Of a stretch of 64,000 nt of DNA, positions 1 to 64,000 are shown piece after piece. The notes below the pieces were generated by a model. It searched no databases and was not told the DNA's origin. It was given only the letters and a program-made list of their open reading frames with translations. The stretch is from assembly GCA_029570205.1 (NCBI GenBank), contig JAKQSI010000048.1, forward strand, positions 1 through 64,000. Reading direction: 5' to 3'. Every line of letters begins with the position of its first letter. The stretch's first letter is position 1. The DNA is from Candidatus Omnitrophota bacterium (GTDB lineage Bacteria > Hinthialibacterota > Hinthialibacteria > Hinthialibacterales > JAKPRU01). A program made the translations under genes and the position numbers.

Positions 1-20
1 CCTCACAAACTCGCGTCTCA

Positions 21-131
21 GAGACATGGTATTCACCTCTTGCCACGGCATGTCCAGTACCTCCTAGTGAACTGGACATACTCTACAAATGTGTTACCTA
101 TGTCTCCGAACAGGTGTTACCCATGTCCCCG
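21..131. mobile_element. Possible insertion-sequence end with related short repeats
   Basis: Two direct copies of an 18-base motif occur at 91-108 (GTGTTACCTATGTCTCCG) and 114-131 (GTGTTACCCATGTCCCCG). A related inverted copy lies at about 21-39, and a perfect 9-base inverted repeat (ATGTCCAGT / ACTGGACAT) sits at 50-58 and 71-79. Several similar transposase-binding motifs at one end are typical of IS21 and IS481 family elements. No transposase is present in the window, so this is either the edge of an element lying to the left or a remnant. Confidence 0.35.
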
Positions 132-244
132 GTCTGTACAAGCATCGAGAGGGGGAGAAAAAAGGGTTCAAGTTTGTGGAGCGGCAATTCGAAAGACAAA
201 AGTGTCCGTCAAGACTGTTCCACAGGAAAATCGGAGATGTGAAC

Positions 245-982
245 ATGAAGACAATCTCAATCTGCCTTTTTATCGCCTGCCTTTCATTTCCCTTGACCGG
301 AATTGCCAAGGGGAACTACGAAGAGGATACCATCCAGACATCGGATGGAGATTTGAAAATCACTTTCCTTGGTCACGCAACCCTGATGTTTACTTTCCAG
401 GACAAAATCGTTCATGTCGACCCGGTGAGCCGGGAGGCGGACTATACACAGCTGCCGAGAGCGGATCTCATCCTGATTACGCATGAGCATGGCGATCACC
501 TGGACCCAGCGGCCATCCGGTCGATTCGGACAGACGAAACTATTGTGGTTCTCACCCAACTATGCGCGGAGAAAGTCCAGGGCGGAATCGTAATGAAAAA
601 CGGCGATGAGAAAGATCTCTGCGGGTTGCACATCCGCGCGGTGCCTGCCTACAACATCGTTCATAAACAAGGCAACGGGCAACCGTATCACCCGAAGGGG
701 ACCGGGAACGGATATGTTATTCAGTTCGGCGACAAGAGAGTATACGTGGCCGGAGACACCGAAAACATTCCGGAAATGAAAAAACTGGAGAAAATCGACA
801 TCGCATTTCTGCCCATGAACCTGCCCTTCACCATGACGCCCGAAATGGTGGCCGAGGCCGCACAGGTGTTGAAACCGAAAATACTGTACCCGTATCATTA
901 CGGTGATACAGACACGAGTGAGTTACTGCGACGAATGAAGGGTACAGACGGAATTGAAGTACGAATCCGGAACATGAAATAA
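245..982 (+). CDS. Secreted MBL-fold metal-dependent hydrolase
   Basis: The 245-residue product belongs to the metallo-beta-lactamase superfamily, closest in layout to UlaG-like or YtnP-like hydrolases; the substrate cannot be told. An N-terminal signal peptide (hydrophobic core about residues 5-20, ending near GIAKG) suggests export. The metal-binding HEHGDH motif is at residues 80-85, a further Asp lies in AGDTE near 171, and the last His is in YPYHYGD near 218. The ATG at 245 follows a GGAG and begins the signal peptide. The same frame is open back to 89, but that part has no recognisable sequence and crosses the IS-like repeats. It converges on the Spy-like gene across a shared hairpin. 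Confidence 0.85.
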   Translation: MKTISICLFIACLSFPLTGIAKGNYEEDTIQTSDGDLKITFLGHATLMFTFQDKIVHVDPVSREADYTQLPRADLILITHEHGDHLDPAAIRSIRTDETIVVLTQLCAEKVQGGIVMKNGDEKDLCGLHIRAVPAYNIVHKQGNGQPYHPKGTGNGYVIQFGDKRVYVAGDTENIPEMKKLEKIDIAFLPMNLPFTMTPEMVAEAAQVLKPKILYPYHYGDTDTSELLRRMKGTDGIEVRIRNMK

Positions 983-1030
983 CCGTCGCGGTAAGCGTCT
1001 TGGGTCCGTTTCTCAGTCCCAGAGTGTACC

Positions 1031-1066
1031 GTGGGCGTGCCGATACCATCATCTCGGCACGCCCAC
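1031..1066. terminator. Bidirectional hairpin between convergent genes
   Basis: A perfect 13-bp inverted repeat (GTGGGCGTGCCGA at 1031-1043, its complement at 1054-1066) encloses a 10-base loop. It lies between the stop codons of the convergent MBL-fold and Spy-like genes. There is no clear T-tract on either side, so factor-independent termination is likely but not certain. Confidence 0.6.
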
Positions 1067-1092
1067 CCGTATCCTTGTCTGCACGTGAGTGT

Positions 1093-1797
1093 TTAGCGGT
1101 TTCGCCGCTCTTCGCGTTCCTTTTGCCACTGCTCACGGAGCTTGTCCGCTTCGGTCTGCCATTTTTCTTTCTGCTCTGCCGTAAGAATGGCCCCCGCCTC
1201 TTTGACGAATGTATCCGTCAGCTCGGCGATTTTCTTTTTATCCTCATCGGTCAGAGATTGTTGCCCGGGAGACCGGCTTATGAATGGGTGAATGCCACAG
1301 GCATACGGCACGGTGACTTTCACCATTTTCTCGCGCTGTTCGGGAGTAAGCCCCAGGGAAGGCAATACCCATAACAGGGCATTGCGGCCTCCCTCTTCCA
1401 CAGCCCGATAGGAACTGGGGACCCTTCCGTTCAAAATCGGCTCGATAGATTTGATCTGCTCCTCCGAGAGAATCCCCACCAGCCCGGTCTTGATCCGCTC
1501 CGCGTACTTCTCTCTTTCCTCCTGCATCTTGGCCAGGCCCGCCTCGCGGTTGTCTCTTGCGCCTTGCATAATCTCCTGCATTTTGGCCATGTACGCTTCG
1601 CCTTCCTTCTGACACAACGCATCGACTTTGGCCGAAGTCTCCTGGTCCAGCAACAAGACAATACTGATGTACTTCCCTGTATCTCCGATCATGCGAGAGG
1701 CAAAACCTCGCGCCCGATCCGCCTGCGACCACCCATTGGATACCACCATCGCCGTCGCCAACAGAACCAAACCGACTTTCATCTGCCGTTGGATCAT
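1093..1797 (-). CDS. Spy/CpxP-like periplasmic helical protein
   Basis: This is a 234-residue exported, highly charged helical protein. A signal peptide covers residues 1 to about 25 (hydrophobic VGLVLLATAMVVS, then WSQA). The mature part has several LTxEQ/LSxEQ elements, including LTPEQREK near 150 and LTAEQKEKW near 205. These match the LTxxQ motif of the Spy/CpxP periplasmic chaperone-like family. The ATG at 1797 was chosen because a perfect AGGAGG lies 7 bases upstream; the frame extends 10 codons further without a ribosome site. It is longer than typical Spy (about 140 residues) and ends in a Glu/Arg/Lys-rich helix. A role in envelope stress or metal response is a family-based guess. Confidence 0.7.
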   Translation of the reverse strand: MIQRQMKVGLVLLATAMVVSNGWSQADRARGFASRMIGDTGKYISIVLLLDQETSAKVDALCQKEGEAYMAKMQEIMQGARDNREAGLAKMQEEREKYAERIKTGLVGILSEEQIKSIEPILNGRVPSSYRAVEEGGRNALLWVLPSLGLTPEQREKMVKVTVPYACGIHPFISRSPGQQSLTDEDKKKIAELTDTFVKEAGAILTAEQKEKWQTEADKLREQWQKEREERRNR

Positions 1798-2060
1798 GAC
1801 TTGCCTCCTGTGTTGAGGAATCAACATCTTGAAAGGTGTCTTTTACAATAAAACGTCGTTCACCCTTCGCGTATTTTGTACGGGAAGCATGTTATTGCCC
1901 GACCGGCTGAAAGTCAAGAACCTTTCGTCTTGAACAGGCATGAAAATCCGGCAGATTCTCTTGTGCATACGGCGACCTCGGGAGTGTGAAACATGATGAA
2001 ATCGACGGACTTATGCAATAATATCCCAGAAAACACACTACGAATCTCTTGGAACACTCG

Positions 2061-4034
2061 ATGACCGATCGTCACATCATCGTCTACTTTCCCCCGTTGG
2101 AACCGGGGCAATTCGTCGTTGTAAGTCCCACCTCCGTCTGTTACGCGCAGTCCCCCGACGAGGACGTGCGGCCGTTCGTGCGCGGGGAACGCGACTCCCC
2201 CTGGACGGAAATCGAACGGGCCGTGGATCTCATCCCCACCAACGATTTTTTCAACGATTTGCTGGAAATGTCGATCGGGAATGAGAATCTACTGCAGTTC
2301 TTCATCCATGGCGGCGTGTCGATGTGGCAGTTTCTTCCGTCCTACATCTGGCGGGAGTTCTTTCTGGCAATTCAGTTCATTGACATGGGCCTGGAGATTA
2401 TTGAGCGCACAAAACCGGATCGGATTCGTGTTCTCACAACAACACCACAATGGAACAAAGTCTGGATCGGCGCCTGGCAGGTCCTGTGTCAGGCGCACGG
2501 GATCGGCATGACTGTGGAAAAGTCGCCTTCCCCGGATCAGGGAAGTCTTTTCCGTCGGGCCATTCGCCCTCTGGCCAAGTCCCTGAAAATTCGAGAGATG
2601 CTCTCTGAAAAGGAGGAATTTCTCTATCGGAGGGAGCTGCGGTCGCTTGCGAGGCAAGCCGAAGATGGGATGAATGTCGATGGGCATAGTAGAGCGGGAA
2701 AGAAATTGTTGTTCGCCACGCACTCCCGATATTGGTCGATCCGCGAGACCGGAGAACGCAAAGAAAGCTACGACCTGATTTATTCCACGATCATTCGGGA
2801 ACTCGAAACGATGGGGTGGGATGCCTTTGTTGGAATCGACTGTCCATACACCAGCCATGAGATTTGTCTTCAGAAACTGCAAGAGCAGATTTCTTACAGC
2901 GATTCCGAAATCGTATGGCGGAATTTCTATTCCTATGGGAACTACTGCGAATCGAGAATGGGATTTCTTGCGGCAAGGATCGCATTCGCCGCAAAATGGC
3001 GAAGGATGCAGAAAGACCCCGGCTTTCTACAACAATTCCAATATCGCAACATCCCGTTGATGCCCGCCTTAAGGGATATCCTGAAAACCGCTTTTCTGAA
3101 AATCCTTCCGGACTGTTGGGAAATGCTGCTGATCGCCCGCACAATGCTGGACCGGGAAAAACCGAATGCCGTAATGGCGACTTATGAAACCGGGCCGTTC
3201 CAGCGCGCTCTCCTGATTGCCTCGAAGGAGAGAGGAAACCCCACTGTCGGCCTGATGCACGGGATGATCTTCCGAAATCATTACGATTATTGCCATCAAC
3301 GCATTTTCAACGACAACCGAGGAATCAAAGAAGGGTTCATTATCCCGGATCGCTTCTGTGTCTGGGGAGAATTCCATCGCCGGGTACTGACCGAGAACTT
3401 TGTCTATCCGAGAGATTCTGTTGTTGTAACGGGGAGTTGGCAGCATGAAGTATGTGACCGGGAGGACATGAAGAAAAAGGCGGAGGCTCTTCGCGAACAG
3501 CTCTGCAATACGGGAAATGAGAAGGTTATGCTGCTTGGAGGCTGCGGGGAGAATGTGGCGGATTTTCTTTCGATATGCATCGAGGAAGTCCTGAAAAAGA
3601 AGAATCACCGGATCATTGTGAAATTGCACCCGATCTGCGAGAGATTGGGATTGATCGACCGCTATGCAGATTTGGAACACGCAGGTTTGCTTGCTCGCGG
3701 GGAGGATTTGCTGAGTTCAATCATGGCCTCGGATTTGGTCATCAGTCAGGTTTCGACCACCATCGCGGAGGCGGTTCTGCTGGACCGTGCGGTGATTTGG
3801 GCCAACTTCTCGAAGTGCGTGGGCTATGAGGCATACCTGGACGATGGCGCGGTACTGTATGCCGAGACAAAAGAGGAATTAGCGAAAGCCATCAAACAGG
3901 CTCTTTATGATGAACCGACGATTCTCAGGCTGGCGGAAAACCGAAAGCAGATGCGGGTCAACTTTTTCGGCCCCGAAGGACAGGTTCCTTCGGAGAATGT
4001 GGCGCGGACTGTACATGACATGACAGGTCGATAA
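2061..4034 (+). CDS. GT-B-type surface polysaccharide biosynthesis protein
   Basis: A 657-residue soluble protein without a signal peptide or clear membrane segment. The C-terminal half (about 370-640) resembles GT-B glycosyltransferase-like proteins of capsule, polysialyltransferase or CDP-glycerol transferase type. It has a GLMHGM element, then FCVWGEFHRRVL and VVTGSWQHE, a KLHPICE segment, and a late SDLVISQVSTTIAEAVLLDRAVIWAN stretch (written here to residue 20: SDLVISQVSTTIAEAVLLDR) like the donor-binding region. The N-terminal 350 residues are not recognised. ATG 2061 is preferred over an in-frame TTG at 2049; the ribosome site is weak (GGAA). It probably adds or transfers surface sugars; acceptor and donor are unknown. 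Confidence 0.6.
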   Translation: MTDRHIIVYFPPLEPGQFVVVSPTSVCYAQSPDEDVRPFVRGERDSPWTEIERAVDLIPTNDFFNDLLEMSIGNENLLQFFIHGGVSMWQFLPSYIWREFFLAIQFIDMGLEIIERTKPDRIRVLTTTPQWNKVWIGAWQVLCQAHGIGMTVEKSPSPDQGSLFRRAIRPLAKSLKIREMLSEKEEFLYRRELRSLARQAEDGMNVDGHSRAGKKLLFATHSRYWSIRETGERKESYDLIYSTIIRELETMGWDAFVGIDCPYTSHEICLQKLQEQISYSDSEIVWRNFYSYGNYCESRMGFLAARIAFAAKWRRMQKDPGFLQQFQYRNIPLMPALRDILKTAFLKILPDCWEMLLIARTMLDREKPNAVMATYETGPFQRALLIASKERGNPTVGLMHGMIFRNHYDYCHQRIFNDNRGIKEGFIIPDRFCVWGEFHRRVLTENFVYPRDSVVVTGSWQHEVCDREDMKKKAEALREQLCNTGNEKVMLLGGCGENVADFLSICIEEVLKKKNHRIIVKLHPICERLGLIDRYADLEHAGLLARGEDLLSSIMASDLVISQVSTTIAEAVLLDRAVIWANFSKCVGYEAYLDDGAVLYAETKEELAKAIKQALYDEPTILRLAENRKQMRVNFFGPEGQVPSENVARTVHDMTGR

Positions 4035-4058
4035 ATCCCGCTTATTTTCCTTTCCCCA

Positions 4059-5315
4059 TTATCGGACACTCTCAAACCGCTTTTGGATGAACTCCAGGGA
4101 AACCCGCTTGATATAAGGAATGAAATAGGCGGAGCTGTAATGCCCGAACGGCAAGGCGATGAACTCCGGCCGCCCGAACGCCTCCCAGAGACGCAGGCCG
4201 TTCCGATACGGCACAATGCGGTCCAGGCGGGCACAGATCATCAATACGGAATCGGGGTCCGTGTAGGGCGCGTAGTCCGTCGTTTCCAGATCGACCACGG
4301 TCTCCAGCCAGGCACGCAACTGGGTTTCATCCCATCCTCTCGTTTTCATTATTTCCTCCCTGGGTTCGGCAAAGAAATCCGAGTCGCACAGCATTCCCAC
4401 CAAGTCTCCGCCTGCCAGGCAGATTATATGCGCCTTGACATTCGGTTCCGCAGCCGCAAAGAACGTATTGCGGAATCCGCCGTTACTGATGCCGAATGAT
4501 GCGATCCGCGCCGGATCGATCTCACCGCGCTGCAAGGCCCAGCGGCAGGCAATCCGCGACTGGCGAGTCATCATTCGCCACCAGTAACCCGATTGATCCA
4601 GCTGTTTCGGTTCGCGATCATAACGTTCCGGTCGGTGAACAAGGCAAACCGCCATGCCATGATCGGCAAAGTGACGCGAAAAGATATTCTCCAGCTGCAT
4701 CCCGCCACCCGTGATCGGAGAGTTCATCACCAACGGGTATCCGCTGAACGGCTTTTCCCCTTTCGGCTCAAACCAGTCAATCAGAAACTCCGTGATCTCC
4801 TCTGTCTCCGGTGTGAAACGGTAACGCCGAATCGTATATCCCTCAAAATCCGGCTTTCGGTAAGGATTCAGGCCGACTTCTTCCACGGGGCAGGTTTCGG
4901 GAATGGCAAACTCCTCCAGAACACCGGATTTGCGCTGCCAACCTTCAGGCGTCCGCTGCGGGTAGTGCAGAAAGAAGAGGGCATAAATCAGGCAGATCAG
5001 CAAAACGGTCCCAATCACCCCCCCAATCCCATAGATCACGAGAACAAACCACCGGAGCAATCGTTTCCGGAATGTTATGCGTGTGACAAACTCGTTCGGG
5101 ATAACGGATGGGGTGTTGGTCTGTGGATGTTCAGGGGTTTCCAAGGGTGTCACTCCTGTCCGATCGGGGGTGAGATGCCGCCCGCTGCCATGGGCGGAAT
5201 CGAGACTCTGCCACAATGTTCCTTTCCCGCCAAGCCCTGCCATGTTGCGCGTGTACTGGCGTTTATGCAAGGGCATGTTGTCATTTCTGACAAGAGATAT
5301 CAAAAAAAGTTGCAT
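4059..5315 (-). CDS. Membrane-anchored alpha/beta hydrolase
   Basis: A 418-residue protein with a single transmembrane segment (about residues 88-116) and a C-terminal alpha/beta-hydrolase domain facing the periplasm or exterior. The nucleophile elbow is GISNGG (Ser277), the likely acid is Asp365 in CARLDRIVPY, and the catalytic His is His392 in FGHYSS. This is the order expected for the family. The fold is nearest dienelactone hydrolases or acetyl-xylan esterases; the substrate is unknown. The first 80 residues are low in structure, so a later start such as the Met at 5276 is possible. The start at 5315 has an AAGG about 8 bases upstream. It converges on the GT-B gene with only 24 bases between stops. 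Confidence 0.7.
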   Translation of the reverse strand: MQLFLISLVRNDNMPLHKRQYTRNMAGLGGKGTLWQSLDSAHGSGRHLTPDRTGVTPLETPEHPQTNTPSVIPNEFVTRITFRKRLLRWFVLVIYGIGGVIGTVLLICLIYALFFLHYPQRTPEGWQRKSGVLEEFAIPETCPVEEVGLNPYRKPDFEGYTIRRYRFTPETEEITEFLIDWFEPKGEKPFSGYPLVMNSPITGGGMQLENIFSRHFADHGMAVCLVHRPERYDREPKQLDQSGYWWRMMTRQSRIACRWALQRGEIDPARIASFGISNGGFRNTFFAAAEPNVKAHIICLAGGDLVGMLCDSDFFAEPREEIMKTRGWDETQLRAWLETVVDLETTDYAPYTDPDSVLMICARLDRIVPYRNGLRLWEAFGRPEFIALPFGHYSSAYFIPYIKRVSLEFIQKRFESVR

Positions 5316-5802
5316 TATGAAACCTTTTGCGAGAAGAACAAAGGTCTATCGGGTATGGAAGGAGGTTTTGTTGACCGTGTAAGGCGTTGCGTATCAACAT
5401 GTTATGGGCAGCATAGACTTTCTATTGAATTTGTTGATGATATTGGCATCTCTTATGCTTGTAATCTAACAGCAGTTAGGCGACTTTTTTCCTGCCGGGG
5501 ATATGTGAAACTGAACAACGCCGGAACATCTTTATCCTTCCGGCCGTATAAAAAGATCGGGGGAACGGCAGAGGGTGATCCCGTCGTCATCTTCTTGCCT
5601 TTCCTGATAGACCCGCACCACACCCACGTGATGACGGTGTCCCTGCCGTTCCCCACATCTACTTTTGACTCCGGCGTATTGTGTGAATAAGGCAGGCAGA
5701 GTGGATAAAGAAACCACTTCCTGATGTCTGTCTTGGTGGTGTAAAAGACTTCCCCCGTTCTATCAGGCCCCTTCATTCCATCTCGTTTGAAACCGATCCG
5801 TT
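5316..5802. other. 487-base gap without a convincing gene
   Basis: Lies between the TIM-barrel gene and the hydrolase gene, both on the minus strand. A 107-codon minus-strand frame (5453-5776) begins 27 bases after the TIM-barrel stop. Its translation shows no domain, signal peptide or recognisable motif, and it has no good ribosome site. I treat it as non-coding or as a decayed gene. Confidence 0.4.
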
Positions 5803-6615
5803 CTACACCAGCATGGATTTGCTGCGCGTGTAAGAGAGTCTCTGTTCCACCTGGATACCTTGCAGAACACCCAGGCTGATTTCAATATCCTCACGGACCT
5901 CTTCCGGACTGAGCAGACCGATCACAACCAGGTCAATGGGCTTGATGGTACTCCAGACAAACCGCAATCCTGCGCCCGGAAGGATTCGTCCGGCAGCCAG
6001 GGGTTTGACACACATAATCGGTTTCGGCGATTCGTTGATCACACGCTGAAGCCAGTCGGTTTCCACCGGGCACAGGAAACCGGCCATGTTGTATGGTTGG
6101 ATATAAGTGGCGAAATCATATCCGGCCTTGTCGCACGTGGTGATTGTCTCCGGCCGGTGGTTGGAGAGGCCGGGAACCATCCCAAGAGAGCGGATCAGCT
6201 CCGTAATCTCCTCCGCATGAATGAGCCGATTTTCCGCGGCGACCAGGTGATTGTCGGTGAAACACTGATGGGGCATACAGATTTTCGCCCCGTGATCCGC
6301 CGCCCAGCGAATCCCATTCCTGGTTTCCTCGAAATCCTGATTTCCCGGAGTGCAAATCCAGACAAACTCCACGCCTTTGGACCGTTTGACCTGCGCGATG
6401 GCCTGTTCGGTTTTCTCATTCGGTGAGCTCATGATGGCATTGATTCCGGCATCCGCCAGAGTTTCCATCACTTCAACAATCCGATCTATCGTGAAATGCC
6501 GCACAAGGAATGTATCGCGCGCCGGGCTGAAATGTGAATATCCAAAGAACGTGTTCGTTCCACAAATCAAACGGGAGATCTCAATGCCTTCAATCGACAC
6601 TTTTGGGAAATCCAT
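5803..6615 (-). CDS. TIM-barrel protein, aldo/keto reductase-like
   Basis: A 270-residue soluble protein. The N-terminal pattern (SIEGIEISRLICGTN) and the later alternation of beta strands and helices resemble aldo/keto reductase-like TIM barrels. Examples are VEFVWICTPG at about 80, MVPGLSNHRPETI near 146, PIMCVKPLAAGRI near 198 and DLVVIGLLSPEEVRE near 230. The usual Asp/Tyr/Lys/His catalytic tetrad is not evident, so an enzymatic reductase role should not be assumed. The start at 6615 has GGAG about 13 bases upstream, slightly far. It stands alone on the minus strand, with a noncoding stretch on each side. Confidence 0.55.
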   Translation of the reverse strand: MDFPKVSIEGIEISRLICGTNTFFGYSHFSPARDTFLVRHFTIDRIVEVMETLADAGINAIMSSPNEKTEQAIAQVKRSKGVEFVWICTPGNQDFEETRNGIRWAADHGAKICMPHQCFTDNHLVAAENRLIHAEEITELIRSLGMVPGLSNHRPETITTCDKAGYDFATYIQPYNMAGFLCPVETDWLQRVINESPKPIMCVKPLAAGRILPGAGLRFVWSTIKPIDLVVIGLLSPEEVREDIEISLGVLQGIQVEQRLSYTRSKSMLV

Positions 6616-6913
6616 AGAGGTTCTGCTCCTTCGGGTGGGGTTTCCGGATGGTCCGGGGTAGTCCCGAATCGTACTGGACCATGGAGAGAATGCTAATATG
6701 AGCGGAAAGTAGTTTCAAGCAAGTCCATTTTGCTCTATGCCAATATAGTCCGGTAGAAATGCCCGGCCCATACTGCCATTATAGAAGAAGCGCCGGCAGG
6801 ATGCCGGTGCGGCCTGAAGAATCACTCATCCCGGCCCACTGCCGAAGAGAGAGAGAGAGAGAGAGAGAGAAGAACCGTGTGGCACGGGCTTCCAGCCTGT
6901 GGCGGATACAACC
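6616..6913. other. Intergenic region with REP-like hairpins and a GA microsatellite
   Basis: Spacer between divergent genes. It holds a CCGGCA-GGA-TGCCGG hairpin near 6793-6808 and a longer imperfect hairpin (CACGGGCT-TCC-AGCCTGTG) near 6882-6900. The second abuts or enters the start of the methyltransferase gene. Between them is a pure dinucleotide run. The hairpins resemble the array at 12404-12752 in design (short GC stem, 3-6 base loop). Confidence 0.5.
6846..6870. repeat. (AG)12 microsatellite
   Basis: A pure 25-base run of alternating A and G ends 43 bases before the ATG of the methyltransferase gene at 6914. Such runs slip during replication, and one placed upstream of a gene may alter promoter or leader spacing. 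No effect is shown here. Confidence 0.85.
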
Positions 6914-7666
6914 ATGACCAACGATTGGTGGTTTCAATTTTTCTCCAGCCCCGATTACCTGAACCTCTATAGTGAGGCAACGAATGCCGAGCGAACCCTC
7001 CTGGAACTTCAATTCGCCGAGAGCGCACTGGGATGGGACCGAACAGGATGGATTCTCGACGCACCGTGCGGTCAGGGAAGACACACCTGGCACCTTGCGC
7101 GAAGCGGGTACCGAGTCATTGGCCTGGACATTTCGCCGTTCCTGTTGGATGCGGCGCGAACCGCCAGGACGGAGGATGACGATGATCCGATCCTGATTCG
7201 GGCGCATTTGGCGCGCATTCCCCTTCTTTCGAACACCGTTCATTGGGCGATGAGCCTGTTCTCCAGCTTCGGATACGGCGAAACCGAAGCGGAGAATGTG
7301 GAAATCATGCGAGAGTACGCCCGTGTGCTTGTGCCGGGCGGGAAACTGCTGATCGATGTGATGAATCGGCATTACATCGTTCGATTTCTTTCACCGGTGT
7401 ATCGACATAAAAAGGGCAACCTGGCTGTACAGGAGGAACGCACGATCATCAACAGGGGCCGTCGTCTCTCCAACTCGATTACGGTCAGCAGCCCCAATGG
7501 AGAACAGCGCCGATACCAGTATATCCCGTGGTTATTCAACGGATGGGAGTTAGCCTGGATGGCGGAACAGGCCGGATTGCAGACAGTCAAGGTATACGGG
7601 AATTTCGACGGGCGCCCGTATACCGAGGACGGGGAGCGGGCCATGCTGGTTGCACGGAAACCATAA
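6914..7666 (+). CDS. Class I SAM-dependent methyltransferase
   Basis: A 250-residue soluble methyltransferase. The SAM-binding glycine motif is DAPCGQGRH (residues 49-57), followed by the acidic motif II in GLDIS. A motif IV-like region is AMSLFSSFGYG, and VLVPGGKLLIDV is the typical post-motif strand. This layout is that of small-molecule methyltransferases of the UbiE/Methyltransf_25 type; the substrate is unknown. The ATG at 6914 is preferred over a GTG at 6899, which lies in the hairpin repeat; neither has a strong ribosome site. It is a lone plus-strand gene flanked by repeat DNA on both sides. Confidence 0.8.
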   Translation: MTNDWWFQFFSSPDYLNLYSEATNAERTLLELQFAESALGWDRTGWILDAPCGQGRHTWHLARSGYRVIGLDISPFLLDAARTARTEDDDDPILIRAHLARIPLLSNTVHWAMSLFSSFGYGETEAENVEIMREYARVLVPGGKLLIDVMNRHYIVRFLSPVYRHKKGNLAVQEERTIINRGRRLSNSITVSSPNGEQRRYQYIPWLFNGWELAWMAEQAGLQTVKVYGNFDGRPYTEDGERAMLVARKP

Positions 7667-7688
7667 ACAATTCCTCAATTCTATTTGC

Positions 7689-7715
7689 CTGGATTCCGGC
7701 TTTCGCCGGAATAAC
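7689..7715. repeat. REP-like element, copy 1
   Basis: A perfect 8-bp inverted repeat, ATTCCGGC (7693-7700) and GCCGGAAT (7705-7712), with loop TTTC and flanked by CTGG and AACGCC. The same element occurs at 54177-54196 and 61965-61984. It is followed by a run of nine C (7717-7725). This resembles the widespread dRS3/REP-type element found between genes in many bacteria. Confidence 0.8.
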
Positions 7716-7780
7716 GCCCCCCCCCTCTCCATCCTTGAAGAAAGGCCGGGGAGTGAGGACAGCGGACGCACCAAAATCAA

Positions 7781-7810
7781 AAAGGGCATCCGGTTTCCCG
7801 AATGCCCTTT
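7781..7810 (-). terminator. Terminator of the secreted repeat-protein gene
   Basis: A stem of 13 pairs with one mismatch (7781-7793 with 7798-7810, AAAGGGCATnCGG type) lies 22 bases beyond the stop codon at 7833. In the minus direction it is followed by TTTTTGATTTT, as expected for factor-independent termination. Confidence 0.8.
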
Positions 7811-7832
7811 CCTCTTTCCCTGATGTAGTTGG

Positions 7833-9296
7833 TTAATCCCGCTGATAACTCAAAAACGGATACGGCGCTGTGGTGACCTTATACCGTGGTACAATCACGG
7901 TGGACAGATTCGGATTCCATCCCACAAACGGATCTGTTACGTCCGTCCCTTGAGGTGCAACCGTCACCGCAAACCCCGTATCCCTGGGCGGTACACTTCG
8001 TGCGAACTGAAAATCGGGAGTGATCGCGATATCCACAAAACTATCCTGGAAGCTGAACACGCCACCGCCATCCGGGCCAAAACCATTGATATTGTAATCC
8101 TGGGCCTGCCCGGCTTCCCAAACTGTTCCGAAGCCATCAAGAACCAGGTATCCGGCTACGCCACTCCGGTCGGCAGTGGGGACAATCTCTATCGCATTCG
8201 CGATATCCACACCAAACCACGGTGTCTGAGGATTCGGGAAGTTGAAATACGCTTCCCCAATGCCATAAACAGTTCCGTACCCATCCAAGAGATAAAATCC
8301 ATTTCCCGACGGGGTCAGTTCGATATCCCGTGCAATGTCCCAACCGAAATAGGGGCAGGTATTCCCCCACGGCGGATACAACGGCAGATAATTCGCGGGC
8401 TGACCGAACTTGGGATCGGCGAGATCCGTATCGTCTATCATCCCATCATGATTGATATCGAATTGAAGCGGCAAGCGGCAGGAGTGAACTGCGCCGTATC
8501 CATCAAGGATGTAGTACCCGTTGCACATTGCGACCTTCCGCCCTCTCGCGGCCGTGGAAACAACTGCATAGGACGGTAAGACCGGACCCGCAGGATTCCA
8601 ATCCGGATTGGTCAAGAGAGCTGTCGTAATATTGACATATTCAACACTGACCTCCAGATCACGGGCGATATCCCAGCCGAAATACGGGAAGATCGGTCGA
8701 GCAGGGGAATCTTTGGTAATTGTTCCGCTCTGAAGCGTCTGAACGACCGTATCTTGGCCGGCCACAATAATTGTATCGGGGAACGGACAGGCAACCGGCG
8801 TTTCATCCGTGCCGCGCGGATAAAGAGGGAGATTTACATTTCCAACGGGGTGAACGCCACCGAAACCATCCAAAATAAAGTAGCCACTGTAGGCATTAGT
8901 GACCGTGGTCCAGTTGGGGACGACTTCAATGTCCCTCGCAATGTCCCAACCGAAGAAGGGAACGACAGAATCAGGAACTGCCGCGGCCAAGTCCTGTGGA
9001 GATACGGCGGCTCCGAAAGCATACTGGCCGCCGAATCCATCCAGAATGTATCCGCCCACGGCATTCCCGTTCGCGTCACTGACCAGTTCGCAATCGCGAG
9101 CGATGATGAGACCCAGGTTAAACTGCGCCAAGGCCGGCAATGTATTCGCCGCGGAGCCGGTAGCCCCTCTGCCATACAGGTTGCCAAGACCTTCAAGGAG
9201 CAACACTCCATCCTGACTGGGTCCCTGTGCCCAGGCACTCAAGCCCAGAAAGAAAATACACACTATGGCACAACCGGTGAGCCGCTTGAGGGCCAT
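7833..9296 (-). CDS. Secreted propeller-like repeat protein with a dockerin-like Ca site
   Basis: A 487-residue exported protein with a signal peptide (residues 1 to about 23, ending SAWAQ). The mature part consists of at least six units of about 55-70 residues with the core FGWDIARDIEL followed by GYFILDGFGGVHPVG-like strands. This pattern is known from repeat proteins thought to form beta-propellers. Between two units sits DINHDGMIDDTDL, a dockerin-type or EF-hand-like calcium loop. The ATG at 9296 was chosen because a perfect AGGAGG lies just upstream and the signal peptide starts there; the frame runs on to 9479 without meaning. It has its own terminator. Role unknown; surface display or binding is a guess. 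Confidence 0.7.
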   Translation of the reverse strand: MALKRLTGCAIVCIFFLGLSAWAQGPSQDGVLLLEGLGNLYGRGATGSAANTLPALAQFNLGLIIARDCELVSDANGNAVGGYILDGFGGQYAFGAAVSPQDLAAAVPDSVVPFFGWDIARDIEVVPNWTTVTNAYSGYFILDGFGGVHPVGNVNLPLYPRGTDETPVACPFPDTIIVAGQDTVVQTLQSGTITKDSPARPIFPYFGWDIARDLEVSVEYVNITTALLTNPDWNPAGPVLPSYAVVSTAARGRKVAMCNGYYILDGYGAVHSCRLPLQFDINHDGMIDDTDLADPKFGQPANYLPLYPPWGNTCPYFGWDIARDIELTPSGNGFYLLDGYGTVYGIGEAYFNFPNPQTPWFGVDIANAIEIVPTADRSGVAGYLVLDGFGTVWEAGQAQDYNINGFGPDGGGVFSFQDSFVDIAITPDFQFARSVPPRDTGFAVTVAPQGTDVTDPFVGWNPNLSTVIVPRYKVTTAPYPFLSYQRD

Positions 9297-9898
9297 TTCG
9301 ACCTCCTGAAAACACAAGATATCGTCTCGTACCAATCTGACACCGCCTTTTTGCTTCAATGAGCCTGAACGGCTCATATCCTCTGCGTCGAGCGAACAGC
9401 CCATCCGCATATTATCGGCCGGGCAACCCGGCATATTGAACGGACAGAATCGCATTCGAACAACAGCAAACACAATCAACGCAGTATAGGGGACTCAGGC
9501 ATCCAGTGTCAAGAGAAAAATCCCCCTTGATATGCAACTAACTCCCTCAATTTGGATTATTAGCCCGTTCCCGTCCCTCGGAACCCCATTTTTTTGCCAT
9601 TTTTGGCTTTCCGCCTCCTTCCCAAAACCTCCTGTTTATGCGAACCAAGAGGCAAGACATCCTGAATTGTCGGGTGTTGCTTGCCCGTTGAATCCCCATC
9701 TGCGAACCTGAATTAAAACAATAGTCCTAAAATCAGACTTTTCATAGGATTAGGTATGCCTTTTGAACGATTATTTTTCGAAAATGAACAGAAAACCACA
9801 GTCTGGGAGAAAATCCCTGAGAAATCCCACTCCAGTTGTGGTGCAGTGCGAAAAAGAATCCACATTTCCACCGCCGTTTTTCTCAGGCGGTCGCATTT
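9297..9898. other. 602-base gap upstream of the repeat-protein gene
   Basis: AT-richer than its surroundings and presumably containing the promoter of the minus-strand gene that starts at 9296. Short plus-strand frames starting at 9756 and 9763 show no domain or codon pattern and overlap the PilZ-like gene antisense. No repeat or RNA gene was recognised. Confidence 0.4.
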
Positions 9899-10225
9899 TC
9901 ATGTTTGCATGGGGGCGCCCAGTTTTTTCAATCCATACAAAGATGAATCCGCACTATCGGTGCGGACCACAACCGCATGAAAAATGTGCGTTCCCTGCAA
10001 AACCCGCTCAAAACCACGCCCCAGCCCCGAAACGAGCACAGAAACCGTTGCCGCCGTGGGCAAATTGCCGGAAGAGCGTACTAAAACCCCGGTTTGGCTC
10101 TCGTTGATAATTTCCCCATGCACGGGACTGACCACACTCCGATGAATCAAAAAACAATGCAGCCCGCATTTCTTTCGTTTTGCACGTGTTTGGTGTTGCA
10201 CTTGCTTGGATTCCCCCTGATTCAT
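9899..10225 (-). CDS. Small PilZ-like domain protein
   Basis: A 108-residue soluble protein. The central part reads as one PilZ-like barrel: a basic RAKRKK stretch (residues 14-19), then GEIINESQTGVLVR. In that stretch N41-x-S43-x-x-G46 matches the (D/N)xSxxG motif that contacts cyclic di-GMP. LPTAATVSVLV follows, and the end is SLYGLKKL. The first basic motif is not a strict RxxxR, so ligand binding is uncertain. It lies 63 bases downstream of the GT-C gene on the same strand and may be cotranscribed with it. The ribosome site is poor (GAAGGGT nearly touching the ATG). It is the weakest CDS call in this region. Confidence 0.45.
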   Translation of the reverse strand: MNQGESKQVQHQTRAKRKKCGLHCFLIHRSVVSPVHGEIINESQTGVLVRSSGNLPTAATVSVLVSGLGRGFERVLQGTHIFHAVVVRTDSADSSLYGLKKLGAPMQT

Positions 10226-10288
10226 ACCCTTCTTTGCCGGTATGGTTTTTTGTCCTGTTCGGCGATTCGTACAAATCGCCGGAACGCC

Positions 10289-12229
10289 TCACCAACTCAC
10301 TTCGTACAACATTAAATACTCAGACCCCCAATTGAATCGCTCAATTGGAACGGCAAATTGTGCCCCATGAATAAGAATGTTGTCAAGGAAAGACTTCGAA
10401 AAAACTGTCTGTGCCCACCGGGAATTCGGCAAAATCAAATAATCCACTTGCCATGAACGGCAATAATTCTCCAAAGTTTCGATAGATTGATCCTCCGGCT
10501 GCGCCCAGGGTTCCCCCAGCCAGGAAATCCGGTTCCCCATTCCATAAGCGGCAAGGTAATACCGACTTGGTTCGTTCGCCATGGGGGCGTAGATTACCGA
10601 CCCATCCGACACATTTTCCTGGAGATAACGAAACAACTGCGCGTAAGGCAGGAAGAACGATTTATAGTTGGTCAGGTTCATCCAAGTCGAGTCTTTAATG
10701 GGTCTTACATCCGGTGTCGGCTCGGCGCGGGGAAACAGCAACACCAGCCAGAGCAGGCAGGCCAGAGAAAGCACAATCAGGCTTTTTCGAACCCATTGCG
10801 CCAATCCGTCCACCATCTGGGCGAATCCGACCCCCGCAAGCAGAATCAGCGGTGGGTAGGATGGAAGCGCCTGGCGGATGTTCTCCGGACTTTTCCAGGA
10901 CAGATAGCAGAGCCAGTACACAACGCACCAGATTCCGGCGTGCAGGAGCGGGCGGCGTGTCATGCGGTCTTTGCGCCACGCAATCCAAATGCCCATTACG
11001 GTCAGAACGAGAATCGGCCAGGTGAATGAGGTCGGAAGCATGGCGACAGGGGTCAGCAGCACGGATGGATCGAGATAATGGGACCACCAGGCGGTATCCG
11101 GCACATCCTGATTGCTCCGAGCCAGCCATTGAAATACCAGGAACATACCGGCGGGCAACCCGAAGCCCAAGGCATCCCGAATGCGGAGCTGCCGCCGAAT
11201 GAAAAACTCACGAACCGCCCACTGAACGGCGGCAACGGGCACAAGAAAAACAAGGACTTGCTTATAGAACACTCCCGCAGTCAACAGGAATAATGCCCGA
11301 CAGTAGTCCCGTCTTCGGGACTCCTCGAAATATCTCAACAAATAGAATTCAGCGACCACGGGCAGGGCCACAGTTCCGCAGTCGATCATGTTCAGATTCC
11401 CGTAATGAAAAATGGGGGGCAGAAACAACAGGATGACGGCTGCGGCAACCGCGGCGGTCTCTTTGAAAAAAAGTATTCCGATCCGGTATAGATAAATCGC
11501 GGCAATCCCCGTGAGAACAATCTGGCTTACCCTGCCGACCCACTCATAAATCCCGAACAGAGAATAAAGAATGCCGAAAAGATACCGACTCAGAGCCGGA
11601 TACCGGGAAATGAACCTCGGGTCAATGTTCTGCCCGATCGTGTCGATTCGAGTCAGGAATTCATATTCCGCGAATCCCACCAGGAAACAGAACAGGACAA
11701 CCTTGATTAACCCATGACTTCCCCGCTTGCCTGATTCATTCCATATAAAATACCGGAAGGCAAGAAAGAGAATCGCAAGCCCGGGCCAGGCAATCAACGG
11801 CAACGGGACTGGGAGGCTGTCGCGAACAATGCCCACCACCACCGCCGGAACTCCGGCGTGTTCTTGGGCATCGAGACCGGTCACAATCGGCGCGTTCAAA
11901 AAGGGCAAGTGGGCCAAAAAACAAAGCGCGAGAAAGGGCCAGAGAACACGAAGGGCCGGATAGAGAAAAGCCGGTTCCTTTATGAACGGCTCGGCATCGC
12001 CCCGAAAAAGCCAATACAACAGAAGCACCCCGGCCGCAATCGCGAGCCAAACGAGCCAGAACGATCCGAGGGCGTTTTCCTGTCCCTGGGAAAACCAGTG
12101 GGGATAGAAAACCAGGCTGGAGCAGCACAGAAGGACAAACCAGATCCCCGCCTCTGCAAAAAGAGAAGAAGGAGTAGTTGATTTTTCCCGGTTTGTCATG
12201 GGTCCAAACGTCTTCCTGTCCAAAGACAT
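10289..12229 (-). CDS. GT-C membrane glycosyltransferase (GT39/ArnT-like)
   Basis: A 646-residue polytopic membrane protein with about 12 hydrophobic segments between residues 28 and 500, followed by a soluble C-terminal domain. This is the plan of dolichyl-phosphate-mannose or ArnT-type glycosyltransferases, which use lipid-linked sugars at the outer face of the inner membrane. The first large loop holds an acidic motif, GLDAQEH (Asp120, Glu123), in the position of the catalytic Asp of GT-C enzymes. The C-terminal part has NYCRSWQVDYLILPNSRW, like the periplasmic domain of related proteins. Two starts are possible: 12229, or 12199 (MTNREK) with AGGAAG about 12 bases upstream. Acceptor unknown. 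Confidence 0.7.
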   Translation of the reverse strand: MSLDRKTFGPMTNREKSTTPSSLFAEAGIWFVLLCCSSLVFYPHWFSQGQENALGSFWLVWLAIAAGVLLLYWLFRGDAEPFIKEPAFLYPALRVLWPFLALCFLAHLPFLNAPIVTGLDAQEHAGVPAVVVGIVRDSLPVPLPLIAWPGLAILFLAFRYFIWNESGKRGSHGLIKVVLFCFLVGFAEYEFLTRIDTIGQNIDPRFISRYPALSRYLFGILYSLFGIYEWVGRVSQIVLTGIAAIYLYRIGILFFKETAAVAAAVILLFLPPIFHYGNLNMIDCGTVALPVVAEFYLLRYFEESRRRDYCRALFLLTAGVFYKQVLVFLVPVAAVQWAVREFFIRRQLRIRDALGFGLPAGMFLVFQWLARSNQDVPDTAWWSHYLDPSVLLTPVAMLPTSFTWPILVLTVMGIWIAWRKDRMTRRPLLHAGIWCVVYWLCYLSWKSPENIRQALPSYPPLILLAGVGFAQMVDGLAQWVRKSLIVLSLACLLWLVLLFPRAEPTPDVRPIKDSTWMNLTNYKSFFLPYAQLFRYLQENVSDGSVIYAPMANEPSRYYLAAYGMGNRISWLGEPWAQPEDQSIETLENYCRSWQVDYLILPNSRWAQTVFSKSFLDNILIHGAQFAVPIERFNWGSEYLMLYEVSW

Positions 12230-12403
12230 GGTGAAAAAAACAGACTATAATGAATAAAATGCGATCAAGAAGGGTAACGAAGTAGAAGACTGTCAGGCTA
12301 CGGATGTGCGCACAGACCGGTGTTGTGCAAATGAATAGTTTTGACAATACCGTCATTGCAAGCGCGACTCCGGCGGGGCCGGTGATTGGGTGAAGAAATC
12401 TGC

Positions 12404-12752
12404 CAGGCAGGGACGCCTGGCCTGGTGGGTGGCTGCCAGGCAGGGACGCCTGGCCTACTGGGTGGCTGCAGGCAGCGACGCCTGGCCTACTGGGTGGCTG
12501 CAGGCAGCGACGCCTGGCCTACTGGGTGGCTGCAGGCAGGGACGCCTGGCCTACTGGGTGGCTGCAGGCAGCGACGCCTGGCCTACTGGGTGGCTGCCAG
12601 GCAGCGACGCCTGGCCTACTGGGTGGCTGCAGGCAGCGACGCCTGGCCTGGTGGGTGGCTGCCAGGCAGGGACGCCTGGCCTACTGGGTGGCTGCAGGCA
12701 GCGACGCCTGGCCTGGTGGGGGCTGCCAGGCAGGGACGCCTGCCTTGGTGGG
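12404..12752. repeat. Tandem array of 11 short hairpin units
   Basis: Eleven consecutive units, nine or ten of 32-33 bases and one of 31, each built on AGGCAG(G/C)GACGCCTGGCC followed by TACTGGGTGGCTGC or TGGTGGGTGGCTGC. Each unit holds a CAGGC/GCCTG-type stem with a 6-base loop. The variants G/C at the seventh position and AC/GG before TGGG are scattered along the array. All three forward frames stay open through most of it, because the unit length is not a multiple of three and no stop is encoded. It ends 63 bases before the next gene. There are no spacers, so it is not CRISPR. Confidence 0.9.
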
Positions 12753-12814
12753 ATAGGCCTCCGTGCCTGTCGACGGGCCGATCAGGTCATTGTTCTTCGA
12801 AAGAGAGCGTTGAG

Positions 12815-14266
12815 ATGGAAGACAATCGTCGGGAGATTTCTGAGGAACTGAACCGGATCGGGGTTCTGATCTCCGATGGCTTGAATGGAGAAGCCCTGAT
12901 CGCGCTTCGGCGGTTGAGTCATGAAAATCCGAGTTTGGTTGAACCACACCTTCTCGCGGCGAGTCTCCTGTTCGGTCAGGGAGACTATGAAGAGGCCCTT
13001 AACACGCTTGAACGCTCCCTGGAGCTGGAGCCGGATAACAGCGATGCCCTGAAAATGCGCGATGCCTGTCGGACTGCGTTGAATGCGCAGGCCACTCCCA
13101 GCAAACCATTCTGTTACTATCCGCAATCGATCAATTACGAAGCAAAGAAAACAAAAGTCTATACCAAGAAATGTCGCTCATGCGGGAAAGAGATCCTTCG
13201 GGAAGCAAGAAGATGCCGACATTGTGGATCGCCGGTCGGGGTTCCACGGCTGGTTGCCCAAGCTGCAACGGTTCTTCTATCAACCGGCGCTTTGGTGTTT
13301 CTGTTTTACTTTGTCACGTCGATTGCCGGAACGAGGCGGATGGACCCTGTTGTGTTCAGCGAAGAGGGTGTTCGTCTGGATCCTGCAGAGACGAAGGGTC
13401 AACCGGCGGCTTCGCTCCGCATGGAGCAGATACGCTGGCATCCCGGCTCCCTCCTGCCGATGCCTATTCCCCCCACTCAGGACGTCGGGCAGCTGCGGAG
13501 CATGTCGCACGGTGTGACATTTCGTGGCTCGCTGGTCAACGCCTCGTATAAGCCCCTTTCGCATGTCCTGGTTGTCGCACGGTTCTACGGGGCAAAATCC
13601 GGGAGGGATTACGGGGCGATTTCGACGGAAGTGCGGAATCTTGAACCGGGGATGAGTAAATCTTTTACGCTTACGGTAAGGCTTCCCAATCGACCGGGAA
13701 AATGCGAGGTTTTCCTGGAGGAGATTGAATTCGGCACCGATTTGGCGGGATCGGAACAGCAGGCGGAAGCCGTTGAATCGGAGTCTATCGCTGCGGATGA
13801 AAAGGCTTCGTTCCCGTTTCCCTTCTCGCAGGGCCATATCGCTGGCAATCCGGCTATTATCATCGCTGCGGATGAAAAGGCTTCATTCCCGTTTCCCTGG
13901 GGCCGGTTTCTCGTCATGTCCGCCTTGTCGGCAGTCCTTCTGTTCCTGGCGGCCCGGTGCCAGATTCTCTGCAACAGTCGAATCCCATGGAATTACGAGT
14001 TACGGGAGGATGCATGGTCTTCGATCCTCTGTGTGCCGTTCATTGTATTGTGTAACGTCTTCTTCTTGATCATCATCGAGGGTACTCGCCAACTGGCAAT
14101 GCAGGGAATCTCTTTGGGACCGATTGTTACTGTCGGCCTGCTGGGCGCAACGATTTTGCTGTTTCTCTGTGTTTCTTTTTTCTTTAAACGTGGGTTCTTC
14201 GGAACTTTGTTGATCTTCTTCTTTTACGGGTGTCTCTACCTTGTGGTGTTGCCGATTCTGCGCTGA
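12815..14266 (+). CDS. TPR / zinc-ribbon / FxLYD membrane protein
   Basis: A 483-residue protein. Residues 1-80 form about two TPR-like helical hairpins (GDYEEALNTLERSLELEPDN). A zinc ribbon follows at about 119-141, with CRSCGKEI and CRHCG. A membrane segment covers about 148-170. Next is a periplasmic FxLYD-like domain (VTFRGSLVNASYKPLSHVLV through RLPNRPG, about 230-300). A linker containing an in-frame duplication leads to about four C-terminal membrane segments. The ATG at 12815 follows AGAGAG; the same frame is open upstream through the hairpin array, but that is an artefact of the stop-free repeat. Function unknown; the zinc ribbon and TPR suggest a protein-assembly or sensing role. 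Confidence 0.7.
   Translation: MEDNRREISEELNRIGVLISDGLNGEALIALRRLSHENPSLVEPHLLAASLLFGQGDYEEALNTLERSLELEPDNSDALKMRDACRTALNAQATPSKPFCYYPQSINYEAKKTKVYTKKCRSCGKEILREARRCRHCGSPVGVPRLVAQAATVLLSTGALVFLFYFVTSIAGTRRMDPVVFSEEGVRLDPAETKGQPAASLRMEQIRWHPGSLLPMPIPPTQDVGQLRSMSHGVTFRGSLVNASYKPLSHVLVVARFYGAKSGRDYGAISTEVRNLEPGMSKSFTLTVRLPNRPGKCEVFLEEIEFGTDLAGSEQQAEAVESESIAADEKASFPFPFSQGHIAGNPAIIIAADEKASFPFPWGRFLVMSALSAVLLFLAARCQILCNSRIPWNYELREDAWSSILCVPFIVLCNVFFLIIIEGTRQLAMQGISLGPIVTVGLLGATILLFLCVSFFFKRGFFGTLLIFFFYGCLYLVVLPILR
13787..13898 (+). repeat. 37-base in-frame direct repeat inside a gene
   Basis: Copies at 13787-13823 and 13862-13898 differ at one base and are offset by 75 bases, exactly 25 codons. 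Each encodes IAADEKASFPFP. They add a 25-residue insertion in the linker before the C-terminal membrane segments. Confidence 0.9.
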
Positions 14267-14427
14267 GGAGCCATCGATGAATTGTTGCAGCAGCGGCAGG
14301 CATCCCATGGCCCTGCTGCCGGGCGGAGAATTGCCTTGATTTGTTTGATCCTTTGAATAGTATGGTATCCAGGCGGTTGTACTTTCCGGCTGGTGTGGAG
14401 ACCGATCTGATTAAAGGAGAATCCCTG

Positions 14428-14985
14428 ATGATACGACGTACCGCGTTCACACTGATCGAGCTGCTGATTGTGGTGGCCATTATCGGGATTCTGGCCGCAA
14501 TTGCCGTACCCAATTTTATGAACGCGCAGATTCGGGCAAAAGTCGCCCATTCCCAGAGCGAGATGCGAACGTATCTCAACGTGCAGCAACAGTATTTCAT
14601 GGACAACAATGATATTCCGGGACATTACGACGGCAGAGAAGAACACTGCCCATACATCAACCTGGGATATCTTTCGGGACCGCTGACAGACCCGTTTATG
14701 GAGGGGCGCGATGAACTGGAGTATTTCAAGAACCACCAGGGAATGTTTCACAGCACGCACATCCGTGAACCGGCCTCTCTGGCCATGGAGAATCCGCATC
14801 CGTATGAGACCTGGGTTCGGAACGGAAGCGGCTACCTCGTTTTCGGTGAGGGACCGGGCAGTTTCGGTACATGGGTCTACTACGATGCCAGCAACGGAAT
14901 CCGCAGTCCCGGGAGCATTATCTCAGTCAGTATTCGAGGAAAGGGTGTGCCGGGTGGCAACCTCGATGCTCGGAAATGCAACTGA
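14428..14985 (+). CDS. Type II secretion GspG-like pseudopilin
   Basis: A 185-residue prepilin-like protein. The N-terminus has a short basic leader (MIRRTA) and the class III cleavage and assembly motif FTLIELLIVVAIIGILAA with Glu at the fifth mature position. NFMNAQIRAKVAHSQSEMR then continues the long assembly helix. The C-terminal globular domain (about 60-185) is not matched to a known one. AAGGAG lies upstream of the ATG. No gsp or pil machinery gene is nearby, so this is an orphan pseudopilin that must use a secretion or pilus system encoded elsewhere. A second one lies at 53509-54102 with a near-identical first 30 residues but an unrelated tail. Confidence 0.8.
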   Translation: MIRRTAFTLIELLIVVAIIGILAAIAVPNFMNAQIRAKVAHSQSEMRTYLNVQQQYFMDNNDIPGHYDGREEHCPYINLGYLSGPLTDPFMEGRDELEYFKNHQGMFHSTHIREPASLAMENPHPYETWVRNGSGYLVFGEGPGSFGTWVYYDASNGIRSPGSIISVSIRGKGVPGGNLDARKCN

Positions 14986-15119
14986 TTATTCCGGGCGATT
15001 TGCCCTGCCCTTCAGTGCGGATTGATCCTTGATATCCCCCACTCTCTTTCGTAACCTTTCCCTCAATAGAGGATGATTGTATTCATCCCCGAAAGATCAA
15101 TTTCGATTGAGGTGTTCCT

Positions 15120-15602
15120 ATGACGAAGTATTCGAAAAGCCTTTTGGTGATTGCAGCCGCTCTGTTGTTGTCCACGGTTGGAACCGTGAAAATCTTTTCC
15201 CATTGTCAGATCCCCTGCGGGATATACGACGATGAGATGCGGTTCAAGATGATCGAGGAACACATCGCAACGATCGAAAAGTCCATGCAGCAGATTACCG
15301 TACTTTCCAAGGAAGGTTCGGCGCAGATGAATCAGATTGTGCGGTGGGTAAACAACAAGGAGCAACACGCCGATGAACTGACCGAGATCGTCACGTATTA
15401 CTTCATGACCCAGCGGGTTAAACCGGCGGAAGAAAGCGATGCCGCGGTGTATCAGGATTACACAAAGAAATTGACGCTGCTGCACAAAATGATGGTTTAT
15501 GCCATGAAGGCGAAACAGACCATTGATCTCTCTAATGTGGAGCAGTTGAGAACCCTGTTGCGCGAATTTCACGATGTCTATTTTGGACCGGAAAAGAAAT
15601 AG
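15120..15602 (+). CDS. sodN: Exported nickel superoxide dismutase
   Basis: A 160-residue protein. The nickel hook HCQIPCGIY starts at His28, with Cys29, Cys33 and Tyr36 in the positions needed for Ni binding and superoxide dismutation. The rest is the expected four-helix bundle (about 40-155, for example EHIATIEKSMQQI and EIVTYYF). Classical NiSOD is made with a short propeptide removed by the protease SodX so that His1 becomes the N-terminus. Here the hook is preceded by a 27-residue signal-peptide-like segment (KSLLVIAAALLLSTVG). Cleavage before His28 would both export the enzyme and expose the hook. No sodX is adjacent. A GAGGTG ribosome site precedes the ATG. Confidence 0.88.
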   Translation: MTKYSKSLLVIAAALLLSTVGTVKIFSHCQIPCGIYDDEMRFKMIEEHIATIEKSMQQITVLSKEGSAQMNQIVRWVNNKEQHADELTEIVTYYFMTQRVKPAEESDAAVYQDYTKKLTLLHKMMVYAMKAKQTIDLSNVEQLRTLLREFHDVYFGPEKK

Positions 15603-15629
15603 ACTCGGCAGCCGGGGGGAGGGTGTTCC

Positions 15630-16355
15630 TTGATTCAGGCTCTGTTGGTTGACCTCGATCAGACCCTTGCGGATGACCGCTTCAGCGCGGCAGAGGCTTG
15701 GGAGCAAGCTTTTGCCGCGCTTTCTGCGATCGATTCCACGATTCCGCACGACGATCTGGAAGATGTGTATTGGCGCCTTTCCAATGATATCTGGGCTGTT
15801 CTGGATGAGAATATGCGTCCTGATGCCACAGCGGCGGGGATTCGCCTGGAGGTCTGGAGAGAATCGCTGCGCCGTATGGGATGCCTCCAATGGGAGAAAC
15901 TCGGAAGGCTTGCTTCGGATCGATACTGGGAGCATCGCCTGGAGACCTATCATCTTTATCCCGACGTGATTCCCTTTCTTCAAGCGGCGCGGGAGGTTGT
16001 GCCGGTGATTCTGGTTACCAACGGAACATGCGATATCCAAGAGGCCAAAATCGAAAAGACCGGCCTGAACAGGTATGTGGATACAGCGCTGATTGCCCAG
16101 GCGGTGGGAGCCTCGAAACCGTCTGCGGTCATTTTTCGGAAAGCGCTGGAGGCGGCGAATTGTGGCCCGGAAAACGCTCTCATGGTGGGGGATAATTATA
16201 GCCGGGATATTTTCGGCGCGTTGCGATGCGGGATGCGTGCGGTCTGGGTGCAACGTGACGTACAGTATCCCGAACCGCCGTTCCCGCCCTACCCCGAACT
16301 GACGGTACGCACTTTGTTACCTGTTCTTGATCTTCTGCCTGCGGGAGTGACATGA
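15630..16355 (+). CDS. HAD-superfamily hydrolase
   Basis: A 241-residue haloacid dehalogenase-like phosphatase. Motif I is DLDQTLADD (nucleophile Asp8, acid Asp10), motif II is LVTNGT near 130, the motif III Lys is in ASKPSAVIF near 158, and motif IV is MVGDNYSRDI near 186. The cap is helical, inserted after motif I. This is the phosphoglycolate phosphatase/YjjG-like layout; the substrate is unknown. The start is TTG at 15630 with a strong GGGGGAGGG just upstream; there is no closer ATG before motif I. Its TGA overlaps the ATG of the EamA gene by four bases, so the two are translationally coupled. Confidence 0.85.
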   Translation: MIQALLVDLDQTLADDRFSAAEAWEQAFAALSAIDSTIPHDDLEDVYWRLSNDIWAVLDENMRPDATAAGIRLEVWRESLRRMGCLQWEKLGRLASDRYWEHRLETYHLYPDVIPFLQAAREVVPVILVTNGTCDIQEAKIEKTGLNRYVDTALIAQAVGASKPSAVIFRKALEAANCGPENALMVGDNYSRDIFGALRCGMRAVWVQRDVQYPEPPFPPYPELTVRTLLPVLDLLPAGVT

Positions 16356-17260
16356 CCACGGTGAAAGATCGCGAATCCGGTCGATTCCTGCTGTTGCTGG
16401 TGTTGGTCAACCTGTTATGGGGATCGACATTCGCCACGAATAAGTACCTGCTTTCAGGAAACATCGGGCCGGGGTCCCTCGCCTTTATCCGAATGCTTAT
16501 CGCGGGGTTGTCGGTTCTGCCGTTTGTGTTGTGGTTTCGGATTCCGTTTCCCAGGGGACGGGATTTTTGGGATGCCTGTATACTGGGCTTTCTGGCGAAC
16601 GGCCTGGCGATTCCCATCGAGTATATCGGGACACAACGGACCACCGCCTCGAATGTCGCTGTGTTGATCGCAACGGAGGCCGCGCAGTGCATGATCCTGG
16701 GGGCGATTTTTTATCGGGAGCGGATCACGCAGCGGAAGATTCTCGGATTTGTTTTTTGTCTGCTGGGCGCCTGTATCGTATTGTGGAAAGACCTGATTCG
16801 AGTCTCCCTGCTGTCCGGCGGGACGTTCAAGGGGGATATTCTGATCCTTCTGGCGGCGTTCTTTTATGCCCTGTACACCGTGCGGGCGAAATCTATCACC
16901 GTGCGGTGTCCGCCTTTGACCCTGTTTGTGACGGTGGCCCTGGCCTCTTGTGTTCCGCTCCTGTTCTGGTCGGGAAGAGAGCTGGTTGAGTCGCCCCCCT
17001 GGACCTACTCGCTGGGGACCTGGCTGGGGATTCTTTACCTGGCCATCCCCTGCCTGTCGATCCCGATGGTTTTGTGGTACATCCTGTTGCGGTATGTCTC
17101 CGCCGGGGCTGCCGGATGCAGTATTTTCCTTCAGACACTGTTCGGTGTGTTCTTCGCCGCTCTTTTTCTGGGGGAACGTCCGGGGTTGCCGTTGTTTCTT
17201 GCAGCAGGCATGATCCTGGTCGGACTGTACCTGGCCCTCGTGGCGGACCGGTCTGCCTGA
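16352..17260 (+). CDS. EamA/DMT-family transporter
   Basis: A 302-residue inner-membrane protein with ten hydrophobic segments in two five-helix EamA repeats. The first repeat begins LVNLLWGSTFATNKYLL. The second starts near residue 150 with GDILILLAAFFYALYTVRAKS, written here in part (GDILILLAAFFYALY). The end, ERPGLPLFLAAGMILVGLYL, is typical. Members export or import small metabolites such as amino acids; specificity cannot be read. It overlaps the HAD gene by ATGA and is followed after 27 bases by the large membrane protein, so these probably form one operon. Confidence 0.85.
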   Translation: MTTVKDRESGRFLLLLVLVNLLWGSTFATNKYLLSGNIGPGSLAFIRMLIAGLSVLPFVLWFRIPFPRGRDFWDACILGFLANGLAIPIEYIGTQRTTASNVAVLIATEAAQCMILGAIFYRERITQRKILGFVFCLLGACIVLWKDLIRVSLLSGGTFKGDILILLAAFFYALYTVRAKSITVRCPPLTLFVTVALASCVPLLFWSGRELVESPPWTYSLGTWLGILYLAIPCLSIPMVLWYILLRYVSAGAAGCSIFLQTLFGVFFAALFLGERPGLPLFLAAGMILVGLYLALVADRSA

Positions 17261-17287
17261 TTCGATGCCGATTCCGGGAGAGGCCGC

Positions 17288-20158
17288 ATGAGTGATACTC
17301 CGGAAGGTGGAAATTCGCAATCATCCTCGCCGAAAACTGCCGGGGAATCAACCCGGTGGGTTCGCGTGGGGTTGCGGTTTGCGCTGCTGCTTTTCTTCCA
17401 AGTCGTCTTCTCCAAATTGTCCTATTACAATGAAAACCTCTGGGGATTCGATTCGACCGTCTATGAGTACCTGAATCGGGCGGTTCTGGCAGTTCTCTTC
17501 ATCTTGATCGCCATGGAAGGTCTTCGCCTCATTGTGAGGCGTTGGCCCGAGTTTCCGTCTGCCCGGGTGTTGGACACAAGTATTCTCGTTCTTTTTCTTG
17601 CTTACATTGTCTACGTGTTTTGGGATGCCATCACCGGCGGGTTGCTTTCATCGGTCGATCATATTCTTCATTTTGCTCGCTGTGTGCTTACCGAGCGTGA
17701 CCTGATTCCCCACGGGCGACTTGCGGGCTGGAGTTCCGCTATTGGAGCGGGGATTCCACTGAATGAACTGTATCCTGCCGGGGAAAGCCTGCTGTATTGC
17801 CTGTTGCGTCTCGTGACACTGGGATTTTTCAGTGAGGAACGCTCTTACAATCTCCTGACAGTGATGATGTACCTGGGGTTTGCATGGTGTTTCTATCGTG
17901 TGGCACGATCTGAAAGCGGGATTGCAGGCGCGTTTTTTGTGCTGTTGTTCCTTGCTTTAGACTGCCTCGACCGCCAGGGACAAGTCGATTTTGGGATGGT
18001 TCAGTTTCATTATGTCGGGATGGGGGCCATCGCGTTGGGTGTGGCGTTGGCGTTCCTGGCCATGCAATACTTTGCGGCGCTGGTGGAGGGGGATACGACG
18101 AAATGGACGTGGATCGTATTGGTCCTGGCGAGTTGCGGGGCGATTCTTTTGCATCCGTTTTGCCTTGCTTTGCTTGTGGGATGGATTTTGGTCGCCTTGG
18201 CGGTTTTCTATATCTTTGGGGTAGATCACGAAGAGTCGGGGCATGGTTTACCTCGCGCTATCGGGTGGGCCGCGCTGGGATTTGCGTTGGCGTTCTGGTG
18301 GTGGGGACCGTTCTCTCTCAGTAAGCAGTGGATTACCGCGTACGGATTCTGGGGTGTTGCCAATATCGAATTGGGGCGGGAGATCCTGGAGGGGTCGTTG
18401 TTTGCCTCGTCTTTCCCATTCTTGAATGTATTGGCCGTGGTCGGAATTATCTGGGGACTGTTTCAACGAAAGCTGTTTATTCGGTCGTTTGCCCTGTTTG
18501 CCGTTGCGGATCTGCTGATGTGTTCGGAATTCCTTCGGTCAGCCGTACAGAGACCGGATTGGAACAGTTTTCTTCATCACATGCAGGTGATTCGTCTCTT
18601 GTTTGTGGCGAAGCTGGCGGGATTTATCCTGGCAAGTGATCTGTTGGGGAAGACATTCGGACCGGCAATTGTGCAGAGATATGCTTCCTGTGTGCAGTGG
18701 ATGCGCCGGGAAGAAGAACCGACGTCGTGTCCGATTTGGCTGGATCTGGCGCGAGATACGTTGACACTTACTCTGTGTGTGTTGCTGGCGCTCCCGCTTG
18801 TCATCTCCGCCACAAGTATCCTGAACTCGGTATACCGATGGGGAACGCTGCCCCAGAAAGAACGATTCGACAACGTACCGGATGAACCGCCGCACTGGAA
18901 TGACTACCGGGCAGCCCTGGCCTATATCCTTAAGAAAGAAAACGCTCTACCGGATCGTGGAACGTTTGCCTGCTCGCTGGTTCCATTTCGGATCTATGTT
19001 ACAGACCCCTGGCGGATGAGTTCGCTGGTCTGTTATTCGCCCTGTGGAGTTGTCGGCTCGTACTATATGCCCACCGTTCTTCTCAACAGCAGGCCGTACC
19101 AAATCAACGAGGATCTGTTGCAACTGGCCAATATCAAGTATCTGTTCGTTCAACCAGGCCCGGAGGCGGGGGATATTCGGAAACTGGCGGATACAGTTCT
19201 TCTGAAGAAGTTTGGAATTATTGAGGTGTACGAATGGGAAAAGTGGAACAGCGAGAGTTGGCGTCTTGATGGAGAAGGGACGGTATCCATTCTTGACGAC
19301 AGGCCCCACCATCTGCGCCTGGGTATCAGCGGAACAAACGGGGAAACCACGCTGTGGATCGGTATCTCTCGCTACCGCAAATGGAAAGTGTTTCTGGACG
19401 GAGAACCGGTTTCGCTTGTTGATGCCGAGACCTCGCCGGACCATCCCGAACTTGGCAAATTCATCGGTGTGCGCATACACGATGGGACCCTGGATATCCG
19501 GTACCGGAAAGAATGGATCGATTGGGCAGGACAGATCGTCAGTACCCTGGCGTTTCTCCTGTTTTTGTTTTTCATCTTTGATTGTGTCAGTGGAAAGAGG
19601 CTGTGGGAGAATTGGCTTGATTCGCCGGCCGTTCACACCATACGCGACCGGATCGGATGTTGCGCCCGGAGATCCGCAATCTTTTTCTGCGCCGTGTTTG
19701 CCGCGACCATCCTTGCTGTGCTCGGATACCTTCTGTTCCGTCCGATGTCTCCCCGGCCGGAATATGCGGTATTTTTGGGGGTATGGTATGACATGGTGGG
19801 CGAGAAAGACTGGACGCCGGACGGGAAGAAAGACCTGGAATGGGTAATCTATTTGAGACCCTGGCAGAATGTGGAACTGGAATCCGTCACTATCCGCAGA
19901 CAGGATACGGAGACGAACGACCCCGCAAGTGTGGTTTGGACCACGAAAAGCGGCCGGAAGAATAAGATAGCGGTGTTTGATGACTTGGGGCGTCGGATGG
20001 ACACGTATGGGGCGGATCTGAATTTCCGGTTTCGCCGGAGCCGGCGGCTTTTTCTTTATGCCCACAATATCTTTCCGGGTCAGCCGCCGAAGGAATTCCG
20101 GGCTTGCCTGGAGCTTCATTTTTCCAATGGCGCCGTTGAGCGGTTTTACGCTCCATAG
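17288..20158 (+). CDS. Large GT-C-like integral membrane protein
   Basis: A 956-residue protein with about 12 membrane segments in residues 27-520 and further ones near 755 and 800. The first long loop contains DHILHFARCVLTERDLIPHG (about 128-147) and GRLAGWSSAIGAGIPLNELY. These resemble the integral-membrane family annotated as 6-pyruvoyl-tetrahydropterin synthase-related and YfhO-type GT-C proteins. A periplasmic region (about 530-750) carries NIKYLFVQPG and a beta-rich WRLDGEGTVSI segment typical of their C-terminal domains. The last 150 residues are a separate soluble domain. It probably transfers a lipid-linked sugar. Spacing to both neighbours is under 35 bases, consistent with an operon. 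Confidence 0.65.
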   Translation: MSDTPEGGNSQSSSPKTAGESTRWVRVGLRFALLLFFQVVFSKLSYYNENLWGFDSTVYEYLNRAVLAVLFILIAMEGLRLIVRRWPEFPSARVLDTSILVLFLAYIVYVFWDAITGGLLSSVDHILHFARCVLTERDLIPHGRLAGWSSAIGAGIPLNELYPAGESLLYCLLRLVTLGFFSEERSYNLLTVMMYLGFAWCFYRVARSESGIAGAFFVLLFLALDCLDRQGQVDFGMVQFHYVGMGAIALGVALAFLAMQYFAALVEGDTTKWTWIVLVLASCGAILLHPFCLALLVGWILVALAVFYIFGVDHEESGHGLPRAIGWAALGFALAFWWWGPFSLSKQWITAYGFWGVANIELGREILEGSLFASSFPFLNVLAVVGIIWGLFQRKLFIRSFALFAVADLLMCSEFLRSAVQRPDWNSFLHHMQVIRLLFVAKLAGFILASDLLGKTFGPAIVQRYASCVQWMRREEEPTSCPIWLDLARDTLTLTLCVLLALPLVISATSILNSVYRWGTLPQKERFDNVPDEPPHWNDYRAALAYILKKENALPDRGTFACSLVPFRIYVTDPWRMSSLVCYSPCGVVGSYYMPTVLLNSRPYQINEDLLQLANIKYLFVQPGPEAGDIRKLADTVLLKKFGIIEVYEWEKWNSESWRLDGEGTVSILDDRPHHLRLGISGTNGETTLWIGISRYRKWKVFLDGEPVSLVDAETSPDHPELGKFIGVRIHDGTLDIRYRKEWIDWAGQIVSTLAFLLFLFFIFDCVSGKRLWENWLDSPAVHTIRDRIGCCARRSAIFFCAVFAATILAVLGYLLFRPMSPRPEYAVFLGVWYDMVGEKDWTPDGKKDLEWVIYLRPWQNVELESVTIRRQDTETNDPASVVWTTKSGRKNKIAVFDDLGRRMDTYGADLNFRFRRSRRLFLYAHNIFPGQPPKEFRACLELHFSNGAVERFYAP

Positions 20159-20189
20159 TATTTGTTAGCGAACGGGAGAATGGATACCG

Positions 20190-20924
20190 ATGGAACATTT
20201 GAGAATTGTTGATGGATGTGCGATGTACGGCCCGGACCCATCGGGGCGATCCGGCGGGACGCTGGAGGACCTTCAGCGGATCATGGATCGTCACTGTGTG
20301 GAGATCGCCTGCGTTCACTTTCAGCAGGCTGCGCGGATGGACCCGCGCAGGGGCAATGACGAGGTTTTGGAGCAAATCCGAGACAATCCACGGTTTCGGC
20401 CCGTGGCGGCTCTCGATCCTCGTCATATTGAGAGCGGCGCATCCGAGGTGGACCGATGCGCCAAAGCCGGGGTTCGGCTGTTCCGCCTGTTTCCCGAATT
20501 GCACGGATATCCCTGGGGCAGTATGGCATTGATGGAGGTTTGGGAAACCCTGGCACGGAGCAACGTGGCGCTGATTGTTCCGCAAGGCGGCGCCGGATTC
20601 CTGAGTGAATTCCTTGCGGCCACACGCGATTATCCCTTCGCGAAACTTCTGATCGGTTGCCAATACTGGATCTATACGGAGTACCTGGCCGGTCTTCGAC
20701 GGTATCCCGAAACCTTCCTGATGGCAGTCGCGGCGAATTACGCGGGATTCTATGAAACCCTGGTTGAGGAAGTCGGAGCGCATCGGTTGTGTTTCGGCAC
20801 CAATGCGCCGATGTACTATGTGGGGGCAAGTCTCATGGTGCTGCAACACGCGCAGATTTCCGAACAGGATCGTGCGCAGATTCTGGGCGGTACACTGCTG
20901 CGCCTGCTGGGAGAAAACTTATGA
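20190..20924 (+). CDS. Amidohydrolase-like TIM-barrel protein lacking the HxH site
   Basis: A 244-residue protein aligning by layout with its downstream neighbour, an Amidohydro_2-type TIM barrel. The shared pattern includes IVDGCAMYG at the N-terminus where the neighbour has IDVHAHYG. The later strands are RLFRLFPELHGYPWG, LIVPQGG and LCFGTNAPMYY, where metal-dependent members have FGTD. The HxH metal ligands and the terminal Asp are therefore missing (GCAMYG, FGTN). It is likely a catalytically inactive or metal-free partner of the next gene. The pair overlaps by ATGA. The ATG lies 31 bases after the preceding membrane-protein gene. Confidence 0.65.
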   Translation: MEHLRIVDGCAMYGPDPSGRSGGTLEDLQRIMDRHCVEIACVHFQQAARMDPRRGNDEVLEQIRDNPRFRPVAALDPRHIESGASEVDRCAKAGVRLFRLFPELHGYPWGSMALMEVWETLARSNVALIVPQGGAGFLSEFLAATRDYPFAKLLIGCQYWIYTEYLAGLRRYPETFLMAVAANYAGFYETLVEEVGAHRLCFGTNAPMYYVGASLMVLQHAQISEQDRAQILGGTLLRLLGENL

Positions 20925-21658
20925 CTCTGCGACGAATCGACGTCCATGCCCATTATGGTCATTGGCCGTTTGCTTCAACCGACCACAGTTTTCCTGCGCT
21001 GCTGGCAATGGTACACGAAGCTGGGATCGACCAGTGCTGGCTGTCATCCGCGAAAGCGATTACGGCCGATTTGGTTGAAGGCAACCGTGAATTATTCGAA
21101 AGGATTGAGTCACATCCCGAACTGGCAGGCCAGGTGGTTATCAATCCGCATTTTGTCCGCGAGTCCATTGAAGAGATTAACAAATATGTGAATCATCCGC
21201 AGTTTGTCGGATTGAAGACTCATCCGACGTACTGTGCAGAGAGTTGCGACAGTCGTGGGTATCGCGAGATATTCGATGCCTATTCGCGAATATCCGACAA
21301 GCCCATCCTGGTGCACTGTTTTCTGTTGGGGGAAGCGCAGGCATTGATTCGCATGGCGGCGGATTTCCTGTCGTTGCCGTTTATTATGGCGCATCTCGGG
21401 GGGGCGGAATGGAAAGCGGCGGTCGAGAGTGCGGCGGATATCAGCAATATCTATTTCGAACCGGCGTGCAGTTTGCCGTTGGCCGACAAGATTGCGTATG
21501 CGGTGCGATGCGCCGGACCGGAACGTTTCCTGTTCGGAACCGATCTCACGTTACTTGATCCGTGGTTCAGTATCGGGATGGTTGAGTCCTCCCAAATCAA
21601 CGAGGAAACGAAACACTTGATTTACTCCGGGAATGCTCTGCGATTGTTGGGTCACTGA
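20921..21658 (+). CDS. Amidohydrolase-family metal-dependent hydrolase
   Basis: A 245-residue TIM-barrel protein of the amidohydrolase 2 type. The metal site begins with IDVHAHYG (His9, His11). Then come VGLKTHPTY near 95, ILVHCF near 127, IMAHLGG near 153 and the terminal FGTDLTLL near 206. All elements expected for a metal-dependent hydrolase or decarboxylase are present; the substrate is unknown. The ATG overlaps the stop of the degenerate paralogue by four bases, so both are made from one message and may form a heterodimer (inference). The frame is open 44 codons further upstream but that part is antisense-free read-through of the neighbour. Confidence 0.8.
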   Translation: MTLRRIDVHAHYGHWPFASTDHSFPALLAMVHEAGIDQCWLSSAKAITADLVEGNRELFERIESHPELAGQVVINPHFVRESIEEINKYVNHPQFVGLKTHPTYCAESCDSRGYREIFDAYSRISDKPILVHCFLLGEAQALIRMAADFLSLPFIMAHLGGAEWKAAVESAADISNIYFEPACSLPLADKIAYAVRCAGPERFLFGTDLTLLDPWFSIGMVESSQINEETKHLIYSGNALRLLGH

Positions 21659-21686
21659 CGTTGTGTTGACAGTTGAGGGTGAACGG

Positions 21687-22496
21687 TCATTCGGTGGGGA
21701 GCTTTTCGCGAACGACGGAACCCGGAGGAGAGATTTCCGAAAGGACCTTTTCGAGGAATCCGGGGAAAATCGGCAACGGTCTCAGCAGATCCGTTCGGAC
21801 AAACAGGGCATAACGACTGGGGGCCTCAAAACGGCTGATGACCCGCAATTCAGGGATGGCCTTGTCGAGACCGTAATCCCGCAGAACCTTCTCCGCCTCC
21901 CCTTCCGGCAGCCCGGCGGCATCAATGGTTCCGGCGAAAAGATGATGAACCACTTCCCGCGCGCTTCCCAGCGCCCGAACCGGGGTCTCCTCCGGTCCCA
22001 GACCGGCGCTGCGCAATAGCCCGTTTTGCGCCCCTCCGCCCAGGGGAAACGCCAAGTCGATTACCCCGACGATTTTGCCTTTCAAATCCGCCATGCTCTT
22101 GATGCCTGTCTGCCTGGTTGTAAGCAGGGTCGCCCCGTTTACCGCCGGGATTACCGGATCGGTCCAGGTGAGAAAAGGAACGTAGTTTGTGCCGATTGTT
22201 GCCAGGAGGAATTGATATTCCCCGATAACCACATCCGGCTTTCGTAGAGCGACCTGTCCGGCGACCTGCGACCAGGGCATGGAGGTTTCATCCGACCAAT
22301 GGATCCTCGCCGCGCGGTCCAAAGCCGTCGTATTCCACACCTGGATGACCTTGTGCCGATCGGGGGGAAAAACATCCGGGGTGGCACACGGCGGCACAGG
22401 AGCCACAAAAATCCGAAAAATGCGGGGAGGTTCCTGCGCCCGGGCGGTCAGGGACAAGAAAACAAAAATAATGATCCCTTTCTGAACAACGTTCAT
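21687..22496 (-). CDS. PhnD-like periplasmic substrate-binding protein
   Basis: A 269-residue exported protein with an N-terminal signal peptide (about 1-20, KGIIIFVFLSLTARA). The mature part has the class II periplasmic-binding fold: KPDVVIGEYQFLL, ATLLTTRQTGIKSMADLKGK (domain hinge motif common to PhnD/TauA-type proteins), DLAFPLGGG and AGTIDAAGLPEGEAEKVLRD. No permease or ATPase gene is nearby, so it is an orphan binding protein or part of a signalling system. It lies 33 bases downstream of recG on the same strand. Ligand unknown; phosphonate-type anions are only the family's usual ligands. Confidence 0.7.
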   Translation of the reverse strand: MNVVQKGIIIFVFLSLTARAQEPPRIFRIFVAPVPPCATPDVFPPDRHKVIQVWNTTALDRAARIHWSDETSMPWSQVAGQVALRKPDVVIGEYQFLLATIGTNYVPFLTWTDPVIPAVNGATLLTTRQTGIKSMADLKGKIVGVIDLAFPLGGGAQNGLLRSAGLGPEETPVRALGSAREVVHHLFAGTIDAAGLPEGEAEKVLRDYGLDKAIPELRVISRFEAPSRYALFVRTDLLRPLPIFPGFLEKVLSEISPPGSVVREKLPTE

Positions 22497-22529
22497 CGGA
22501 CTTTTCTTTTGTTGTGTGGCATAGGTACT

Positions 22530-24893
22530 TTACCGCATTTTGTCATTTCGACCGAAGTCAGTAGGGGCACGTTGCAACGTGCCCCTGCTTCCACACACCG
22601 GCCTCTCTTTGCTGTTCAGATTCTGCCATACGGCAAACGGGCAATGTGGCGGCTGGTGAAGATCCGGGTCTGCCTGATACAAATCCGCCACGGCGATCTG
22701 GGCATTTTTCAACCATTCGGTATCCCGAACGGGGTCTGCCACCCGAAATGTCCAGAGGCCGCTCTGACGGATTCCGAATAATTCCCCCGGACCACGCAAA
22801 CGCAAATCCTGCTCCGCAAGGTAAAACCCATCCCGCGACTGTTCCAGCACTTCCAGTCTCTGTTTGGCAAACGTGCTGATGTTCGATTTTGTTACCAGGA
22901 CGCAATAGGATTTTTCCGTTCCTCGTCCTACTCTTCCCCGCAACTGATGCAGTTGGGCCAGGCCGAAACGGTCTGCTCCCAGCACAACCATGACGGTCGC
23001 CCGTGGGAGATCCACACCGACCTCTACCACGGTTGTCGCAACAACAAGGTCCAAATCTCCCTCGGCGAGCGCACGCATAACCTCGTTTCGCTCGTCGGCC
23101 TTGAACCGCCCATGCAGAAGCGCAATCCGCCGGTGGGAGAACTCCGACTGCGATAGAGTCTGATAGAACTCTTCCGCCGAGGGATATGCGCCGATCTCAT
23201 CTCCGGGATCGATTACCGGACAGACCACATAAGCCTGTTGGCCAAGGGCCAGTTTTTTATCGACAAATTCCCAGACCTTATCGATCTTGTCCCAGGTAGT
23301 CCAGCGGGTTCTGACAGGGGGTCTTCCGGCCGGCAGTTCGTGGATCTCGGAAATATCCATATCGCCGTACCATGTCAGGGCCAGCGTTCGCGGGATGGGG
23401 GTTGCGGACATCAGAAGCAGATCGGGCCGGGTTCCCTTTTCCACCAGCCTGGATCGTTGCGCAACACCGAACTTGTGCTGCTCGTCGATGACCACCAGTC
23501 CAAGGCGATCGAACTCGATTCGCTCTTCAAAAAGCGCATGGGTTCCGATGACAATATTCAGAGACCCTGCTTCCAGCGCCTGAAGGATCGGTTTCCGTGC
23601 CCGCTCGGTCATTCCGCCGCGCAAGGAAGCCACACTCAGTTCGGGGATGTTTTTCTTGAGTCGCAGGAAGGTGTTGAGATGCTGCTCGGCCAGGATTTCC
23701 GTGGGGACCATCATGGCCGCCTGATATCCGCCGGCAGCAGCCAGGATCAACGCGTAGAATGCCACGACGGTTTTTCCCGATCCGACCTCCCCCTGCAATA
23801 TCCGGTTCATCGGAGTGGGATTGAGCATGTCCTGCTGGATTTCCCGCACGGCGCGCACCTGATCGCCGGTCAGCTGAAACGGCAGAGCCTCCACGTAACG
23901 CGCCGGCCATGTTGCCGGGATTCTCTCGGAAGTCGCCACCCTACTCCCTCCGGGAGAGGAAGAATCCGGCCCGCTCTCCGATGCTAATGGATCGGGAACC
24001 GGCGGAGCGTGTTGCACCCCCTGCGCAGACCGGATGGCAGATCGACTTTGGGCGAGCCGCCATCGCAGCTGAAAGAATTCCTCGAAAATCAGACGATGGC
24101 GGGCAGCGATCCATGCGCCCGTGGAGGGCGCTCGAAACGCATCCGCATCTTCCTCCGGCAACTGCTCAAACAGGTCGGGGTCGTTTCCTGCTGCATTGAT
24201 GGTCGGTACGCCATCCGCAGGTTCCGGCTGGTGAATAACTCGCAGGGCTTCTCCTAATGTCGGCAGGGAATACCGAGCCAGAATGTCCAACGGGAGAAAT
24301 TCCAGCGCTGGAGGAACATATTTCTCCAGCGCCGAGCCGATCATGGCCCGGAGGTGTTTTTGTTTCAGACCTTCGGTAAGCGGGTAAAGCGGAAGAATCC
24401 TGCCCTCGGTGTCCTCCTCATCGGATTCATCCACCCATTCGATCTCAGGGGAGGTCATTTTCAAGGTGAAGTTCCGGTCGTCGAGTTTTCCGAAAAGGCG
24501 GAGACGTGCCCCCGGACGAAGTTTGTCTTTGAGATAGGCCTGGTTGAACCACACGGCCGCCACAGAGGTCCCGCCCGTATCAATCACCGCCTCTACGATA
24601 TTACGCACTCGGCTGTGGGGACGGGCGCGGCGGGCGTAAACGGAATTGACTGTGCCCTGAATAGTCACGGACTTTCCGGGTGTCACGGCCGCGAGAGACC
24701 CGACCACACGCCGGTCTACGTATGCTCGCGGCAGATGCCACAGCAGGTCATAGAGGGTTTCAATCCCCAGTCGGGCCAGAATGGAAGCACGCCGGGGACC
24801 GACCCCCTTTACATACTGCACAGATGCCAAAAGAGGCTCCAGAAGTTTGCGAGCCTCCATATCCGACACCGAGTCAGCCATTCCTCGAACCAT
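22530..24893 (-). CDS. recG: ATP-dependent DNA helicase RecG
   Basis: A 787-residue helicase that remodels stalled replication forks and branched recombination intermediates. The wedge/OB domain lies in about 30-270 (VKGVGPRRASILARLGIETL at about 29). Helicase motif I is GEVGSGKT near 370, motif II is DEQHKFG near 466, the late motifs include VVEVGVDLP and QLRGRVGRG, and the C-terminal LRGPGELFGIRQSG is the RecG signature. Starts at 24893, 24881 and later are possible; a GGAGG fits the second best. The last 20 or so residues (GTLQRAPTDFGRNDKMR) are read from dispersed repeat DNA and are not part of the family. Confidence 0.95.
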   Translation of the reverse strand: MVRGMADSVSDMEARKLLEPLLASVQYVKGVGPRRASILARLGIETLYDLLWHLPRAYVDRRVVGSLAAVTPGKSVTIQGTVNSVYARRARPHSRVRNIVEAVIDTGGTSVAAVWFNQAYLKDKLRPGARLRLFGKLDDRNFTLKMTSPEIEWVDESDEEDTEGRILPLYPLTEGLKQKHLRAMIGSALEKYVPPALEFLPLDILARYSLPTLGEALRVIHQPEPADGVPTINAAGNDPDLFEQLPEEDADAFRAPSTGAWIAARHRLIFEEFFQLRWRLAQSRSAIRSAQGVQHAPPVPDPLASESGPDSSSPGGSRVATSERIPATWPARYVEALPFQLTGDQVRAVREIQQDMLNPTPMNRILQGEVGSGKTVVAFYALILAAAGGYQAAMMVPTEILAEQHLNTFLRLKKNIPELSVASLRGGMTERARKPILQALEAGSLNIVIGTHALFEERIEFDRLGLVVIDEQHKFGVAQRSRLVEKGTRPDLLLMSATPIPRTLALTWYGDMDISEIHELPAGRPPVRTRWTTWDKIDKVWEFVDKKLALGQQAYVVCPVIDPGDEIGAYPSAEEFYQTLSQSEFSHRRIALLHGRFKADERNEVMRALAEGDLDLVVATTVVEVGVDLPRATVMVVLGADRFGLAQLHQLRGRVGRGTEKSYCVLVTKSNISTFAKQRLEVLEQSRDGFYLAEQDLRLRGPGELFGIRQSGLWTFRVADPVRDTEWLKNAQIAVADLYQADPDLHQPPHCPFAVWQNLNSKERPVCGSRGTLQRAPTDFGRNDKMR
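22563..22586. repeat. Perfect 24-base palindrome inside the end of recG
   Basis: The half-site AGGGGCACGTTG is followed immediately by its exact complement. It is preceded by TCATTTCGACCGAAG, itself a motif common between genes. It lies within the last codons of recG (minus strand) and supplies its tail. Confidence 0.9.
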
Positions 24894-24978
24894 CCTCCGG
24901 AATCAGGACCATTGTATGGGCGATCGGCTCATAAGGGGATGGGGAGATATCCGCTCTCAACAAATCCGGCCCCGCGAA

Positions 24979-27285
24979 TCAAAGAAGGTTGTACTTTCCC
25001 CCCAGACCAAGAAAGCGCAACAGAAATCGAATGGTGTAGTCTTCGTCCCGATCCAGACGATTCCGATGTTCCAATTCGACAATCGCCTGAAAATCATGCA
25101 GGTTCCGAATAATGCTCAGGCGGCTCTTTCGGAGAATACTCTCATCCGCATCGTATCGTTGACCGAGACGGAGTGAATATTTTTCGGATAATTTCAGTTG
25201 CGTATTCCAATACAACTCCTCCTGGCTGTCCACATCGATCAGTTCGTCCTCGAACGTGTTGAATCCGATACGGGAACTCCACCGGGCAATCGGTCGAACA
25301 TCCACATAGACGTTGCTGGATCGTACCGTGCTGTCGTCGATGTCGTACCGGAGGTTGTTTCCGAGGGCAAACCAGTTTACCGGCGCCAGTTCGAATTCCT
25401 CGAAATAATCCGTGTAGCGATGATCGTCGGAATCCGCCTTGTCGTTGATGTAGGACAGGTTATCGAAACGGAGATTCTCATCCGGGAAGTAATCGTAGGC
25501 GCTGCCCATGGTCAACCGGGCCAGCGTGTGAGTACCGTCCGGGGCCTTTCGCTGAAGCTTCGTATTGACCCGCGCGGATATACGGTGGAAAGTAGCGCGG
25601 AAGTCGTCAACATCGTCGATATACGGGAACCGATCACGCGGATCGACATCCAGGCCGATTTCCTCGAGATCCGTGTCCGGCTGAAAATAATCATATCCGA
25701 GAATCGGCTCGAACACGAAGCGCATTTTCCCCCAGGAACCCCCGGGATCGAAATAGGCAATGGATCGTGTACCGAGTTCGGTGCCGGTCTCAAGCATCCC
25801 ACGGAACTCATCGTCAAATTCTTCATTTGCCAGGGCACGAGTCCGGCGGACCGGGTCGGAATAATTGGTCCCACGGTATCCGAGATAGGGCTGTAAGTAC
25901 CAGCCGTATGCGAGGTCGAAGGGAGAGAAAAGCCGTAATTCGGCGTCGGTTCGCTGAATCTCTTCGATGTAATTGGTTTCATCCTTGGCGGAATGTCGGG
26001 GTTGATACCCCTGTTCGCGCCGGGCATCGTCATAGGCAACATGGGCGTCCAGATAAAGGCGCGTATCCATGAAGCTGGACGGCATCAAATCCCAGCGGGC
26101 CTGGGGAAGACGCTCGGTTCGTGGCAGCTGGCTGTAAAAGTAATCCTCAAGGTATTTTGTCCCGGTAACCCGGATTGTTTGACGATCCCAGCTCTTGGAT
26201 ACGGAGAGATCGGAGGGATAGTCCCGTTCGAGTTCATCGGAGGAAACACCGCGCATCTCCATGACACTATCGAAATCTTCATTGAACTCAAAATCGGAAG
26301 AGCGGTGGAACCGGCTTCGCACGGTGATATCATAAGGGAGTGTCTGTCGGTAGTACCCGTCGAGCCGATACCGATCGTCATCTTCAAAAAAATCGTCATC
26401 ATCCGCATCACGCTGGCTCACCCCATACCATCGGATTCTCCCGTCCGGCCCGCCTTCACCGGGGAAATGAAAGTTCCAGGATGCCCCATACCCATACCCG
26501 ACGTCCGAGAAGGTATCGCCGAAGAATGCGAGACGAAGACGGGGGTCCAGGTGTACAATCAATTTGTGCATCGTGGTGAATCCCAGATGTCCCAAACTGG
26601 CGGCGCCGAAAATGTAGGCAATCCGAGGTCGGGCCAGGGAACGGGTAAAATAAGGCAAGTATCCCAGCGGGAAACCGTTCTGTACCCACCAGATGTCATA
26701 CAACCAAAATCGGTCGCCCGGCAGAACAGTCATGGTGTCGTATTCAATGTAATAATGGGGAACCGGCATGTCGCAGGTGGTGACCGTTCCGTCGAGAATG
26801 GTGTATTGGTCGATCATCTTCGGTTCGGTGGCTCCCCGGGGGATGTTGCCGGGGACCTCCTGACGGATGACTTCTTTGCCGGTGATGTATAGTTCGGGGT
26901 CGATATAGGAATGTCTCAGGTTATAGAGGCGGGCTTCCTCCTTTTCGAGGTCGTAAACCACCTGGTCGGCTACCATCAGCCGACCGTTGTCCCACATTCT
27001 GACATCTCCCTGGGCGCGGATCTGCTGTACATTCTGATCCACAACGACTTCGTCGGCGGTGATCGAGCGGTCTCCATAGACGACATTTGCCCGTTCATCT
27101 TCCCGACTCTTGATAATCAGCACACCTTCATCGCCCAGGTATTCCGCATCCCCGTGGCATTGAATCGGAATAGGAACGGGAAATGTGAATTCAGCGGTGG
27201 CATCCTCCTGCGCCCGGGTTGAGGAGGGGAAAATTGCCAAGCCGATGAAAACAGGAAACCACAGGCAAAATCCCGTCCGGACCAT
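24979..27285 (-). CDS. lptD: LPS-assembly outer-membrane protein LptD
   Basis: A 768-residue outer-membrane protein that inserts LPS into the outer leaflet. The signal peptide is residues 1 to about 25 (TGFCLWFPVFIGLAIF, cleaved after TRA). An LptA/OstA-like region follows at about 40-230, with SITADEVVVDQNVQQIRAQG and LMVADQVVYDLEKEEARLYN. It is followed by the LptD barrel domain rich in alternating aromatic strands ending in FLGLGGKYNLL. The frame is open to 27549, but a start there would overlap the flavin reductase gene; the ATG at 27285 begins the signal peptide, and 27345 is an alternative. No strong ribosome site is seen. It diagnoses an LPS-bearing cell. Confidence 0.85.
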   Translation of the reverse strand: MVRTGFCLWFPVFIGLAIFPSSTRAQEDATAEFTFPVPIPIQCHGDAEYLGDEGVLIIKSREDERANVVYGDRSITADEVVVDQNVQQIRAQGDVRMWDNGRLMVADQVVYDLEKEEARLYNLRHSYIDPELYITGKEVIRQEVPGNIPRGATEPKMIDQYTILDGTVTTCDMPVPHYYIEYDTMTVLPGDRFWLYDIWWVQNGFPLGYLPYFTRSLARPRIAYIFGAASLGHLGFTTMHKLIVHLDPRLRLAFFGDTFSDVGYGYGASWNFHFPGEGGPDGRIRWYGVSQRDADDDDFFEDDDRYRLDGYYRQTLPYDITVRSRFHRSSDFEFNEDFDSVMEMRGVSSDELERDYPSDLSVSKSWDRQTIRVTGTKYLEDYFYSQLPRTERLPQARWDLMPSSFMDTRLYLDAHVAYDDARREQGYQPRHSAKDETNYIEEIQRTDAELRLFSPFDLAYGWYLQPYLGYRGTNYSDPVRRTRALANEEFDDEFRGMLETGTELGTRSIAYFDPGGSWGKMRFVFEPILGYDYFQPDTDLEEIGLDVDPRDRFPYIDDVDDFRATFHRISARVNTKLQRKAPDGTHTLARLTMGSAYDYFPDENLRFDNLSYINDKADSDDHRYTDYFEEFELAPVNWFALGNNLRYDIDDSTVRSSNVYVDVRPIARWSSRIGFNTFEDELIDVDSQEELYWNTQLKLSEKYSLRLGQRYDADESILRKSRLSIIRNLHDFQAIVELEHRNRLDRDEDYTIRFLLRFLGLGGKYNLL

Positions 27286-27433
27286 CGCGCGGGCAGAGTA
27301 CGCCTGGGGAACCACGCGGTTGGATGAGATTCCGGTCACAGGCATCAACCCGATAAACAAAAGATTCTCTCTTCTACCATAGGCGTTCACCGGCGTCAAT
27401 TTCCATGCGTTCGGATTTTGCGGGGAAAGAGGC

Positions 27434-27946
27434 TCATTTTTCCGCAAAGGTTCCCAGGATTTCCCCGTAATAGACCCGATGAAGGTCCGCATTCGGGTAA
27501 GCGGACTGCATGATCTCCTCGGCCAGATGTCCCGCCCGGATGTCTTCATAGTTGACCACCACGCACTCGTAGCAGATTTCGCATTCCACGATGGTAGGGG
27601 ATTTCACGAATTTTCCCGGAGCGGGTGTGATTTTGCATTCGGCGAATTTGTCTTTCTCTCTGCCGGATCGGCTGCCGCAGATCATGGTCACCTGCTCCAT
27701 CCCCGGCGCGGGAACATTGACGGTGAAATCGCCGGTTGCCTCGATACAGCCATAGGTATACCTGGACGGACGCACCAAGACCGTGAAAATCGGCTTTCCC
27801 CAGACCACACCGACGGTTCCCCAGCCGATGGTCATCACGTTCGGTTTCAGGTTCCGGTCGAGGGAAGCCAGCAACAACCCGGCGCTTTCAAGCCTTTGCA
27901 GAGTCACATCCAGCAGATGGGTGTAGGGAACCTCGATCTTCGCCAT
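27434..27946 (-). CDS. Flavin reductase / flavoredoxin family protein
   Basis: A 170-residue flavin-binding protein of the FMN-binding split-barrel type. Key strands are NVMTIGWGTVGVVWGKPIF (about 35-54), TVLVRPSRYTYGCIE, FTVNVP and the helix-adjacent CGSRSGREKDKF near 91. These match flavoredoxin-like flavin reductases, which bind FMN and transfer electrons or reduce free flavin with NAD(P)H. A GGGAGG lies 8 bases before the ATG. The gene is followed by lptD on the same strand with about 150 bases between them, and its partner oxygenase or electron acceptor is not in view. Confidence 0.82.
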   Translation of the reverse strand: MAKIEVPYTHLLDVTLQRLESAGLLLASLDRNLKPNVMTIGWGTVGVVWGKPIFTVLVRPSRYTYGCIEATGDFTVNVPAPGMEQVTMICGSRSGREKDKFAECKITPAPGKFVKSPTIVECEICYECVVVNYEDIRAGHLAEEIMQSAYPNADLHRVYYGEILGTFAEK

Positions 27947-28245
27947 ATTGCTTACCTCCCAAAGTCTGCTATGGACCTTTTCGGAACACCCCGTTTCGGG
28001 GTAATGAGCAATGAGACAGGGAATTTCCTTTCAATTCAAGGGAGATCCGTTGATGAGACCGAGAATCGCTCTTCCTCTTTCCGTTTGGTACGGGTTGAAG
28101 TAGGATTCTGAGGATAACCTGGAGACAATGTGGCATCCATGGTGTCCAGGAAGCGGGAGAAGACGCGGTAGGCAAATTATGGCATGGCGTGAGATGAACA
28201 GAGCCAGATGTGAAATAACCGAATAGAAACGGAAGGGATTCGCCA
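27947..28245. other. Spacer with a small hairpin and the left direct repeat
   Basis: Divergent intergenic region between the flavin reductase and the OLD-family gene. It contains a hairpin (ACCCCG-TTT-CGGGGT, 27988-28002) and the left copy of the flanking direct repeat. The promoter of the defence cassette should lie in 28119-28245; a GGAAGGGA ribosome site sits 7 bases before the ATG at 28246. Confidence 0.5.
28033..28118 (+). repeat. Left direct repeat flanking the defence cassette
   Basis: It begins AATTCAAGGGAGATCCGTTG and, after a variable middle, ends TTCCTCTTTCCGTTTGGTAC, GGGTTGAAGTAGGATT, CTGAGGATAAC. A matching copy in the same orientation at 32682-32771 shares GGAGATCCGTTGAT, TTCCTCTTTCCGTTTG, GGTTGAAGTAGGATT and ATAAC, with the middle differing. 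No other copy was found by eye in the window. Confidence 0.75.
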
Positions 28246-30078
28246 ATGAGGATCTCACACATCAAAATCCACAATTTTCGGAGTATTCGAGAATTGGAAA
28301 TTGTTTGCAGGCCCTTGATGATTCTGTTGGGACCAAACAACCACGGGAAGTCAAATGTTCTGGCCGCTCTGGAGTTTTTCCTTACCCCTGGCGAGAAGGT
28401 CGAAAGATCGGATCTTTTTGATTTCGACTCGCGCAAGGATGAGCAAATCTGGGTTGAAGTCGAATTTCGGGAATTGACGCGCCAGGAGAAGACGACTTTT
28501 AAGAAGTACCTTCTGAGCGACCAAAGCCTTCGGGTCAGAAAGACGGCTACGTTTGAAGGAGACAAGCCGACATTCCAGTATCAGGGTTGGCTGGAAGAAC
28601 CAAGGGTGGAGTGGCTTAGAGCTGACAATGCTGGAGATTATACGAATCGGGAGAATATTGGGGGAACCGGTTTGAAGGATTATATCCCAGCCTCGGGTAG
28701 ATTGAGTAAGGCCAAGGTTGAAGAAGCGCAGCAAGCCTACTTTGCCGAACATCGCGAAGAATTGACGTTGGACCTTGTCTTTGAATCAGGAAACTTCCTC
28801 GGTCAGAAAAGTGTGGGCGGTGGCGTGCTGCCAGATTTCTATCTGGTTCCGGCTGTGCGTGATCTGTCCGACGAAACCAAGATCAAGAGCACAGCGCTAT
28901 TGGGTCGCTTGGTAAATCGGGCAGTTCAGATCATGAGTGAGACGGACCCAGCATTCCTCGAAATTCAGAAACAGTTGGAGAAACAGATTGCACGACTGAA
29001 TGAAAGGGACGTGGATGATCAACCGAAGATAGAACAGATTCGGGAAATTAAGTCTGGTCTGGAGGGCGAGCTGAAATCTTGGGACGTGAAGATTGACCTC
29101 CAGATCGAAACCCCCTCCATTGACAAGATTTTTGAACTGGGGACCTATTTACATCTCGATGACGGAATTCGCACCTTGGCCGAAAAGAAAGGCCACGGTC
29201 TCCAGCGTGCCCTGATTTTCGCACTGCTAAAGACATGGGCAAGGTTTGTCAGGTTACAAACAGAAGAAGATAGTGGCGGGGAAACAAAGCCGCGAGTGAG
29301 TTCCGATTCGGTTTACTTCGCAATTGAGGAACCCGAACTATTCCTTCACCCCCAGGCGCAACGAGAATTGGCAACATCCTTGGCGATACTGGCCGAAGCC
29401 GAAGGATGTCAGGTGTTCGTTTGCACACACTCCAGTCATTTTGTTGATATGGAGCAATATCAAAGCATCTGTCTGATCTCAAAACACAACCCACGGGAAG
29501 GATCGACTGTGCGTCAGTGCACACAGGACCTTTTTCCCGGAGACGACAACAAGGTCAAGAAAGATCGTCTGAATATGGCCTACTGGATCAATCCTGATCG
29601 TGGCGAAATGTTCTTCGGACGCAAAGTTATCTTTGTGGAAGGTCCCACAGAGAAAACAGTGATTCCGTTTCTCGCTCGGAAAATGGACATTTTCGACAAT
29701 GCGGTTTCTATAATAGACTGCGGTACAAAGCACAATCTTCCACTTTACATGACAATCGCCAAGGCCTTCGCGCTCGATTACGTCGTTATCCACGATGAAG
29801 ATCCGCTGCCCGACCCGATTCCCAACGATTGGCCCGATGACAAGAGAAAGGCGAAGAAAAATACGTTTGATCTGAATGCCACCATCCAATCATTGCTGGA
29901 CGGCTCCCAAGGAAAAGTGCTCATGATCTCGCCGGATTTTGAGGAAGTTGCAGGCATATCAAAGAGTCAGGGGGATAAGGTTGGCAAACCTCTTGCCGCC
30001 TTGCAGTATTTCGAAGACAAGTCCACGGAGAGCATTCCTGAGAGAATTCGAGAGTTGGTTCAGACCATATATGAGTGA
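28246..30078 (+). CDS. OLD-family ATP-dependent nuclease (ATPase + TOPRIM)
   Basis: A 610-residue protein of the overcoming-lysogenization-defect family. The SMC/RecF-like ATPase has Walker A GPNNHGKSN (residues 29-37) and Walker B FAIEEPELFLHP near 358, with a THSSHF switch near 395. A coiled-coil-like region (about 225-285) lies between them. The C-terminal TOPRIM nuclease domain starts at about 461 with IFVEGPTEKTVI (catalytic Glu), with the DxD-type element VVIHDEDP near 515. OLD proteins are DNA nucleases acting in phage defence, alone or with a helicase partner. Here the last four bases overlap the next gene (GTGA), tying it to the restriction enzyme rather than to a UvrD-like partner. 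Confidence 0.85.
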   Translation: MRISHIKIHNFRSIRELEIVCRPLMILLGPNNHGKSNVLAALEFFLTPGEKVERSDLFDFDSRKDEQIWVEVEFRELTRQEKTTFKKYLLSDQSLRVRKTATFEGDKPTFQYQGWLEEPRVEWLRADNAGDYTNRENIGGTGLKDYIPASGRLSKAKVEEAQQAYFAEHREELTLDLVFESGNFLGQKSVGGGVLPDFYLVPAVRDLSDETKIKSTALLGRLVNRAVQIMSETDPAFLEIQKQLEKQIARLNERDVDDQPKIEQIREIKSGLEGELKSWDVKIDLQIETPSIDKIFELGTYLHLDDGIRTLAEKKGHGLQRALIFALLKTWARFVRLQTEEDSGGETKPRVSSDSVYFAIEEPELFLHPQAQRELATSLAILAEAEGCQVFVCTHSSHFVDMEQYQSICLISKHNPREGSTVRQCTQDLFPGDDNKVKKDRLNMAYWINPDRGEMFFGRKVIFVEGPTEKTVIPFLARKMDIFDNAVSIIDCGTKHNLPLYMTIAKAFALDYVVIHDEDPLPDPIPNDWPDDKRKAKKNTFDLNATIQSLLDGSQGKVLMISPDFEEVAGISKSQGDKVGKPLAALQYFEDKSTESIPERIRELVQTIYE

Positions 30079-31076
30079 TATTGCGTGAGCCCAACCGGAA
30101 AGCGATTTATGCAATGCCCGTTAATATGGACAAACCACATCTTTGGAAAGCAGACATCGGGCGTTCCGTCGATTTCTACAACGACTGGTTCATGCGGTTT
30201 GCTCCGAAGGCATATCGAGATACCCGACAGGAAACAACCCGACAGGTGGAAGCCGCACTCCGTTTGACTGGCAATCTAACCGACATTTCCCCGGAAACAC
30301 TGTCACAGCATCCGGAGATACTTCCCATTTTTCGCATGGCAACTGCTCCGCCTATCGCTCGTGACAGATTGATAGGGCTTGCGTCCATCTCACCAAACCT
30401 CGTGAAGAACATGGAACTGAACCGGCGCATTCCTCCGAATATGGCGAACCAGAGAGTTGCAGACGAATTGGGACGAATCGGCTCTCTTATTCGGAAACTG
30501 GCCGATGCTGACATTCTTCCTTGGCTTGAAGACGAACATGTGCCAAAGAAGGCTGTCGTTCACCGCGCGGCAACAGTCATCGCGGATCGACTCTGTGGAG
30601 CGTCTGCAGATCCTATTATTCGAAACGCTCAGGAAAGACGCCAACTTGCGTTTATTCAAGACTGGCTTGAGAAGCGTCAATACCGAAATATAAAGCCCTC
30701 GATGGTCTCCGACTTCCGGGAAATGGAACCAGCCACTTTCTCCTTTCACCTCAACGCGCCCGTGACGCTCGAAGGTGGCCAAACTCGGATCAATATCCCC
30801 ATTGATGTCGTGATCATGCCAAAGCAACGCAAGAGAAACCTCTTGCCGATTTTGATTGAATGCAAGTCAGCGGGCGACTTCACGAATACAAACAAGCGCC
30901 GCAAGGAAGAAGCCATGAAGATTACCCAGCTACGATCCAATTATGGAAAGGATGTCTGCTTTATCCTATTCCTGTGCGGCTACTTCGACAGCGGTTATTT
31001 GGGTTATGAAGCCGCAGAGGGATTGGATTGGGTTTGGGAACATCGGATTGACGACCTGGTTTGCTTCGGAATTTGA
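30075..31076 (+). CDS. XamI-family type II restriction endonuclease
   Basis: A 333-residue endonuclease resembling the XamI family, whose founding member cuts GTCGAC. Family-like stretches are SVDFYNDWFMRFAPKAYRDT (about 32-51), FRMATAPPIARDRLIGLASI (about 85-104) and ILPWLEDEHVPKK. A probable PD-(D/E)xK core is Asp244 in IPIDVVIMP and Glu262-Cys-Lys264 in LIECKSAGD. The GTG start at 30075 overlaps the OLD gene stop by four bases; an internal ATG at 30114 is a possible alternative. It is followed three bases later by the methyltransferase, giving the standard restriction-modification pair. The recognition sequence cannot be read from sequence and is assumed by family only. Confidence 0.8.
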   Translation: MILREPNRKAIYAMPVNMDKPHLWKADIGRSVDFYNDWFMRFAPKAYRDTRQETTRQVEAALRLTGNLTDISPETLSQHPEILPIFRMATAPPIARDRLIGLASISPNLVKNMELNRRIPPNMANQRVADELGRIGSLIRKLADADILPWLEDEHVPKKAVVHRAATVIADRLCGASADPIIRNAQERRQLAFIQDWLEKRQYRNIKPSMVSDFREMEPATFSFHLNAPVTLEGGQTRINIPIDVVIMPKQRKRNLLPILIECKSAGDFTNTNKRRKEEAMKITQLRSNYGKDVCFILFLCGYFDSGYLGYEAAEGLDWVWEHRIDDLVCFGI

Positions 31077-31078
31077 AG

Positions 31079-32659
31079 ATGAGACACCTAGAACAGCAGG
31101 AAGAGCGACGCCTTGCCCTTCAGACGCAGCTTGATGCGATGAAGACTCAAGCGGAAAGAAATCGCTTTGGGCAATTTGCCACACCGACCGCTCTAGCTGT
31201 CGATATTCTTGAATATGCAAAAACCATATTCCCCAGAGAGATGCCCGTTCGCTTTCTCGATCCGGCAATTGGAACAGGCTCCTTCTATTCCGCCTTTCTC
31301 CGGGTGTTTGGCAACACAACCGCACAGTGGGCAGTGGGCTATGAAGTTGACAAGCATTATGCATTTCCTGCGCGGCAATTGTGGGACGCGTATCCACTCG
31401 ATATTCGTGTTGATGATTTCACCAAGTCCGATCCTCCGATCGAGGAGGCAAGCAAGGCGACACTCGTGATCTGCAATCCGCCCTATGTTCGTCACCATCA
31501 TATAAAGTGCACTGAAAAGGAGCGCCTTCACAGTATTCTCTTGATGAATCACGGAATTTCTCTCTCTGGACTGAGCGGTCTTTATTGTTATTTCCTTTGT
31601 TTATCAAAGAAATGGATGGCACATGATGCGATTGCAGGATGGCTTATCCCCAGCGAGTTCATGGACGTGAACTACGGAAGAGCCGTGAAGGAGTTTCTGC
31701 TGGATCATGTGACATTGCTTCACATCCATCGTTTCTCACCGGAGGACACTCAGTTCAGCGATGCGCTGGTTTCTTCCGCTGTCGTATGGCTCAAGAACGC
31801 CACACCGCCACAAGGTCATCATGTCAGATTTTCTCTTGGCGGTTCACTACTAAGGCCTGTCAATGAGCAGACGTATTCTATTGATGTCTTATGTAAAATA
31901 GGCAAATGGACCTCCCTTCCACAGGCACACAGTCAAAGAAGTCTTGGCAGGCCCAGATGGATCATCGGTGATTTCTTTGATGTCAAAAGAGGAATTGCCA
32001 CCGGTGCCAATGACTTCTTTGTGTTGTCAGCCGAAGAAGCACTCCGCCGGTGCATTCCGCAGGAATTTCTTGTCCCGATTCTGCCCAGTCCACGATACCT
32101 CAAGTCCGACTTGATTGACGGCAATGAAACAGGGATTCCCCAAATTGAAAAACAGGTCTTCTTGTTCTCAAGTGAGTTATCTGAAGAACAGATTCAGAGA
32201 CAGTATCCCCCTGTCTGGAGATACCTTCAGGAGGGACATGAACAGGGAATTCCTGAACGGTACATCTGCCGGAATCGTGATCCCTGGTATTCCCAGGAAA
32301 AGCGAGCTGTTGCACCATTCCTTTGCACCTATATGGGCCGCTCAAGTCAACAGGAGAACTCGAAGCCTTTTCGGTTCATTCTGAATCGATCTCAGGCAAT
32401 TGCCGGAAACGTTTATTTGATGCTTTACCCCAAATCCTGGGTCAGAAAGAGGATGATAGAAGACCCCCATCTTCTGGAAGAGGTTTGGCGTGCTTTCAAC
32501 ACGATTCCTATTGAGAGTCTTCTTGGGAATGGGCGGATTTATGGCGGTGGCCTCCACAAGATTGAACCCAGAGAATTGCTCTATGCACCTGCGGGGTCGC
32601 TTGCCTCACTTTTTCAGCATAACATCGATCCGCGTAGTGTTCAGACGACCCTTTTTTAG
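31079..32659 (+). CDS. N6-adenine DNA methyltransferase of the XamI-type system
   Basis: A 526-residue gamma-type (Eco57I/TaqI-like) adenine methyltransferase. A leading helix rich in Glu/Gln (about 1-30) is followed by FGQFATPTALAVDIL. SAM motif I is FLDPAIGTGSFYSAF near 62, motif IV is VICNPPYVRHHH near 137, and the target-recognition part runs from about 300 to 520. The protein would methylate adenine in the site cut by the XamI-like enzyme and so protect the host. The ATG at 31079 lies three bases after the endonuclease stop; a TTG at 31061 is in frame but less likely. The right flanking repeat begins 23 bases after its stop. Confidence 0.88.
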   Translation: MRHLEQQEERRLALQTQLDAMKTQAERNRFGQFATPTALAVDILEYAKTIFPREMPVRFLDPAIGTGSFYSAFLRVFGNTTAQWAVGYEVDKHYAFPARQLWDAYPLDIRVDDFTKSDPPIEEASKATLVICNPPYVRHHHIKCTEKERLHSILLMNHGISLSGLSGLYCYFLCLSKKWMAHDAIAGWLIPSEFMDVNYGRAVKEFLLDHVTLLHIHRFSPEDTQFSDALVSSAVVWLKNATPPQGHHVRFSLGGSLLRPVNEQTYSIDVLCKIGKWTSLPQAHSQRSLGRPRWIIGDFFDVKRGIATGANDFFVLSAEEALRRCIPQEFLVPILPSPRYLKSDLIDGNETGIPQIEKQVFLFSSELSEEQIQRQYPPVWRYLQEGHEQGIPERYICRNRDPWYSQEKRAVAPFLCTYMGRSSQQENSKPFRFILNRSQAIAGNVYLMLYPKSWVRKRMIEDPHLLEEVWRAFNTIPIESLLGNGRIYGGGLHKIEPRELLYAPAGSLASLFQHNIDPRSVQTTLF

Positions 32660-32681
32660 TTCGTTCAGATCGGCTTCTCCG

Positions 32682-32771
32682 AATTCCCGGAGATCCGTTG
32701 ATCACCACAGACCCGCCCTTCCGCATTCCTCTTTCCGTTTGATACCGGTTGAAGTAGGATTTTGAGATAAC
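32682..32771 (+). repeat. Right direct repeat flanking the defence cassette
   Basis: Same orientation as 28033-28118. It shares AATTC, GGAGATCCGTTGAT, TTCCTCTTTCCGTTTG, a run matching GGTTGAAGTAGGATT, and ATAAC. It ends about 40 bases before the glgP ATG and therefore probably includes part of that gene's leader. Confidence 0.75.
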
Positions 32772-32811
32772 GAATACAGGGAATTGGTTTTTCCATGGAG
32801 GATTGAAAAAC

Positions 32812-35361
32812 ATGCTTCGAAAATTCGTGGTCGCGCCACGTATTCCGGATTCGCTGAAACGGGTCCGGGAAATCGCTTACAACATCTGGTGGAGCTGGGA
32901 CAAAGAGGCCATTGAACTGTTTCGCCGCCTGGACCGGATCCTCTGGGAACAATGCTACCAGAATCCCGTTCGGATGTTGGGCTGCCTTTCGCAGGAGCGA
33001 TACGAATTTCTTGCGAACGACGAAAGCTATCTCTCCCACCTGGAACGGGTGGCCGCGAAACTGGATGCTTATCTGAAGGCGCATACCTGGTTCGGCGAAC
33101 AATCCTGCCCCATCAAGACATTTCGAGTTGCCTACTTCTCCGCCGAGTTCGGTCTGACCGACTCTCTGCCGATCTACAGCGGCGGTCTCGGAATCCTTGC
33201 CGGCGACCATCTGAAATCCGCCAGCGACCTGGGCATTCCCCTCGTGGGAGTCGGGCTGCTTTACCGGCTGGGGTATTTTCGTCAGTACTTGAGCGTGGAT
33301 GGCTGGCAGCAGGAGCTCTACCCGGAAAACGATTTCTACAACATGCCGGTGGAACTGGAGCGTGACGACAAAGGAAATCCGCTCCGAATTTCCGTCGAAT
33401 ACCCTCAAGGAGAGGTCAAAGCGCAAATCTGGCGGGTCAATGTGGGACGGGTCAAATTGTACTTCCTGGACACGAACATTGAGGAGAACGCGCCGGAGAG
33501 CCGCCCCATTACGGGGCAACTTTATGTAGCCGATCAGGACATGCGGATTCGCCAGGAAATCATGATGGGGGTGGGCGGAGTGCGTGCCCTGCGTGCCCTG
33601 GGGATATCCCCCATGGTGTATCACATGAACGACACCCACCCGGCATTTCTGGCTATTGAACGCCTTCGCGAAGTAATGACGGAGCACAAATTAACCTTTG
33701 AGGAGGCCTGTGAAGTAGTCACCGCCGGAACCGTCTTTACCACCCACACCCCGGTCCCCGCGGGCAATGAAACCTTCCCACCGGAATTGATCGACCGCTA
33801 CTTCTCCACGTTCTATCCTCAGCTCACTCTCAACAGAGAAAGATTCCTCGCACTCGGTCGGATCGATCCGCACAACCGTGCCGAACCGTTCGGCATGACC
33901 GTGATGGCCTTGCGCCTTTCAGGAAGACACAACGGAGTCAGCCGTCTGCATGGTGAGGTCGCTCGGAAAATGTGGAATCCGCTCTGGAAAGATGTTCCGC
34001 AGGCCGAGATCCCTATCATGCACATCACCAATGGTGTGCATATCAATACCTGGATCTCTAATGATCTGGTGGGGTTGTATGATCGTTATATCGGTCCTCG
34101 CTGGACGCTGACCCCGGCGGATCAGAGCATCTGGAAACGGGTGGACCAGATTCCCGATGCGGAATTGTGGCGGACGCATGTCCGACGGCGTGAACGGCTG
34201 GTCGCGTTTGCGCGACGGCGTTTACGGATGCAATTGACAAAACGGGGCGCACCCCGCGCCGAAATTGAGCAGTCCGATGAGATCCTGGACCCGGAAGCCC
34301 TCACCATCGGATTTGCGCGACGATTTGCCACGTACAAACGCGGAACACTGCTGTTCACCGATTTGAATCGACTGAAACGAATCCTCTCTAATCCGGAACG
34401 GCCGGTCCAGATTATCTATTCCGGAAAAGCCCATCCCGCCGATAACGCCGGAAAGGAACTCATTCGACAGGTCATCCAACATGCACGCACAGAGGATTTT
34501 CGCCGAAGAATTGTGTTTCTCGAGGACTATGATGTGAAAGTTACCCGATACCTGGTCCAGGGCGCCGATGTCTGGCTCAATACACCCCTTCGGCCCATGG
34601 AGGCCAGCGGAACCAGCGGCATGAAAGCCGCGGCGAATGGGGCGCTCAACATGAGTATCCCCGACGGCTGGTGGCCGGAGGCCTACGATGGAACCAACGG
34701 CTGGACCATCGGGCAGGGCGAGGACTACTCGGACCGGAATTACCAGGACCGGGTCGAAAGTCAGGCCATCTACGACATGCTGGAAAAAGAAGTCATCCCC
34801 ATGTTTTACAACCGGGGATCCGACAATATCCCGCGTGAGTGGCTGAAGGCGATGAAATCCACTTTGCGCACCATCTGCCCCGTGTTCAATACCAACCGGA
34901 TGGTGAAAGAATACATGGAACGCTCCTACCTCCCATCGGCGACACGGTGGGCACATCTCACAGTCGATGACATGGCCCGCGCAAAGGCGTTGGCTGCCTG
35001 GAAACAGAAAGTCTCTTCCGAATGGAAAAATCTCAAAATCCTTCATGTCGAAACGGATATGCCGGAGAACGTGGAGGTCAACGTCTCTTTTGTGGTTTCC
35101 GCCGAAGTGCAGCTGGGCGGATTGGCCCCCAAGGACGTCGCGGTGGAACTGTACTTCGGACCGTTGGACTCCCAGGGGAATATCGCCTCAGCGGAGGTCG
35201 CTCCGATGACTCTCCAGCACACGCTGGGCGCAGGACGCTATAAGTTCAATACGCTGGTATCCTGCTCCACCAGCGGTCAACATGGCTACACAGTCCGCAT
35301 CCGGCCCTCGCATGAGGATTTGTCCAGCCGGCACGAAACCGGCCTGCTGTGCTGGTATTGA
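32812..35361 (+). CDS. glgP: Alpha-glucan (glycogen/maltodextrin) phosphorylase
   Basis: An 849-residue GT35 phosphorylase of the short bacterial type that releases glucose 1-phosphate from glycogen or maltodextrins. The N-terminal DUF3417 domain (residues 1 to about 100, IPDSLKRVREIAYNIWWSWD) precedes the catalytic core. AYFSAEFGLTDSLPIYSGGL lies near 105. The PLP-binding lysine is about 605 in EASGTSGMKAAANG, and the core ends with WWPEAYDG. A C-terminal beta-domain (about 750-849) is extra. ATG 32812 is 10 bases after GGAGG; a TTG at 32803 is too close to it. It is a single gene, convergent with the mannosidase gene. Confidence 0.93.
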   Translation: MLRKFVVAPRIPDSLKRVREIAYNIWWSWDKEAIELFRRLDRILWEQCYQNPVRMLGCLSQERYEFLANDESYLSHLERVAAKLDAYLKAHTWFGEQSCPIKTFRVAYFSAEFGLTDSLPIYSGGLGILAGDHLKSASDLGIPLVGVGLLYRLGYFRQYLSVDGWQQELYPENDFYNMPVELERDDKGNPLRISVEYPQGEVKAQIWRVNVGRVKLYFLDTNIEENAPESRPITGQLYVADQDMRIRQEIMMGVGGVRALRALGISPMVYHMNDTHPAFLAIERLREVMTEHKLTFEEACEVVTAGTVFTTHTPVPAGNETFPPELIDRYFSTFYPQLTLNRERFLALGRIDPHNRAEPFGMTVMALRLSGRHNGVSRLHGEVARKMWNPLWKDVPQAEIPIMHITNGVHINTWISNDLVGLYDRYIGPRWTLTPADQSIWKRVDQIPDAELWRTHVRRRERLVAFARRRLRMQLTKRGAPRAEIEQSDEILDPEALTIGFARRFATYKRGTLLFTDLNRLKRILSNPERPVQIIYSGKAHPADNAGKELIRQVIQHARTEDFRRRIVFLEDYDVKVTRYLVQGADVWLNTPLRPMEASGTSGMKAAANGALNMSIPDGWWPEAYDGTNGWTIGQGEDYSDRNYQDRVESQAIYDMLEKEVIPMFYNRGSDNIPREWLKAMKSTLRTICPVFNTNRMVKEYMERSYLPSATRWAHLTVDDMARAKALAAWKQKVSSEWKNLKILHVETDMPENVEVNVSFVVSAEVQLGGLAPKDVAVELYFGPLDSQGNIASAEVAPMTLQHTLGAGRYKFNTLVSCSTSGQHGYTVRIRPSHEDLSSRHETGLLCWY

Positions 35362-35394
35362 GGATTTGCGCAGGCGGGGAGGGCGATAGTGTGG

Positions 35395-35438
35395 ATCATG
35401 GCCGGGACGTCCATGCCACGGTGTGGCACGAACCGGTA
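35395..35438. repeat. REP-like palindromes between convergent genes
   Basis: Contains TGCCAC-GGT-GTGGCA (35414-35428) and an overlapping CATGG-CCGGGACGT-CCATG. It shares GTGTGGCACG with the hairpin upstream of the methyltransferase at 6914. It lies between the stops of glgP and the mannosidase gene and may terminate both, though there is no T-run. Confidence 0.6.
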
Positions 35439-37922
35439 CTAGCCTTCTACCTTGTCCTCCAGCAAGTTCAACTCCTCTACAATTTCCCACCCACCTTTTG
35501 GAGTAACTCGGATCGTTTTAATCTCATGTGGGGATACAGGAAACGAAATCTCACGATTCCAGTACGGAAAACGGACAACTACCGTTCCCTCTTTGCCCTC
35601 GGATTCGTATCCCCGAAGGACTACTGTATCGTCATCCTCGGCTATTTTCAGAACAGTCGGGACAAAATGTTCGCTGTCGCACTCGGTAAATGAGGCGGAC
35701 AGCGGCAAATCCCCCGAATGCGCGGATTCCTGGTGAAGCCACAGAGGTTCGTTCAATCCCCATGCCTTTCGCGGGATATGCGCACCCTGCCAGGGACCGG
35801 AATGCGGCACCAGGACAAATCGTATAGTTTGCTCGCCCAAATCCATGTAACGAATCGGCTCGCTTGTATCGACACGGGCCGGATCATGGTGCGCGTAAGC
35901 CGGGCTGCGAACCAGCGATATCCGCAAAGTCTTGTCCAGGACATCGTAGCCGAACTTGCAGTCATTGATAACCGAAAAGCCATAAGGAACGGACTCATCG
36001 TTTATCGTCATTCCGTTGCCGGTTAAATCAATCCAGGATTGTCCCGGTTCCTCATTCCCAGTCTTCGTGCGCTCAATACAGCCGTAGGGAACATCAAAGG
36101 TTGCTTTCCCGCCCACTATTCTCGTCTTGAAGGCAATCTTGAGGAAGCGGTAGCATTCCTGCCAATTCAAGTGAAGCGTTGCATGAATATCGGGAATATC
36201 GCGGTACAGGCTCAAATGAACCTCAGCGGTTGACCGATTGTATTCATAGGTTATTCGCAAAGTTGCCATACACGGCCCGGAGTCGAGTATCCGAATTGAT
36301 TTCAGTTGAAATCGGCCGTCTTCAACGCGCCAGCCGTCAATCCCGTGGCTCCAGGTATCGGATTGGTCCGCCATCACACAGAGCGAAAGGCCGCGCTCCA
36401 GCGTCTCCACCTTGTTCTTCTTATCATACAGGGAAACAACTTCGCCGGATTGCCCATCAACGCGAATCCGCCAGTAGTCGTTTTCTAATAGTCCCGGTTT
36501 GATGTGCAGCATTCGCTTGCTTTCCTGTTTGCGGGCCGTGCCCGGCAACGGAATTCCGCGGTAGGTTCGATATCCCAATCCCGGGACATCGGCAAGAAAC
36601 AGAAGATCGCGATTCCCAACTTGCTGACCCACGATGTCTTGTGATGGAATCTCCTTCCCCGAATCATCCACAATGCGCAGGAATCTTCCAAGGAAGTGCT
36701 TTATAGAGGATGGAACCCGGACGGGTGACGTGATCCGCCATGGTAATGGATTAAAGACAACCATATTCCGCCCTTCGCCCGTTGTGTCGATCCGCTTTGC
36801 GATCTCTTGGATTACACGATTACGGATCTTGTCGGTAGTGAATAATACGGAGCCGTACGCATTCCGCACATCCTGATATGCCGCTTCAATGCTCGTTCCC
36901 GCAAGGATATCGTGAAACTGGTTGCACAGTACTGTCTCCCAAGCCTCCCGGATACTTTCGCGCCGGTCCGGCAGATTTTGCAGAACCGTACCGACAGCCG
37001 ACCACCGCTCCGCCTGCATAAGCGCGTGTTCGCACTGGCGATTCAGTCTCTTGACTTCGGAGTGCGAGGTGTAACACCCGCGCGCATGATGCTGCAAGTC
37101 GGTTCGAACAACGGGAAGGCTCTCTGTGCAAAGAGTCTCCGTTAGACATTGGTAATAGCGGCTGAGAGTGCTGAAGCAAATCGGCGGATTATTTCGGTCG
37201 CTCTGAAGATCCTGGATAATGCGAATGCACTTCTTTGTGGGGCCGCCACCGTGGTTTCCGATTCCGAAGAAGAACATCTCGTGCCGTTGGTCCGGATGCC
37301 GGTATGGTCCGGGTTGCAGTTCGTGGAATCGTTTCTCCAGACCCTCCGGGAGTACATCATAGCAAATCGGTATGCAGCCGGCGAGAACACGACTGCCATC
37401 CCGTGCTTCCCACTGGAAATGCAGGTACGCATATTTCATTTCGGTATCCGGCGCCGGTCGCATATAGGTATAGGTAGAGAATCCGGATTTCTTTAATATC
37501 TGCGGCAACGTCCCCGTGTGGCCGAACGCATCCGGATTGAATGCTTCGGTTACCGTAAGGCCGAAATGTGTTCGAAAGAACCGCTGTCCATACAGGCCAT
37601 GGCGCACGAGCGATTCACCGCCGGGGATGTTGCAGTCCGGCTCGACAATCCAGCCGCCGACTATGTTCCAGCGACCCTCTCGAACGCGATCCTGAATTTC
37701 CATGAACATCGGGGGATCGATTTCGAGTATCCATTTATAGAAGGCGGCGGAACCGGCAATAAAGCAAAGGTCCGGCGTCTCTTTCATTCGGTCCAGCGCT
37801 GATCGGAAGGTCGCGCGGATTTCCTCGTAGCCCTCCTGCCATCGCCAGAGCCACACGGGGTCGATGTGTCCGTGGCCGATCGCGTGATAGGTAATTGTGT
37901 CGGATGTCGCGGCCTCTGTCAT
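35439..37922 (-). CDS. GH38 alpha-mannosidase
   Basis: An 827-residue glycoside hydrolase family 38 enzyme. The zinc-binding motif HGHIDPVWLW starts at residue 17. The catalytic nucleophile Asp131 lies in AFNPDAFGHTG, and GNHGGGPT and NQFHDILAGTSIEA follow as expected. The C-terminal beta-sandwich domain is complete (for example NDYWRIRVDGQSGEVVSLYD, about 470-490). No signal peptide is seen, so it is cytoplasmic or exported by another route. The start at 37922 (MTEAAT) has a GGAG 7 bases upstream; 37949 (MAQKG) is also possible. It releases alpha-linked mannose from glycans. It diverges from the lipoprotein gene next to it and probably shares a promoter region. Confidence 0.92.
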   Translation of the reverse strand: MTEAATSDTITYHAIGHGHIDPVWLWRWQEGYEEIRATFRSALDRMKETPDLCFIAGSAAFYKWILEIDPPMFMEIQDRVREGRWNIVGGWIVEPDCNIPGGESLVRHGLYGQRFFRTHFGLTVTEAFNPDAFGHTGTLPQILKKSGFSTYTYMRPAPDTEMKYAYLHFQWEARDGSRVLAGCIPICYDVLPEGLEKRFHELQPGPYRHPDQRHEMFFFGIGNHGGGPTKKCIRIIQDLQSDRNNPPICFSTLSRYYQCLTETLCTESLPVVRTDLQHHARGCYTSHSEVKRLNRQCEHALMQAERWSAVGTVLQNLPDRRESIREAWETVLCNQFHDILAGTSIEAAYQDVRNAYGSVLFTTDKIRNRVIQEIAKRIDTTGEGRNMVVFNPLPWRITSPVRVPSSIKHFLGRFLRIVDDSGKEIPSQDIVGQQVGNRDLLFLADVPGLGYRTYRGIPLPGTARKQESKRMLHIKPGLLENDYWRIRVDGQSGEVVSLYDKKNKVETLERGLSLCVMADQSDTWSHGIDGWRVEDGRFQLKSIRILDSGPCMATLRITYEYNRSTAEVHLSLYRDIPDIHATLHLNWQECYRFLKIAFKTRIVGGKATFDVPYGCIERTKTGNEEPGQSWIDLTGNGMTINDESVPYGFSVINDCKFGYDVLDKTLRISLVRSPAYAHHDPARVDTSEPIRYMDLGEQTIRFVLVPHSGPWQGAHIPRKAWGLNEPLWLHQESAHSGDLPLSASFTECDSEHFVPTVLKIAEDDDTVVLRGYESEGKEGTVVVRFPYWNREISFPVSPHEIKTIRVTPKGGWEIVEELNLLEDKVEG

Positions 37923-38109
37923 TGTATCTCCGAAACCCTTTTGTGCCATGTAAAACACCTTGCACCGATGATACATAGACCCGGTGAATTAAGGAAAGGA
38001 TTCCCCACAAGCATGGATCTCTTTACTGCACTAAACATTCCGGGCCGACTGTTCTATCCTATCGCTGTCGGTGTTTTTCGGATTTACCCCCTCGGTAAGG
38101 AGAAAGATT

Positions 38110-39282
38110 ATGAATCATAACATTTTATTCGTCGCTGTCGCAGCAGGACTGGTTGTGTCCGCCTGTGGCGGTGCAGAGAAGAAGTCCGCCGATGTCCCCG
38201 CATCGCAGAATGCCCGGGTAATCAAACATGTGGTTGTCTACGGCGAGCCGGGCCGGTTCGGCGGATGGCCCGCGAATCACGGAATCTGGTCCTGGGACAA
38301 TGAGATCCTTGTCGGATTCAGCAGGGGCTACTACAAAGACCTTGGCGATCGTCATCACATCGATCGGGAAAAACCCGAGGAGCACCTCTTTGCCCGCAGC
38401 CTGGATGGCGGCGAAACCTGGAGTGTTGAAGATCCCTCGGATGTGATTATCCCCGAGGGAGACGCGCTTCACGGGATTCGACCTCCGCATCTGACACCGA
38501 TTCCATTCAAAGACTGCCCGGGCGGCATCGATTTCACTCACCCGGATTTCGCGATGACCCTTCGCATGACGAGTGTCGATGCCGGGCCATCCCGCTTCTA
38601 TTACTCGTACGACCGCGGCCATCACTGGGAAGGTCCGTTTCGATTACCTTTGTTCGGGCAATCGGGTGTTGCGGCACGCACCGACTACATTGTAGATGGA
38701 AAGCATGAATGCATGTTGTTCCTCACGGCGGCAAAGGCCGATGGAAAAGAAGGGCGACCCTTCTGTGCGCGGACCCGCGATGGAGGAAAGACATGGGATT
38801 TTCTTTCGTTTATCGGCCCGGAACCGAAAGGCTTTTCGATCATGCCGGCCGCTGTGCGCCTGTCGGAAACCGATATTCTGGTAGCGCTGCGTCATCAGGA
38901 AGAAACGAGACGTTTTATCGAAACGTACATATCGCACGACAACGGCAGATCGTGGAACTACCTGAATACGCCCGTACCCGATACCGGTGAGGGAAATCCG
39001 CCCAGTATGATCAAACTGCGCGACGGCCGAATTTGTCTCTGCTATGGCTATCGTGCCAAGCCGTTTTCAATCTGCGCGAAATGGAGTCGAGATAACGGGA
39101 ACACGTGGAGCGACACCGTCGTTCTGCGTAATGATGGCGCGAGTCGAGACATCGGCTACCCACGAATGGTCCAAAGACCCGACGGGAAAATTGTCAGCGT
39201 GTACTATTTCTGCGACTCATCCGCTCCGGAACGCTATATCGCGGCAACAATCTGGGATCCGGGCGCTGAGCAAACGAATTAG
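38110..39282 (+). CDS. Sialidase-like Asp-box lipoprotein
   Basis: A 390-residue lipoprotein: the signal peptide ends in a lipobox, LVVSAC, with Cys about 17. The mature protein is a six-bladed propeller of the BNR/sialidase type, with Asp-boxes SLDGGETWS near 97, TRDGGKTWD near 222, SHDNGRSWN near 275 and SRDNGNTWS near 325. The Arg triad and catalytic Tyr of true sialidases are not confirmed, so it may act on other sugars or only bind them. AAGGAG lies 7 bases before the ATG. It is followed after 48 bases by the heparinase-like gene on the same strand, and these two probably form an operon. Confidence 0.75.
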   Translation: MNHNILFVAVAAGLVVSACGGAEKKSADVPASQNARVIKHVVVYGEPGRFGGWPANHGIWSWDNEILVGFSRGYYKDLGDRHHIDREKPEEHLFARSLDGGETWSVEDPSDVIIPEGDALHGIRPPHLTPIPFKDCPGGIDFTHPDFAMTLRMTSVDAGPSRFYYSYDRGHHWEGPFRLPLFGQSGVAARTDYIVDGKHECMLFLTAAKADGKEGRPFCARTRDGGKTWDFLSFIGPEPKGFSIMPAAVRLSETDILVALRHQEETRRFIETYISHDNGRSWNYLNTPVPDTGEGNPPSMIKLRDGRICLCYGYRAKPFSICAKWSRDNGNTWSDTVVLRNDGASRDIGYPRMVQRPDGKIVSVYYFCDSSAPERYIAATIWDPGAEQTN

Positions 39283-39330
39283 ACGAGGCGTTTTCCGCAG
39301 GTATCTACCAAGGAGTCAGGACGGTCCATA

Positions 39331-42300
39331 ATGAATAGATCCATACCACTCAGCATTTGCTTAATTATCGGCATTCTCAGTCAGCGCCTTCATGCGGACG
39401 GTGTGCAAGCCCGTCTGAACAACACTGCCGACAAGGAACAGTATGTCAGTGCCGTAACCCGGGGAGAGGGATATATGCCGTGGCAGAAACCGGGTATCTC
39501 CGATGCAGAGCAGGCTTTCCGCATGGAGATAGAGAACATGAAGGACGAGTATCTTGCCGCCCGGACCACGGTCGAGCATCCCGTTTTGCTCACGAAGGAA
39601 AACCTCGAACGTGCCCGGCGGAACATTGAGCAAAATGACTCTGCTCGAAACTGGTTTGCCGGTCATAAACGACTGGCGGATGCCGTGGCAAGCCGCCCGA
39701 ATGGCTATGTGGAGAACATGATCAGTGAATTGACGCCCGCGAACACGTACGGATTTACCTGCCCGAACTGTGTCGGTAAAGACTCCCAGGAATGCGCCGG
39801 TTCTTCCCTGATCGACTGGTCGCCGGATAACCCGGATGTGATCCGGTGCCGGCGGTGCGGGCAGGTTTATCCCGACGAAAAATATCCGGAGACGGCCGTT
39901 TTACGGTGCCCTCGAATGGGGCAGGAGTTTACTTATTACTTGAATGACCGGGAGCGCCTCCATCCGGACGACCGAACCGGACAATATGCCTGGCATTGGG
40001 TCGGCTACCCGATGCACATCAGTTTCTCCGGTGTCGTGCGCACTGAGAAGTGCGAATATATGTTGACCGCCTTGCGAAGTCTGGCGCTTGTTTATGCGCT
40101 TGAGTCGGATCCGAAATATGCCGCACCGGCTATTGAAATATTGACCCGGTTGGCGCATTGTTACCGAAATTGGCTATATCACGATTACTGGGACACAATC
40201 GCAGATTGCGATCCACTGTATGCCGCCTGGCATGACCGGGAGTTGCCGTTGGAGTGGAAAAGACATCTATGCGCCAATGCGTTTGCGAATGATTCTCTCG
40301 ACAAGGCCGCCATGCTTCAGGGATATTGGGGGGCCGGAAGATACCATCCCAGTACGGACAACATCGGCGTTCTTGCGTCGATCTGTCTTGCTTACGACCT
40401 CCTTTACAATGCGTCGGATACCCAGGGTAATGCACTATGGACTTCGGATATGCGTTCGATAGTCGAGCGGGATCTGATTCTCGAATGGGAACTCGGCGCG
40501 GAACCGTATCTGGGGGGGCACAACAAAGCAGAAAACAGCAATAATAAGGCGCCCCGCATCTATCACGCGCAGGCCGCTGTCGCAAAATGCCTCGGCATTC
40601 CTGTCTTGGCAGATACCGCGTTGCGCGGATATCAGGTAGTGAGGGACGAGTCGTTTCTGAATGATGGATTCAGTACGGAAAGTCCGTCTTACACAGACAT
40701 GTACCTCTCCGAATTGCTTTGCATTCCGGAGGTTCTCTATGGATTTGTCTGGCCGGATGGGTACTCCGGTCGGGACGGTAAGGTTGATCTGTACAGAACC
40801 GATACGCGCTTGCAACTGATGTACCGTTCCGTCGTCGATCAGCTGCGCCCCGATGGGCGGTTTCTTCCATTATCGGATACGAATGAACAGTCCGGCCCGA
40901 GCGCGGGTATAATCGAGATCGGGCTTGCGCGGTACCCGCAATGTTTCGAGTCGCGCCTTCCGGGAAGCCTGTTCGCCGGCCTCCCCACGGAATATGGGAT
41001 CTTCCATTTCAACTCCCTGGTTTTTTCCGCGCCCTCGGATCTGGTTATGCCGGAGATATTGTTCCCCGCATGGATGACAGCGATTCTTCGCCACGGGGCC
41101 GGTCCTCTATCCTCCGTCGCGGCCTTTCCTTTCAACCCCGAGGGTGGCCATCGCCACGATGACAACCTGGCGTTATTCTACGTGGATTGCGGCCGGACAA
41201 TTCTGGGCGATCTTGGCTATGTCGGCGACATGCCGGTTAACGCATGGATCAAGAGCAGTCTCAGCCACAATCTGGTGATCGTTGATGATAAAGGACAAGT
41301 ACAGAAAGGTCGCCGTCCGTCCCTGTTCATGATGGCGACGTCCCCGGGCATTTCGGTTTGTGAAGCATCCTCGAATGGCATCTACGAATCGTGTAGCGAA
41401 TACCGCCGTCTGATTGCCATGATCAAAGGGCCGGATTCGCATTCTTTTCTTGTAGACATATTTCGAGTAACGGGTGGAGCCAAACACATCTACCGCATTT
41501 TCAGCGAACTTGCTTCCAGTGATGTTGCCGACGCTTCTCTATCGTTTGAGGGCCTCTCCATGCCGGACGAACCGCCGCTGCCTCAGGTTGGCGGAAGCCT
41601 GGAGCGCGAAGATATATTCGGATTGCGCGATGTCCGCGCTGCGGATAATCCGCCTCCGTCCTGGAGTGCGGTTTGGCAGGAGACGGATCGGCGGTACCGT
41701 CTCCGAATGCTGTGTCCCGTGCATCGCGTGGAGGCATCGAACGGCCCCGGACAGAGAACGCTTAGCGAGTCCGGTCGGCGAGTTCGCTATGTCGACTCGA
41801 TCCGTCAGGGCGAGAACCTGCGCAGCACCTTTGTAGCGATTCACGAACCATGCGGCGGAAATGGTAATCTGCCGATTCTCGCCGCGGAACGGTTAGAGGT
41901 TCCACCGAGTGCGGGAGAGAAAGCCATCGCGATCAAAATCCTGTCTACTTGGGGTGAATATCTTATTTTGAGCGAATTCGCGGAGGAAACCATTGTGAAG
42001 GACATCCGCTTCCAGGGTCGATTTGGCGTGTATTGCAGGCCGTCCGGTGGATCGAATTGGCTATTCGCATTGGGGGCGAAGACCCTGATCCAAGAAACAT
42101 TCGGCTTTTCCGATATGCCTGCGGAGTGGCACGGAGGCGTAGAGAATAATTCGGAGAGTGTGGTCGTTTCCACAACAGCGAGGCCGGCAAAATGGCCTGA
42201 TGAGTCGAAAGAGGTCCGGAATTATCTGATCGCATCCGATGGCAAGTACACGACGGGATTTCCAGTCGGTGAAATACGGGAAAAGGAAATTCATACAACG

Positions 42301-42363
42301 CGATTTCCGTTGCCGCCATTGGAGACATTCCAGGTATTTGCGGTACAGTACATAAAGGAATAG
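39331..42363 (+). CDS. Heparinase II/III-family polysaccharide lyase
   Basis: A 1010-residue exported protein with a signal peptide (about 1-23). Residues 85-170 hold a zinc ribbon (CPNCVGKD near 144, RCRRCGQVYPDEKYPE near 172). The long alpha/alpha toroid (about 180-560) carries likely catalytic Tyr/His in the HNKAENSNNKAPRIY region. The heparinase II/III beta-sheet domain begins near 600 with EGGHRHDDNLALFYVDCG, where His-rich residues bind metal. It resembles large lyases of marine and soil bacteria acting on uronic-acid-containing polysaccharides; the exact substrate is unknown. AGGAGTCAGG lies just upstream of the ATG. It faces the sulfatase gene, with 79 bases between stops. Confidence 0.8.
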   Translation: MNRSIPLSICLIIGILSQRLHADGVQARLNNTADKEQYVSAVTRGEGYMPWQKPGISDAEQAFRMEIENMKDEYLAARTTVEHPVLLTKENLERARRNIEQNDSARNWFAGHKRLADAVASRPNGYVENMISELTPANTYGFTCPNCVGKDSQECAGSSLIDWSPDNPDVIRCRRCGQVYPDEKYPETAVLRCPRMGQEFTYYLNDRERLHPDDRTGQYAWHWVGYPMHISFSGVVRTEKCEYMLTALRSLALVYALESDPKYAAPAIEILTRLAHCYRNWLYHDYWDTIADCDPLYAAWHDRELPLEWKRHLCANAFANDSLDKAAMLQGYWGAGRYHPSTDNIGVLASICLAYDLLYNASDTQGNALWTSDMRSIVERDLILEWELGAEPYLGGHNKAENSNNKAPRIYHAQAAVAKCLGIPVLADTALRGYQVVRDESFLNDGFSTESPSYTDMYLSELLCIPEVLYGFVWPDGYSGRDGKVDLYRTDTRLQLMYRSVVDQLRPDGRFLPLSDTNEQSGPSAGIIEIGLARYPQCFESRLPGSLFAGLPTEYGIFHFNSLVFSAPSDLVMPEILFPAWMTAILRHGAGPLSSVAAFPFNPEGGHRHDDNLALFYVDCGRTILGDLGYVGDMPVNAWIKSSLSHNLVIVDDKGQVQKGRRPSLFMMATSPGISVCEASSNGIYESCSEYRRLIAMIKGPDSHSFLVDIFRVTGGAKHIYRIFSELASSDVADASLSFEGLSMPDEPPLPQVGGSLEREDIFGLRDVRAADNPPPSWSAVWQETDRRYRLRMLCPVHRVEASNGPGQRTLSESGRRVRYVDSIRQGENLRSTFVAIHEPCGGNGNLPILAAERLEVPPSAGEKAIAIKILSTWGEYLILSEFAEETIVKDIRFQGRFGVYCRPSGGSNWLFALGAKTLIQETFGFSDMPAEWHGGVENNSESVVVSTTARPAKWPDESKEVRNYLIASDGKYTTGFPVGEIREKEIHTTRFPLPPLETFQVFAVQYIKE

Positions 42364-42442
42364 ATCCGAAACAAGACGATCCCCTCGTGCATTCCAATGC
42401 GGACCCGGCAATTACCTGATCGACACGAGTCGCTTGGAATTC

Positions 42443-44149
42443 CTATAATTTCGTAACTTCTACATAATCCATTCCGACCGTCGTGCCGGCCACGGACAGC
42501 CATGTCTCCAGCCTTGTGTCCCCCGCCTGGAGAGGTACGGAATCGAATAGACAACTTGTTTCGCCTGCCGGGGCCGATCGGCTCAGCATAACGTCGGAAA
42601 GCCGCAAGGAAATCTGCGCTGTTTCCTCACGCGCGCGAAATAGGCACTGAATGCGATACGCGCCACCTTCGACTACCTTTACCTCCCAATGTCCCAGGGA
42701 ATCCTCGCGCCATCCTGCACGTGGACCGCGCCAATCCTGCCGGGTCAGCACAGTCGGATTCTCGTATGGCGTGCCCAGGAAGATACGTGGCGGAAAATTA
42801 CCATGCGTTTGCGTAACATCCAGGAGCCAATCCTCGTAGCCGGATCGCATGTGTGAGACAATGGTATCGTTCTCCTTTGCGATGTCGAATTGTTCTCCCG
42901 GATCGTTTAACAGGTCGTAGAGTTCATTTCCATTCACTAATTTGTACCTGTCGGATACGGCCGCGCAATTCCGGTATAATTCCGGAACGTCGCCTCGATG
43001 CCATTGGAAATAGAGAGTCCTCTCAGGAAAAGATCCGTGTCGATGTGTCATTAAAGGAAGAAGACTCGTGCCATCTATCGGATTCGAATCGGGAACAGGA
43101 ATCCCGCAGAGATCCAGGAGAGTCGGCAGGATATCGATATGTGCGGCGAGACGGCCTATTGTCTGACCTGCCTGGAATGTGCCCGGCCATCGAATGAAAA
43201 ACGGTACGCGGATACCCCCCTCATAAACGCTGCCTTTCCGGCCACGCAAACCGGCCGTGTATCTCGGCTGCTGGGGGCCGTTGTCTGTCATAAAAATGAC
43301 AACGGTGTCCTCAGATAGATTCAGATATTCAAATCTCTTGAGGAGTTTCCCGATGTTCTCGTCGATGTTCTCTACCATTCCGTATACTTTGGCGGTTTCC
43401 TCATCTAACCCCATGGTTACATACGGTTGAAAATAGCGTTCGTGGATCTGAAGTGGCGCATGAGGAGCATTCGTGGCCAGATACACAAAAAAGGAACGAT
43501 TACGGTTCTCCTCGATAAAGCGGATAGCCGCATCCGTAAAAATATCCGTACAATAGCCGGTTGTCGAAACCGGCTTTCCATTGTGTTGGAGAACAGGATC
43601 GAAATAGTTACTTCCCCATGGAGGGTCGGAAGGCTGGCAGATTCCGCCGCCGTTATGAACGAGGGCTTCCTGGAAACCACGATCGATGGGCCGCATCGGA
43701 TAGTTGTCGCCGAGATGCCATTTGCCGAAAATGCCGGTACGGTAACCGTGCGCAGCCAGGACTTGCGGCAGGGTTGTCTCATCGGGGTGCATCATGGCTC
43801 GTCCCAGGTAGGTATCCAGGACACCGGTTCGATAGTTGTACCGTCCGGTCATGAGGCTTGCCCGTGTCGGAGCGCAGACGGGCGAGACACAGAATCGGGT
43901 AAACTCTGTACTCTCCGAAGCCAGCCGGTCGAGATTGGGAGTACGAATGTATTTATTCCCATGGCAGCCGAGGTCGCCATAACCGTGGTCATCGGTAATT
44001 ATCAGGACGATATTCGGTTGTTGCGCGGTGTCGGTCCGTCGATTTCCGCGTGTCTGGGCGGCGAGGATCCGGGGAGCGGACAGGGTCATCCCCAGGGCGC
44101 ACGTTCCCCGGAGAAGTGTTCGGCGGGTAAGGGTATGGGGCCGGCTCAT
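42443..44149 (-). CDS. Tat-exported arylsulfatase-family sulfatase
   Basis: A 568-residue sulfatase exported by the Tat pathway (RRTLLRG at residues 9-15, then a hydrophobic stretch ending ILAAQ). The metal site starts with ITDDHGYGD (Asp53, Asp54). The formylglycine motif is CAPTR at residues 92-96, so activity requires conversion of Cys92 by a sulfatase-maturating enzyme encoded elsewhere. Further conserved parts are GKWHLG near 144 and MTDNGPQQPRY near 285. A C-terminal extension of about 100 residues, beta-rich, follows the core and may bind sugar. Substrate unknown; the neighbours suggest a sulfated polysaccharide. It lies 34 bases downstream of the DUF4091 gene on the same strand. Confidence 0.92.
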   Translation of the reverse strand: MSRPHTLTRRTLLRGTCALGMTLSAPRILAAQTRGNRRTDTAQQPNIVLIITDDHGYGDLGCHGNKYIRTPNLDRLASESTEFTRFCVSPVCAPTRASLMTGRYNYRTGVLDTYLGRAMMHPDETTLPQVLAAHGYRTGIFGKWHLGDNYPMRPIDRGFQEALVHNGGGICQPSDPPWGSNYFDPVLQHNGKPVSTTGYCTDIFTDAAIRFIEENRNRSFFVYLATNAPHAPLQIHERYFQPYVTMGLDEETAKVYGMVENIDENIGKLLKRFEYLNLSEDTVVIFMTDNGPQQPRYTAGLRGRKGSVYEGGIRVPFFIRWPGTFQAGQTIGRLAAHIDILPTLLDLCGIPVPDSNPIDGTSLLPLMTHRHGSFPERTLYFQWHRGDVPELYRNCAAVSDRYKLVNGNELYDLLNDPGEQFDIAKENDTIVSHMRSGYEDWLLDVTQTHGNFPPRIFLGTPYENPTVLTRQDWRGPRAGWREDSLGHWEVKVVEGGAYRIQCLFRAREETAQISLRLSDVMLSRSAPAGETSCLFDSVPLQAGDTRLETWLSVAGTTVGMDYVEVTKL

Positions 44150-44183
44150 GGTTAGCCTCCTGGGCGGTCTGTTATTTGCCGGG

Positions 44184-47096
44184 CTATTTCAACGATTCCA
44201 GTTTTCGGTCGATCCGTTCAATCAGTTCCGCGACGTGGTGTCGTTCCTGCATAAGAATGTCCGGATCTTTCGTGTATTCGGTCAGGCTTTGCGCCAGGGT
44301 ATCGGGGACAGCGAGAACGGTTGCAGCTTCATCCGTCAAAGCAAGAATATCGGAAGATAGTTTTTTCCTGCCGACGAGCGCATCGAGCCTCTCTTTCAGT
44401 AGATAAAGGTACTCATAATCCTCTATTCCGTCCCGGATGAGCGCCAGGCGGAGAGAGGCAAGCAGCGTTTTATCCGGGCCGGGGTAGATCAAATGGCCGT
44501 CTCCATTGTGCCGGGTAAACGTATGGGAATTCCAGGAAATCTCGGGCCATCGTTTACCGGAACGAACGGCGTCGAGCAGCGCGGGGTCGTCCAACGGCAC
44601 AATCTCGCCGGTGGGTTCGACCGCCAGATTACTCCGCCACAGGTTGATTGCGTAATACAGAAATCCGGTGACCCGATACTTCCAGGTCTGCCAGAAGAGA
44701 ATGCGCTGGTCGATTCCCTGGTAGTCGGTAAAGAAATTGGCATACGGATGTTTTGGGGCAACACAGACGTACCACCAGATCTCATCGCCTGCGGCCTGGC
44801 GCGCACGGCAGGTTTCTTCCTTATATTGGGAAGTCAGCGGAACGTAAATATCCACGCTCCCCGCCAGGGCCTCGCACGGCGGCTCTGTTGTCGCCCGGCG
44901 AAGGCCCGGATAACGCGAGCCTAGAAGATCGAAGATGTTTCGGATAGTCGGATAATCTTCTTCATTCGGCTCATCAAACGAGTAACAATAGGCGATATCC
45001 AGCAGTCCCTTCTCTTTCAGGAACGGATAATAGTCATCGAAGAACGCCAGAATCTCTTTTTCCACTTCGGGAGTCCAGGCAATTCCCCGTGGGATATGTT
45101 TTACGTTATACGCCGTCATTCCCCGTTCCAAACAGAACGGGATATCTTCCTTTCGAGGATTCGGCTCCGATGAGTAGATGTTGGTGGGATTGAGGCGGTA
45201 GGACAGTAAAAATTCATAATAGTTCCTCAACAGATCCTGTGGAATATCCCCTTGGATTCCGTACCAGGATTTGATTTCGCTTTCAAAGAAAGCAAACGCG
45301 GTTGTCAAATGCATCTTTCCCAGCGCAAAATTGTACACATGGACATTCAGGGGTACGGTTCGAGGGGCTTTCCCCGCGGCCCGGATTTCGATTTGCCCTT
45401 CATAGACTCCGGCGGGAATGGCCTGGGAAACATGAACGGTTAGCCAAACCGGTTGATGGGTTCCGGCAGGAACGGAAAACTCGCGATAGGGCAGCAGTGG
45501 GTCGGGTAGGGAACCGGTCAGGTCCGGTACGTATTCCGGTTCCCGGCAGGGAACAAATCCGACCGGGTTTAAGTTGATGTCCTGCGAGAGAATCACGGCT
45601 TTGCGATCTTGAGATATCAAGTCACTCACCCGAACGGAAACATCGTTTAATTCTCCGGTTATCGGCCAAATGGTGAATTGAGCGGATTCATATTCGTTTT
45701 GGGCGAGTTCAATTGCTACGGACCCGTCGACGATGCCCGGTGGGGTAGCGGATTGTTCCACTTTGAGCATCGGAGAATACACAAGAACGGCAAAATCCGA
45801 CGGCTCACGATTCCGGGCGAGGTCGTGCAATCGGGTCTGAACAAGAATCGTGGTACGGCGGACATCCCTGGCCACTTCCGCGGCCTGTTGCGGAAACTGT
45901 TGCCACCGATCGAACGAAGGAGAAGGTGTAGCGAAATAGTCTTCCTGTTCCTTCTTGATCTCTTGAACCCGGGCCAGCACGCTGTTCCCCCGCTCAAGAA
46001 TCTGCGCTGTGTCAAACGTGCCGGAAGCGGATTCCAGCTCTGCCAATGCGGCCCGAAGATCGCTCGTGTCTATCTCCGGCGGAGATCCCGCTTCGATGGG
46101 AAAAAGGCCGGTAGAATAAAGCGGATATTTCTCCGGCTGCAACATCATTTCCAGTCGAATCGACTCGGCATCGCTGGGAAGCGAAACGGGAATGGCCGTC
46201 TCGTAAGGTTCCCGGCCATAGTATTGGATTGTCTGTTCGGCGCGGATAGTTCCCCCCTGCTCACGTTGCACCTCCGTCACAATGCGCACATTCAGTTCAT
46301 TCTGCTCGCTCGGAAGCAGTGTCATGCGCAGGATATGCGAACCGGGGAAAGTCGGCAGCGCATCCAGTGCGATCAGGCGCGGGCCTTGATGGGCAAACAG
46401 GATCGCACCGAACCGATCGGGGGCATAAAATGTGCCTCGGACCCGTGACCAGGAGATCAGTTCTTTTCCCCCGTAATTTCCCCGGCATACATTGAATCCC
46501 CAATAATGTTCCATTCCCTCTTCGGCAGCGCCTTCCAGCCCGTTAAACGGAATTGCCGCTTCGACCGTGTATCCGTACTCCCAACAGAGAACTTTGGCGG
46601 TCAATTCAATGTTCCACGACAAGTCACGAGGTTCGTAGCCGATGATCTTCTGGTCGAGCCACGCGCCATTTGTGTTGATCTGAATCTGATAATAATCCGG
46701 CGTGTCCGACGAGGGATTCATGAAGATTTCGATGTGATCGTCCCGCCACAGATCGCGATGATCGCGCTCGGTTTGATCGCTCTGCGGAGGTCGGTTCGAG
46801 AAACACATGATCCCCAGGTAAAGATTGGCTTCATCATAGGCGAGGCGGGCCACCGTTCGGTCCTTCGCCGGTTGCGTGCCGTTCAGCCCGACAAACTCGT
46901 GCAGGGGCGTGGCCTGGAGCCAGCATCGGTCCTCCAGATTGCCGTCGATGACCGGTGCGGCGCATCGGTTTATTGTCACATACGGCTGATCGCCGGTTTC
47001 GTCATCCGATGCGGAAACCAGGCTTGCCGCACACAACAGCAATGTGAGATACAAACTGGATCGATTCCATCGAAGAAAGTTCATATTCGTGTCCAT
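44184..47096 (-). CDS. Secreted CBM9-like / DUF4091 glycan-active protein
   Basis: A 970-residue exported protein. The signal peptide is at about residues 1-30 (LYLTLLLCAASLVSA). A CBM9-like sugar-binding domain covers about 35-240 (APVIDGNLEDRCW, DHIEIFMNPSSDTPDYYQI, WGFNVCRG). A coiled linker follows, then a glycoside hydrolase-like DUF4091 region (about 640-880) with YCYSFDEPNEEDYPTIRNIF written here to residue 20, the DEP acidic pair being a likely catalytic or sugar-contact site. The C-terminus ends in a helical bundle. The frame continues to 47201 without meaning; the ATG at 47096 or 47084 starts the signal peptide. Together with the sulfatase it likely handles the same glycan. Confidence 0.72.
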   Translation of the reverse strand: MDTNMNFLRWNRSSLYLTLLLCAASLVSASDDETGDQPYVTINRCAAPVIDGNLEDRCWLQATPLHEFVGLNGTQPAKDRTVARLAYDEANLYLGIMCFSNRPPQSDQTERDHRDLWRDDHIEIFMNPSSDTPDYYQIQINTNGAWLDQKIIGYEPRDLSWNIELTAKVLCWEYGYTVEAAIPFNGLEGAAEEGMEHYWGFNVCRGNYGGKELISWSRVRGTFYAPDRFGAILFAHQGPRLIALDALPTFPGSHILRMTLLPSEQNELNVRIVTEVQREQGGTIRAEQTIQYYGREPYETAIPVSLPSDAESIRLEMMLQPEKYPLYSTGLFPIEAGSPPEIDTSDLRAALAELESASGTFDTAQILERGNSVLARVQEIKKEQEDYFATPSPSFDRWQQFPQQAAEVARDVRRTTILVQTRLHDLARNREPSDFAVLVYSPMLKVEQSATPPGIVDGSVAIELAQNEYESAQFTIWPITGELNDVSVRVSDLISQDRKAVILSQDINLNPVGFVPCREPEYVPDLTGSLPDPLLPYREFSVPAGTHQPVWLTVHVSQAIPAGVYEGQIEIRAAGKAPRTVPLNVHVYNFALGKMHLTTAFAFFESEIKSWYGIQGDIPQDLLRNYYEFLLSYRLNPTNIYSSEPNPRKEDIPFCLERGMTAYNVKHIPRGIAWTPEVEKEILAFFDDYYPFLKEKGLLDIAYCYSFDEPNEEDYPTIRNIFDLLGSRYPGLRRATTEPPCEALAGSVDIYVPLTSQYKEETCRARQAAGDEIWWYVCVAPKHPYANFFTDYQGIDQRILFWQTWKYRVTGFLYYAINLWRSNLAVEPTGEIVPLDDPALLDAVRSGKRWPEISWNSHTFTRHNGDGHLIYPGPDKTLLASLRLALIRDGIEDYEYLYLLKERLDALVGRKKLSSDILALTDEAATVLAVPDTLAQSLTEYTKDPDILMQERHHVAELIERIDRKLESLK

Positions 47097-47778
47097 TCGG
47101 GTCTTGAGGATTTTCTCAAAAGGATATCGCAAAATCGCAGATGTGACAGGCCTTTTTGCGCCGTACAAGTTCAATTGCAAAAATTGGTTTCCCGGAATCA
47201 ACCGCAGGAACGACCCAACCCAGATTCGTCGTCAATGTTCGTAAGTGGTTGATTTTAATGATGTGAGTCGCCATTATCGGCGCCACTTTCTGTATTTCTG
47301 CTTGGTGCGGGGATGTCGGGTCACACGACAATCCATCCCCAAACTCCCGTAAATCTCCCGGTGTTTCGCCTCCACCACCTTCCGCACCTCCTCACTTACC
47401 TCGACCCCGTGAAATCCTCCTGCCCGCTCAGAGCCGTTTCGCACGGAACAACGCCGGTCGCGGACGCGGCGACAAATCCCCCCTAGCGACGCCAGCCCCT
47501 GTGTCCGGTGTCCGCACCCCTCTCCCAGGCCAAACCGTGACGAATTTGGGCTATGACAGAATCCCATTCTGCCGGCCCAATTTGGACGCGAAGATATTTG
47601 CAAAAAGCGGATTGTGGACTATTATTATAGAGACGGAGATGGAATGGCGCTTTTCGGAAGGATCGGCTTTGCCGGATGAATCTTTGGGATTGTTAAGATT
47701 CGTTGTGTCGAAGCCGATATTTTTCCTGAATTAGTCCGTCCGGATTTTTGGCTCCGGTTTACGACATTGAAGGATTCC
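47097..47778. other. 682-base gap with one weak frame
   Basis: Divergent intergenic region upstream of both the DUF4091 and TPR/HEAT genes. The only sizeable frame is minus-strand 47274-47603, listed separately with low confidence. No hairpin array, RNA gene or repeat was recognised here. The promoters of both flanking genes should be within it. Confidence 0.45.
47274..47603 (-). CDS. Doubtful small ORF, possible gene remnant
   Basis: A 109-codon frame. The C-terminal 45 residues (EVSEEVRKVVEAKHREIYGS then MDCRVTRHPRTKQKYRKWRR) look like a real basic helix, unlike the Gly/Ser/Arg-mixed N-terminal part. No family is recognised and there is no convincing ribosome site. It may be the end of a decayed gene. 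Confidence 0.2.
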   Translation of the reverse strand: MQISSRPNWAGRMGFCHSPNSSRFGLGEGCGHRTQGLASLGGICRRVRDRRCSVRNGSERAGGFHGVEVSEEVRKVVEAKHREIYGSLGMDCRVTRHPRTKQKYRKWRR

Positions 47779-49164
47779 ATGGATTCGAAACATTCCGGGT
47801 ACAGCTCGGCTCCCACCGCGAGGAGGATGTTTTCGCCTCACGAGCGGCTGTATTTCATGGTCAAGAAAGATGTTAAGCAGCTCTTGGAGACGGGGCGGAA
47901 GTATTTCAATGAGGGAGATATCGAGCAGGCGATCAAGCAGTACCGGAAAGCCCTGGATGTGGATGCCGGCTGTGCCTTGACCCATTTCAATCTGGGATAC
48001 GCATATCATGAGGAGGGGCGCTATGAACATGCGCGGGAGTCCTATCTGAAGGCGATTGAACTGGAGCCGACCTGTTCGCTTTTCCTGGAGCATCTGGCTC
48101 GGCTGAATTTCGAAACCCTCGATTACCAGGAAGCGATCAAGTTGTTCAACCGAGCCTCTCTGGTCGGTCCGATCCAGCCTTTGAGCCTGGGTCTCTGGGG
48201 CCGTGCCTTGTATGAGTCCGGTTTGTATGAAGAGGCCATCGCGGCTTTTGAGAATCTGCTCTCGCGTGAACAGCATCCGGCCATACAAGTCGGGGGATTG
48301 TTCTGGCTGGTGGTGGCGAATTTGAAGCTGGACCGGATTGCACAGGCCCGGGTTCTTGCGGAGGAACTGCTGAAAGCGCCGGAAATCGAACAGAAAATCC
48401 TGCTGGACCTGGGCGAGCATTTTTTGCGGGTCAGGTGTCTCGAATTGGGCCGGGCCATTTTTGAGCGGCTCGCTGTGGAACATGAGGAGTTGGTCATTGC
48501 CCGGATGCGCCTGGAGGATATCCGCAGCCTGGAACAGAAGATCTACGAGACTCTTCCGAACCTTTTTGAAGGGGATGAGGAACGAGTCCTTCACAATTGC
48601 AGCACGTTGCGCAATTTCGGAAGTGATAAAATCTCGCGGGCGATGATTTCTTTACTGGATTCCTCCTCCCCGCTGATTCGCGAGGCGGTCCTGGATTACC
48701 ATACGGCGTATGGATTCGATATTGTGGAGCAGGCGGCTCCTTTTCTGCATGATCCGGTTGATTTTGTCCGGCTCAAAGCGGCGGAGTATCTCGACAAATT
48801 GGATTCTCCAAAACACACGCCCCTGTTCCTTCCGCTGTTGGAGGATGAGAAGAGCGCCATCCGCAAAATGGCGGCGGGATTCCTGGCGCGCCATGGAACC
48901 ATGGAACACCTGCCCCGCCTGGAAATGCTGTATCCCGGCGATGAGGACGGCAACGTGCGGATTGCAATGCGGGAAGCGATCTTCAAAATTAAGCGTCGCC
49001 ACCAGGAGCGGGTAGATGCCATGGCCAACATGACCGTTGTGACCGAGCCGGAAGAGGTCGAATCCCCGCAATGTGTCTGGCGATCCAAGCCGTTTCGACT
49101 TGTCGAGGTTCTAGTCGTGCTGTACCTGATCTACAAGATCCTGTACCCGATTTTTTTCGGGTGA
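47779..49164 (+). CDS. TPR and HEAT-repeat protein with a C-terminal anchor
   Basis: A 461-residue protein. TPR-like helices run from about 30 to 200 (ALTHFNLGYAYHEEGRYEHA and ALYESGLYEEAIAAFENLLS). HEAT-like repeats follow at about 285-400 (SPLIREAVLDYHTAYG, VDFVRLKAAEYLDKL, KSAIRKMAAGFLARHGT). The last 25 residues are a hydrophobic tail (LVEVLVVLYLIYKILYPIFF) that anchors it to the membrane with the bulk in the cytoplasm. The ATG at 47779 has AAGGA 6 bases upstream; a TTG at 47767 is in frame. It is a scaffold-type protein with no enzymatic motif. It stands alone, 135 bases before the CgeB-like gene. Confidence 0.75.
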   Translation: MDSKHSGYSSAPTARRMFSPHERLYFMVKKDVKQLLETGRKYFNEGDIEQAIKQYRKALDVDAGCALTHFNLGYAYHEEGRYEHARESYLKAIELEPTCSLFLEHLARLNFETLDYQEAIKLFNRASLVGPIQPLSLGLWGRALYESGLYEEAIAAFENLLSREQHPAIQVGGLFWLVVANLKLDRIAQARVLAEELLKAPEIEQKILLDLGEHFLRVRCLELGRAIFERLAVEHEELVIARMRLEDIRSLEQKIYETLPNLFEGDEERVLHNCSTLRNFGSDKISRAMISLLDSSSPLIREAVLDYHTAYGFDIVEQAAPFLHDPVDFVRLKAAEYLDKLDSPKHTPLFLPLLEDEKSAIRKMAAGFLARHGTMEHLPRLEMLYPGDEDGNVRIAMREAIFKIKRRHQERVDAMANMTVVTEPEEVESPQCVWRSKPFRLVEVLVVLYLIYKILYPIFFG

Positions 49165-49299
49165 ACGGGGTATTCCCGGTTGGCTCTTTGGTGCAATCCC
49201 CAATAAAATAGTGATTTGCAGTTAATCAAGATCAACGATCGTTTACAGGAACGCAGTTCATTCCGGGATTGAACAAAGCATCCTCCAGAGGTCATTCCC

Positions 49300-50253
49300 T
49301 TGCGAATCATCTTCACCGGTCGGACAAAACGAAGGACGCAGGCGGGGTTGCATCTAATGGATGGTTTTCGACACGCGGGATGCAGAGTGAAGTGGTTGCG
49401 TACCACTTGGTTTGAACAATTGTTCGGTCCGAAAGGGTTGATTGCCCGAGCGAGGCGGTTCCGACCGGACATGCTCTTTCTCTATACCCACAAACCATCT
49501 TTACCCATGGTCGAGTCCTTATTGGCTGACGGAGTTCCCATGTTGTTCTTTTTGCCTTCAATCCATCGTGAACCGGAACCGGAGATTCTCGACTTGGCTC
49601 GAAAAAGCACCATCTTTTTTATCAACAACCAGGGGCAACTTGATTTCTTTCGTGAGGCGGGATGTCAAGATGTTCGTTTCCTGACTCAGGGATTCGATCC
49701 CGGCACACATTATCCTGATCCCAATCCGCATCCTCGGTGGCACAGTGAGGTAGCCTTTATTGGAAAATGCCGCCCGGGCGATGGGCGATCGGCTGTCATT
49801 GAACCGCTCGCCCGCCGGTGGGATGTGAAATTGTATGGTTTGGGATGGGACGAAGTCGGATTACGCGCCGCACGGCGTGTAGTGTATCCGCCGCAATACC
49901 GCGCAATCTGCGCTGCCGCCGCCATCATTCTGGGAGTGGACACTCAGCCGGATATCCCTCTCTGTTTCTCCAACCGGACCTGGCTCACTCTGGGCTGCAA
50001 GGGTTTTCTTCTGACCAGCTATGTTCCACAACTGGAAGAGTTGTTCGAAAATCACAAGCATCTGGTGTGGTATCGGTCTCCCGAAGAATGTCAGGAAATG
50101 GTCGAGTATTACCTGGCCCATCCGGAAGAGCGAAAACGGATTGCACAGGCCGGGCATCAACTGACGTTGCAGAACTACACGTACGATCACATTGCAAAAC
50201 GGATTCTGGATGCGTTTTACGAGAAGATGGGCATCCCGCCCTCCCCGGCTTAA
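49300..50253 (+). CDS. CgeB-like GT-B glycosyltransferase
   Basis: A 317-residue GT-B fold protein resembling the spore-coat protein CgeB and related DUF3880 glycosyltransferases. The C-terminal glycosyl_trans_1_2-like region (about 200-310) has FSNRTWLTLGCKGFLLTSYV, then ELFENHKHLVWYRSPEECQE and ERKRIAQAGHQLTLQNYTYD. These are typical of this group. The N-terminal half has the strands RIIFTGR and MLFFLPS. The start is TTG at 49300 with GAGGT about 8 bases upstream. Its stop overlaps the convergent methyltransferase stop by four bases. It probably transfers a sugar to an envelope or exopolysaccharide acceptor. Confidence 0.75.
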   Translation: MRIIFTGRTKRRTQAGLHLMDGFRHAGCRVKWLRTTWFEQLFGPKGLIARARRFRPDMLFLYTHKPSLPMVESLLADGVPMLFFLPSIHREPEPEILDLARKSTIFFINNQGQLDFFREAGCQDVRFLTQGFDPGTHYPDPNPHPRWHSEVAFIGKCRPGDGRSAVIEPLARRWDVKLYGLGWDEVGLRAARRVVYPPQYRAICAAAAIILGVDTQPDIPLCFSNRTWLTLGCKGFLLTSYVPQLEELFENHKHLVWYRSPEECQEMVEYYLAHPEERKRIAQAGHQLTLQNYTYDHIAKRILDAFYEKMGIPPSPA

Positions 50254-50957
50254 CGAGATTCGTTCTCATCCCTGACCTCCAACACCGCCAGGTACTCCAG
50301 GTCAAACGGCCAGAGAACATCCAGAAAAGACCGGACGATTCTGATCCGCGCAACGGTTCGAAACCCCACCGATTCAATCTGCGGAAGGAGTTCCGCACGA
50401 GTCCGGTATTTCTTTGTTCGCCACTCGATTCCAAACACATGCGCAAACAGCAGTTTCAGCGCCCGCCAGGGACAGAAGGTTCGCAAGTGCTGCGACTGGG
50501 CGATCAGGTATCGCCTGGTCACACGCCGGAATTCGCGCAGGACTTCCAGGCGGATTTCCTGCGGGAGAAGGCTCAGGAACTTGAAAGATAGAACCGCATC
50601 GAAGGTTTTATCCGGGAAGGGCAAGGCCGTTCCATCCAACTGCACCAGGTCGAATGCTTTCCGAATGCCCGCATATTTCTCCAGGCAGACTTGCATCATC
50701 TCCAGAGAGATATCTCCGCCGACATATTCCATGCGTTTGCGGATGACAAATTCGGTCCATCTGCCGGTCCCACAGGGGATATCCAGTACTCGGCTTCCAT
50801 CAGGGAGAAGACGCAGTGCTCTGTCCAACGCTTTCTGTGTGGAGCGGTTGTAACGAGCGAGTGAAGGCGAACCGAATTTCCGGTCATCGTAAGTCCGGGC
50901 GGCCTCGGCGTCGCGGTAGTGGTATTTTCTGAAATACTCTTTTGTCATGCTTTTCAT
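50250..50957 (-). CDS. Class I SAM-dependent methyltransferase
   Basis: A 235-residue methyltransferase with motif I LDIPCGTGRW (about residues 58-67), acidic motif II in VGGDIS, and the motif IV-like LSFKFLSLLPQE. The substrate is unknown; the LPS kinase upstream suggests an envelope glycolipid or its sugar. The ATG at 50957 was chosen because it overlaps the kinase stop by four bases (ATGA) and has GGAG just upstream; an ATG at 50975 is in frame but lacks this. The two genes are translationally coupled. Confidence 0.8.
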   Translation of the reverse strand: MKSMTKEYFRKYHYRDAEAARTYDDRKFGSPSLARYNRSTQKALDRALRLLPDGSRVLDIPCGTGRWTEFVIRKRMEYVGGDISLEMMQVCLEKYAGIRKAFDLVQLDGTALPFPDKTFDAVLSFKFLSLLPQEIRLEVLREFRRVTRRYLIAQSQHLRTFCPWRALKLLFAHVFGIEWRTKKYRTRAELLPQIESVGFRTVARIRIVRSFLDVLWPFDLEYLAVLEVRDENESR

Positions 50958-52153
50958 CCTGTCTCCGGTTGGCATGGCAAAAAATGATCTCCCTGTGGAT
51001 CGAACCGTTCAAGGGAGAAGATATGACTGAGACGATAGTGCGCCGGCTGTCGCGTATCCCAAATCAGTCTTCCTCTCTGTTCAGAAGGGGTTTCCAGAAT
51101 CATGGCGACCGGAGTTTCCCGGATCTGCTCTCTCATGCTTTTCTCAACTGCGCTGCGCCAGATCTCGCGCAGCTCGGTTGGAGAGCCTGTCAGATCCTCT
51201 CCACGAAGTCCTTCGGGCAAATCCGGGCCGGAAATCCATTCCAGAATCCGCCCCGCATCGTATTTTCGATCCATATAAACCAGTCGTGTGTCCGATTGGA
51301 CCGTGCGGAAATACGTGCGGTTCTCGCAGCATTGCCCGGCGACTGTCGCAATGCGTCTTTCCATACGCTTCCGGTGAACCTTGTCCCACGAATCCCGAAT
51401 GGACCGACAGAGGAGGCTTTCGGATGATGCATACACAGCGGCCAAGTCTAACCGCTCCCTCCGGTCGTAGTATGCGCTGAAGTACTCCAGAACCTCCGAA
51501 ATGTCCTCGGTTCGCCGCTTTATATCCCCCGGCCAGAGAAATCGGGATCGGTGAAAGTCGATGAAATAGAACCGCATTTCATCCGGATCGATCAGGATAT
51601 TCCCGGGATTGAGGTCGCCATGATACACGTTGACCTCGTGTATTCTTCGGACTGAGGCGAGAATCCTTGTCAGGACCAGGCTGACCTGTCGTCGAGCGGA
51701 TTCCCCCCGTTCCTGAAATTGTTCAAAACTCCATGTGCCCAGAGTTTGGAGATTGGACGGGGACCGGATAACCAGGACATTTTCCACCTCGAACGGGAGC
51801 TTTCTTCGAATCCCCACGGCAACAAGATCGTTAACCGGTACCCCGGCGCCTTGAAGTTTCAGCATAATTCGGGCTTCGCGGCTGGCGGGCGGTGTGCGGA
51901 ACAGGTAGCGAATGGAATTGCGTTTGTATGTTTTTACGTAAATCGCGCTGGTTGCGCGGTCGCCGGGGAGTCGCCGGATGCTTTTGTGCCCGGAATCCTT
52001 GATCGTAGAGGTGTCTTCCGGCCGGTCATCCGGGCGGGAGAGGATCGTCAGAATCCGCCGCGCCGACTCCAATTCGGAGCGTGGAACACGCCATACATAA
52101 GGTGGTTCCACCACGCGGACAAGAGGAAAGCGCTTATGTCCCCACACGGGCAT
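50954..52153 (-). CDS. Lipopolysaccharide kinase (Kdo/WaaP) family protein
   Basis: A 399-residue soluble, protein-kinase-like enzyme. The catalytic loop is HGDLNPGNILI (His178, Asp180, Asn185) and the metal-binding motif is DFHRSRF starting at Asp199, the WaaP/InaA/Kdo-kinase signature. A Lys for ATP binding lies in VKTYKRNS near 74. Kinases of this family phosphorylate sugars of the LPS core on the cytoplasmic side. The residues after about 230 are less conserved and may bind the acceptor. It is followed by a coupled methyltransferase and faces the CgeB-like glycosyltransferase, together suggesting an envelope-glycan modification set. Confidence 0.82.
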   Translation of the reverse strand: MPVWGHKRFPLVRVVEPPYVWRVPRSELESARRILTILSRPDDRPEDTSTIKDSGHKSIRRLPGDRATSAIYVKTYKRNSIRYLFRTPPASREARIMLKLQGAGVPVNDLVAVGIRRKLPFEVENVLVIRSPSNLQTLGTWSFEQFQERGESARRQVSLVLTRILASVRRIHEVNVYHGDLNPGNILIDPDEMRFYFIDFHRSRFLWPGDIKRRTEDISEVLEYFSAYYDRRERLDLAAVYASSESLLCRSIRDSWDKVHRKRMERRIATVAGQCCENRTYFRTVQSDTRLVYMDRKYDAGRILEWISGPDLPEGLRGEDLTGSPTELREIWRSAVEKSMREQIRETPVAMILETPSEQRGRLIWDTRQPAHYRLSHIFSLERFDPQGDHFLPCQPETG

Positions 52154-52222
52154 CTTCCCGGCTGATTATCCTTTGCGCGTTGATTGGCAACTTTTGTGTG
52201 CCGAAAGTCTGTGATTCGCATC

Positions 52223-52405
52223 TTACGGCTTTCTCATGGATTTTTCATCCTGAGCCGATTGCCCCTTTTTTCGGCGCAGCACGGCATCCCGAAGGATGAA
52301 CTCGATCTGGGCATTGACACTTCGCAGTTCCTGCTCAGCCCATCCGCAGATATCCTCCCATAACTTAGGATCGAGACGCAAGAGGAATTGTTTTCGCTCT
52401 GCCAT
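52223..52405 (-). CDS. Arc-type ribbon-helix-helix DNA-binding protein
   Basis: A 60-residue protein. Its N-terminal strand KQFLLRLDPKLW (about residues 5-16) and the following helices WAEQELRSVNAQIEFILRDA match Arc-type ribbon-helix-helix proteins, and the SVNAQIEFxL pattern is characteristic of small genes found beside SPFH proteins. It begins 10 bases after the SPFH stop, in the same operon. Such dimers bind short direct or inverted half-sites; four ATGATAT sites lie upstream of the operon, so autoregulation is plausible (inference). Confidence 0.8.
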   Translation of the reverse strand: MAERKQFLLRLDPKLWEDICGWAEQELRSVNAQIEFILRDAVLRRKKGQSAQDEKSMRKP

Positions 52406-52415
52406 CGGTTTCTTG

Positions 52416-53297
52416 TCACGGATAAAGCGTTCCGGTGTTCACGATCGGCTTTGCGGATTCCTCGCCGCACAAGACCACCATGAGGTTGCTGACCATCGCC
52501 GCCTTGCGTTCGTTATCGAGGTCAACGATTTTCTTTTCGCCGAGGAGCGTCAGGGCCATTTCCACCATTCCCACCGCGCCTTCCACAATCTGCTGACGTG
52601 CCTGCACGACTGCGCGCGCCTGTTGCCGACGCAGCATGGCTCCGGCGATCTCGGAGGCATACGCCAAGTGGCTGATGCGCGCTTCAATTACCTGGACTCC
52701 GGCGTGGCCCAGACGTTCCTGCAATTCCCGCTGCAAGTCATGGTTGACATCTTCTGTTCCCCCGCGCAGGGTTAACTCATTCGGGTCCGTCGAATCGTAA
52801 TGATACCGGCCTGCCAGGTTGCGGACTGCCGCCTCACTCTGGGTGGACACGTAATCGGAGTAATCGTCCACGTCAAACAGCGCCTGCGCGGTGTTCTCCA
52901 CTCTCCATACCACGACTGCCGCAATATCAATCGGATTCCCGCTCTTGTCGTTCACTTTCAACTTGTCGCCGTTCAGATTCCTTGCCCGAAGGGAGATTTT
53001 CTTGACCGACATGAACGGGTTCCGCCACCAGAAGCCATTCTTTTTGACCGTTCCCTTGTAATCGCCGAACAGCACCAGCGCCGCGGCCTCATTGGGCCAA
53101 AGCACAAAGAATCCGAGGGTCATCAGAATCGCGGCAATCAGCGGGACCGGGATCCACAGCCACGGTTTCGGTGCGCCCCGACCCTGGACCGCTATGATCC
53201 CCTCGATGAACAACCATACAAAAAGGGCATACGCCAGCACAGTGATCGCCAGCATCCTCCATCCCGAAACCGCCTCACAAGTCTTCTCGTTCGTCAT
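52416..53297 (-). CDS. SPFH/Band 7 membrane protein
   Basis: A 293-residue member of the stomatin/prohibitin/flotillin/HflK-C superfamily. Two membrane segments (about 13-37 and 46-68) are followed by the SPFH domain (about 75-240), with WWRNPFMSVKKISLRARN, VVVWRVENTAQALFDVDDY and the helix RQQARAVVQARQQIVEGAVG typical of oligomer-forming members. These proteins scaffold membrane microdomains or control membrane proteases; the partner is not in view. The gene is the first of a two-gene operon with the ribbon-helix-helix gene, and diverges from the pseudopilin gene. Confidence 0.88.
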   Translation of the reverse strand: MTNEKTCEAVSGWRMLAITVLAYALFVWLFIEGIIAVQGRGAPKPWLWIPVPLIAAILMTLGFFVLWPNEAAALVLFGDYKGTVKKNGFWWRNPFMSVKKISLRARNLNGDKLKVNDKSGNPIDIAAVVVWRVENTAQALFDVDDYSDYVSTQSEAAVRNLAGRYHYDSTDPNELTLRGGTEDVNHDLQRELQERLGHAGVQVIEARISHLAYASEIAGAMLRRQQARAVVQARQQIVEGAVGMVEMALTLLGEKKIVDLDNERKAAMVSNLMVVLCGEESAKPIVNTGTLYP

Positions 53298-53313
53298 TCT
53301 ATTTCTCCGAGAG

Positions 53314-53447
53314 ATGATATGGTTATGATATCAATTCAATATCATATCGCAGAATTGGTCCTCGCGCAAGAGGCGAGTTTTTTTCTCCTTTCTTGCCTTG
53401 CGAAAGCCTCCGATTCTTTGATTCCATCACACCAGCGATTATGATAT
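53314..53447. promoter_or_regulatory. Candidate operator: four ATGATAT half-sites
   Basis: ATGATAT occurs at 53314-53320, 53325-53331 (11 bases apart, one helical turn) and 53441-53447, and inverted as ATATCAT at 53339-53345. The middle pair forms a 7-bp inverted repeat around CAATTCA, just upstream of the SPFH ATG at 53297. Placement fits repression of the SPFH/RHH operon, and the last site lies in the leader of the divergent pseudopilin gene. Confidence 0.5.
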
Positions 53448-53508
53448 ATCCGGCACAAAAAATAACCCGAAGTTTCAGATTGCTTTAAGAAGATAAGGAG
53501 GATTCTTG

Positions 53509-54102
53509 GTGCGCATGAAATCCGGATTTACCCTGATTGAGCTGCTGATCGTGGTGGCTATTATCGGCATTCTGGCAGCGATTGCCGTTCCGAATTTCCT
53601 GAATGCGCAGACACGGGCCAAAATTGCGCGGGTAGAAGCGGATGCGAAAAACATCAGCACCGCCATTGAATCTTATCGTTTGGACACAAACGAATACCTG
53701 CCCGACGCCCGGTCCGGGCTGTATGTGCATTTTTCATTGAATTGGGAGGACTATCCCTCGTCCGGGAAACACCTCACCACGCCGGTGGCCTATATGTCCT
53801 CCATTCCGTTCGACCCGTTCAGCAGCAAAGTCAAATTCGAGGGATGGACTCCGATCCAGAATGCCGAACAATATCAAAAGGCGATGTTCTTTCTGAACCG
53901 GAAGTACAATGAGGGTATCAATTCCTGGGAGCCGGGACTGCCGTTTGAGCATCTATTCAGGGGCGCGCAATGGCACCTCTATTCCGTGGGACCGTCCGTT
54001 GATTACGGATTTCGGGAGCAGATGACCGCCTGTTGGATGATTCCGTACGATCCAAGCAACGGGCTGACCAGCCGTGGGGGGATCTGGAGGATCGGGCCGT
54101 AA
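53509..54102 (+). CDS. GspG-like pseudopilin
   Basis: A 197-residue prepilin with leader VRMKSG and the assembly motif FTLIELLIVVAIIGILAA, then NFLNAQTRAKIARVEADAKN. The tail (about 50-197) is not matched to the other pseudopilin in the window. The start is a GTG at 53509, seven bases after AAGGAGG; TTG 53506 and ATG 53515 are in frame but spaced 4 and 13 bases. It has no secretion gene nearby. It diverges from the SPFH operon and shares its upstream region. Confidence 0.8.
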   Translation: MRMKSGFTLIELLIVVAIIGILAAIAVPNFLNAQTRAKIARVEADAKNISTAIESYRLDTNEYLPDARSGLYVHFSLNWEDYPSSGKHLTTPVAYMSSIPFDPFSSKVKFEGWTPIQNAEQYQKAMFFLNRKYNEGINSWEPGLPFEHLFRGAQWHLYSVGPSVDYGFREQMTACWMIPYDPSNGLTSRGGIWRIGP

Positions 54103-54173
54103 CGATTGGGGATTGCGAATTGAGGTCCGAAAATCGCAGACCCGGCATCGGAGTATAATCGCAGAGCCAAGCC

Positions 54174-54204
54174 GTCATTCCGGCGCAAGCCGGAATCCAA
54201 GCCA
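54174..54204. repeat. REP-like element, copy 2
   Basis: ATTCCGGC (54177-54184) and GCCGGAAT (54189-54196) with loop GCAA. It sits between the convergent stops of the pseudopilin gene and hemL and may act as their terminator. Confidence 0.8.
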
Positions 54205-54214
54205 GTGGATTCAG

Positions 54215-55543
54215 TCAATCCGTCTCTTTTCCCAGCTCATTCAATTGATTTTCCGGTGTCTCCGCCAACTTGGCAAAGACGTCCTCCGCTATTCTTACTA
54301 CTCGCTGAAGCACGGGTAATGTGTGCGCCGTGCTGATAAACATGGCCTCAAATTGCGAGGGAGGCAGCAATATCCCCTCATTGCACATCAAGCGCCAGAA
54401 TGCCCCGAAAAGCGCGGTATGGCTGGTCTTGGCGGACCGGAAATCCGTGACCGGCCTGTCGGTGAAGAAGACGGTCATCATGGAGGCGACCCGGTTGCAG
54501 GTCACGGGCAAACGCGCCTCTTTGGCGGCGGTTGTGATTCCTTCGGCAAATGTGGAGGACTTTTCCTCCAGGTCATCATACAATTTCGGGGTTTTGAGAA
54601 GAGAAAGTGTGGTGATTCCGGCGGCTGTCGCCAGGGGATTTCCACTGAGTGTTCCCGCCTGGTACACATCCCCGGACGGGGCAATCCGGGACATGATCTC
54701 GGCCCGGCCTCCGTAAGCGCCCACCGGCATTCCGCCGCCGACAATCTTGCCCAACGTAGTGAGATCCGGCAGTACACCATAGCGCTGCTGCGCACCCCCT
54801 AACCCGACCCGAAATCCGGTTATGACCTCATCGAAAATCAGCAGGGTCCCTTCCTTTTTGGAGAGTTCGCGCAACGCCGTGAGATAGCCCTCTTGCGGAG
54901 GAACAACACCCATGTTGCCTGCCACCGGCTCGATGATATGCGCGGCAATCTGCCCCTTATGTTCCGCATAAACTCTTTTCACTGCCTCAATATCGTTGTA
55001 AGGAACCACAAGGGTGTCTTCTACCACGGAGGGCGGAATCCCCGGTGTCGCGGGAATGGAGAGAGTTGCCATGCCGGAACCGGACGAAGCCAGCAGGGCA
55101 TCTACGTGACCGTGATACCCGCCCGCGCAGATCAGAATCTTGTTGCGACCTGTGAAAGCCCTGGCAAGACGGATGGCGCTCATGGTCGCCTCGGTTCCCG
55201 AATTCACCAGGCGAACCATTTCGATAGATGGAACCATCGAGACAATCATCTCGGCAAGTTCCAATTCCCGCTCTGTCGGGAGACCGAAACTCAAGCCGCT
55301 CTTAACCGTCTTCTGAACAGCCTCCACAACCTGCTTGTGGGCATGACCCAGAATTAAAGGCCCCCAGGATCCTACAAAGTCGATATACTGATTCCCATCC
55401 ACATCCGTGACATAACACCCTTTACCACCGGCAATAACCGGAATACTCCGGCCCACGGCTTTCCCCGCGCGGACAGGACTATTCACGCCTCCGGGGATCA
55501 CTTTCTGAGCTCGCCGGTGGATTTCTTCAGACGAATTTTTCAT
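54215..55543 (-). CDS. hemL: Glutamate-1-semialdehyde 2,1-aminomutase
   Basis: A 442-residue PLP enzyme that converts glutamate 1-semialdehyde to 5-aminolevulinate, the step after HemA. The N-terminus carries IPGGVNSPVRAGKAVG (about 16-31). GTEATMSAIRLAR near 117 binds phosphate, FDEVITGFRVG near 238 binds the cofactor, and Lys266 in TTLGKIVGGGMPVGAYGG is the PLP lysine. An AGGTGA lies upstream of the ATG. It is transcribed away from the hemA-hemC-cobA-hemD operon, with about 240 bases between starts, so both sets may share control. Its end overlaps nothing; a REP-like element follows it. Confidence 0.95.
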   Translation of the reverse strand: MKNSSEEIHRRAQKVIPGGVNSPVRAGKAVGRSIPVIAGGKGCYVTDVDGNQYIDFVGSWGPLILGHAHKQVVEAVQKTVKSGLSFGLPTERELELAEMIVSMVPSIEMVRLVNSGTEATMSAIRLARAFTGRNKILICAGGYHGHVDALLASSGSGMATLSIPATPGIPPSVVEDTLVVPYNDIEAVKRVYAEHKGQIAAHIIEPVAGNMGVVPPQEGYLTALRELSKKEGTLLIFDEVITGFRVGLGGAQQRYGVLPDLTTLGKIVGGGMPVGAYGGRAEIMSRIAPSGDVYQAGTLSGNPLATAAGITTLSLLKTPKLYDDLEEKSSTFAEGITTAAKEARLPVTCNRVASMMTVFFTDRPVTDFRSAKTSHTALFGAFWRLMCNEGILLPPSQFEAMFISTAHTLPVLQRVVRIAEDVFAKLAETPENQLNELGKETD

Positions 55544-55786
55544 TGTTCACCTGCCATGAAGCACATCGCTTACTGACTTTCGCACTGGGGCCTTCCGCGC
55601 TCCTCGACCCCTCGGTCCGATGGATTCAATCAATCGGCCTGGTTATGCTCATTCGGAGTCTCAGATTATGATTATGATAAAGACCACGCCAGGATAGTAT
55701 ATGGTCTCTCGGATTCTTGTGCAGCGAACACCGGCAAGATTGTCCGGGATCGGCCGGCGTGTCAAACAGGGGAATCTCAACCGATT

Positions 55787-56428
55787 ATGACGCGATATCC
55801 GCTCATGCTGGAACTGACAGGTCGAACCTGCCTCGTTGTCGGTGGAGGAGCCGTGGCGTTGCGCAAGATCCGGGCACTTCTTTCTGCCGGAGCCAGAGTG
55901 CGAGTGGTTGCGGAAGAAATCATTCCGGAGTTGCGTCTTTGTGCGACAAACCCGGAATTGGAATTGAAAACCGGACGCTATGAGTCCGGCGACATGGAAG
56001 GGGCAGTCCTGGCGATTTCCGCAGCGGACGATCCGGAGATCAATCGACAGGTGTCTGAAGATGCGGACCGGCTTGGAATTCCCGTGAATGTGGTCGATGA
56101 TCCCAAACTATGCACGTTCACCGTTCCCGCTGTTCTTCGACGCGGAGACCTCCTTATCGCGGTTTCGACAGGCGGGAAGTGCCCAGCGTTATCTGTCCAT
56201 ATTCGGAATGTCCTTGAACATCGGTTCGGACCTGAGTACGCTGCCTATGTGGATTTTCTGGGCCGGATGCGAGAGTGGATCCGCGCTCAGTTTCCCGATG
56301 ACCCCGTCATGCGCAGGAAAGCAAATCGGAAACTTGTTGAACTCGATTTGCTTGACGATATTACCCGGGACATGGAAACCCGGGCGGAAGAGAAAGTGAA
56401 ACAATGCATCTTGTCCTTATCGGATTAA
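55787..56428 (+). CDS. Precorrin-2 dehydrogenase / siroheme synthase (CysG N-domain, Met8-like)
   Basis: A 213-residue NAD-dependent enzyme that oxidises precorrin-2 to sirohydrochlorin and may insert iron. The Rossmann motif is VVGGGAVALRK (about 17-27), and NVVDDPKLCTFTVPAVLRRG near 100-119 is the family signature with the catalytic Asp. The C-terminal part is the dimerisation region; the methyltransferase part of CysG is not here but in the cobA-hemD fusion downstream. The ATG at 55787 has no strong ribosome site. Its stop overlaps hemA by 25 bases. It opens the tetrapyrrole operon and links heme and siroheme synthesis. Confidence 0.85.
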   Translation: MTRYPLMLELTGRTCLVVGGGAVALRKIRALLSAGARVRVVAEEIIPELRLCATNPELELKTGRYESGDMEGAVLAISAADDPEINRQVSEDADRLGIPVNVVDDPKLCTFTVPAVLRRGDLLIAVSTGGKCPALSVHIRNVLEHRFGPEYAAYVDFLGRMREWIRAQFPDDPVMRRKANRKLVELDLLDDITRDMETRAEEKVKQCILSLSD

Positions 56429-57660
56429 GCCACAAAACGGCTCCGATTGCCGTTCGCGAGCGGGTGGCCTTTACTCCCGAAGATCAGGAAACCGCACTTC
56501 TTCAGTTGAGAAAACATGAGGATGTAGAGGAGTGCATGATCCTCTCGACGTGCAACCGGACGGAAGTCCTTACGGTGTTCCGCGACGGTTGCACCGCGCC
56601 CGATCTTCCGGTTCGGTTCCTTTCGAAGCAGAAAAACATCCCCATGGAGGAGTTGCAGGAACATATTTATACCTTCATAAATGCCGATGCCGTGGAGCAT
56701 CTGTTCCGGGTTTGTGCGGGATTGGATTCGATGGTCGTGGGGGAAACACAGATCGCCTCACAGGTGAAGGACGCCTATTCCATGTCATGCTCCTGCCGGT
56801 GCAACGGGCGTCTTTTAAACCGTCTTTTGCACTGCGCTTTCGCGGTGAGCAAGCGGGTTCGCACCTCCACCGATATCAGCAAGGGTAGCCTTTCGGTGAG
56901 TTTTTCCGCTTGTGATCTCATTCAGAAAAGACTGGGGGACCTGAAAGAAAGAACCGCCTTGTTGATCGGGGTGGGCGAAACGGGACGACTTGTGGCACGG
57001 GACCTGGTGGAGCGGGGAATCGGACGTCTGAGAATCACCAACCGCACGTTCCATCGCGCACAGGAATTGGCCGGGGAACTGGGGGCCGCGGCTTTTCCTT
57101 TCGATCATTTACGGGAACAAATCGTTCAGGCCGACGTTCTTGTCTCCGCGACTATGGCTGAAACGCATATCCTGACCAAAGCGGATTTCGAAAAGATTGT
57201 CTCCGGCCGATCCAATCCCCTTGTGTGTATGGACTTGGGGGTTCCCAGGGATATGGACCCGCGCATTGGTCAATTGCCGAATGTCTTGCTGTACAACATT
57301 GACGATTTACAAAGTATCGTAGAGGAGAATCGACGCAAACGGCACGAGGAAATCCACAAGGGATACAGCATTGTCCGGGAGGAACGGGAAAACTTTGTCG
57401 ATTGGTTTCGAACGCATCGTGCAGCTCCTGCCATCGAGGAACTTCAAAACATGTTGGAGCAGCTCCGTGCCTCGGAGATGGAGCCGTTGAAAACCATCCT
57501 TCAGAGCAAAGACTATGAGATGGTGGACCTGGCGACAAAATCCCTGATGCGAAAGATCCTTCATCATCCGATTCTCCACCTGAAAGAAGCGGCCAGGCAG
57601 GAGGATCCCTGCGGGCAAATCCGCCTGATCGGTGATATTCTGGGAATACATGACGATTAA
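56404..57660 (+). CDS. hemA: Glutamyl-tRNA reductase
   Basis: A 418-residue NADPH-dependent enzyme that makes glutamate 1-semialdehyde from glutamyl-tRNA, the first committed step of tetrapyrrole synthesis by the C5 route. GLSHKTAP begins at residue 7 and STCNRTE contains the catalytic Cys50. The NADPH domain has LLIGVGETGRLVARDL near 185, and the dimerisation helices are at the C-terminus (about 320-418). It overlaps the precorrin-2 dehydrogenase gene by 25 bases and hemC by 11, so translation is coupled. HemL, the next enzyme, is divergent; hemB is not in the window. Confidence 0.95.
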   Translation: MHLVLIGLSHKTAPIAVRERVAFTPEDQETALLQLRKHEDVEECMILSTCNRTEVLTVFRDGCTAPDLPVRFLSKQKNIPMEELQEHIYTFINADAVEHLFRVCAGLDSMVVGETQIASQVKDAYSMSCSCRCNGRLLNRLLHCAFAVSKRVRTSTDISKGSLSVSFSACDLIQKRLGDLKERTALLIGVGETGRLVARDLVERGIGRLRITNRTFHRAQELAGELGAAAFPFDHLREQIVQADVLVSATMAETHILTKADFEKIVSGRSNPLVCMDLGVPRDMDPRIGQLPNVLLYNIDDLQSIVEENRRKRHEEIHKGYSIVREERENFVDWFRTHRAAPAIEELQNMLEQLRASEMEPLKTILQSKDYEMVDLATKSLMRKILHHPILHLKEAARQEDPCGQIRLIGDILGIHDD

Positions 57661-58636
57661 CGCTTCTCTTCGAATTGGAACACGCGGCAGTCTTCTGGCC
57701 TTGCGGCAGACCGCGCAGGTCCGTGGCGCGCTCATTCGCGCGCATCCCGATTTGTGCGTGGAGATTTGTATTATCAAGACGACAGGCGACCGGGTTCAAA
57801 ACACACCGTTACCGGAACTCGGAACCCAGGGGATTTTTACGAAAGAAATCGAGACAGCGCTGCTGAACGGGGAGATTGATGTGGCGGTCCACTCCCTGAA
57901 AGACCTGCCGACTCAGATGCCGTCCGGACTGGCGGTTCACGCGATCTGTGAGCGGGTCTGCCCTCTGGATGCGCTGATTACGCGGGATGGGGTGACATTA
58001 CGGGAAATGCAACCGCATTCCACAATCGGGACCGGCAGTGTCCGCCGTCGGGCGCAGCTGCTTCGGCATCGTCCGGATTTGACTCTGGTGGATTTGCGCG
58101 GGAACCTCGATACGCGCCTCAAGAAGGTCGATTCTCCCGGCGCTCCCGATGGCGCGATCCTGGCGTGCGCGGGATTGCACCGAATGGGATTGGAGCCTCG
58201 AATCACAGAGGTGTTTGACAGTCGGATTATGCTACCTGCGCCGGGGCAGGGGGCAGTCGCTGTCCAGGGCCGAGCGCAGGATGAAAAAACCGCCGGGATT
58301 CTCTCGATCCTGGAATGCCGGAAAACCCGTGCGGCGATCACCGCAGAGCGTGCCCTGATGCAGCGGCTCGGCGGGGGATGTCATGTCCCACTCGGTTGCC
58401 TGGGACAGATTGAGAATGGCGGCCTGACGCTGGAGGCCGGTGTGTTCAGTTTGGACGGAACCGCCGCTGTGCGGATGTGTCTTTCGGGGGATCCGGATCA
58501 GGCGAAAGGGATCGGTATCCGTCTGGCCGAACAGATGCTCGCCGAAGGCGCGGAAGAAATTCTCGACGCCTGTGACCGGACCCTTCATTCGGGAACATGG
58601 CAAACACCCTCCATTCATTCCGAGGAACGATCTTGA
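57650..58636 (+). CDS. hemC: Porphobilinogen deaminase (hydroxymethylbilane synthase)
   Basis: A 328-residue enzyme that joins four porphobilinogens into hydroxymethylbilane. RIGTRGSLLALRQTAQV opens the protein, AVHSLKDLPTQMP lies near 79-91, and the dipyrromethane cofactor is held on Cys244 in GGGCHVPLG. The length is a little over the 310 usual for the family. The ATG at 57650 overlaps the hemA stop by 11 bases. Its stop overlaps the cobA-hemD TTG start by four bases (TTGA). Confidence 0.95.
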   Translation: MTINASLRIGTRGSLLALRQTAQVRGALIRAHPDLCVEICIIKTTGDRVQNTPLPELGTQGIFTKEIETALLNGEIDVAVHSLKDLPTQMPSGLAVHAICERVCPLDALITRDGVTLREMQPHSTIGTGSVRRRAQLLRHRPDLTLVDLRGNLDTRLKKVDSPGAPDGAILACAGLHRMGLEPRITEVFDSRIMLPAPGQGAVAVQGRAQDEKTAGILSILECRKTRAAITAERALMQRLGGGCHVPLGCLGQIENGGLTLEAGVFSLDGTAAVRMCLSGDPDQAKGIGIRLAEQMLAEGAEEILDACDRTLHSGTWQTPSIHSEERS

Positions 58637-60144
58637 CCGGAAAAGTGGCATTGGTTGGAGCCGGTCCCGGCGATCCGGGGCTGATGACAATTCGAGGACG
58701 CGAATTGCTGTCCCAGTGCGATGTTGTAATCTACGATGCGCTGATTTCTGACTGTATCCTGAATGTTACGCCGAAATCGGCCCGCCGCATTTATGTCGGC
58801 AAACGGGCCGGTCAACAGGCAAAACCACAGGAGGAAATCAATGAACTCATGATTCAAGAAGCCATGGCCGGCCGTTTTGTGATCCGTTTGAAGGGCGGCG
58901 ACCCGTTCCTGTTCGGTCGTGGCGGTGAAGAAGCGCTGTACCTGGCCGAACATGGAATTGCTTTCGAGGTTGTGCCCGGAGTGACCGCGCTGACTGCTGT
59001 CACGGCGTATGCGGGGATTCCGGTGACGGAACGGGACCTGAGTTCCTGCCTGATTGTGGTTACCGGCCACGAGGATCCCGCGAAGGGTGAATCCGCAGTG
59101 GATTGGTCGCGTATCGCCCAGACACCCGGAACCATCGTGCTGTTCATGGGTATCCACAATCTTTCGGGGATTGTCCGCACTCTCATGGCTTCGGGCAGAG
59201 AGGCGTCTACTCCCACGGCGGTGATTCAGTATGGGACCCTGCCGGAGCAGCGCACGGTGGTCGGTACGCTGGGTGATATCACGGCACGGGTGGAAGAAGC
59301 CGGTGTGGAAGCGCCCGCGCTGGTGATAATCGGCGGGGTGGTCCGTCTTCGCGATCGCTTGAATTGGTTTGAGAGTCGCCCCCTGTTCGGCAAAACGATC
59401 GTGAACACGCGGCCCAGTGACCAGTCGGCGGAACTCTGCAAGGCGCTGTCCGATCTGGGGGCCTTGGTGATTTGTTTGCCGATGATTCGGATTGTCCCGC
59501 CGGAGGACCCGGAACCCCTGCGAAATGCTGTCAGGGGTCTCGACAGATACGACTGGATTCTATTCACCAGCAGCAATGCGGTGGATGCCTTTTTCGAAGC
59601 GCTTTTCAAGGAAGGTGCGGATGCACGTCGCCTGGCGGGATGCCGCATTGCCACAGTGGGAACAAAAACGGAGGAAAGCCTGCGCGAGCGCGGAATTATC
59701 GCCGATCATACGCCGGAGCAATTCTGCTCGGATGCCCTGTTTCAGTCCCTTCATGAGCGTGAGAGCCTGGCGGGCCGACGGGTACTCTGTCCCTGTTCGA
59801 GCATTGCACCGAGCCATCTGGAGAACCGGCTTCGCGCGGCGGGCGCGGTGGTAGACCGTGTGGATGCTTACGCCGTTGTTCCGGAGAATCCCGAAATGCC
59901 TGCCTGGGAACGGATGCCGGATGCGTTCTTATTTGCCAGCCCCTCCGCGGTGACCCATTTCGCAGACTGGGCGGGGAAAGATCGCCTGGACAAGTTCATG
60001 GGACACTCGATTTTTGTTTCCATCGGTCCGGCCACCAGCAAGCGCATGAACGCCCTCGGTATCCCTGTTCAAATCCAGGCGGAGGATCACAACGCAGAGG
60101 GATTGGTCAAGGCGCTGGTGAGGTATTTTGGGAACTCCTTGTGA
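58633..60144 (+). CDS. cobA-hemD: Uroporphyrinogen-III C-methyltransferase / uroporphyrinogen-III synthase fusion
   Basis: A 503-residue fusion. The CobA/SUMT domain (1 to about 245) has VALVGAGPGDPGLMT, GGDPFLFGRGGEE near 98 and VVPGVTALTAVTAYAGIPVT near 125, methylating uroporphyrinogen III to precorrin-2. The HemD domain (about 252-503) has VNTRPSDQSAELC, ILFTSSNAVDAFFEAL and VSIGPATSKRMNALGI, closing hydroxymethylbilane to uroporphyrinogen III. The fusion is known in several phyla. The TTG at 58633 follows GAGGA by 7 bases and overlaps hemC by four; the ATG at 58597 would overlap hemC by 40. The last gene of the operon; no clear terminator follows. Confidence 0.92.
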   Translation: MTGKVALVGAGPGDPGLMTIRGRELLSQCDVVIYDALISDCILNVTPKSARRIYVGKRAGQQAKPQEEINELMIQEAMAGRFVIRLKGGDPFLFGRGGEEALYLAEHGIAFEVVPGVTALTAVTAYAGIPVTERDLSSCLIVVTGHEDPAKGESAVDWSRIAQTPGTIVLFMGIHNLSGIVRTLMASGREASTPTAVIQYGTLPEQRTVVGTLGDITARVEEAGVEAPALVIIGGVVRLRDRLNWFESRPLFGKTIVNTRPSDQSAELCKALSDLGALVICLPMIRIVPPEDPEPLRNAVRGLDRYDWILFTSSNAVDAFFEALFKEGADARRLAGCRIATVGTKTEESLRERGIIADHTPEQFCSDALFQSLHERESLAGRRVLCPCSSIAPSHLENRLRAAGAVVDRVDAYAVVPENPEMPAWERMPDAFLFASPSAVTHFADWAGKDRLDKFMGHSIFVSIGPATSKRMNALGIPVQIQAEDHNAEGLVKALVRYFGNSL

Positions 60145-60341
60145 GGGTAAGATATTTCACACCGAGAACAGGAGCAAGAGAATGATTCAAGCCTGCCTGG
60201 ATGCCGCGGTGAATTGTCGGCACAGCCGCATTTGGGACCGCAGGGCCAGGCTGGTGTGCCCGCCCTCTTTTCTTCTCCCGATTCCGGCTCGTGCTGAAAC
60301 GACGGCAACGAAGCTTCACTTTTCTCTCCCGATGTTTTGTC
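60145..60341. other. Short spacer after the tetrapyrrole operon
   Basis: About 200 bases, with GC-rich repeat-like stretches around 60228-60265 (GGGCCAGGCTGGTGTG) similar in style to the other hairpin repeats. No gene was recognised. Confidence 0.4.
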
Positions 60342-61826
60342 TTATGGCACAAACCTCAAGGAATAAAGATCGGCGTCTTTAAGATATACTTTCATGCGCA
60401 CTGTCTGCCCGGAAAGATGCGACACATCAGGACCGCCTTTCCATGCGACAGTTCCTTCAATCGTGTCACCGAACAACGGGACACAATCGTCCATGGCGTA
60501 ACCCGCAATCGGCTGCCCCTCCTGATTCTGCAATTCCACCTGCATCATCCCCGCGGCGGATGCAGAATAGTTCATCACCAGCCGATTCCCCTTGAAACGG
60601 AACGGTTTTGTCGTCATGAGTCCGCCGGAATAAGGGCCGTTTACCGAGACAAAGCCATCCGTTCGCAATGTGCAGCGCAAGAGGTGATGGGAGGGCTGCG
60701 CATAATGTTGGGAATAATAGATGGACATTTCGGTTTCCCCGGTGGGGACGACGCCTTGGGCGGCCATATTGGTACGTGACACCCAGTTGCCCGGATCGGG
60801 GCCGGGGCGGAAAAACCCTTCCATGAACCTTGTGTAGCAGGAACTGTTGCCGCGAATGCTCATGAATACCCCATCGGCGGCGTCCGAACCGTATTTGGCA
60901 TGGACCCCGGTGGCTCCTGCCTGGTTCTCATTCAGGACCCGGCGTTCCGGCATGAACCGCATGGGAAACGCAATATAAATATGCGGAGCATGGAAATATG
61001 GATGGGTTTGATTTGTATAGAGATGCTCGGCAGGAGTCGTGGTATTCACGATATCGCCATTCGGGAGGCGGATGGTGTATTCGTTCGCATGAGCGAATGG
61101 GACTCGATACGACAGCGGCTGCGCATCGGACCATTGAATAAAATCATCCGAGGTCGCCCGGCGGATGGAACGAACACCGTCCACGAATTTCCGGAAGTAG
61201 CAAACATAGCAACCCTCCGTTTCGCTCCAGAAAGGGACATTCTGTGAATCGAATTCGCCGTGTCGGTCATGGGTAAGCACAGGCTTCTCGTGCCATTTCT
61301 TCCAATGAATCCCATCGGCTGAATCGAAGGCGGCCAGTCCTCCATCCACAGACCCCAGCGCTTTGTATTTTTGCTCCTTTGGCACATCCGGATGCGTATC
61401 GAGGAACGGCGCGAAATTGTGCGTTCCCTCGCCGCGAAGTATGACATTGTTCTCTCGTGTACCGTTGATTTCATAAAGTCCCAGGTTGGGGCGCTCCCAG
61501 TGGATACCGTCGGAGCTTTCCGCCATACAGGTCACTTCCGCATCCGCCCGGTCAACATCGGGAAGGCCCCGGTAATACATCCGGTAGCGGTCACCGTCCT
61601 GGAACACCGTAAAATAGCCGCAAAACAGTCCTTCCCAGGGTCGGTCGAGCGAAAGAGCAATGTTTGCCGGTTGAGGCGAGTGCAGTTTCAACTCCGCGCC
61701 ATCGAGCGTTTCAATCAGGAAATCATCCACAAACAGTTCTCTGCGGGAGCCAAGGTCGAGGCTATCTCCAAATGCCGGAACAAAGTCCAAGAGCAGCACG
61801 AACAAAAGAAAATATGACCGAATCAT
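60342..61826 (-). CDS. Secreted five-bladed-propeller protein (GH32/GH43-superfamily-like)
   Basis: A 494-residue exported protein with a signal peptide (about 1-20, YFLLFVLLLDFVPAFG). The body has repeating Asp/Tyr-rich blades: GSRRELFVDDFLIETL near 24, YFTVFQDGDRYRMYYRG near 70, ESSDGIHWERPNLGLYEING near 100, SADGIHWKKWHEKPVL and SETEGCYVCYFRKF. The SxDGIHW pattern is common to five-bladed glycosidase propellers such as GH32 and GH43/GH68-related proteins. A catalytic acid cannot be named. The ATG at 61826 has AAGGAG 8 bases upstream; the frame runs 14 codons further. It follows the GT39-like gene on the same strand. Confidence 0.72.
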   Translation of the reverse strand: MIRSYFLLFVLLLDFVPAFGDSLDLGSRRELFVDDFLIETLDGAELKLHSPQPANIALSLDRPWEGLFCGYFTVFQDGDRYRMYYRGLPDVDRADAEVTCMAESSDGIHWERPNLGLYEINGTRENNVILRGEGTHNFAPFLDTHPDVPKEQKYKALGSVDGGLAAFDSADGIHWKKWHEKPVLTHDRHGEFDSQNVPFWSETEGCYVCYFRKFVDGVRSIRRATSDDFIQWSDAQPLSYRVPFAHANEYTIRLPNGDIVNTTTPAEHLYTNQTHPYFHAPHIYIAFPMRFMPERRVLNENQAGATGVHAKYGSDAADGVFMSIRGNSSCYTRFMEGFFRPGPDPGNWVSRTNMAAQGVVPTGETEMSIYYSQHYAQPSHHLLRCTLRTDGFVSVNGPYSGGLMTTKPFRFKGNRLVMNYSASAAGMMQVELQNQEGQPIAGYAMDDCVPLFGDTIEGTVAWKGGPDVSHLSGQTVRMKVYLKDADLYSLRFVP

Positions 61827-61868
61827 GATGGCTCCTTTCAGATGACGGGTTTTTTTCAATCTCCTCAC

Positions 61869-63275
61869 TCAGTCCGAGAAACTTCCTGTTTCCACGGCAC
61901 AAGGTAGCACGACACCGGCCAACGGGTAACAGAAATCCGTCGTCTTCCCTTTCGAATGACCTGGATTCCGGCTTTCGCCGGAATGACGCCGGGGGAGAGC
62001 GGGCGTCCCGCCTTCAGGTTGATCTTCCTGACGCAAATGCTTTCTAATTCCAAGAATACCCCACAACCCGGCATAGACACTCCAGAACAGAAAAACCGGT
62101 TCCAGCGGGACACGAAACCGGGCGCGGGCGAAGTAAATTAACACCGCCAGGATGTGAAAGAAAACTACAAGGTGCATCGCGCGGCTGTTTGGAATCTCTC
62201 GCCAAAACAATACCCCACCGCAAATCGACAGGATCAGAAACAGCCAATTCCAATCTACCGTTATTAGTCGCATACGCGGAAAAAGGGCAAATCGCAAATC
62301 ATATCCCTGGTCTCCCATCGGCCAGACCGGAATTCCCGGCCTGAACAGATACACCAGCTTGCGCCATGTATCTACCAGCGTCTGGCCGGGATGATCGAGG
62401 ATGTAGCCCAGACCCAGCCGAAAAAACAAACGGCTTTCCTCTACCTCATTCAAATCCGTCCGGGCGCGGATCGCCTCTTTTTCGCCGGTAGACCAATACG
62501 AATATCCGGCATGGTGACCGATATAAAAATTAACGCCGCCATTTGTAGAGATAGGAACGAATGCGTGAAGGATCAGCGCATTGCGAATTGTCCACGGAAC
62601 CATCGGAACACAAAACAGAAGAAAATGAAGACACCATCGCCCCATCCGCCATCTCCATTGTCCCCCTTTCTTCCCGCCGGGGAGACACCGCGCATCCGCA
62701 TAGAAAAGGGCCGGGAGATAGAATACCGCTGCGGGACGAATGAGCGCGAGAATGCCCAAAAGAAAAGCGGACCATGAACAAAAAGCAGGACGGTGTGAAC
62801 ATCCGCAAAGGAAGAGAAGAAAAAGCAGCAGCAAAAATGTAAAAAGAGTCTCGGTAAGAACAATCCCTGCAAGGAAAATATGACTTTCATAAATCGCGAG
62901 CAGTAGCCCGCTGAGAACCGGAACTCCCCTCCGTATAAGTAGTCGTTGTTCCTTCTGCAACAGAACGGCCCCAAGCAGATAAAGAAGAACACAAGACCCG
63001 GCCGACAACACCCCCTGCACAACGCGCACAACCGTCCAGTTCCTTCCCACAGTCCAATAAATCGCAGCAAGAAACAACGGGTATCCGGGGGGTCGGTAAG
63101 CCAGGTACTCGGGCGACATGGCGAGACCGTGCCCTCTCAGGAAATTGACCGCCGCACGGTCGTAATCTTCCATGTCTGAAAACAACGGTGGATGCGGAGC
63201 AAACGCAACAAAAAGTCGCGGAAGGAGGGCCACAAGGAAGAGGCCGGCGGCTGTCCGGAAATGTTGGCTTTTCAT
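61869..63275 (-). CDS. GT39-like membrane glycosyltransferase with repeat-encoded tail
   Basis: A 468-residue polytopic membrane protein with about 10 hydrophobic segments. The first loop has FSDMEDYDRAAVNFLRGHGL with an acidic pair at the GT-C catalytic position, followed by YLAYRPPGYPLFLAAIYW. This matches GT39/PMT_2 proteins that transfer a sugar from a polyprenyl carrier in the periplasm. The ATG at 63275 was chosen over 63338 because the latter lies inside the HepT remnant. The C-terminal 50 residues, including RRHSGESRNPGHSKG, are encoded by a REP-like element and are unlikely to be functional. Confidence 0.72.
   Translation of the reverse strand: MKSQHFRTAAGLFLVALLPRLFVAFAPHPPLFSDMEDYDRAAVNFLRGHGLAMSPEYLAYRPPGYPLFLAAIYWTVGRNWTVVRVVQGVLSAGSCVLLYLLGAVLLQKEQRLLIRRGVPVLSGLLLAIYESHIFLAGIVLTETLFTFLLLLFLLFLCGCSHRPAFCSWSAFLLGILALIRPAAVFYLPALFYADARCLPGGKKGGQWRWRMGRWCLHFLLFCVPMVPWTIRNALILHAFVPISTNGGVNFYIGHHAGYSYWSTGEKEAIRARTDLNEVEESRLFFRLGLGYILDHPGQTLVDTWRKLVYLFRPGIPVWPMGDQGYDLRFALFPRMRLITVDWNWLFLILSICGGVLFWREIPNSRAMHLVVFFHILAVLIYFARARFRVPLEPVFLFWSVYAGLWGILGIRKHLRQEDQPEGGTPALPRRHSGESRNPGHSKGKTTDFCYPLAGVVLPCAVETGSFSD
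61961..61990. repeat. REP-like element, copy 3, inside a coding sequence
   Basis: ATTCCGGC (61965-61972) and GCCGGAAT (61977-61984), loop TTTC, flanked by CTGG and GACGCC exactly as in copy 1. It lies in the 3' end of the GT39-like gene and encodes SGESRNPG there. Confidence 0.85.
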
Positions 63276-63297
63276 AACCAGGTGGAAATACAGCCTC

Positions 63298-63465
63298 TTA
63301 ATCGCCTCCTTCAAACCGGGGCGGCGGTATCGGAACAAGCCATTGCAACCTTTGGATCAGACCGGGTACGTGTTTTCTCGCAATACGGTAAATCTGTCTG
63401 TAGTCCAGTTTATCATACTCATGGCTTACAACATTCCGCAATCCGATGATGTCTTTCCCAGGCCG
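63298..63465 (-). pseudogene. HepT toxin C-terminal remnant
   Basis: A 55-codon stretch ending at TAA 63298 reads RPGKDIIGLRNVVSHEYDKL, then DYRQIYRIARKHVPGLIQRL. This is the C-terminal part of a HepT (DUF86) toxin with the RX4HXY motif (RNVVSHEY) intact. The front of the gene is missing, and the sequence joins directly, in another frame, to the MNT gene. It is thus not translated as a HepT protein. Confidence 0.8.
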
Positions 63466-63655
63466 CGCCTTCCTCACAGACTACCAATACATCCACATCG
63501 CTGTCCGGGCGAAACGCATCGGTCAAAACCGAACCGAAAAGAGAGAACTCCTTTATCCGCCACTTACGGCAGAACTCTTCGATGCGACCAAATGGAATAT
63601 CTACACGAGCGCCACCCACGGCTTGATCTCCGGATTGACGATTGTTTTTTCGCAT
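63419..63655 (-). pseudogene. MNT-type nucleotidyltransferase antitoxin, truncated
   Basis: A 78-codon frame. FSLFGSVLTDAFRPDSDVDV is the nucleotidyltransferase motif GSxxxxxxxxxSDxD of the MNT antitoxin that modifies HepT, with RIEEFCRKWRIKEFSLFGS before it. After CEEGAAW the normal MNT C-terminus is replaced by out-of-frame HepT sequence (ERHHRIAECCKP). Normal MNT proteins are about 95-100 residues. A GGAAAGTGAG ribosome site precedes the ATG. The two genes have therefore been fused by an internal deletion of the 3' part of MNT and the 5' part of HepT. Confidence 0.8.
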
Positions 63656-63713
63656 CTCACTTTCCGTACTACACGAGAAGAGTTACAGGGATAGACAACC
63701 TGTTTCGGAATCC

Positions 63714-63748
63714 TCGGGGGCGATCCATACCGAACGAATCGCCCCCGA
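63714..63748. terminator. Hairpin after the edge gene
   Basis: An 11-bp perfect stem (TCGGGGGCGAT at 63714-63724 with its complement at 63738-63748) and a 13-base loop, 25 bases past the stop of the partial minus-strand gene. No T-tract follows, so termination is likely but unproven. Confidence 0.55.
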
Positions 63749-63773
63749 TCATGATCTCTTACTTCCTGGAAAT

Positions 63774-64000
63774 CTACTCTTCCCAACCGGTCTTAGTCGG
63801 CTCGATGTAGATTTCTTCCGGGACCTGCATTTCCGGACTGATCGGTTCCTCCAGATGAACATGGAGCGGTTTCGGCAAGACTTCGCTTAAGTTCTCTACA
63901 TCCTGAAACGGGCTGCTGTCGTCGGTTAACTCGAACGGCAGGTACGCCCACTGTTCAAGAAACACCGAACCTTCCGGGATCTTGATCAGATGCTGCGGAT
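63774..64000 (-). CDS. Partial gene at the window edge, unknown function
   Basis: The 3' end of a minus-strand gene that continues beyond position 64000. The visible C-terminal 75 residues (PQHLIKIPEGSVFLEQWAYL, then PFELTDDSSPFQDVENLSEV, ending EPTKTGWEE) are acidic and proline-rich with no known motif. An in-frame GTG at 63965 is probably internal because the reading frame stays open to the edge and the sequence before it looks coding. A hairpin follows its stop. Confidence 0.5.
   Translation of the reverse strand, partial: PQHLIKIPEGSVFLEQWAYLPFELTDDSSPFQDVENLSEVLPKPLHVHLEEPISPEMQVPEEIYIEPTKTGWEE

What the first reader, a model, noticed from the sequence alone, without database searches (positions are those of the whole stretch)
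28033..32771. Three-gene defence cassette bounded by imperfect direct repeats
The OLD-nuclease, XamI-like and methyltransferase genes occupy 28246-32659 exactly between two same-orientation repeats of 86 and 90 bases that share GGAGATCCGTTGAT, TTCCTCTTTCCGTTTG and GTTGAAGTAGGATT. The interior looks less GC-rich than its neighbours. This suggests the cassette was gained by recombination between repeats or by an unknown mobile unit; no integrase or transposase is present.
Basis: partly seen in the sequence, partly recalled or inferred. Interest (0 to 1): 0.72.

Follow-up and report, generated by a model that had tools for sequence, protein, structure and literature searches.

The report
Restriction-modification unit between duplicated target
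A restriction-modification gene pair (with a phage-defence nuclease gene added later in this genome) sits between two old copies of a roughly 100-base stretch of host DNA that occurs only once in a close relative lacking the genes; the same kind of scar borders the same gene pair in unrelated bacteria, which fits a known but poorly understood way in which restriction genes move without a transposase.

Summary
Two same-orientation imperfect repeats (28022-28118 and about 32680-32771; best block 41 nt, 93%) bracket OLD, XamI REase and MTase genes, and they are the only two copies in the genome. The cassette is unusually AT-rich (GC 0.492 against 0.546±0.011). Congener G002 has the empty site with one repeat copy between the same neighbours. 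Congener G001 has REase and MTase between two copies but no OLD. So this is not one three-gene unit: a two-gene XamI restriction-modification (RM) unit is flanked by a target duplication, and OLD was most likely added in the G000 lineage. Around the site G000 and G002 diverge about 11% against about 2% elsewhere, so presence/absence was most likely exchanged by homologous recombination in the flanks. Elsewhere the same RM pair is bordered by 48-327 bp direct repeats of unrelated local sequence; two such loci have clean empty sites with one 125-128 bp copy. Over 72 loci, 6 had such repeats against 0 of 381 control intervals. This matches 'insertion with long target duplication', already described for RM genes. 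New member of a known kind; the enzymology of insertion remains unknown.

The parts
28022..28118 (+). Left copy (L) of the duplicated target; conserved core 28041-28112
   Evidence: homologous to the right copy, to both copies in G001 and to the single copy in G002
28119..28245 (+). Leader between the L repeat and the first gene; only weakly similar to the leader upstream of the REase in G001
   Evidence: 5' 150 bp G000/G001 score 26 against a 95% null of 21
28246..30078 (+). OLD-family nuclease (AAA_15 ATPase + OLD TOPRIM), 610 aa; absent from G001 and G002
   Evidence: (PF13175 1.3e-38, PF20469 3.6e-15, PADLOC Old 221 bits)
30114..31076 (+). XamI-family Type II restriction endonuclease, 320 aa
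   Evidence: PF09572 1.8e-111; 92.5% aa to G001, dN 0.036, dS 0.516
31079..32659 (+). Eco57I-type N6-adenine DNA methyltransferase, partner of the REase, 526 aa
   Evidence: PADLOC MTase_II 423 bits; 80.5% aa to G001, dN 0.098, dS 0.70; pair present in 79 of 80 XamI loci
32680..32771 (+). Right copy (R) of the duplicated target, directly upstream of glgP; conserved core 32689-32766
27488..28118 (.). Left part of the tract in which G000 and G002 are abnormally diverged (11.4% against 2.05%)
32689..33212 (.). Right part of the same diverged tract (10.5% against 2.7%), including the start of glgP

Best explanation
The core is a two-gene XamI-type RM unit (REase then MTase, roughly 2.7 kb with its leader) that inserted, in or before the common ancestor of G000 and G001, into the flavin reductase-glgP intergenic region and duplicated about 100 bp of that target ('insertion with long target duplication'). 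One copy stays on the left neighbour's side and one directly in front of glgP, so neither gene is interrupted. The OLD gene was most likely added later, between leader and REase, in the G000 lineage. Since then the occupied and empty versions of the locus appear to have been exchanged between related lineages by ordinary homologous recombination through the flanks (breakpoints near 27.49 and 33.21 kb). Shown: both repeats, the empty site with one copy, the RM-only version, the diverged tract, purifying selection on REase and MTase, and the same arrangement with unrelated repeats at other XamI loci, two with empty sites. Inferred: that the duplication arose at insertion; how it arose (for example joining of a free RM DNA into a break with widely staggered nicks followed by fill-in, or single-crossover integration of a circle); the order of OLD acquisition; and that the enzymes are active.
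For: Empty site: window 24080-28118 and 32689-34628 align to one contig of G002 and overlap in one repeat copy of about 84 bp. G001 has REase+MTase between two copies. The repeat occurs nowhere else in G000, G001 or G002. Other XamI RM pairs: L063 135 bp 98.5%, L114 126 bp 97.6%, L089 124 bp 91%, L099 48 bp 96%; 6/72 loci (these four, the G001 locus itself, and L106, probably a dispersed repeat) against 0/381 same-length control intervals. G011, same class: REase and MTase remnant between 327-bp 96% repeats lying in a gene resembling threonine synthase. Empty sites with one 128-bp copy (G521 for L114) and one 125-bp copy (G514 for L089), with left and right flanks matching the outer flanks of the two copies. 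No terminal inverted repeats in any unit; no transposase or integrase between the repeats. OLD absent next to all 80 XamI loci and without a full-length relative in 14 class genomes other than G000. REase and MTase under purifying selection. REase relatives on 12 plasmid records. Tract: 2.05% to 11.4% at 27488 (2lnLR 99) and 10.5% to 2.7% at 33212 (2lnLR 45); glgP dS 0.44 in the first 540 bp against 0.10 further on.
Against: At this locus the repeats are old (about 72% identical) and the G000/G001/G002 copies are too diverged to give a clean L/R genealogy. The empty allele of G002 lies in a tract of different ancestry, so it cannot be proved to be the pre-insertion state. Only a minority of XamI loci (6 of 72) have detectable repeats; the rest may be older, inserted otherwise, or have lost them. 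The relatives are fragmented draft assemblies. The mechanism is not visible in sequence.
Confidence: 0.8

Rival explanations
1. Single-crossover (Campbell-like) integration: a plasmid or other circle carrying the RM genes and a copy of the glgP leader recombined with the chromosomal copy, leaving the RM unit between two copies.
For: Gives the same end product; XamI REases occur on 12 plasmid records, including small ones of 6.9 and 9.5 kb.
Against: The donor would need to carry host DNA from the target each time: the repeats differ in every host and are local chromosomal sequence, and no plasmid backbone lies between them.
Confidence: 0.12
2. Excision in G002: the cassette was present in the G000/G002 ancestor and was lost in G002 by recombination between the two repeats, leaving one.
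For: G001, which is more distant, also has the RM pair, so loss in G002 is parsimonious for presence/absence; one copy remains.
Against: G002 is diverged for 0.5-0.6 kb on both sides of the site, which simple excision does not produce; allele exchange through the flanks explains it better.
Confidence: 0.15
3. Excision/integration by a site-specific recombinase acting in trans, the repeats being attachment sites.
For: Direct repeats at the borders and one copy in the empty site.
Against: Repeat length (48-327 bp) and sequence differ at each XamI locus, no tRNA in the window, no integrase between the repeats.
Confidence: 0.03
4. The repeats are two copies of a dispersed intergenic element, and the cassette lies between them by chance.
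For: Imperfect identity; strongly conserved 36-nt core.
Against: Only two copies in G000, two in G001, one in G002, all at this site.
Confidence: 0.02

Closest known systems
Insertion of restriction-modification genes with long target duplication (Nobusato et al. 2000 and Furuta et al. 2010, as cited in PMC3874152, PMC3031569 and PMC1643837)
   Same: RM genes bordered by direct repeats of the order of 100 bp, one copy at the empty site of a related genome, no transposase, chromosomal target
   Different: The described example is in Helicobacter pylori; here it is the XamI family in unrelated bacteria, the window's copy is old and diverged, and an OLD gene has joined the unit
XamI Type II RM system (PF09572 REase with Eco57I-type MTase)
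   Same: Both genes present, same order as in 79 of 80 fetched loci, intact and under purifying selection
   Different: An OLD gene is placed upstream; recognition sequence not established
OLD-family nucleases / Gabija GajA
   Same: AAA ATPase plus TOPRIM architecture
   Different: The adjacent genes are an REase and an MTase, not a GajB-type helicase; best PADLOC model is Old, not a GajA model

Membership tests
Insertion with long target duplication | RM genes bordered by same-orientation repeats of the order of 100 bp | tested here: met
   about 97-bp L copy and about 92-bp R copy
Insertion with long target duplication | related genome has an empty site with a single copy | tested here: met
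   G002; also G521 and G514 for two other XamI loci. Caveat: the G002 allele lies in a recombined tract
Insertion with long target duplication | repeat is target DNA, not part of the mobile unit | tested here: met
   repeat unrelated between loci; absent elsewhere in the three congeneric genomes
Insertion with long target duplication | duplication generated at the moment of insertion | not testable with these tools
   needs an observed insertion
XamI Type II RM system | REase and adjacent cognate MTase | tested here: met
XamI Type II RM system | recognition of GTCGAC (from memory) | tested here: inconclusive
   GTCGAC 4 seen against about 15 expected in the window, but only rank 6 of 64 palindromes, so not specific
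Gabija | GajA next to a UvrD-like GajB helicase | tested here: not met
   adjacent genes are REase and MTase on one side and flavin reductase on the other
OLD family | ABC-type ATPase plus OLD TOPRIM domain | tested here: met
Transposon or composite transposon | terminal inverted repeats and transposase | tested here: not met

The most novel reading that the evidence does not exclude
XamI-type RM units are autonomous movers: across several phyla the two-gene unit inserts itself, perhaps through breaks made by its own endonuclease, by a dedicated reaction that duplicates about 50-330 bp of target and needs no transposase or terminal repeats, and it can pick up further defence genes such as OLD on the way.
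Probability: 0.15. Interest if true: 0.75.

Novelty: new member of a known kind. Interest (0 to 1): 0.47.

Why it matters
How stand-alone RM genes move without recombinases is an old open question. The XamI family offers several independent insertions with matched empty sites (G002, G521, G514), some with nearly identical repeats, so junctions, repeat lengths and mechanism become testable in one homogeneous family. The locus also shows an RM site acting as an acquisition point for another defence gene, and its presence/absence being spread by ordinary flank recombination.

Tried and rejected
Rfam search of 27300-33400: nothing. Promoter scan: no consensus site in the repeats, fewer promoter-like sites than in shuffles, so 'the repeat carries the glgP promoter' stays unproven. 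GTCGAC avoidance as a test of specificity: depleted but no more than several other palindromes. Chimaera test on G002's repeat to prove excision: copies too diverged and G002's tract of different ancestry. A first MTase comparison in a wrong reading frame suggested relaxed selection; corrected. Terminal inverted repeats: none. L063 as an empty-site case: relatives carry the same insertion, decayed, or lack synteny, so not used as proof. L106 is counted among the 6 of 72 but is probably a dispersed cyanobacterial repeat. REase relatives: none in phage records, one in viral contigs.

Full report
Observation. The left copy spans about 28022-28118 and the right about 32680-32771. The best ungapped block is 41 nt at 93%, and the overall identity is only about 72%. 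The match is highly significant (genome-wide E=1.6e-11), and a 36-nt core allowing 3 mismatches occurs exactly twice in the 4.39-Mb assembly. GC of 28246-32659 is 0.492 against 0.546±0.011; none of 503 windows outside is as low. REase and MTase have the most deviant codon usage among the long ORFs; OLD is within the range of other genes.

Genes. 28246-30078 encodes an OLD-family protein: AAA_15 ATPase with OLD TOPRIM. 30114-31076 is a XamI REase (PF09572, 1.8e-111) and 31079-32659 an Eco57I-type MTase. The pair shows purifying selection against its G001 orthologues (dN/dS about 0.07 and 0.14).

Relatives. Only two congeners are held. G001 (about 85% identical DNA; its contig is recorded as 'Candidatus Omnitrophota bacterium') carries REase and MTase at the same site between two copies of the repeat but no OLD; 28113 corresponds to G001 9308 and 30089 to G001 9423. 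G002 (about 98% identical outside the locus) has an empty site: 24080-28118 and 32689-34628 align to one contig and overlap in one repeat copy of about 84 bp. Neither congener has the OLD gene elsewhere, and no full-length relative was found in the other class genomes searched. In 80 XamI loci from many phyla, 79 have the MTase directly after the REase and none has OLD next to it; one has an OLD-like match about 5 kb upstream. The simplest reading is a two-gene RM unit to which OLD was added in the G000 lineage; loss of OLD in G001 is not excluded.

How presence/absence varies. G000 and G002 differ by about 2% outside the locus but by about 11% in 27488-28118 and 32689-33212 (likelihood breakpoints, 2lnLR 99 and 45). 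glgP has dS 0.44 in its first 540 bp and 0.10 further on. So a tract of different ancestry spans the site in one of the two genomes: occupied and empty alleles were most likely swapped by homologous recombination in the flanks. Which genome received the tract cannot be decided; G001 is about equally far from both inside it.

Where the repeats come from. The repeat is local DNA: one copy at the empty site, none elsewhere in G000, G001 or G002. The same RM pair elsewhere is bordered by long same-orientation repeats of unrelated sequence: Anabaenopsis L063 135 bp 98.5%, Paraprochloron L114 126 bp 97.6%, Hormoscilla L089 124 bp 91%, Silanimonas L099 48 bp 96%. With the G001 locus and L106 (probably a dispersed repeat) that is 6 of 72 loci, against 0 of 381 same-length intervals placed elsewhere in the same loci. 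The 72 loci are the closest relatives of the query, and the control intervals are not independent of each other. G011, of the same class as this genome, has REase and an MTase with broken frame between 327-bp repeats at 96% that lie in a gene resembling threonine synthase (assigned by eye from the translation); many differences are single-base indels, so sequencing error is possible.

Empty sites elsewhere. G521 matches L114 5347-6861 and 9497-10063, overlapping in one 128-bp copy whose left neighbour is that of the L copy and whose right neighbour is that of the R copy. G514 does the same for L089 with one 125-bp copy. In two Hormoscilla assemblies the RM pair is 96% identical while the flanks are unrelated, i.e. 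different sites. These are the marks of insertion with duplication of a long target stretch. Six unit versions (two of them the orthologous G000 and G001 units) have no terminal inverted repeats; end sequences are shared only by the orthologous pair G000/G001 and, at the 3' end, by the two cyanobacterial units L114 and L063.

Literature. PMC3874152 states that some RM systems insert with long and variable target duplications of the order of 100 bp, citing Nobusato 2000 and Furuta 2010. PMC1643837 describes the H. pylori pattern. PMC3031569 discusses it beside IS-linked movement. The primary papers were not read: Furuta 2010 is not held, Nobusato 2000 was known only through citations. A search for XamI with restriction-modification returned one genome paper on Xanthomonas, so I found no earlier description for this family, in a library that lacks most subscription papers.

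Mechanism. Shown: structure, empty sites, allele exchange tract. Inferred: the RM DNA was joined into a break whose strands were cut about 100 bp apart, and fill-in duplicated the target. A circle integrating by homology is the main rival. No enzyme for this is encoded in the unit other than the REase and MTase.

Verdict. Real, well supported, and a new member of a known kind, with a useful generalisation to the XamI family.

Noticed in passing
L141 (G087 contig C68) 3701-6421: Same insertion as Anabaenopsis L063 with both flanking repeats and an MTase match, but most of the REase is deleted: an RM unit decayed to a lone methyltransferase.
   Followed up: partly
L039 (G011) 7325-10771: XamI unit inside a gene resembling threonine synthase, with a 327-bp duplication; MTase frame broken, many single-base indels between repeat copies suggest sequencing error or decay.
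   Followed up: partly
L145 8139-10353: MTase followed by a second partial copy of its 3' end (330 bp, 87%), a duplication inside an RM locus.
   Followed up: no
L143 (G109) 2831-3546: Remnant of a XamI REase next to the same repeat sequence as in L063, apparently a decayed relic of the insertion.
   Followed up: no
L155 (G513) 583-1451: Same RM 3' end and right repeat as Hormoscilla L089, but with about 870 bp of extra DNA between MTase and repeat.
   Followed up: no
12400-12742: Tandem array of a 32/65/97-base GC-rich unit (CAGGCAGCGACGCCTGGCCTACTGGGTGGCTG) in the window.
   Followed up: no
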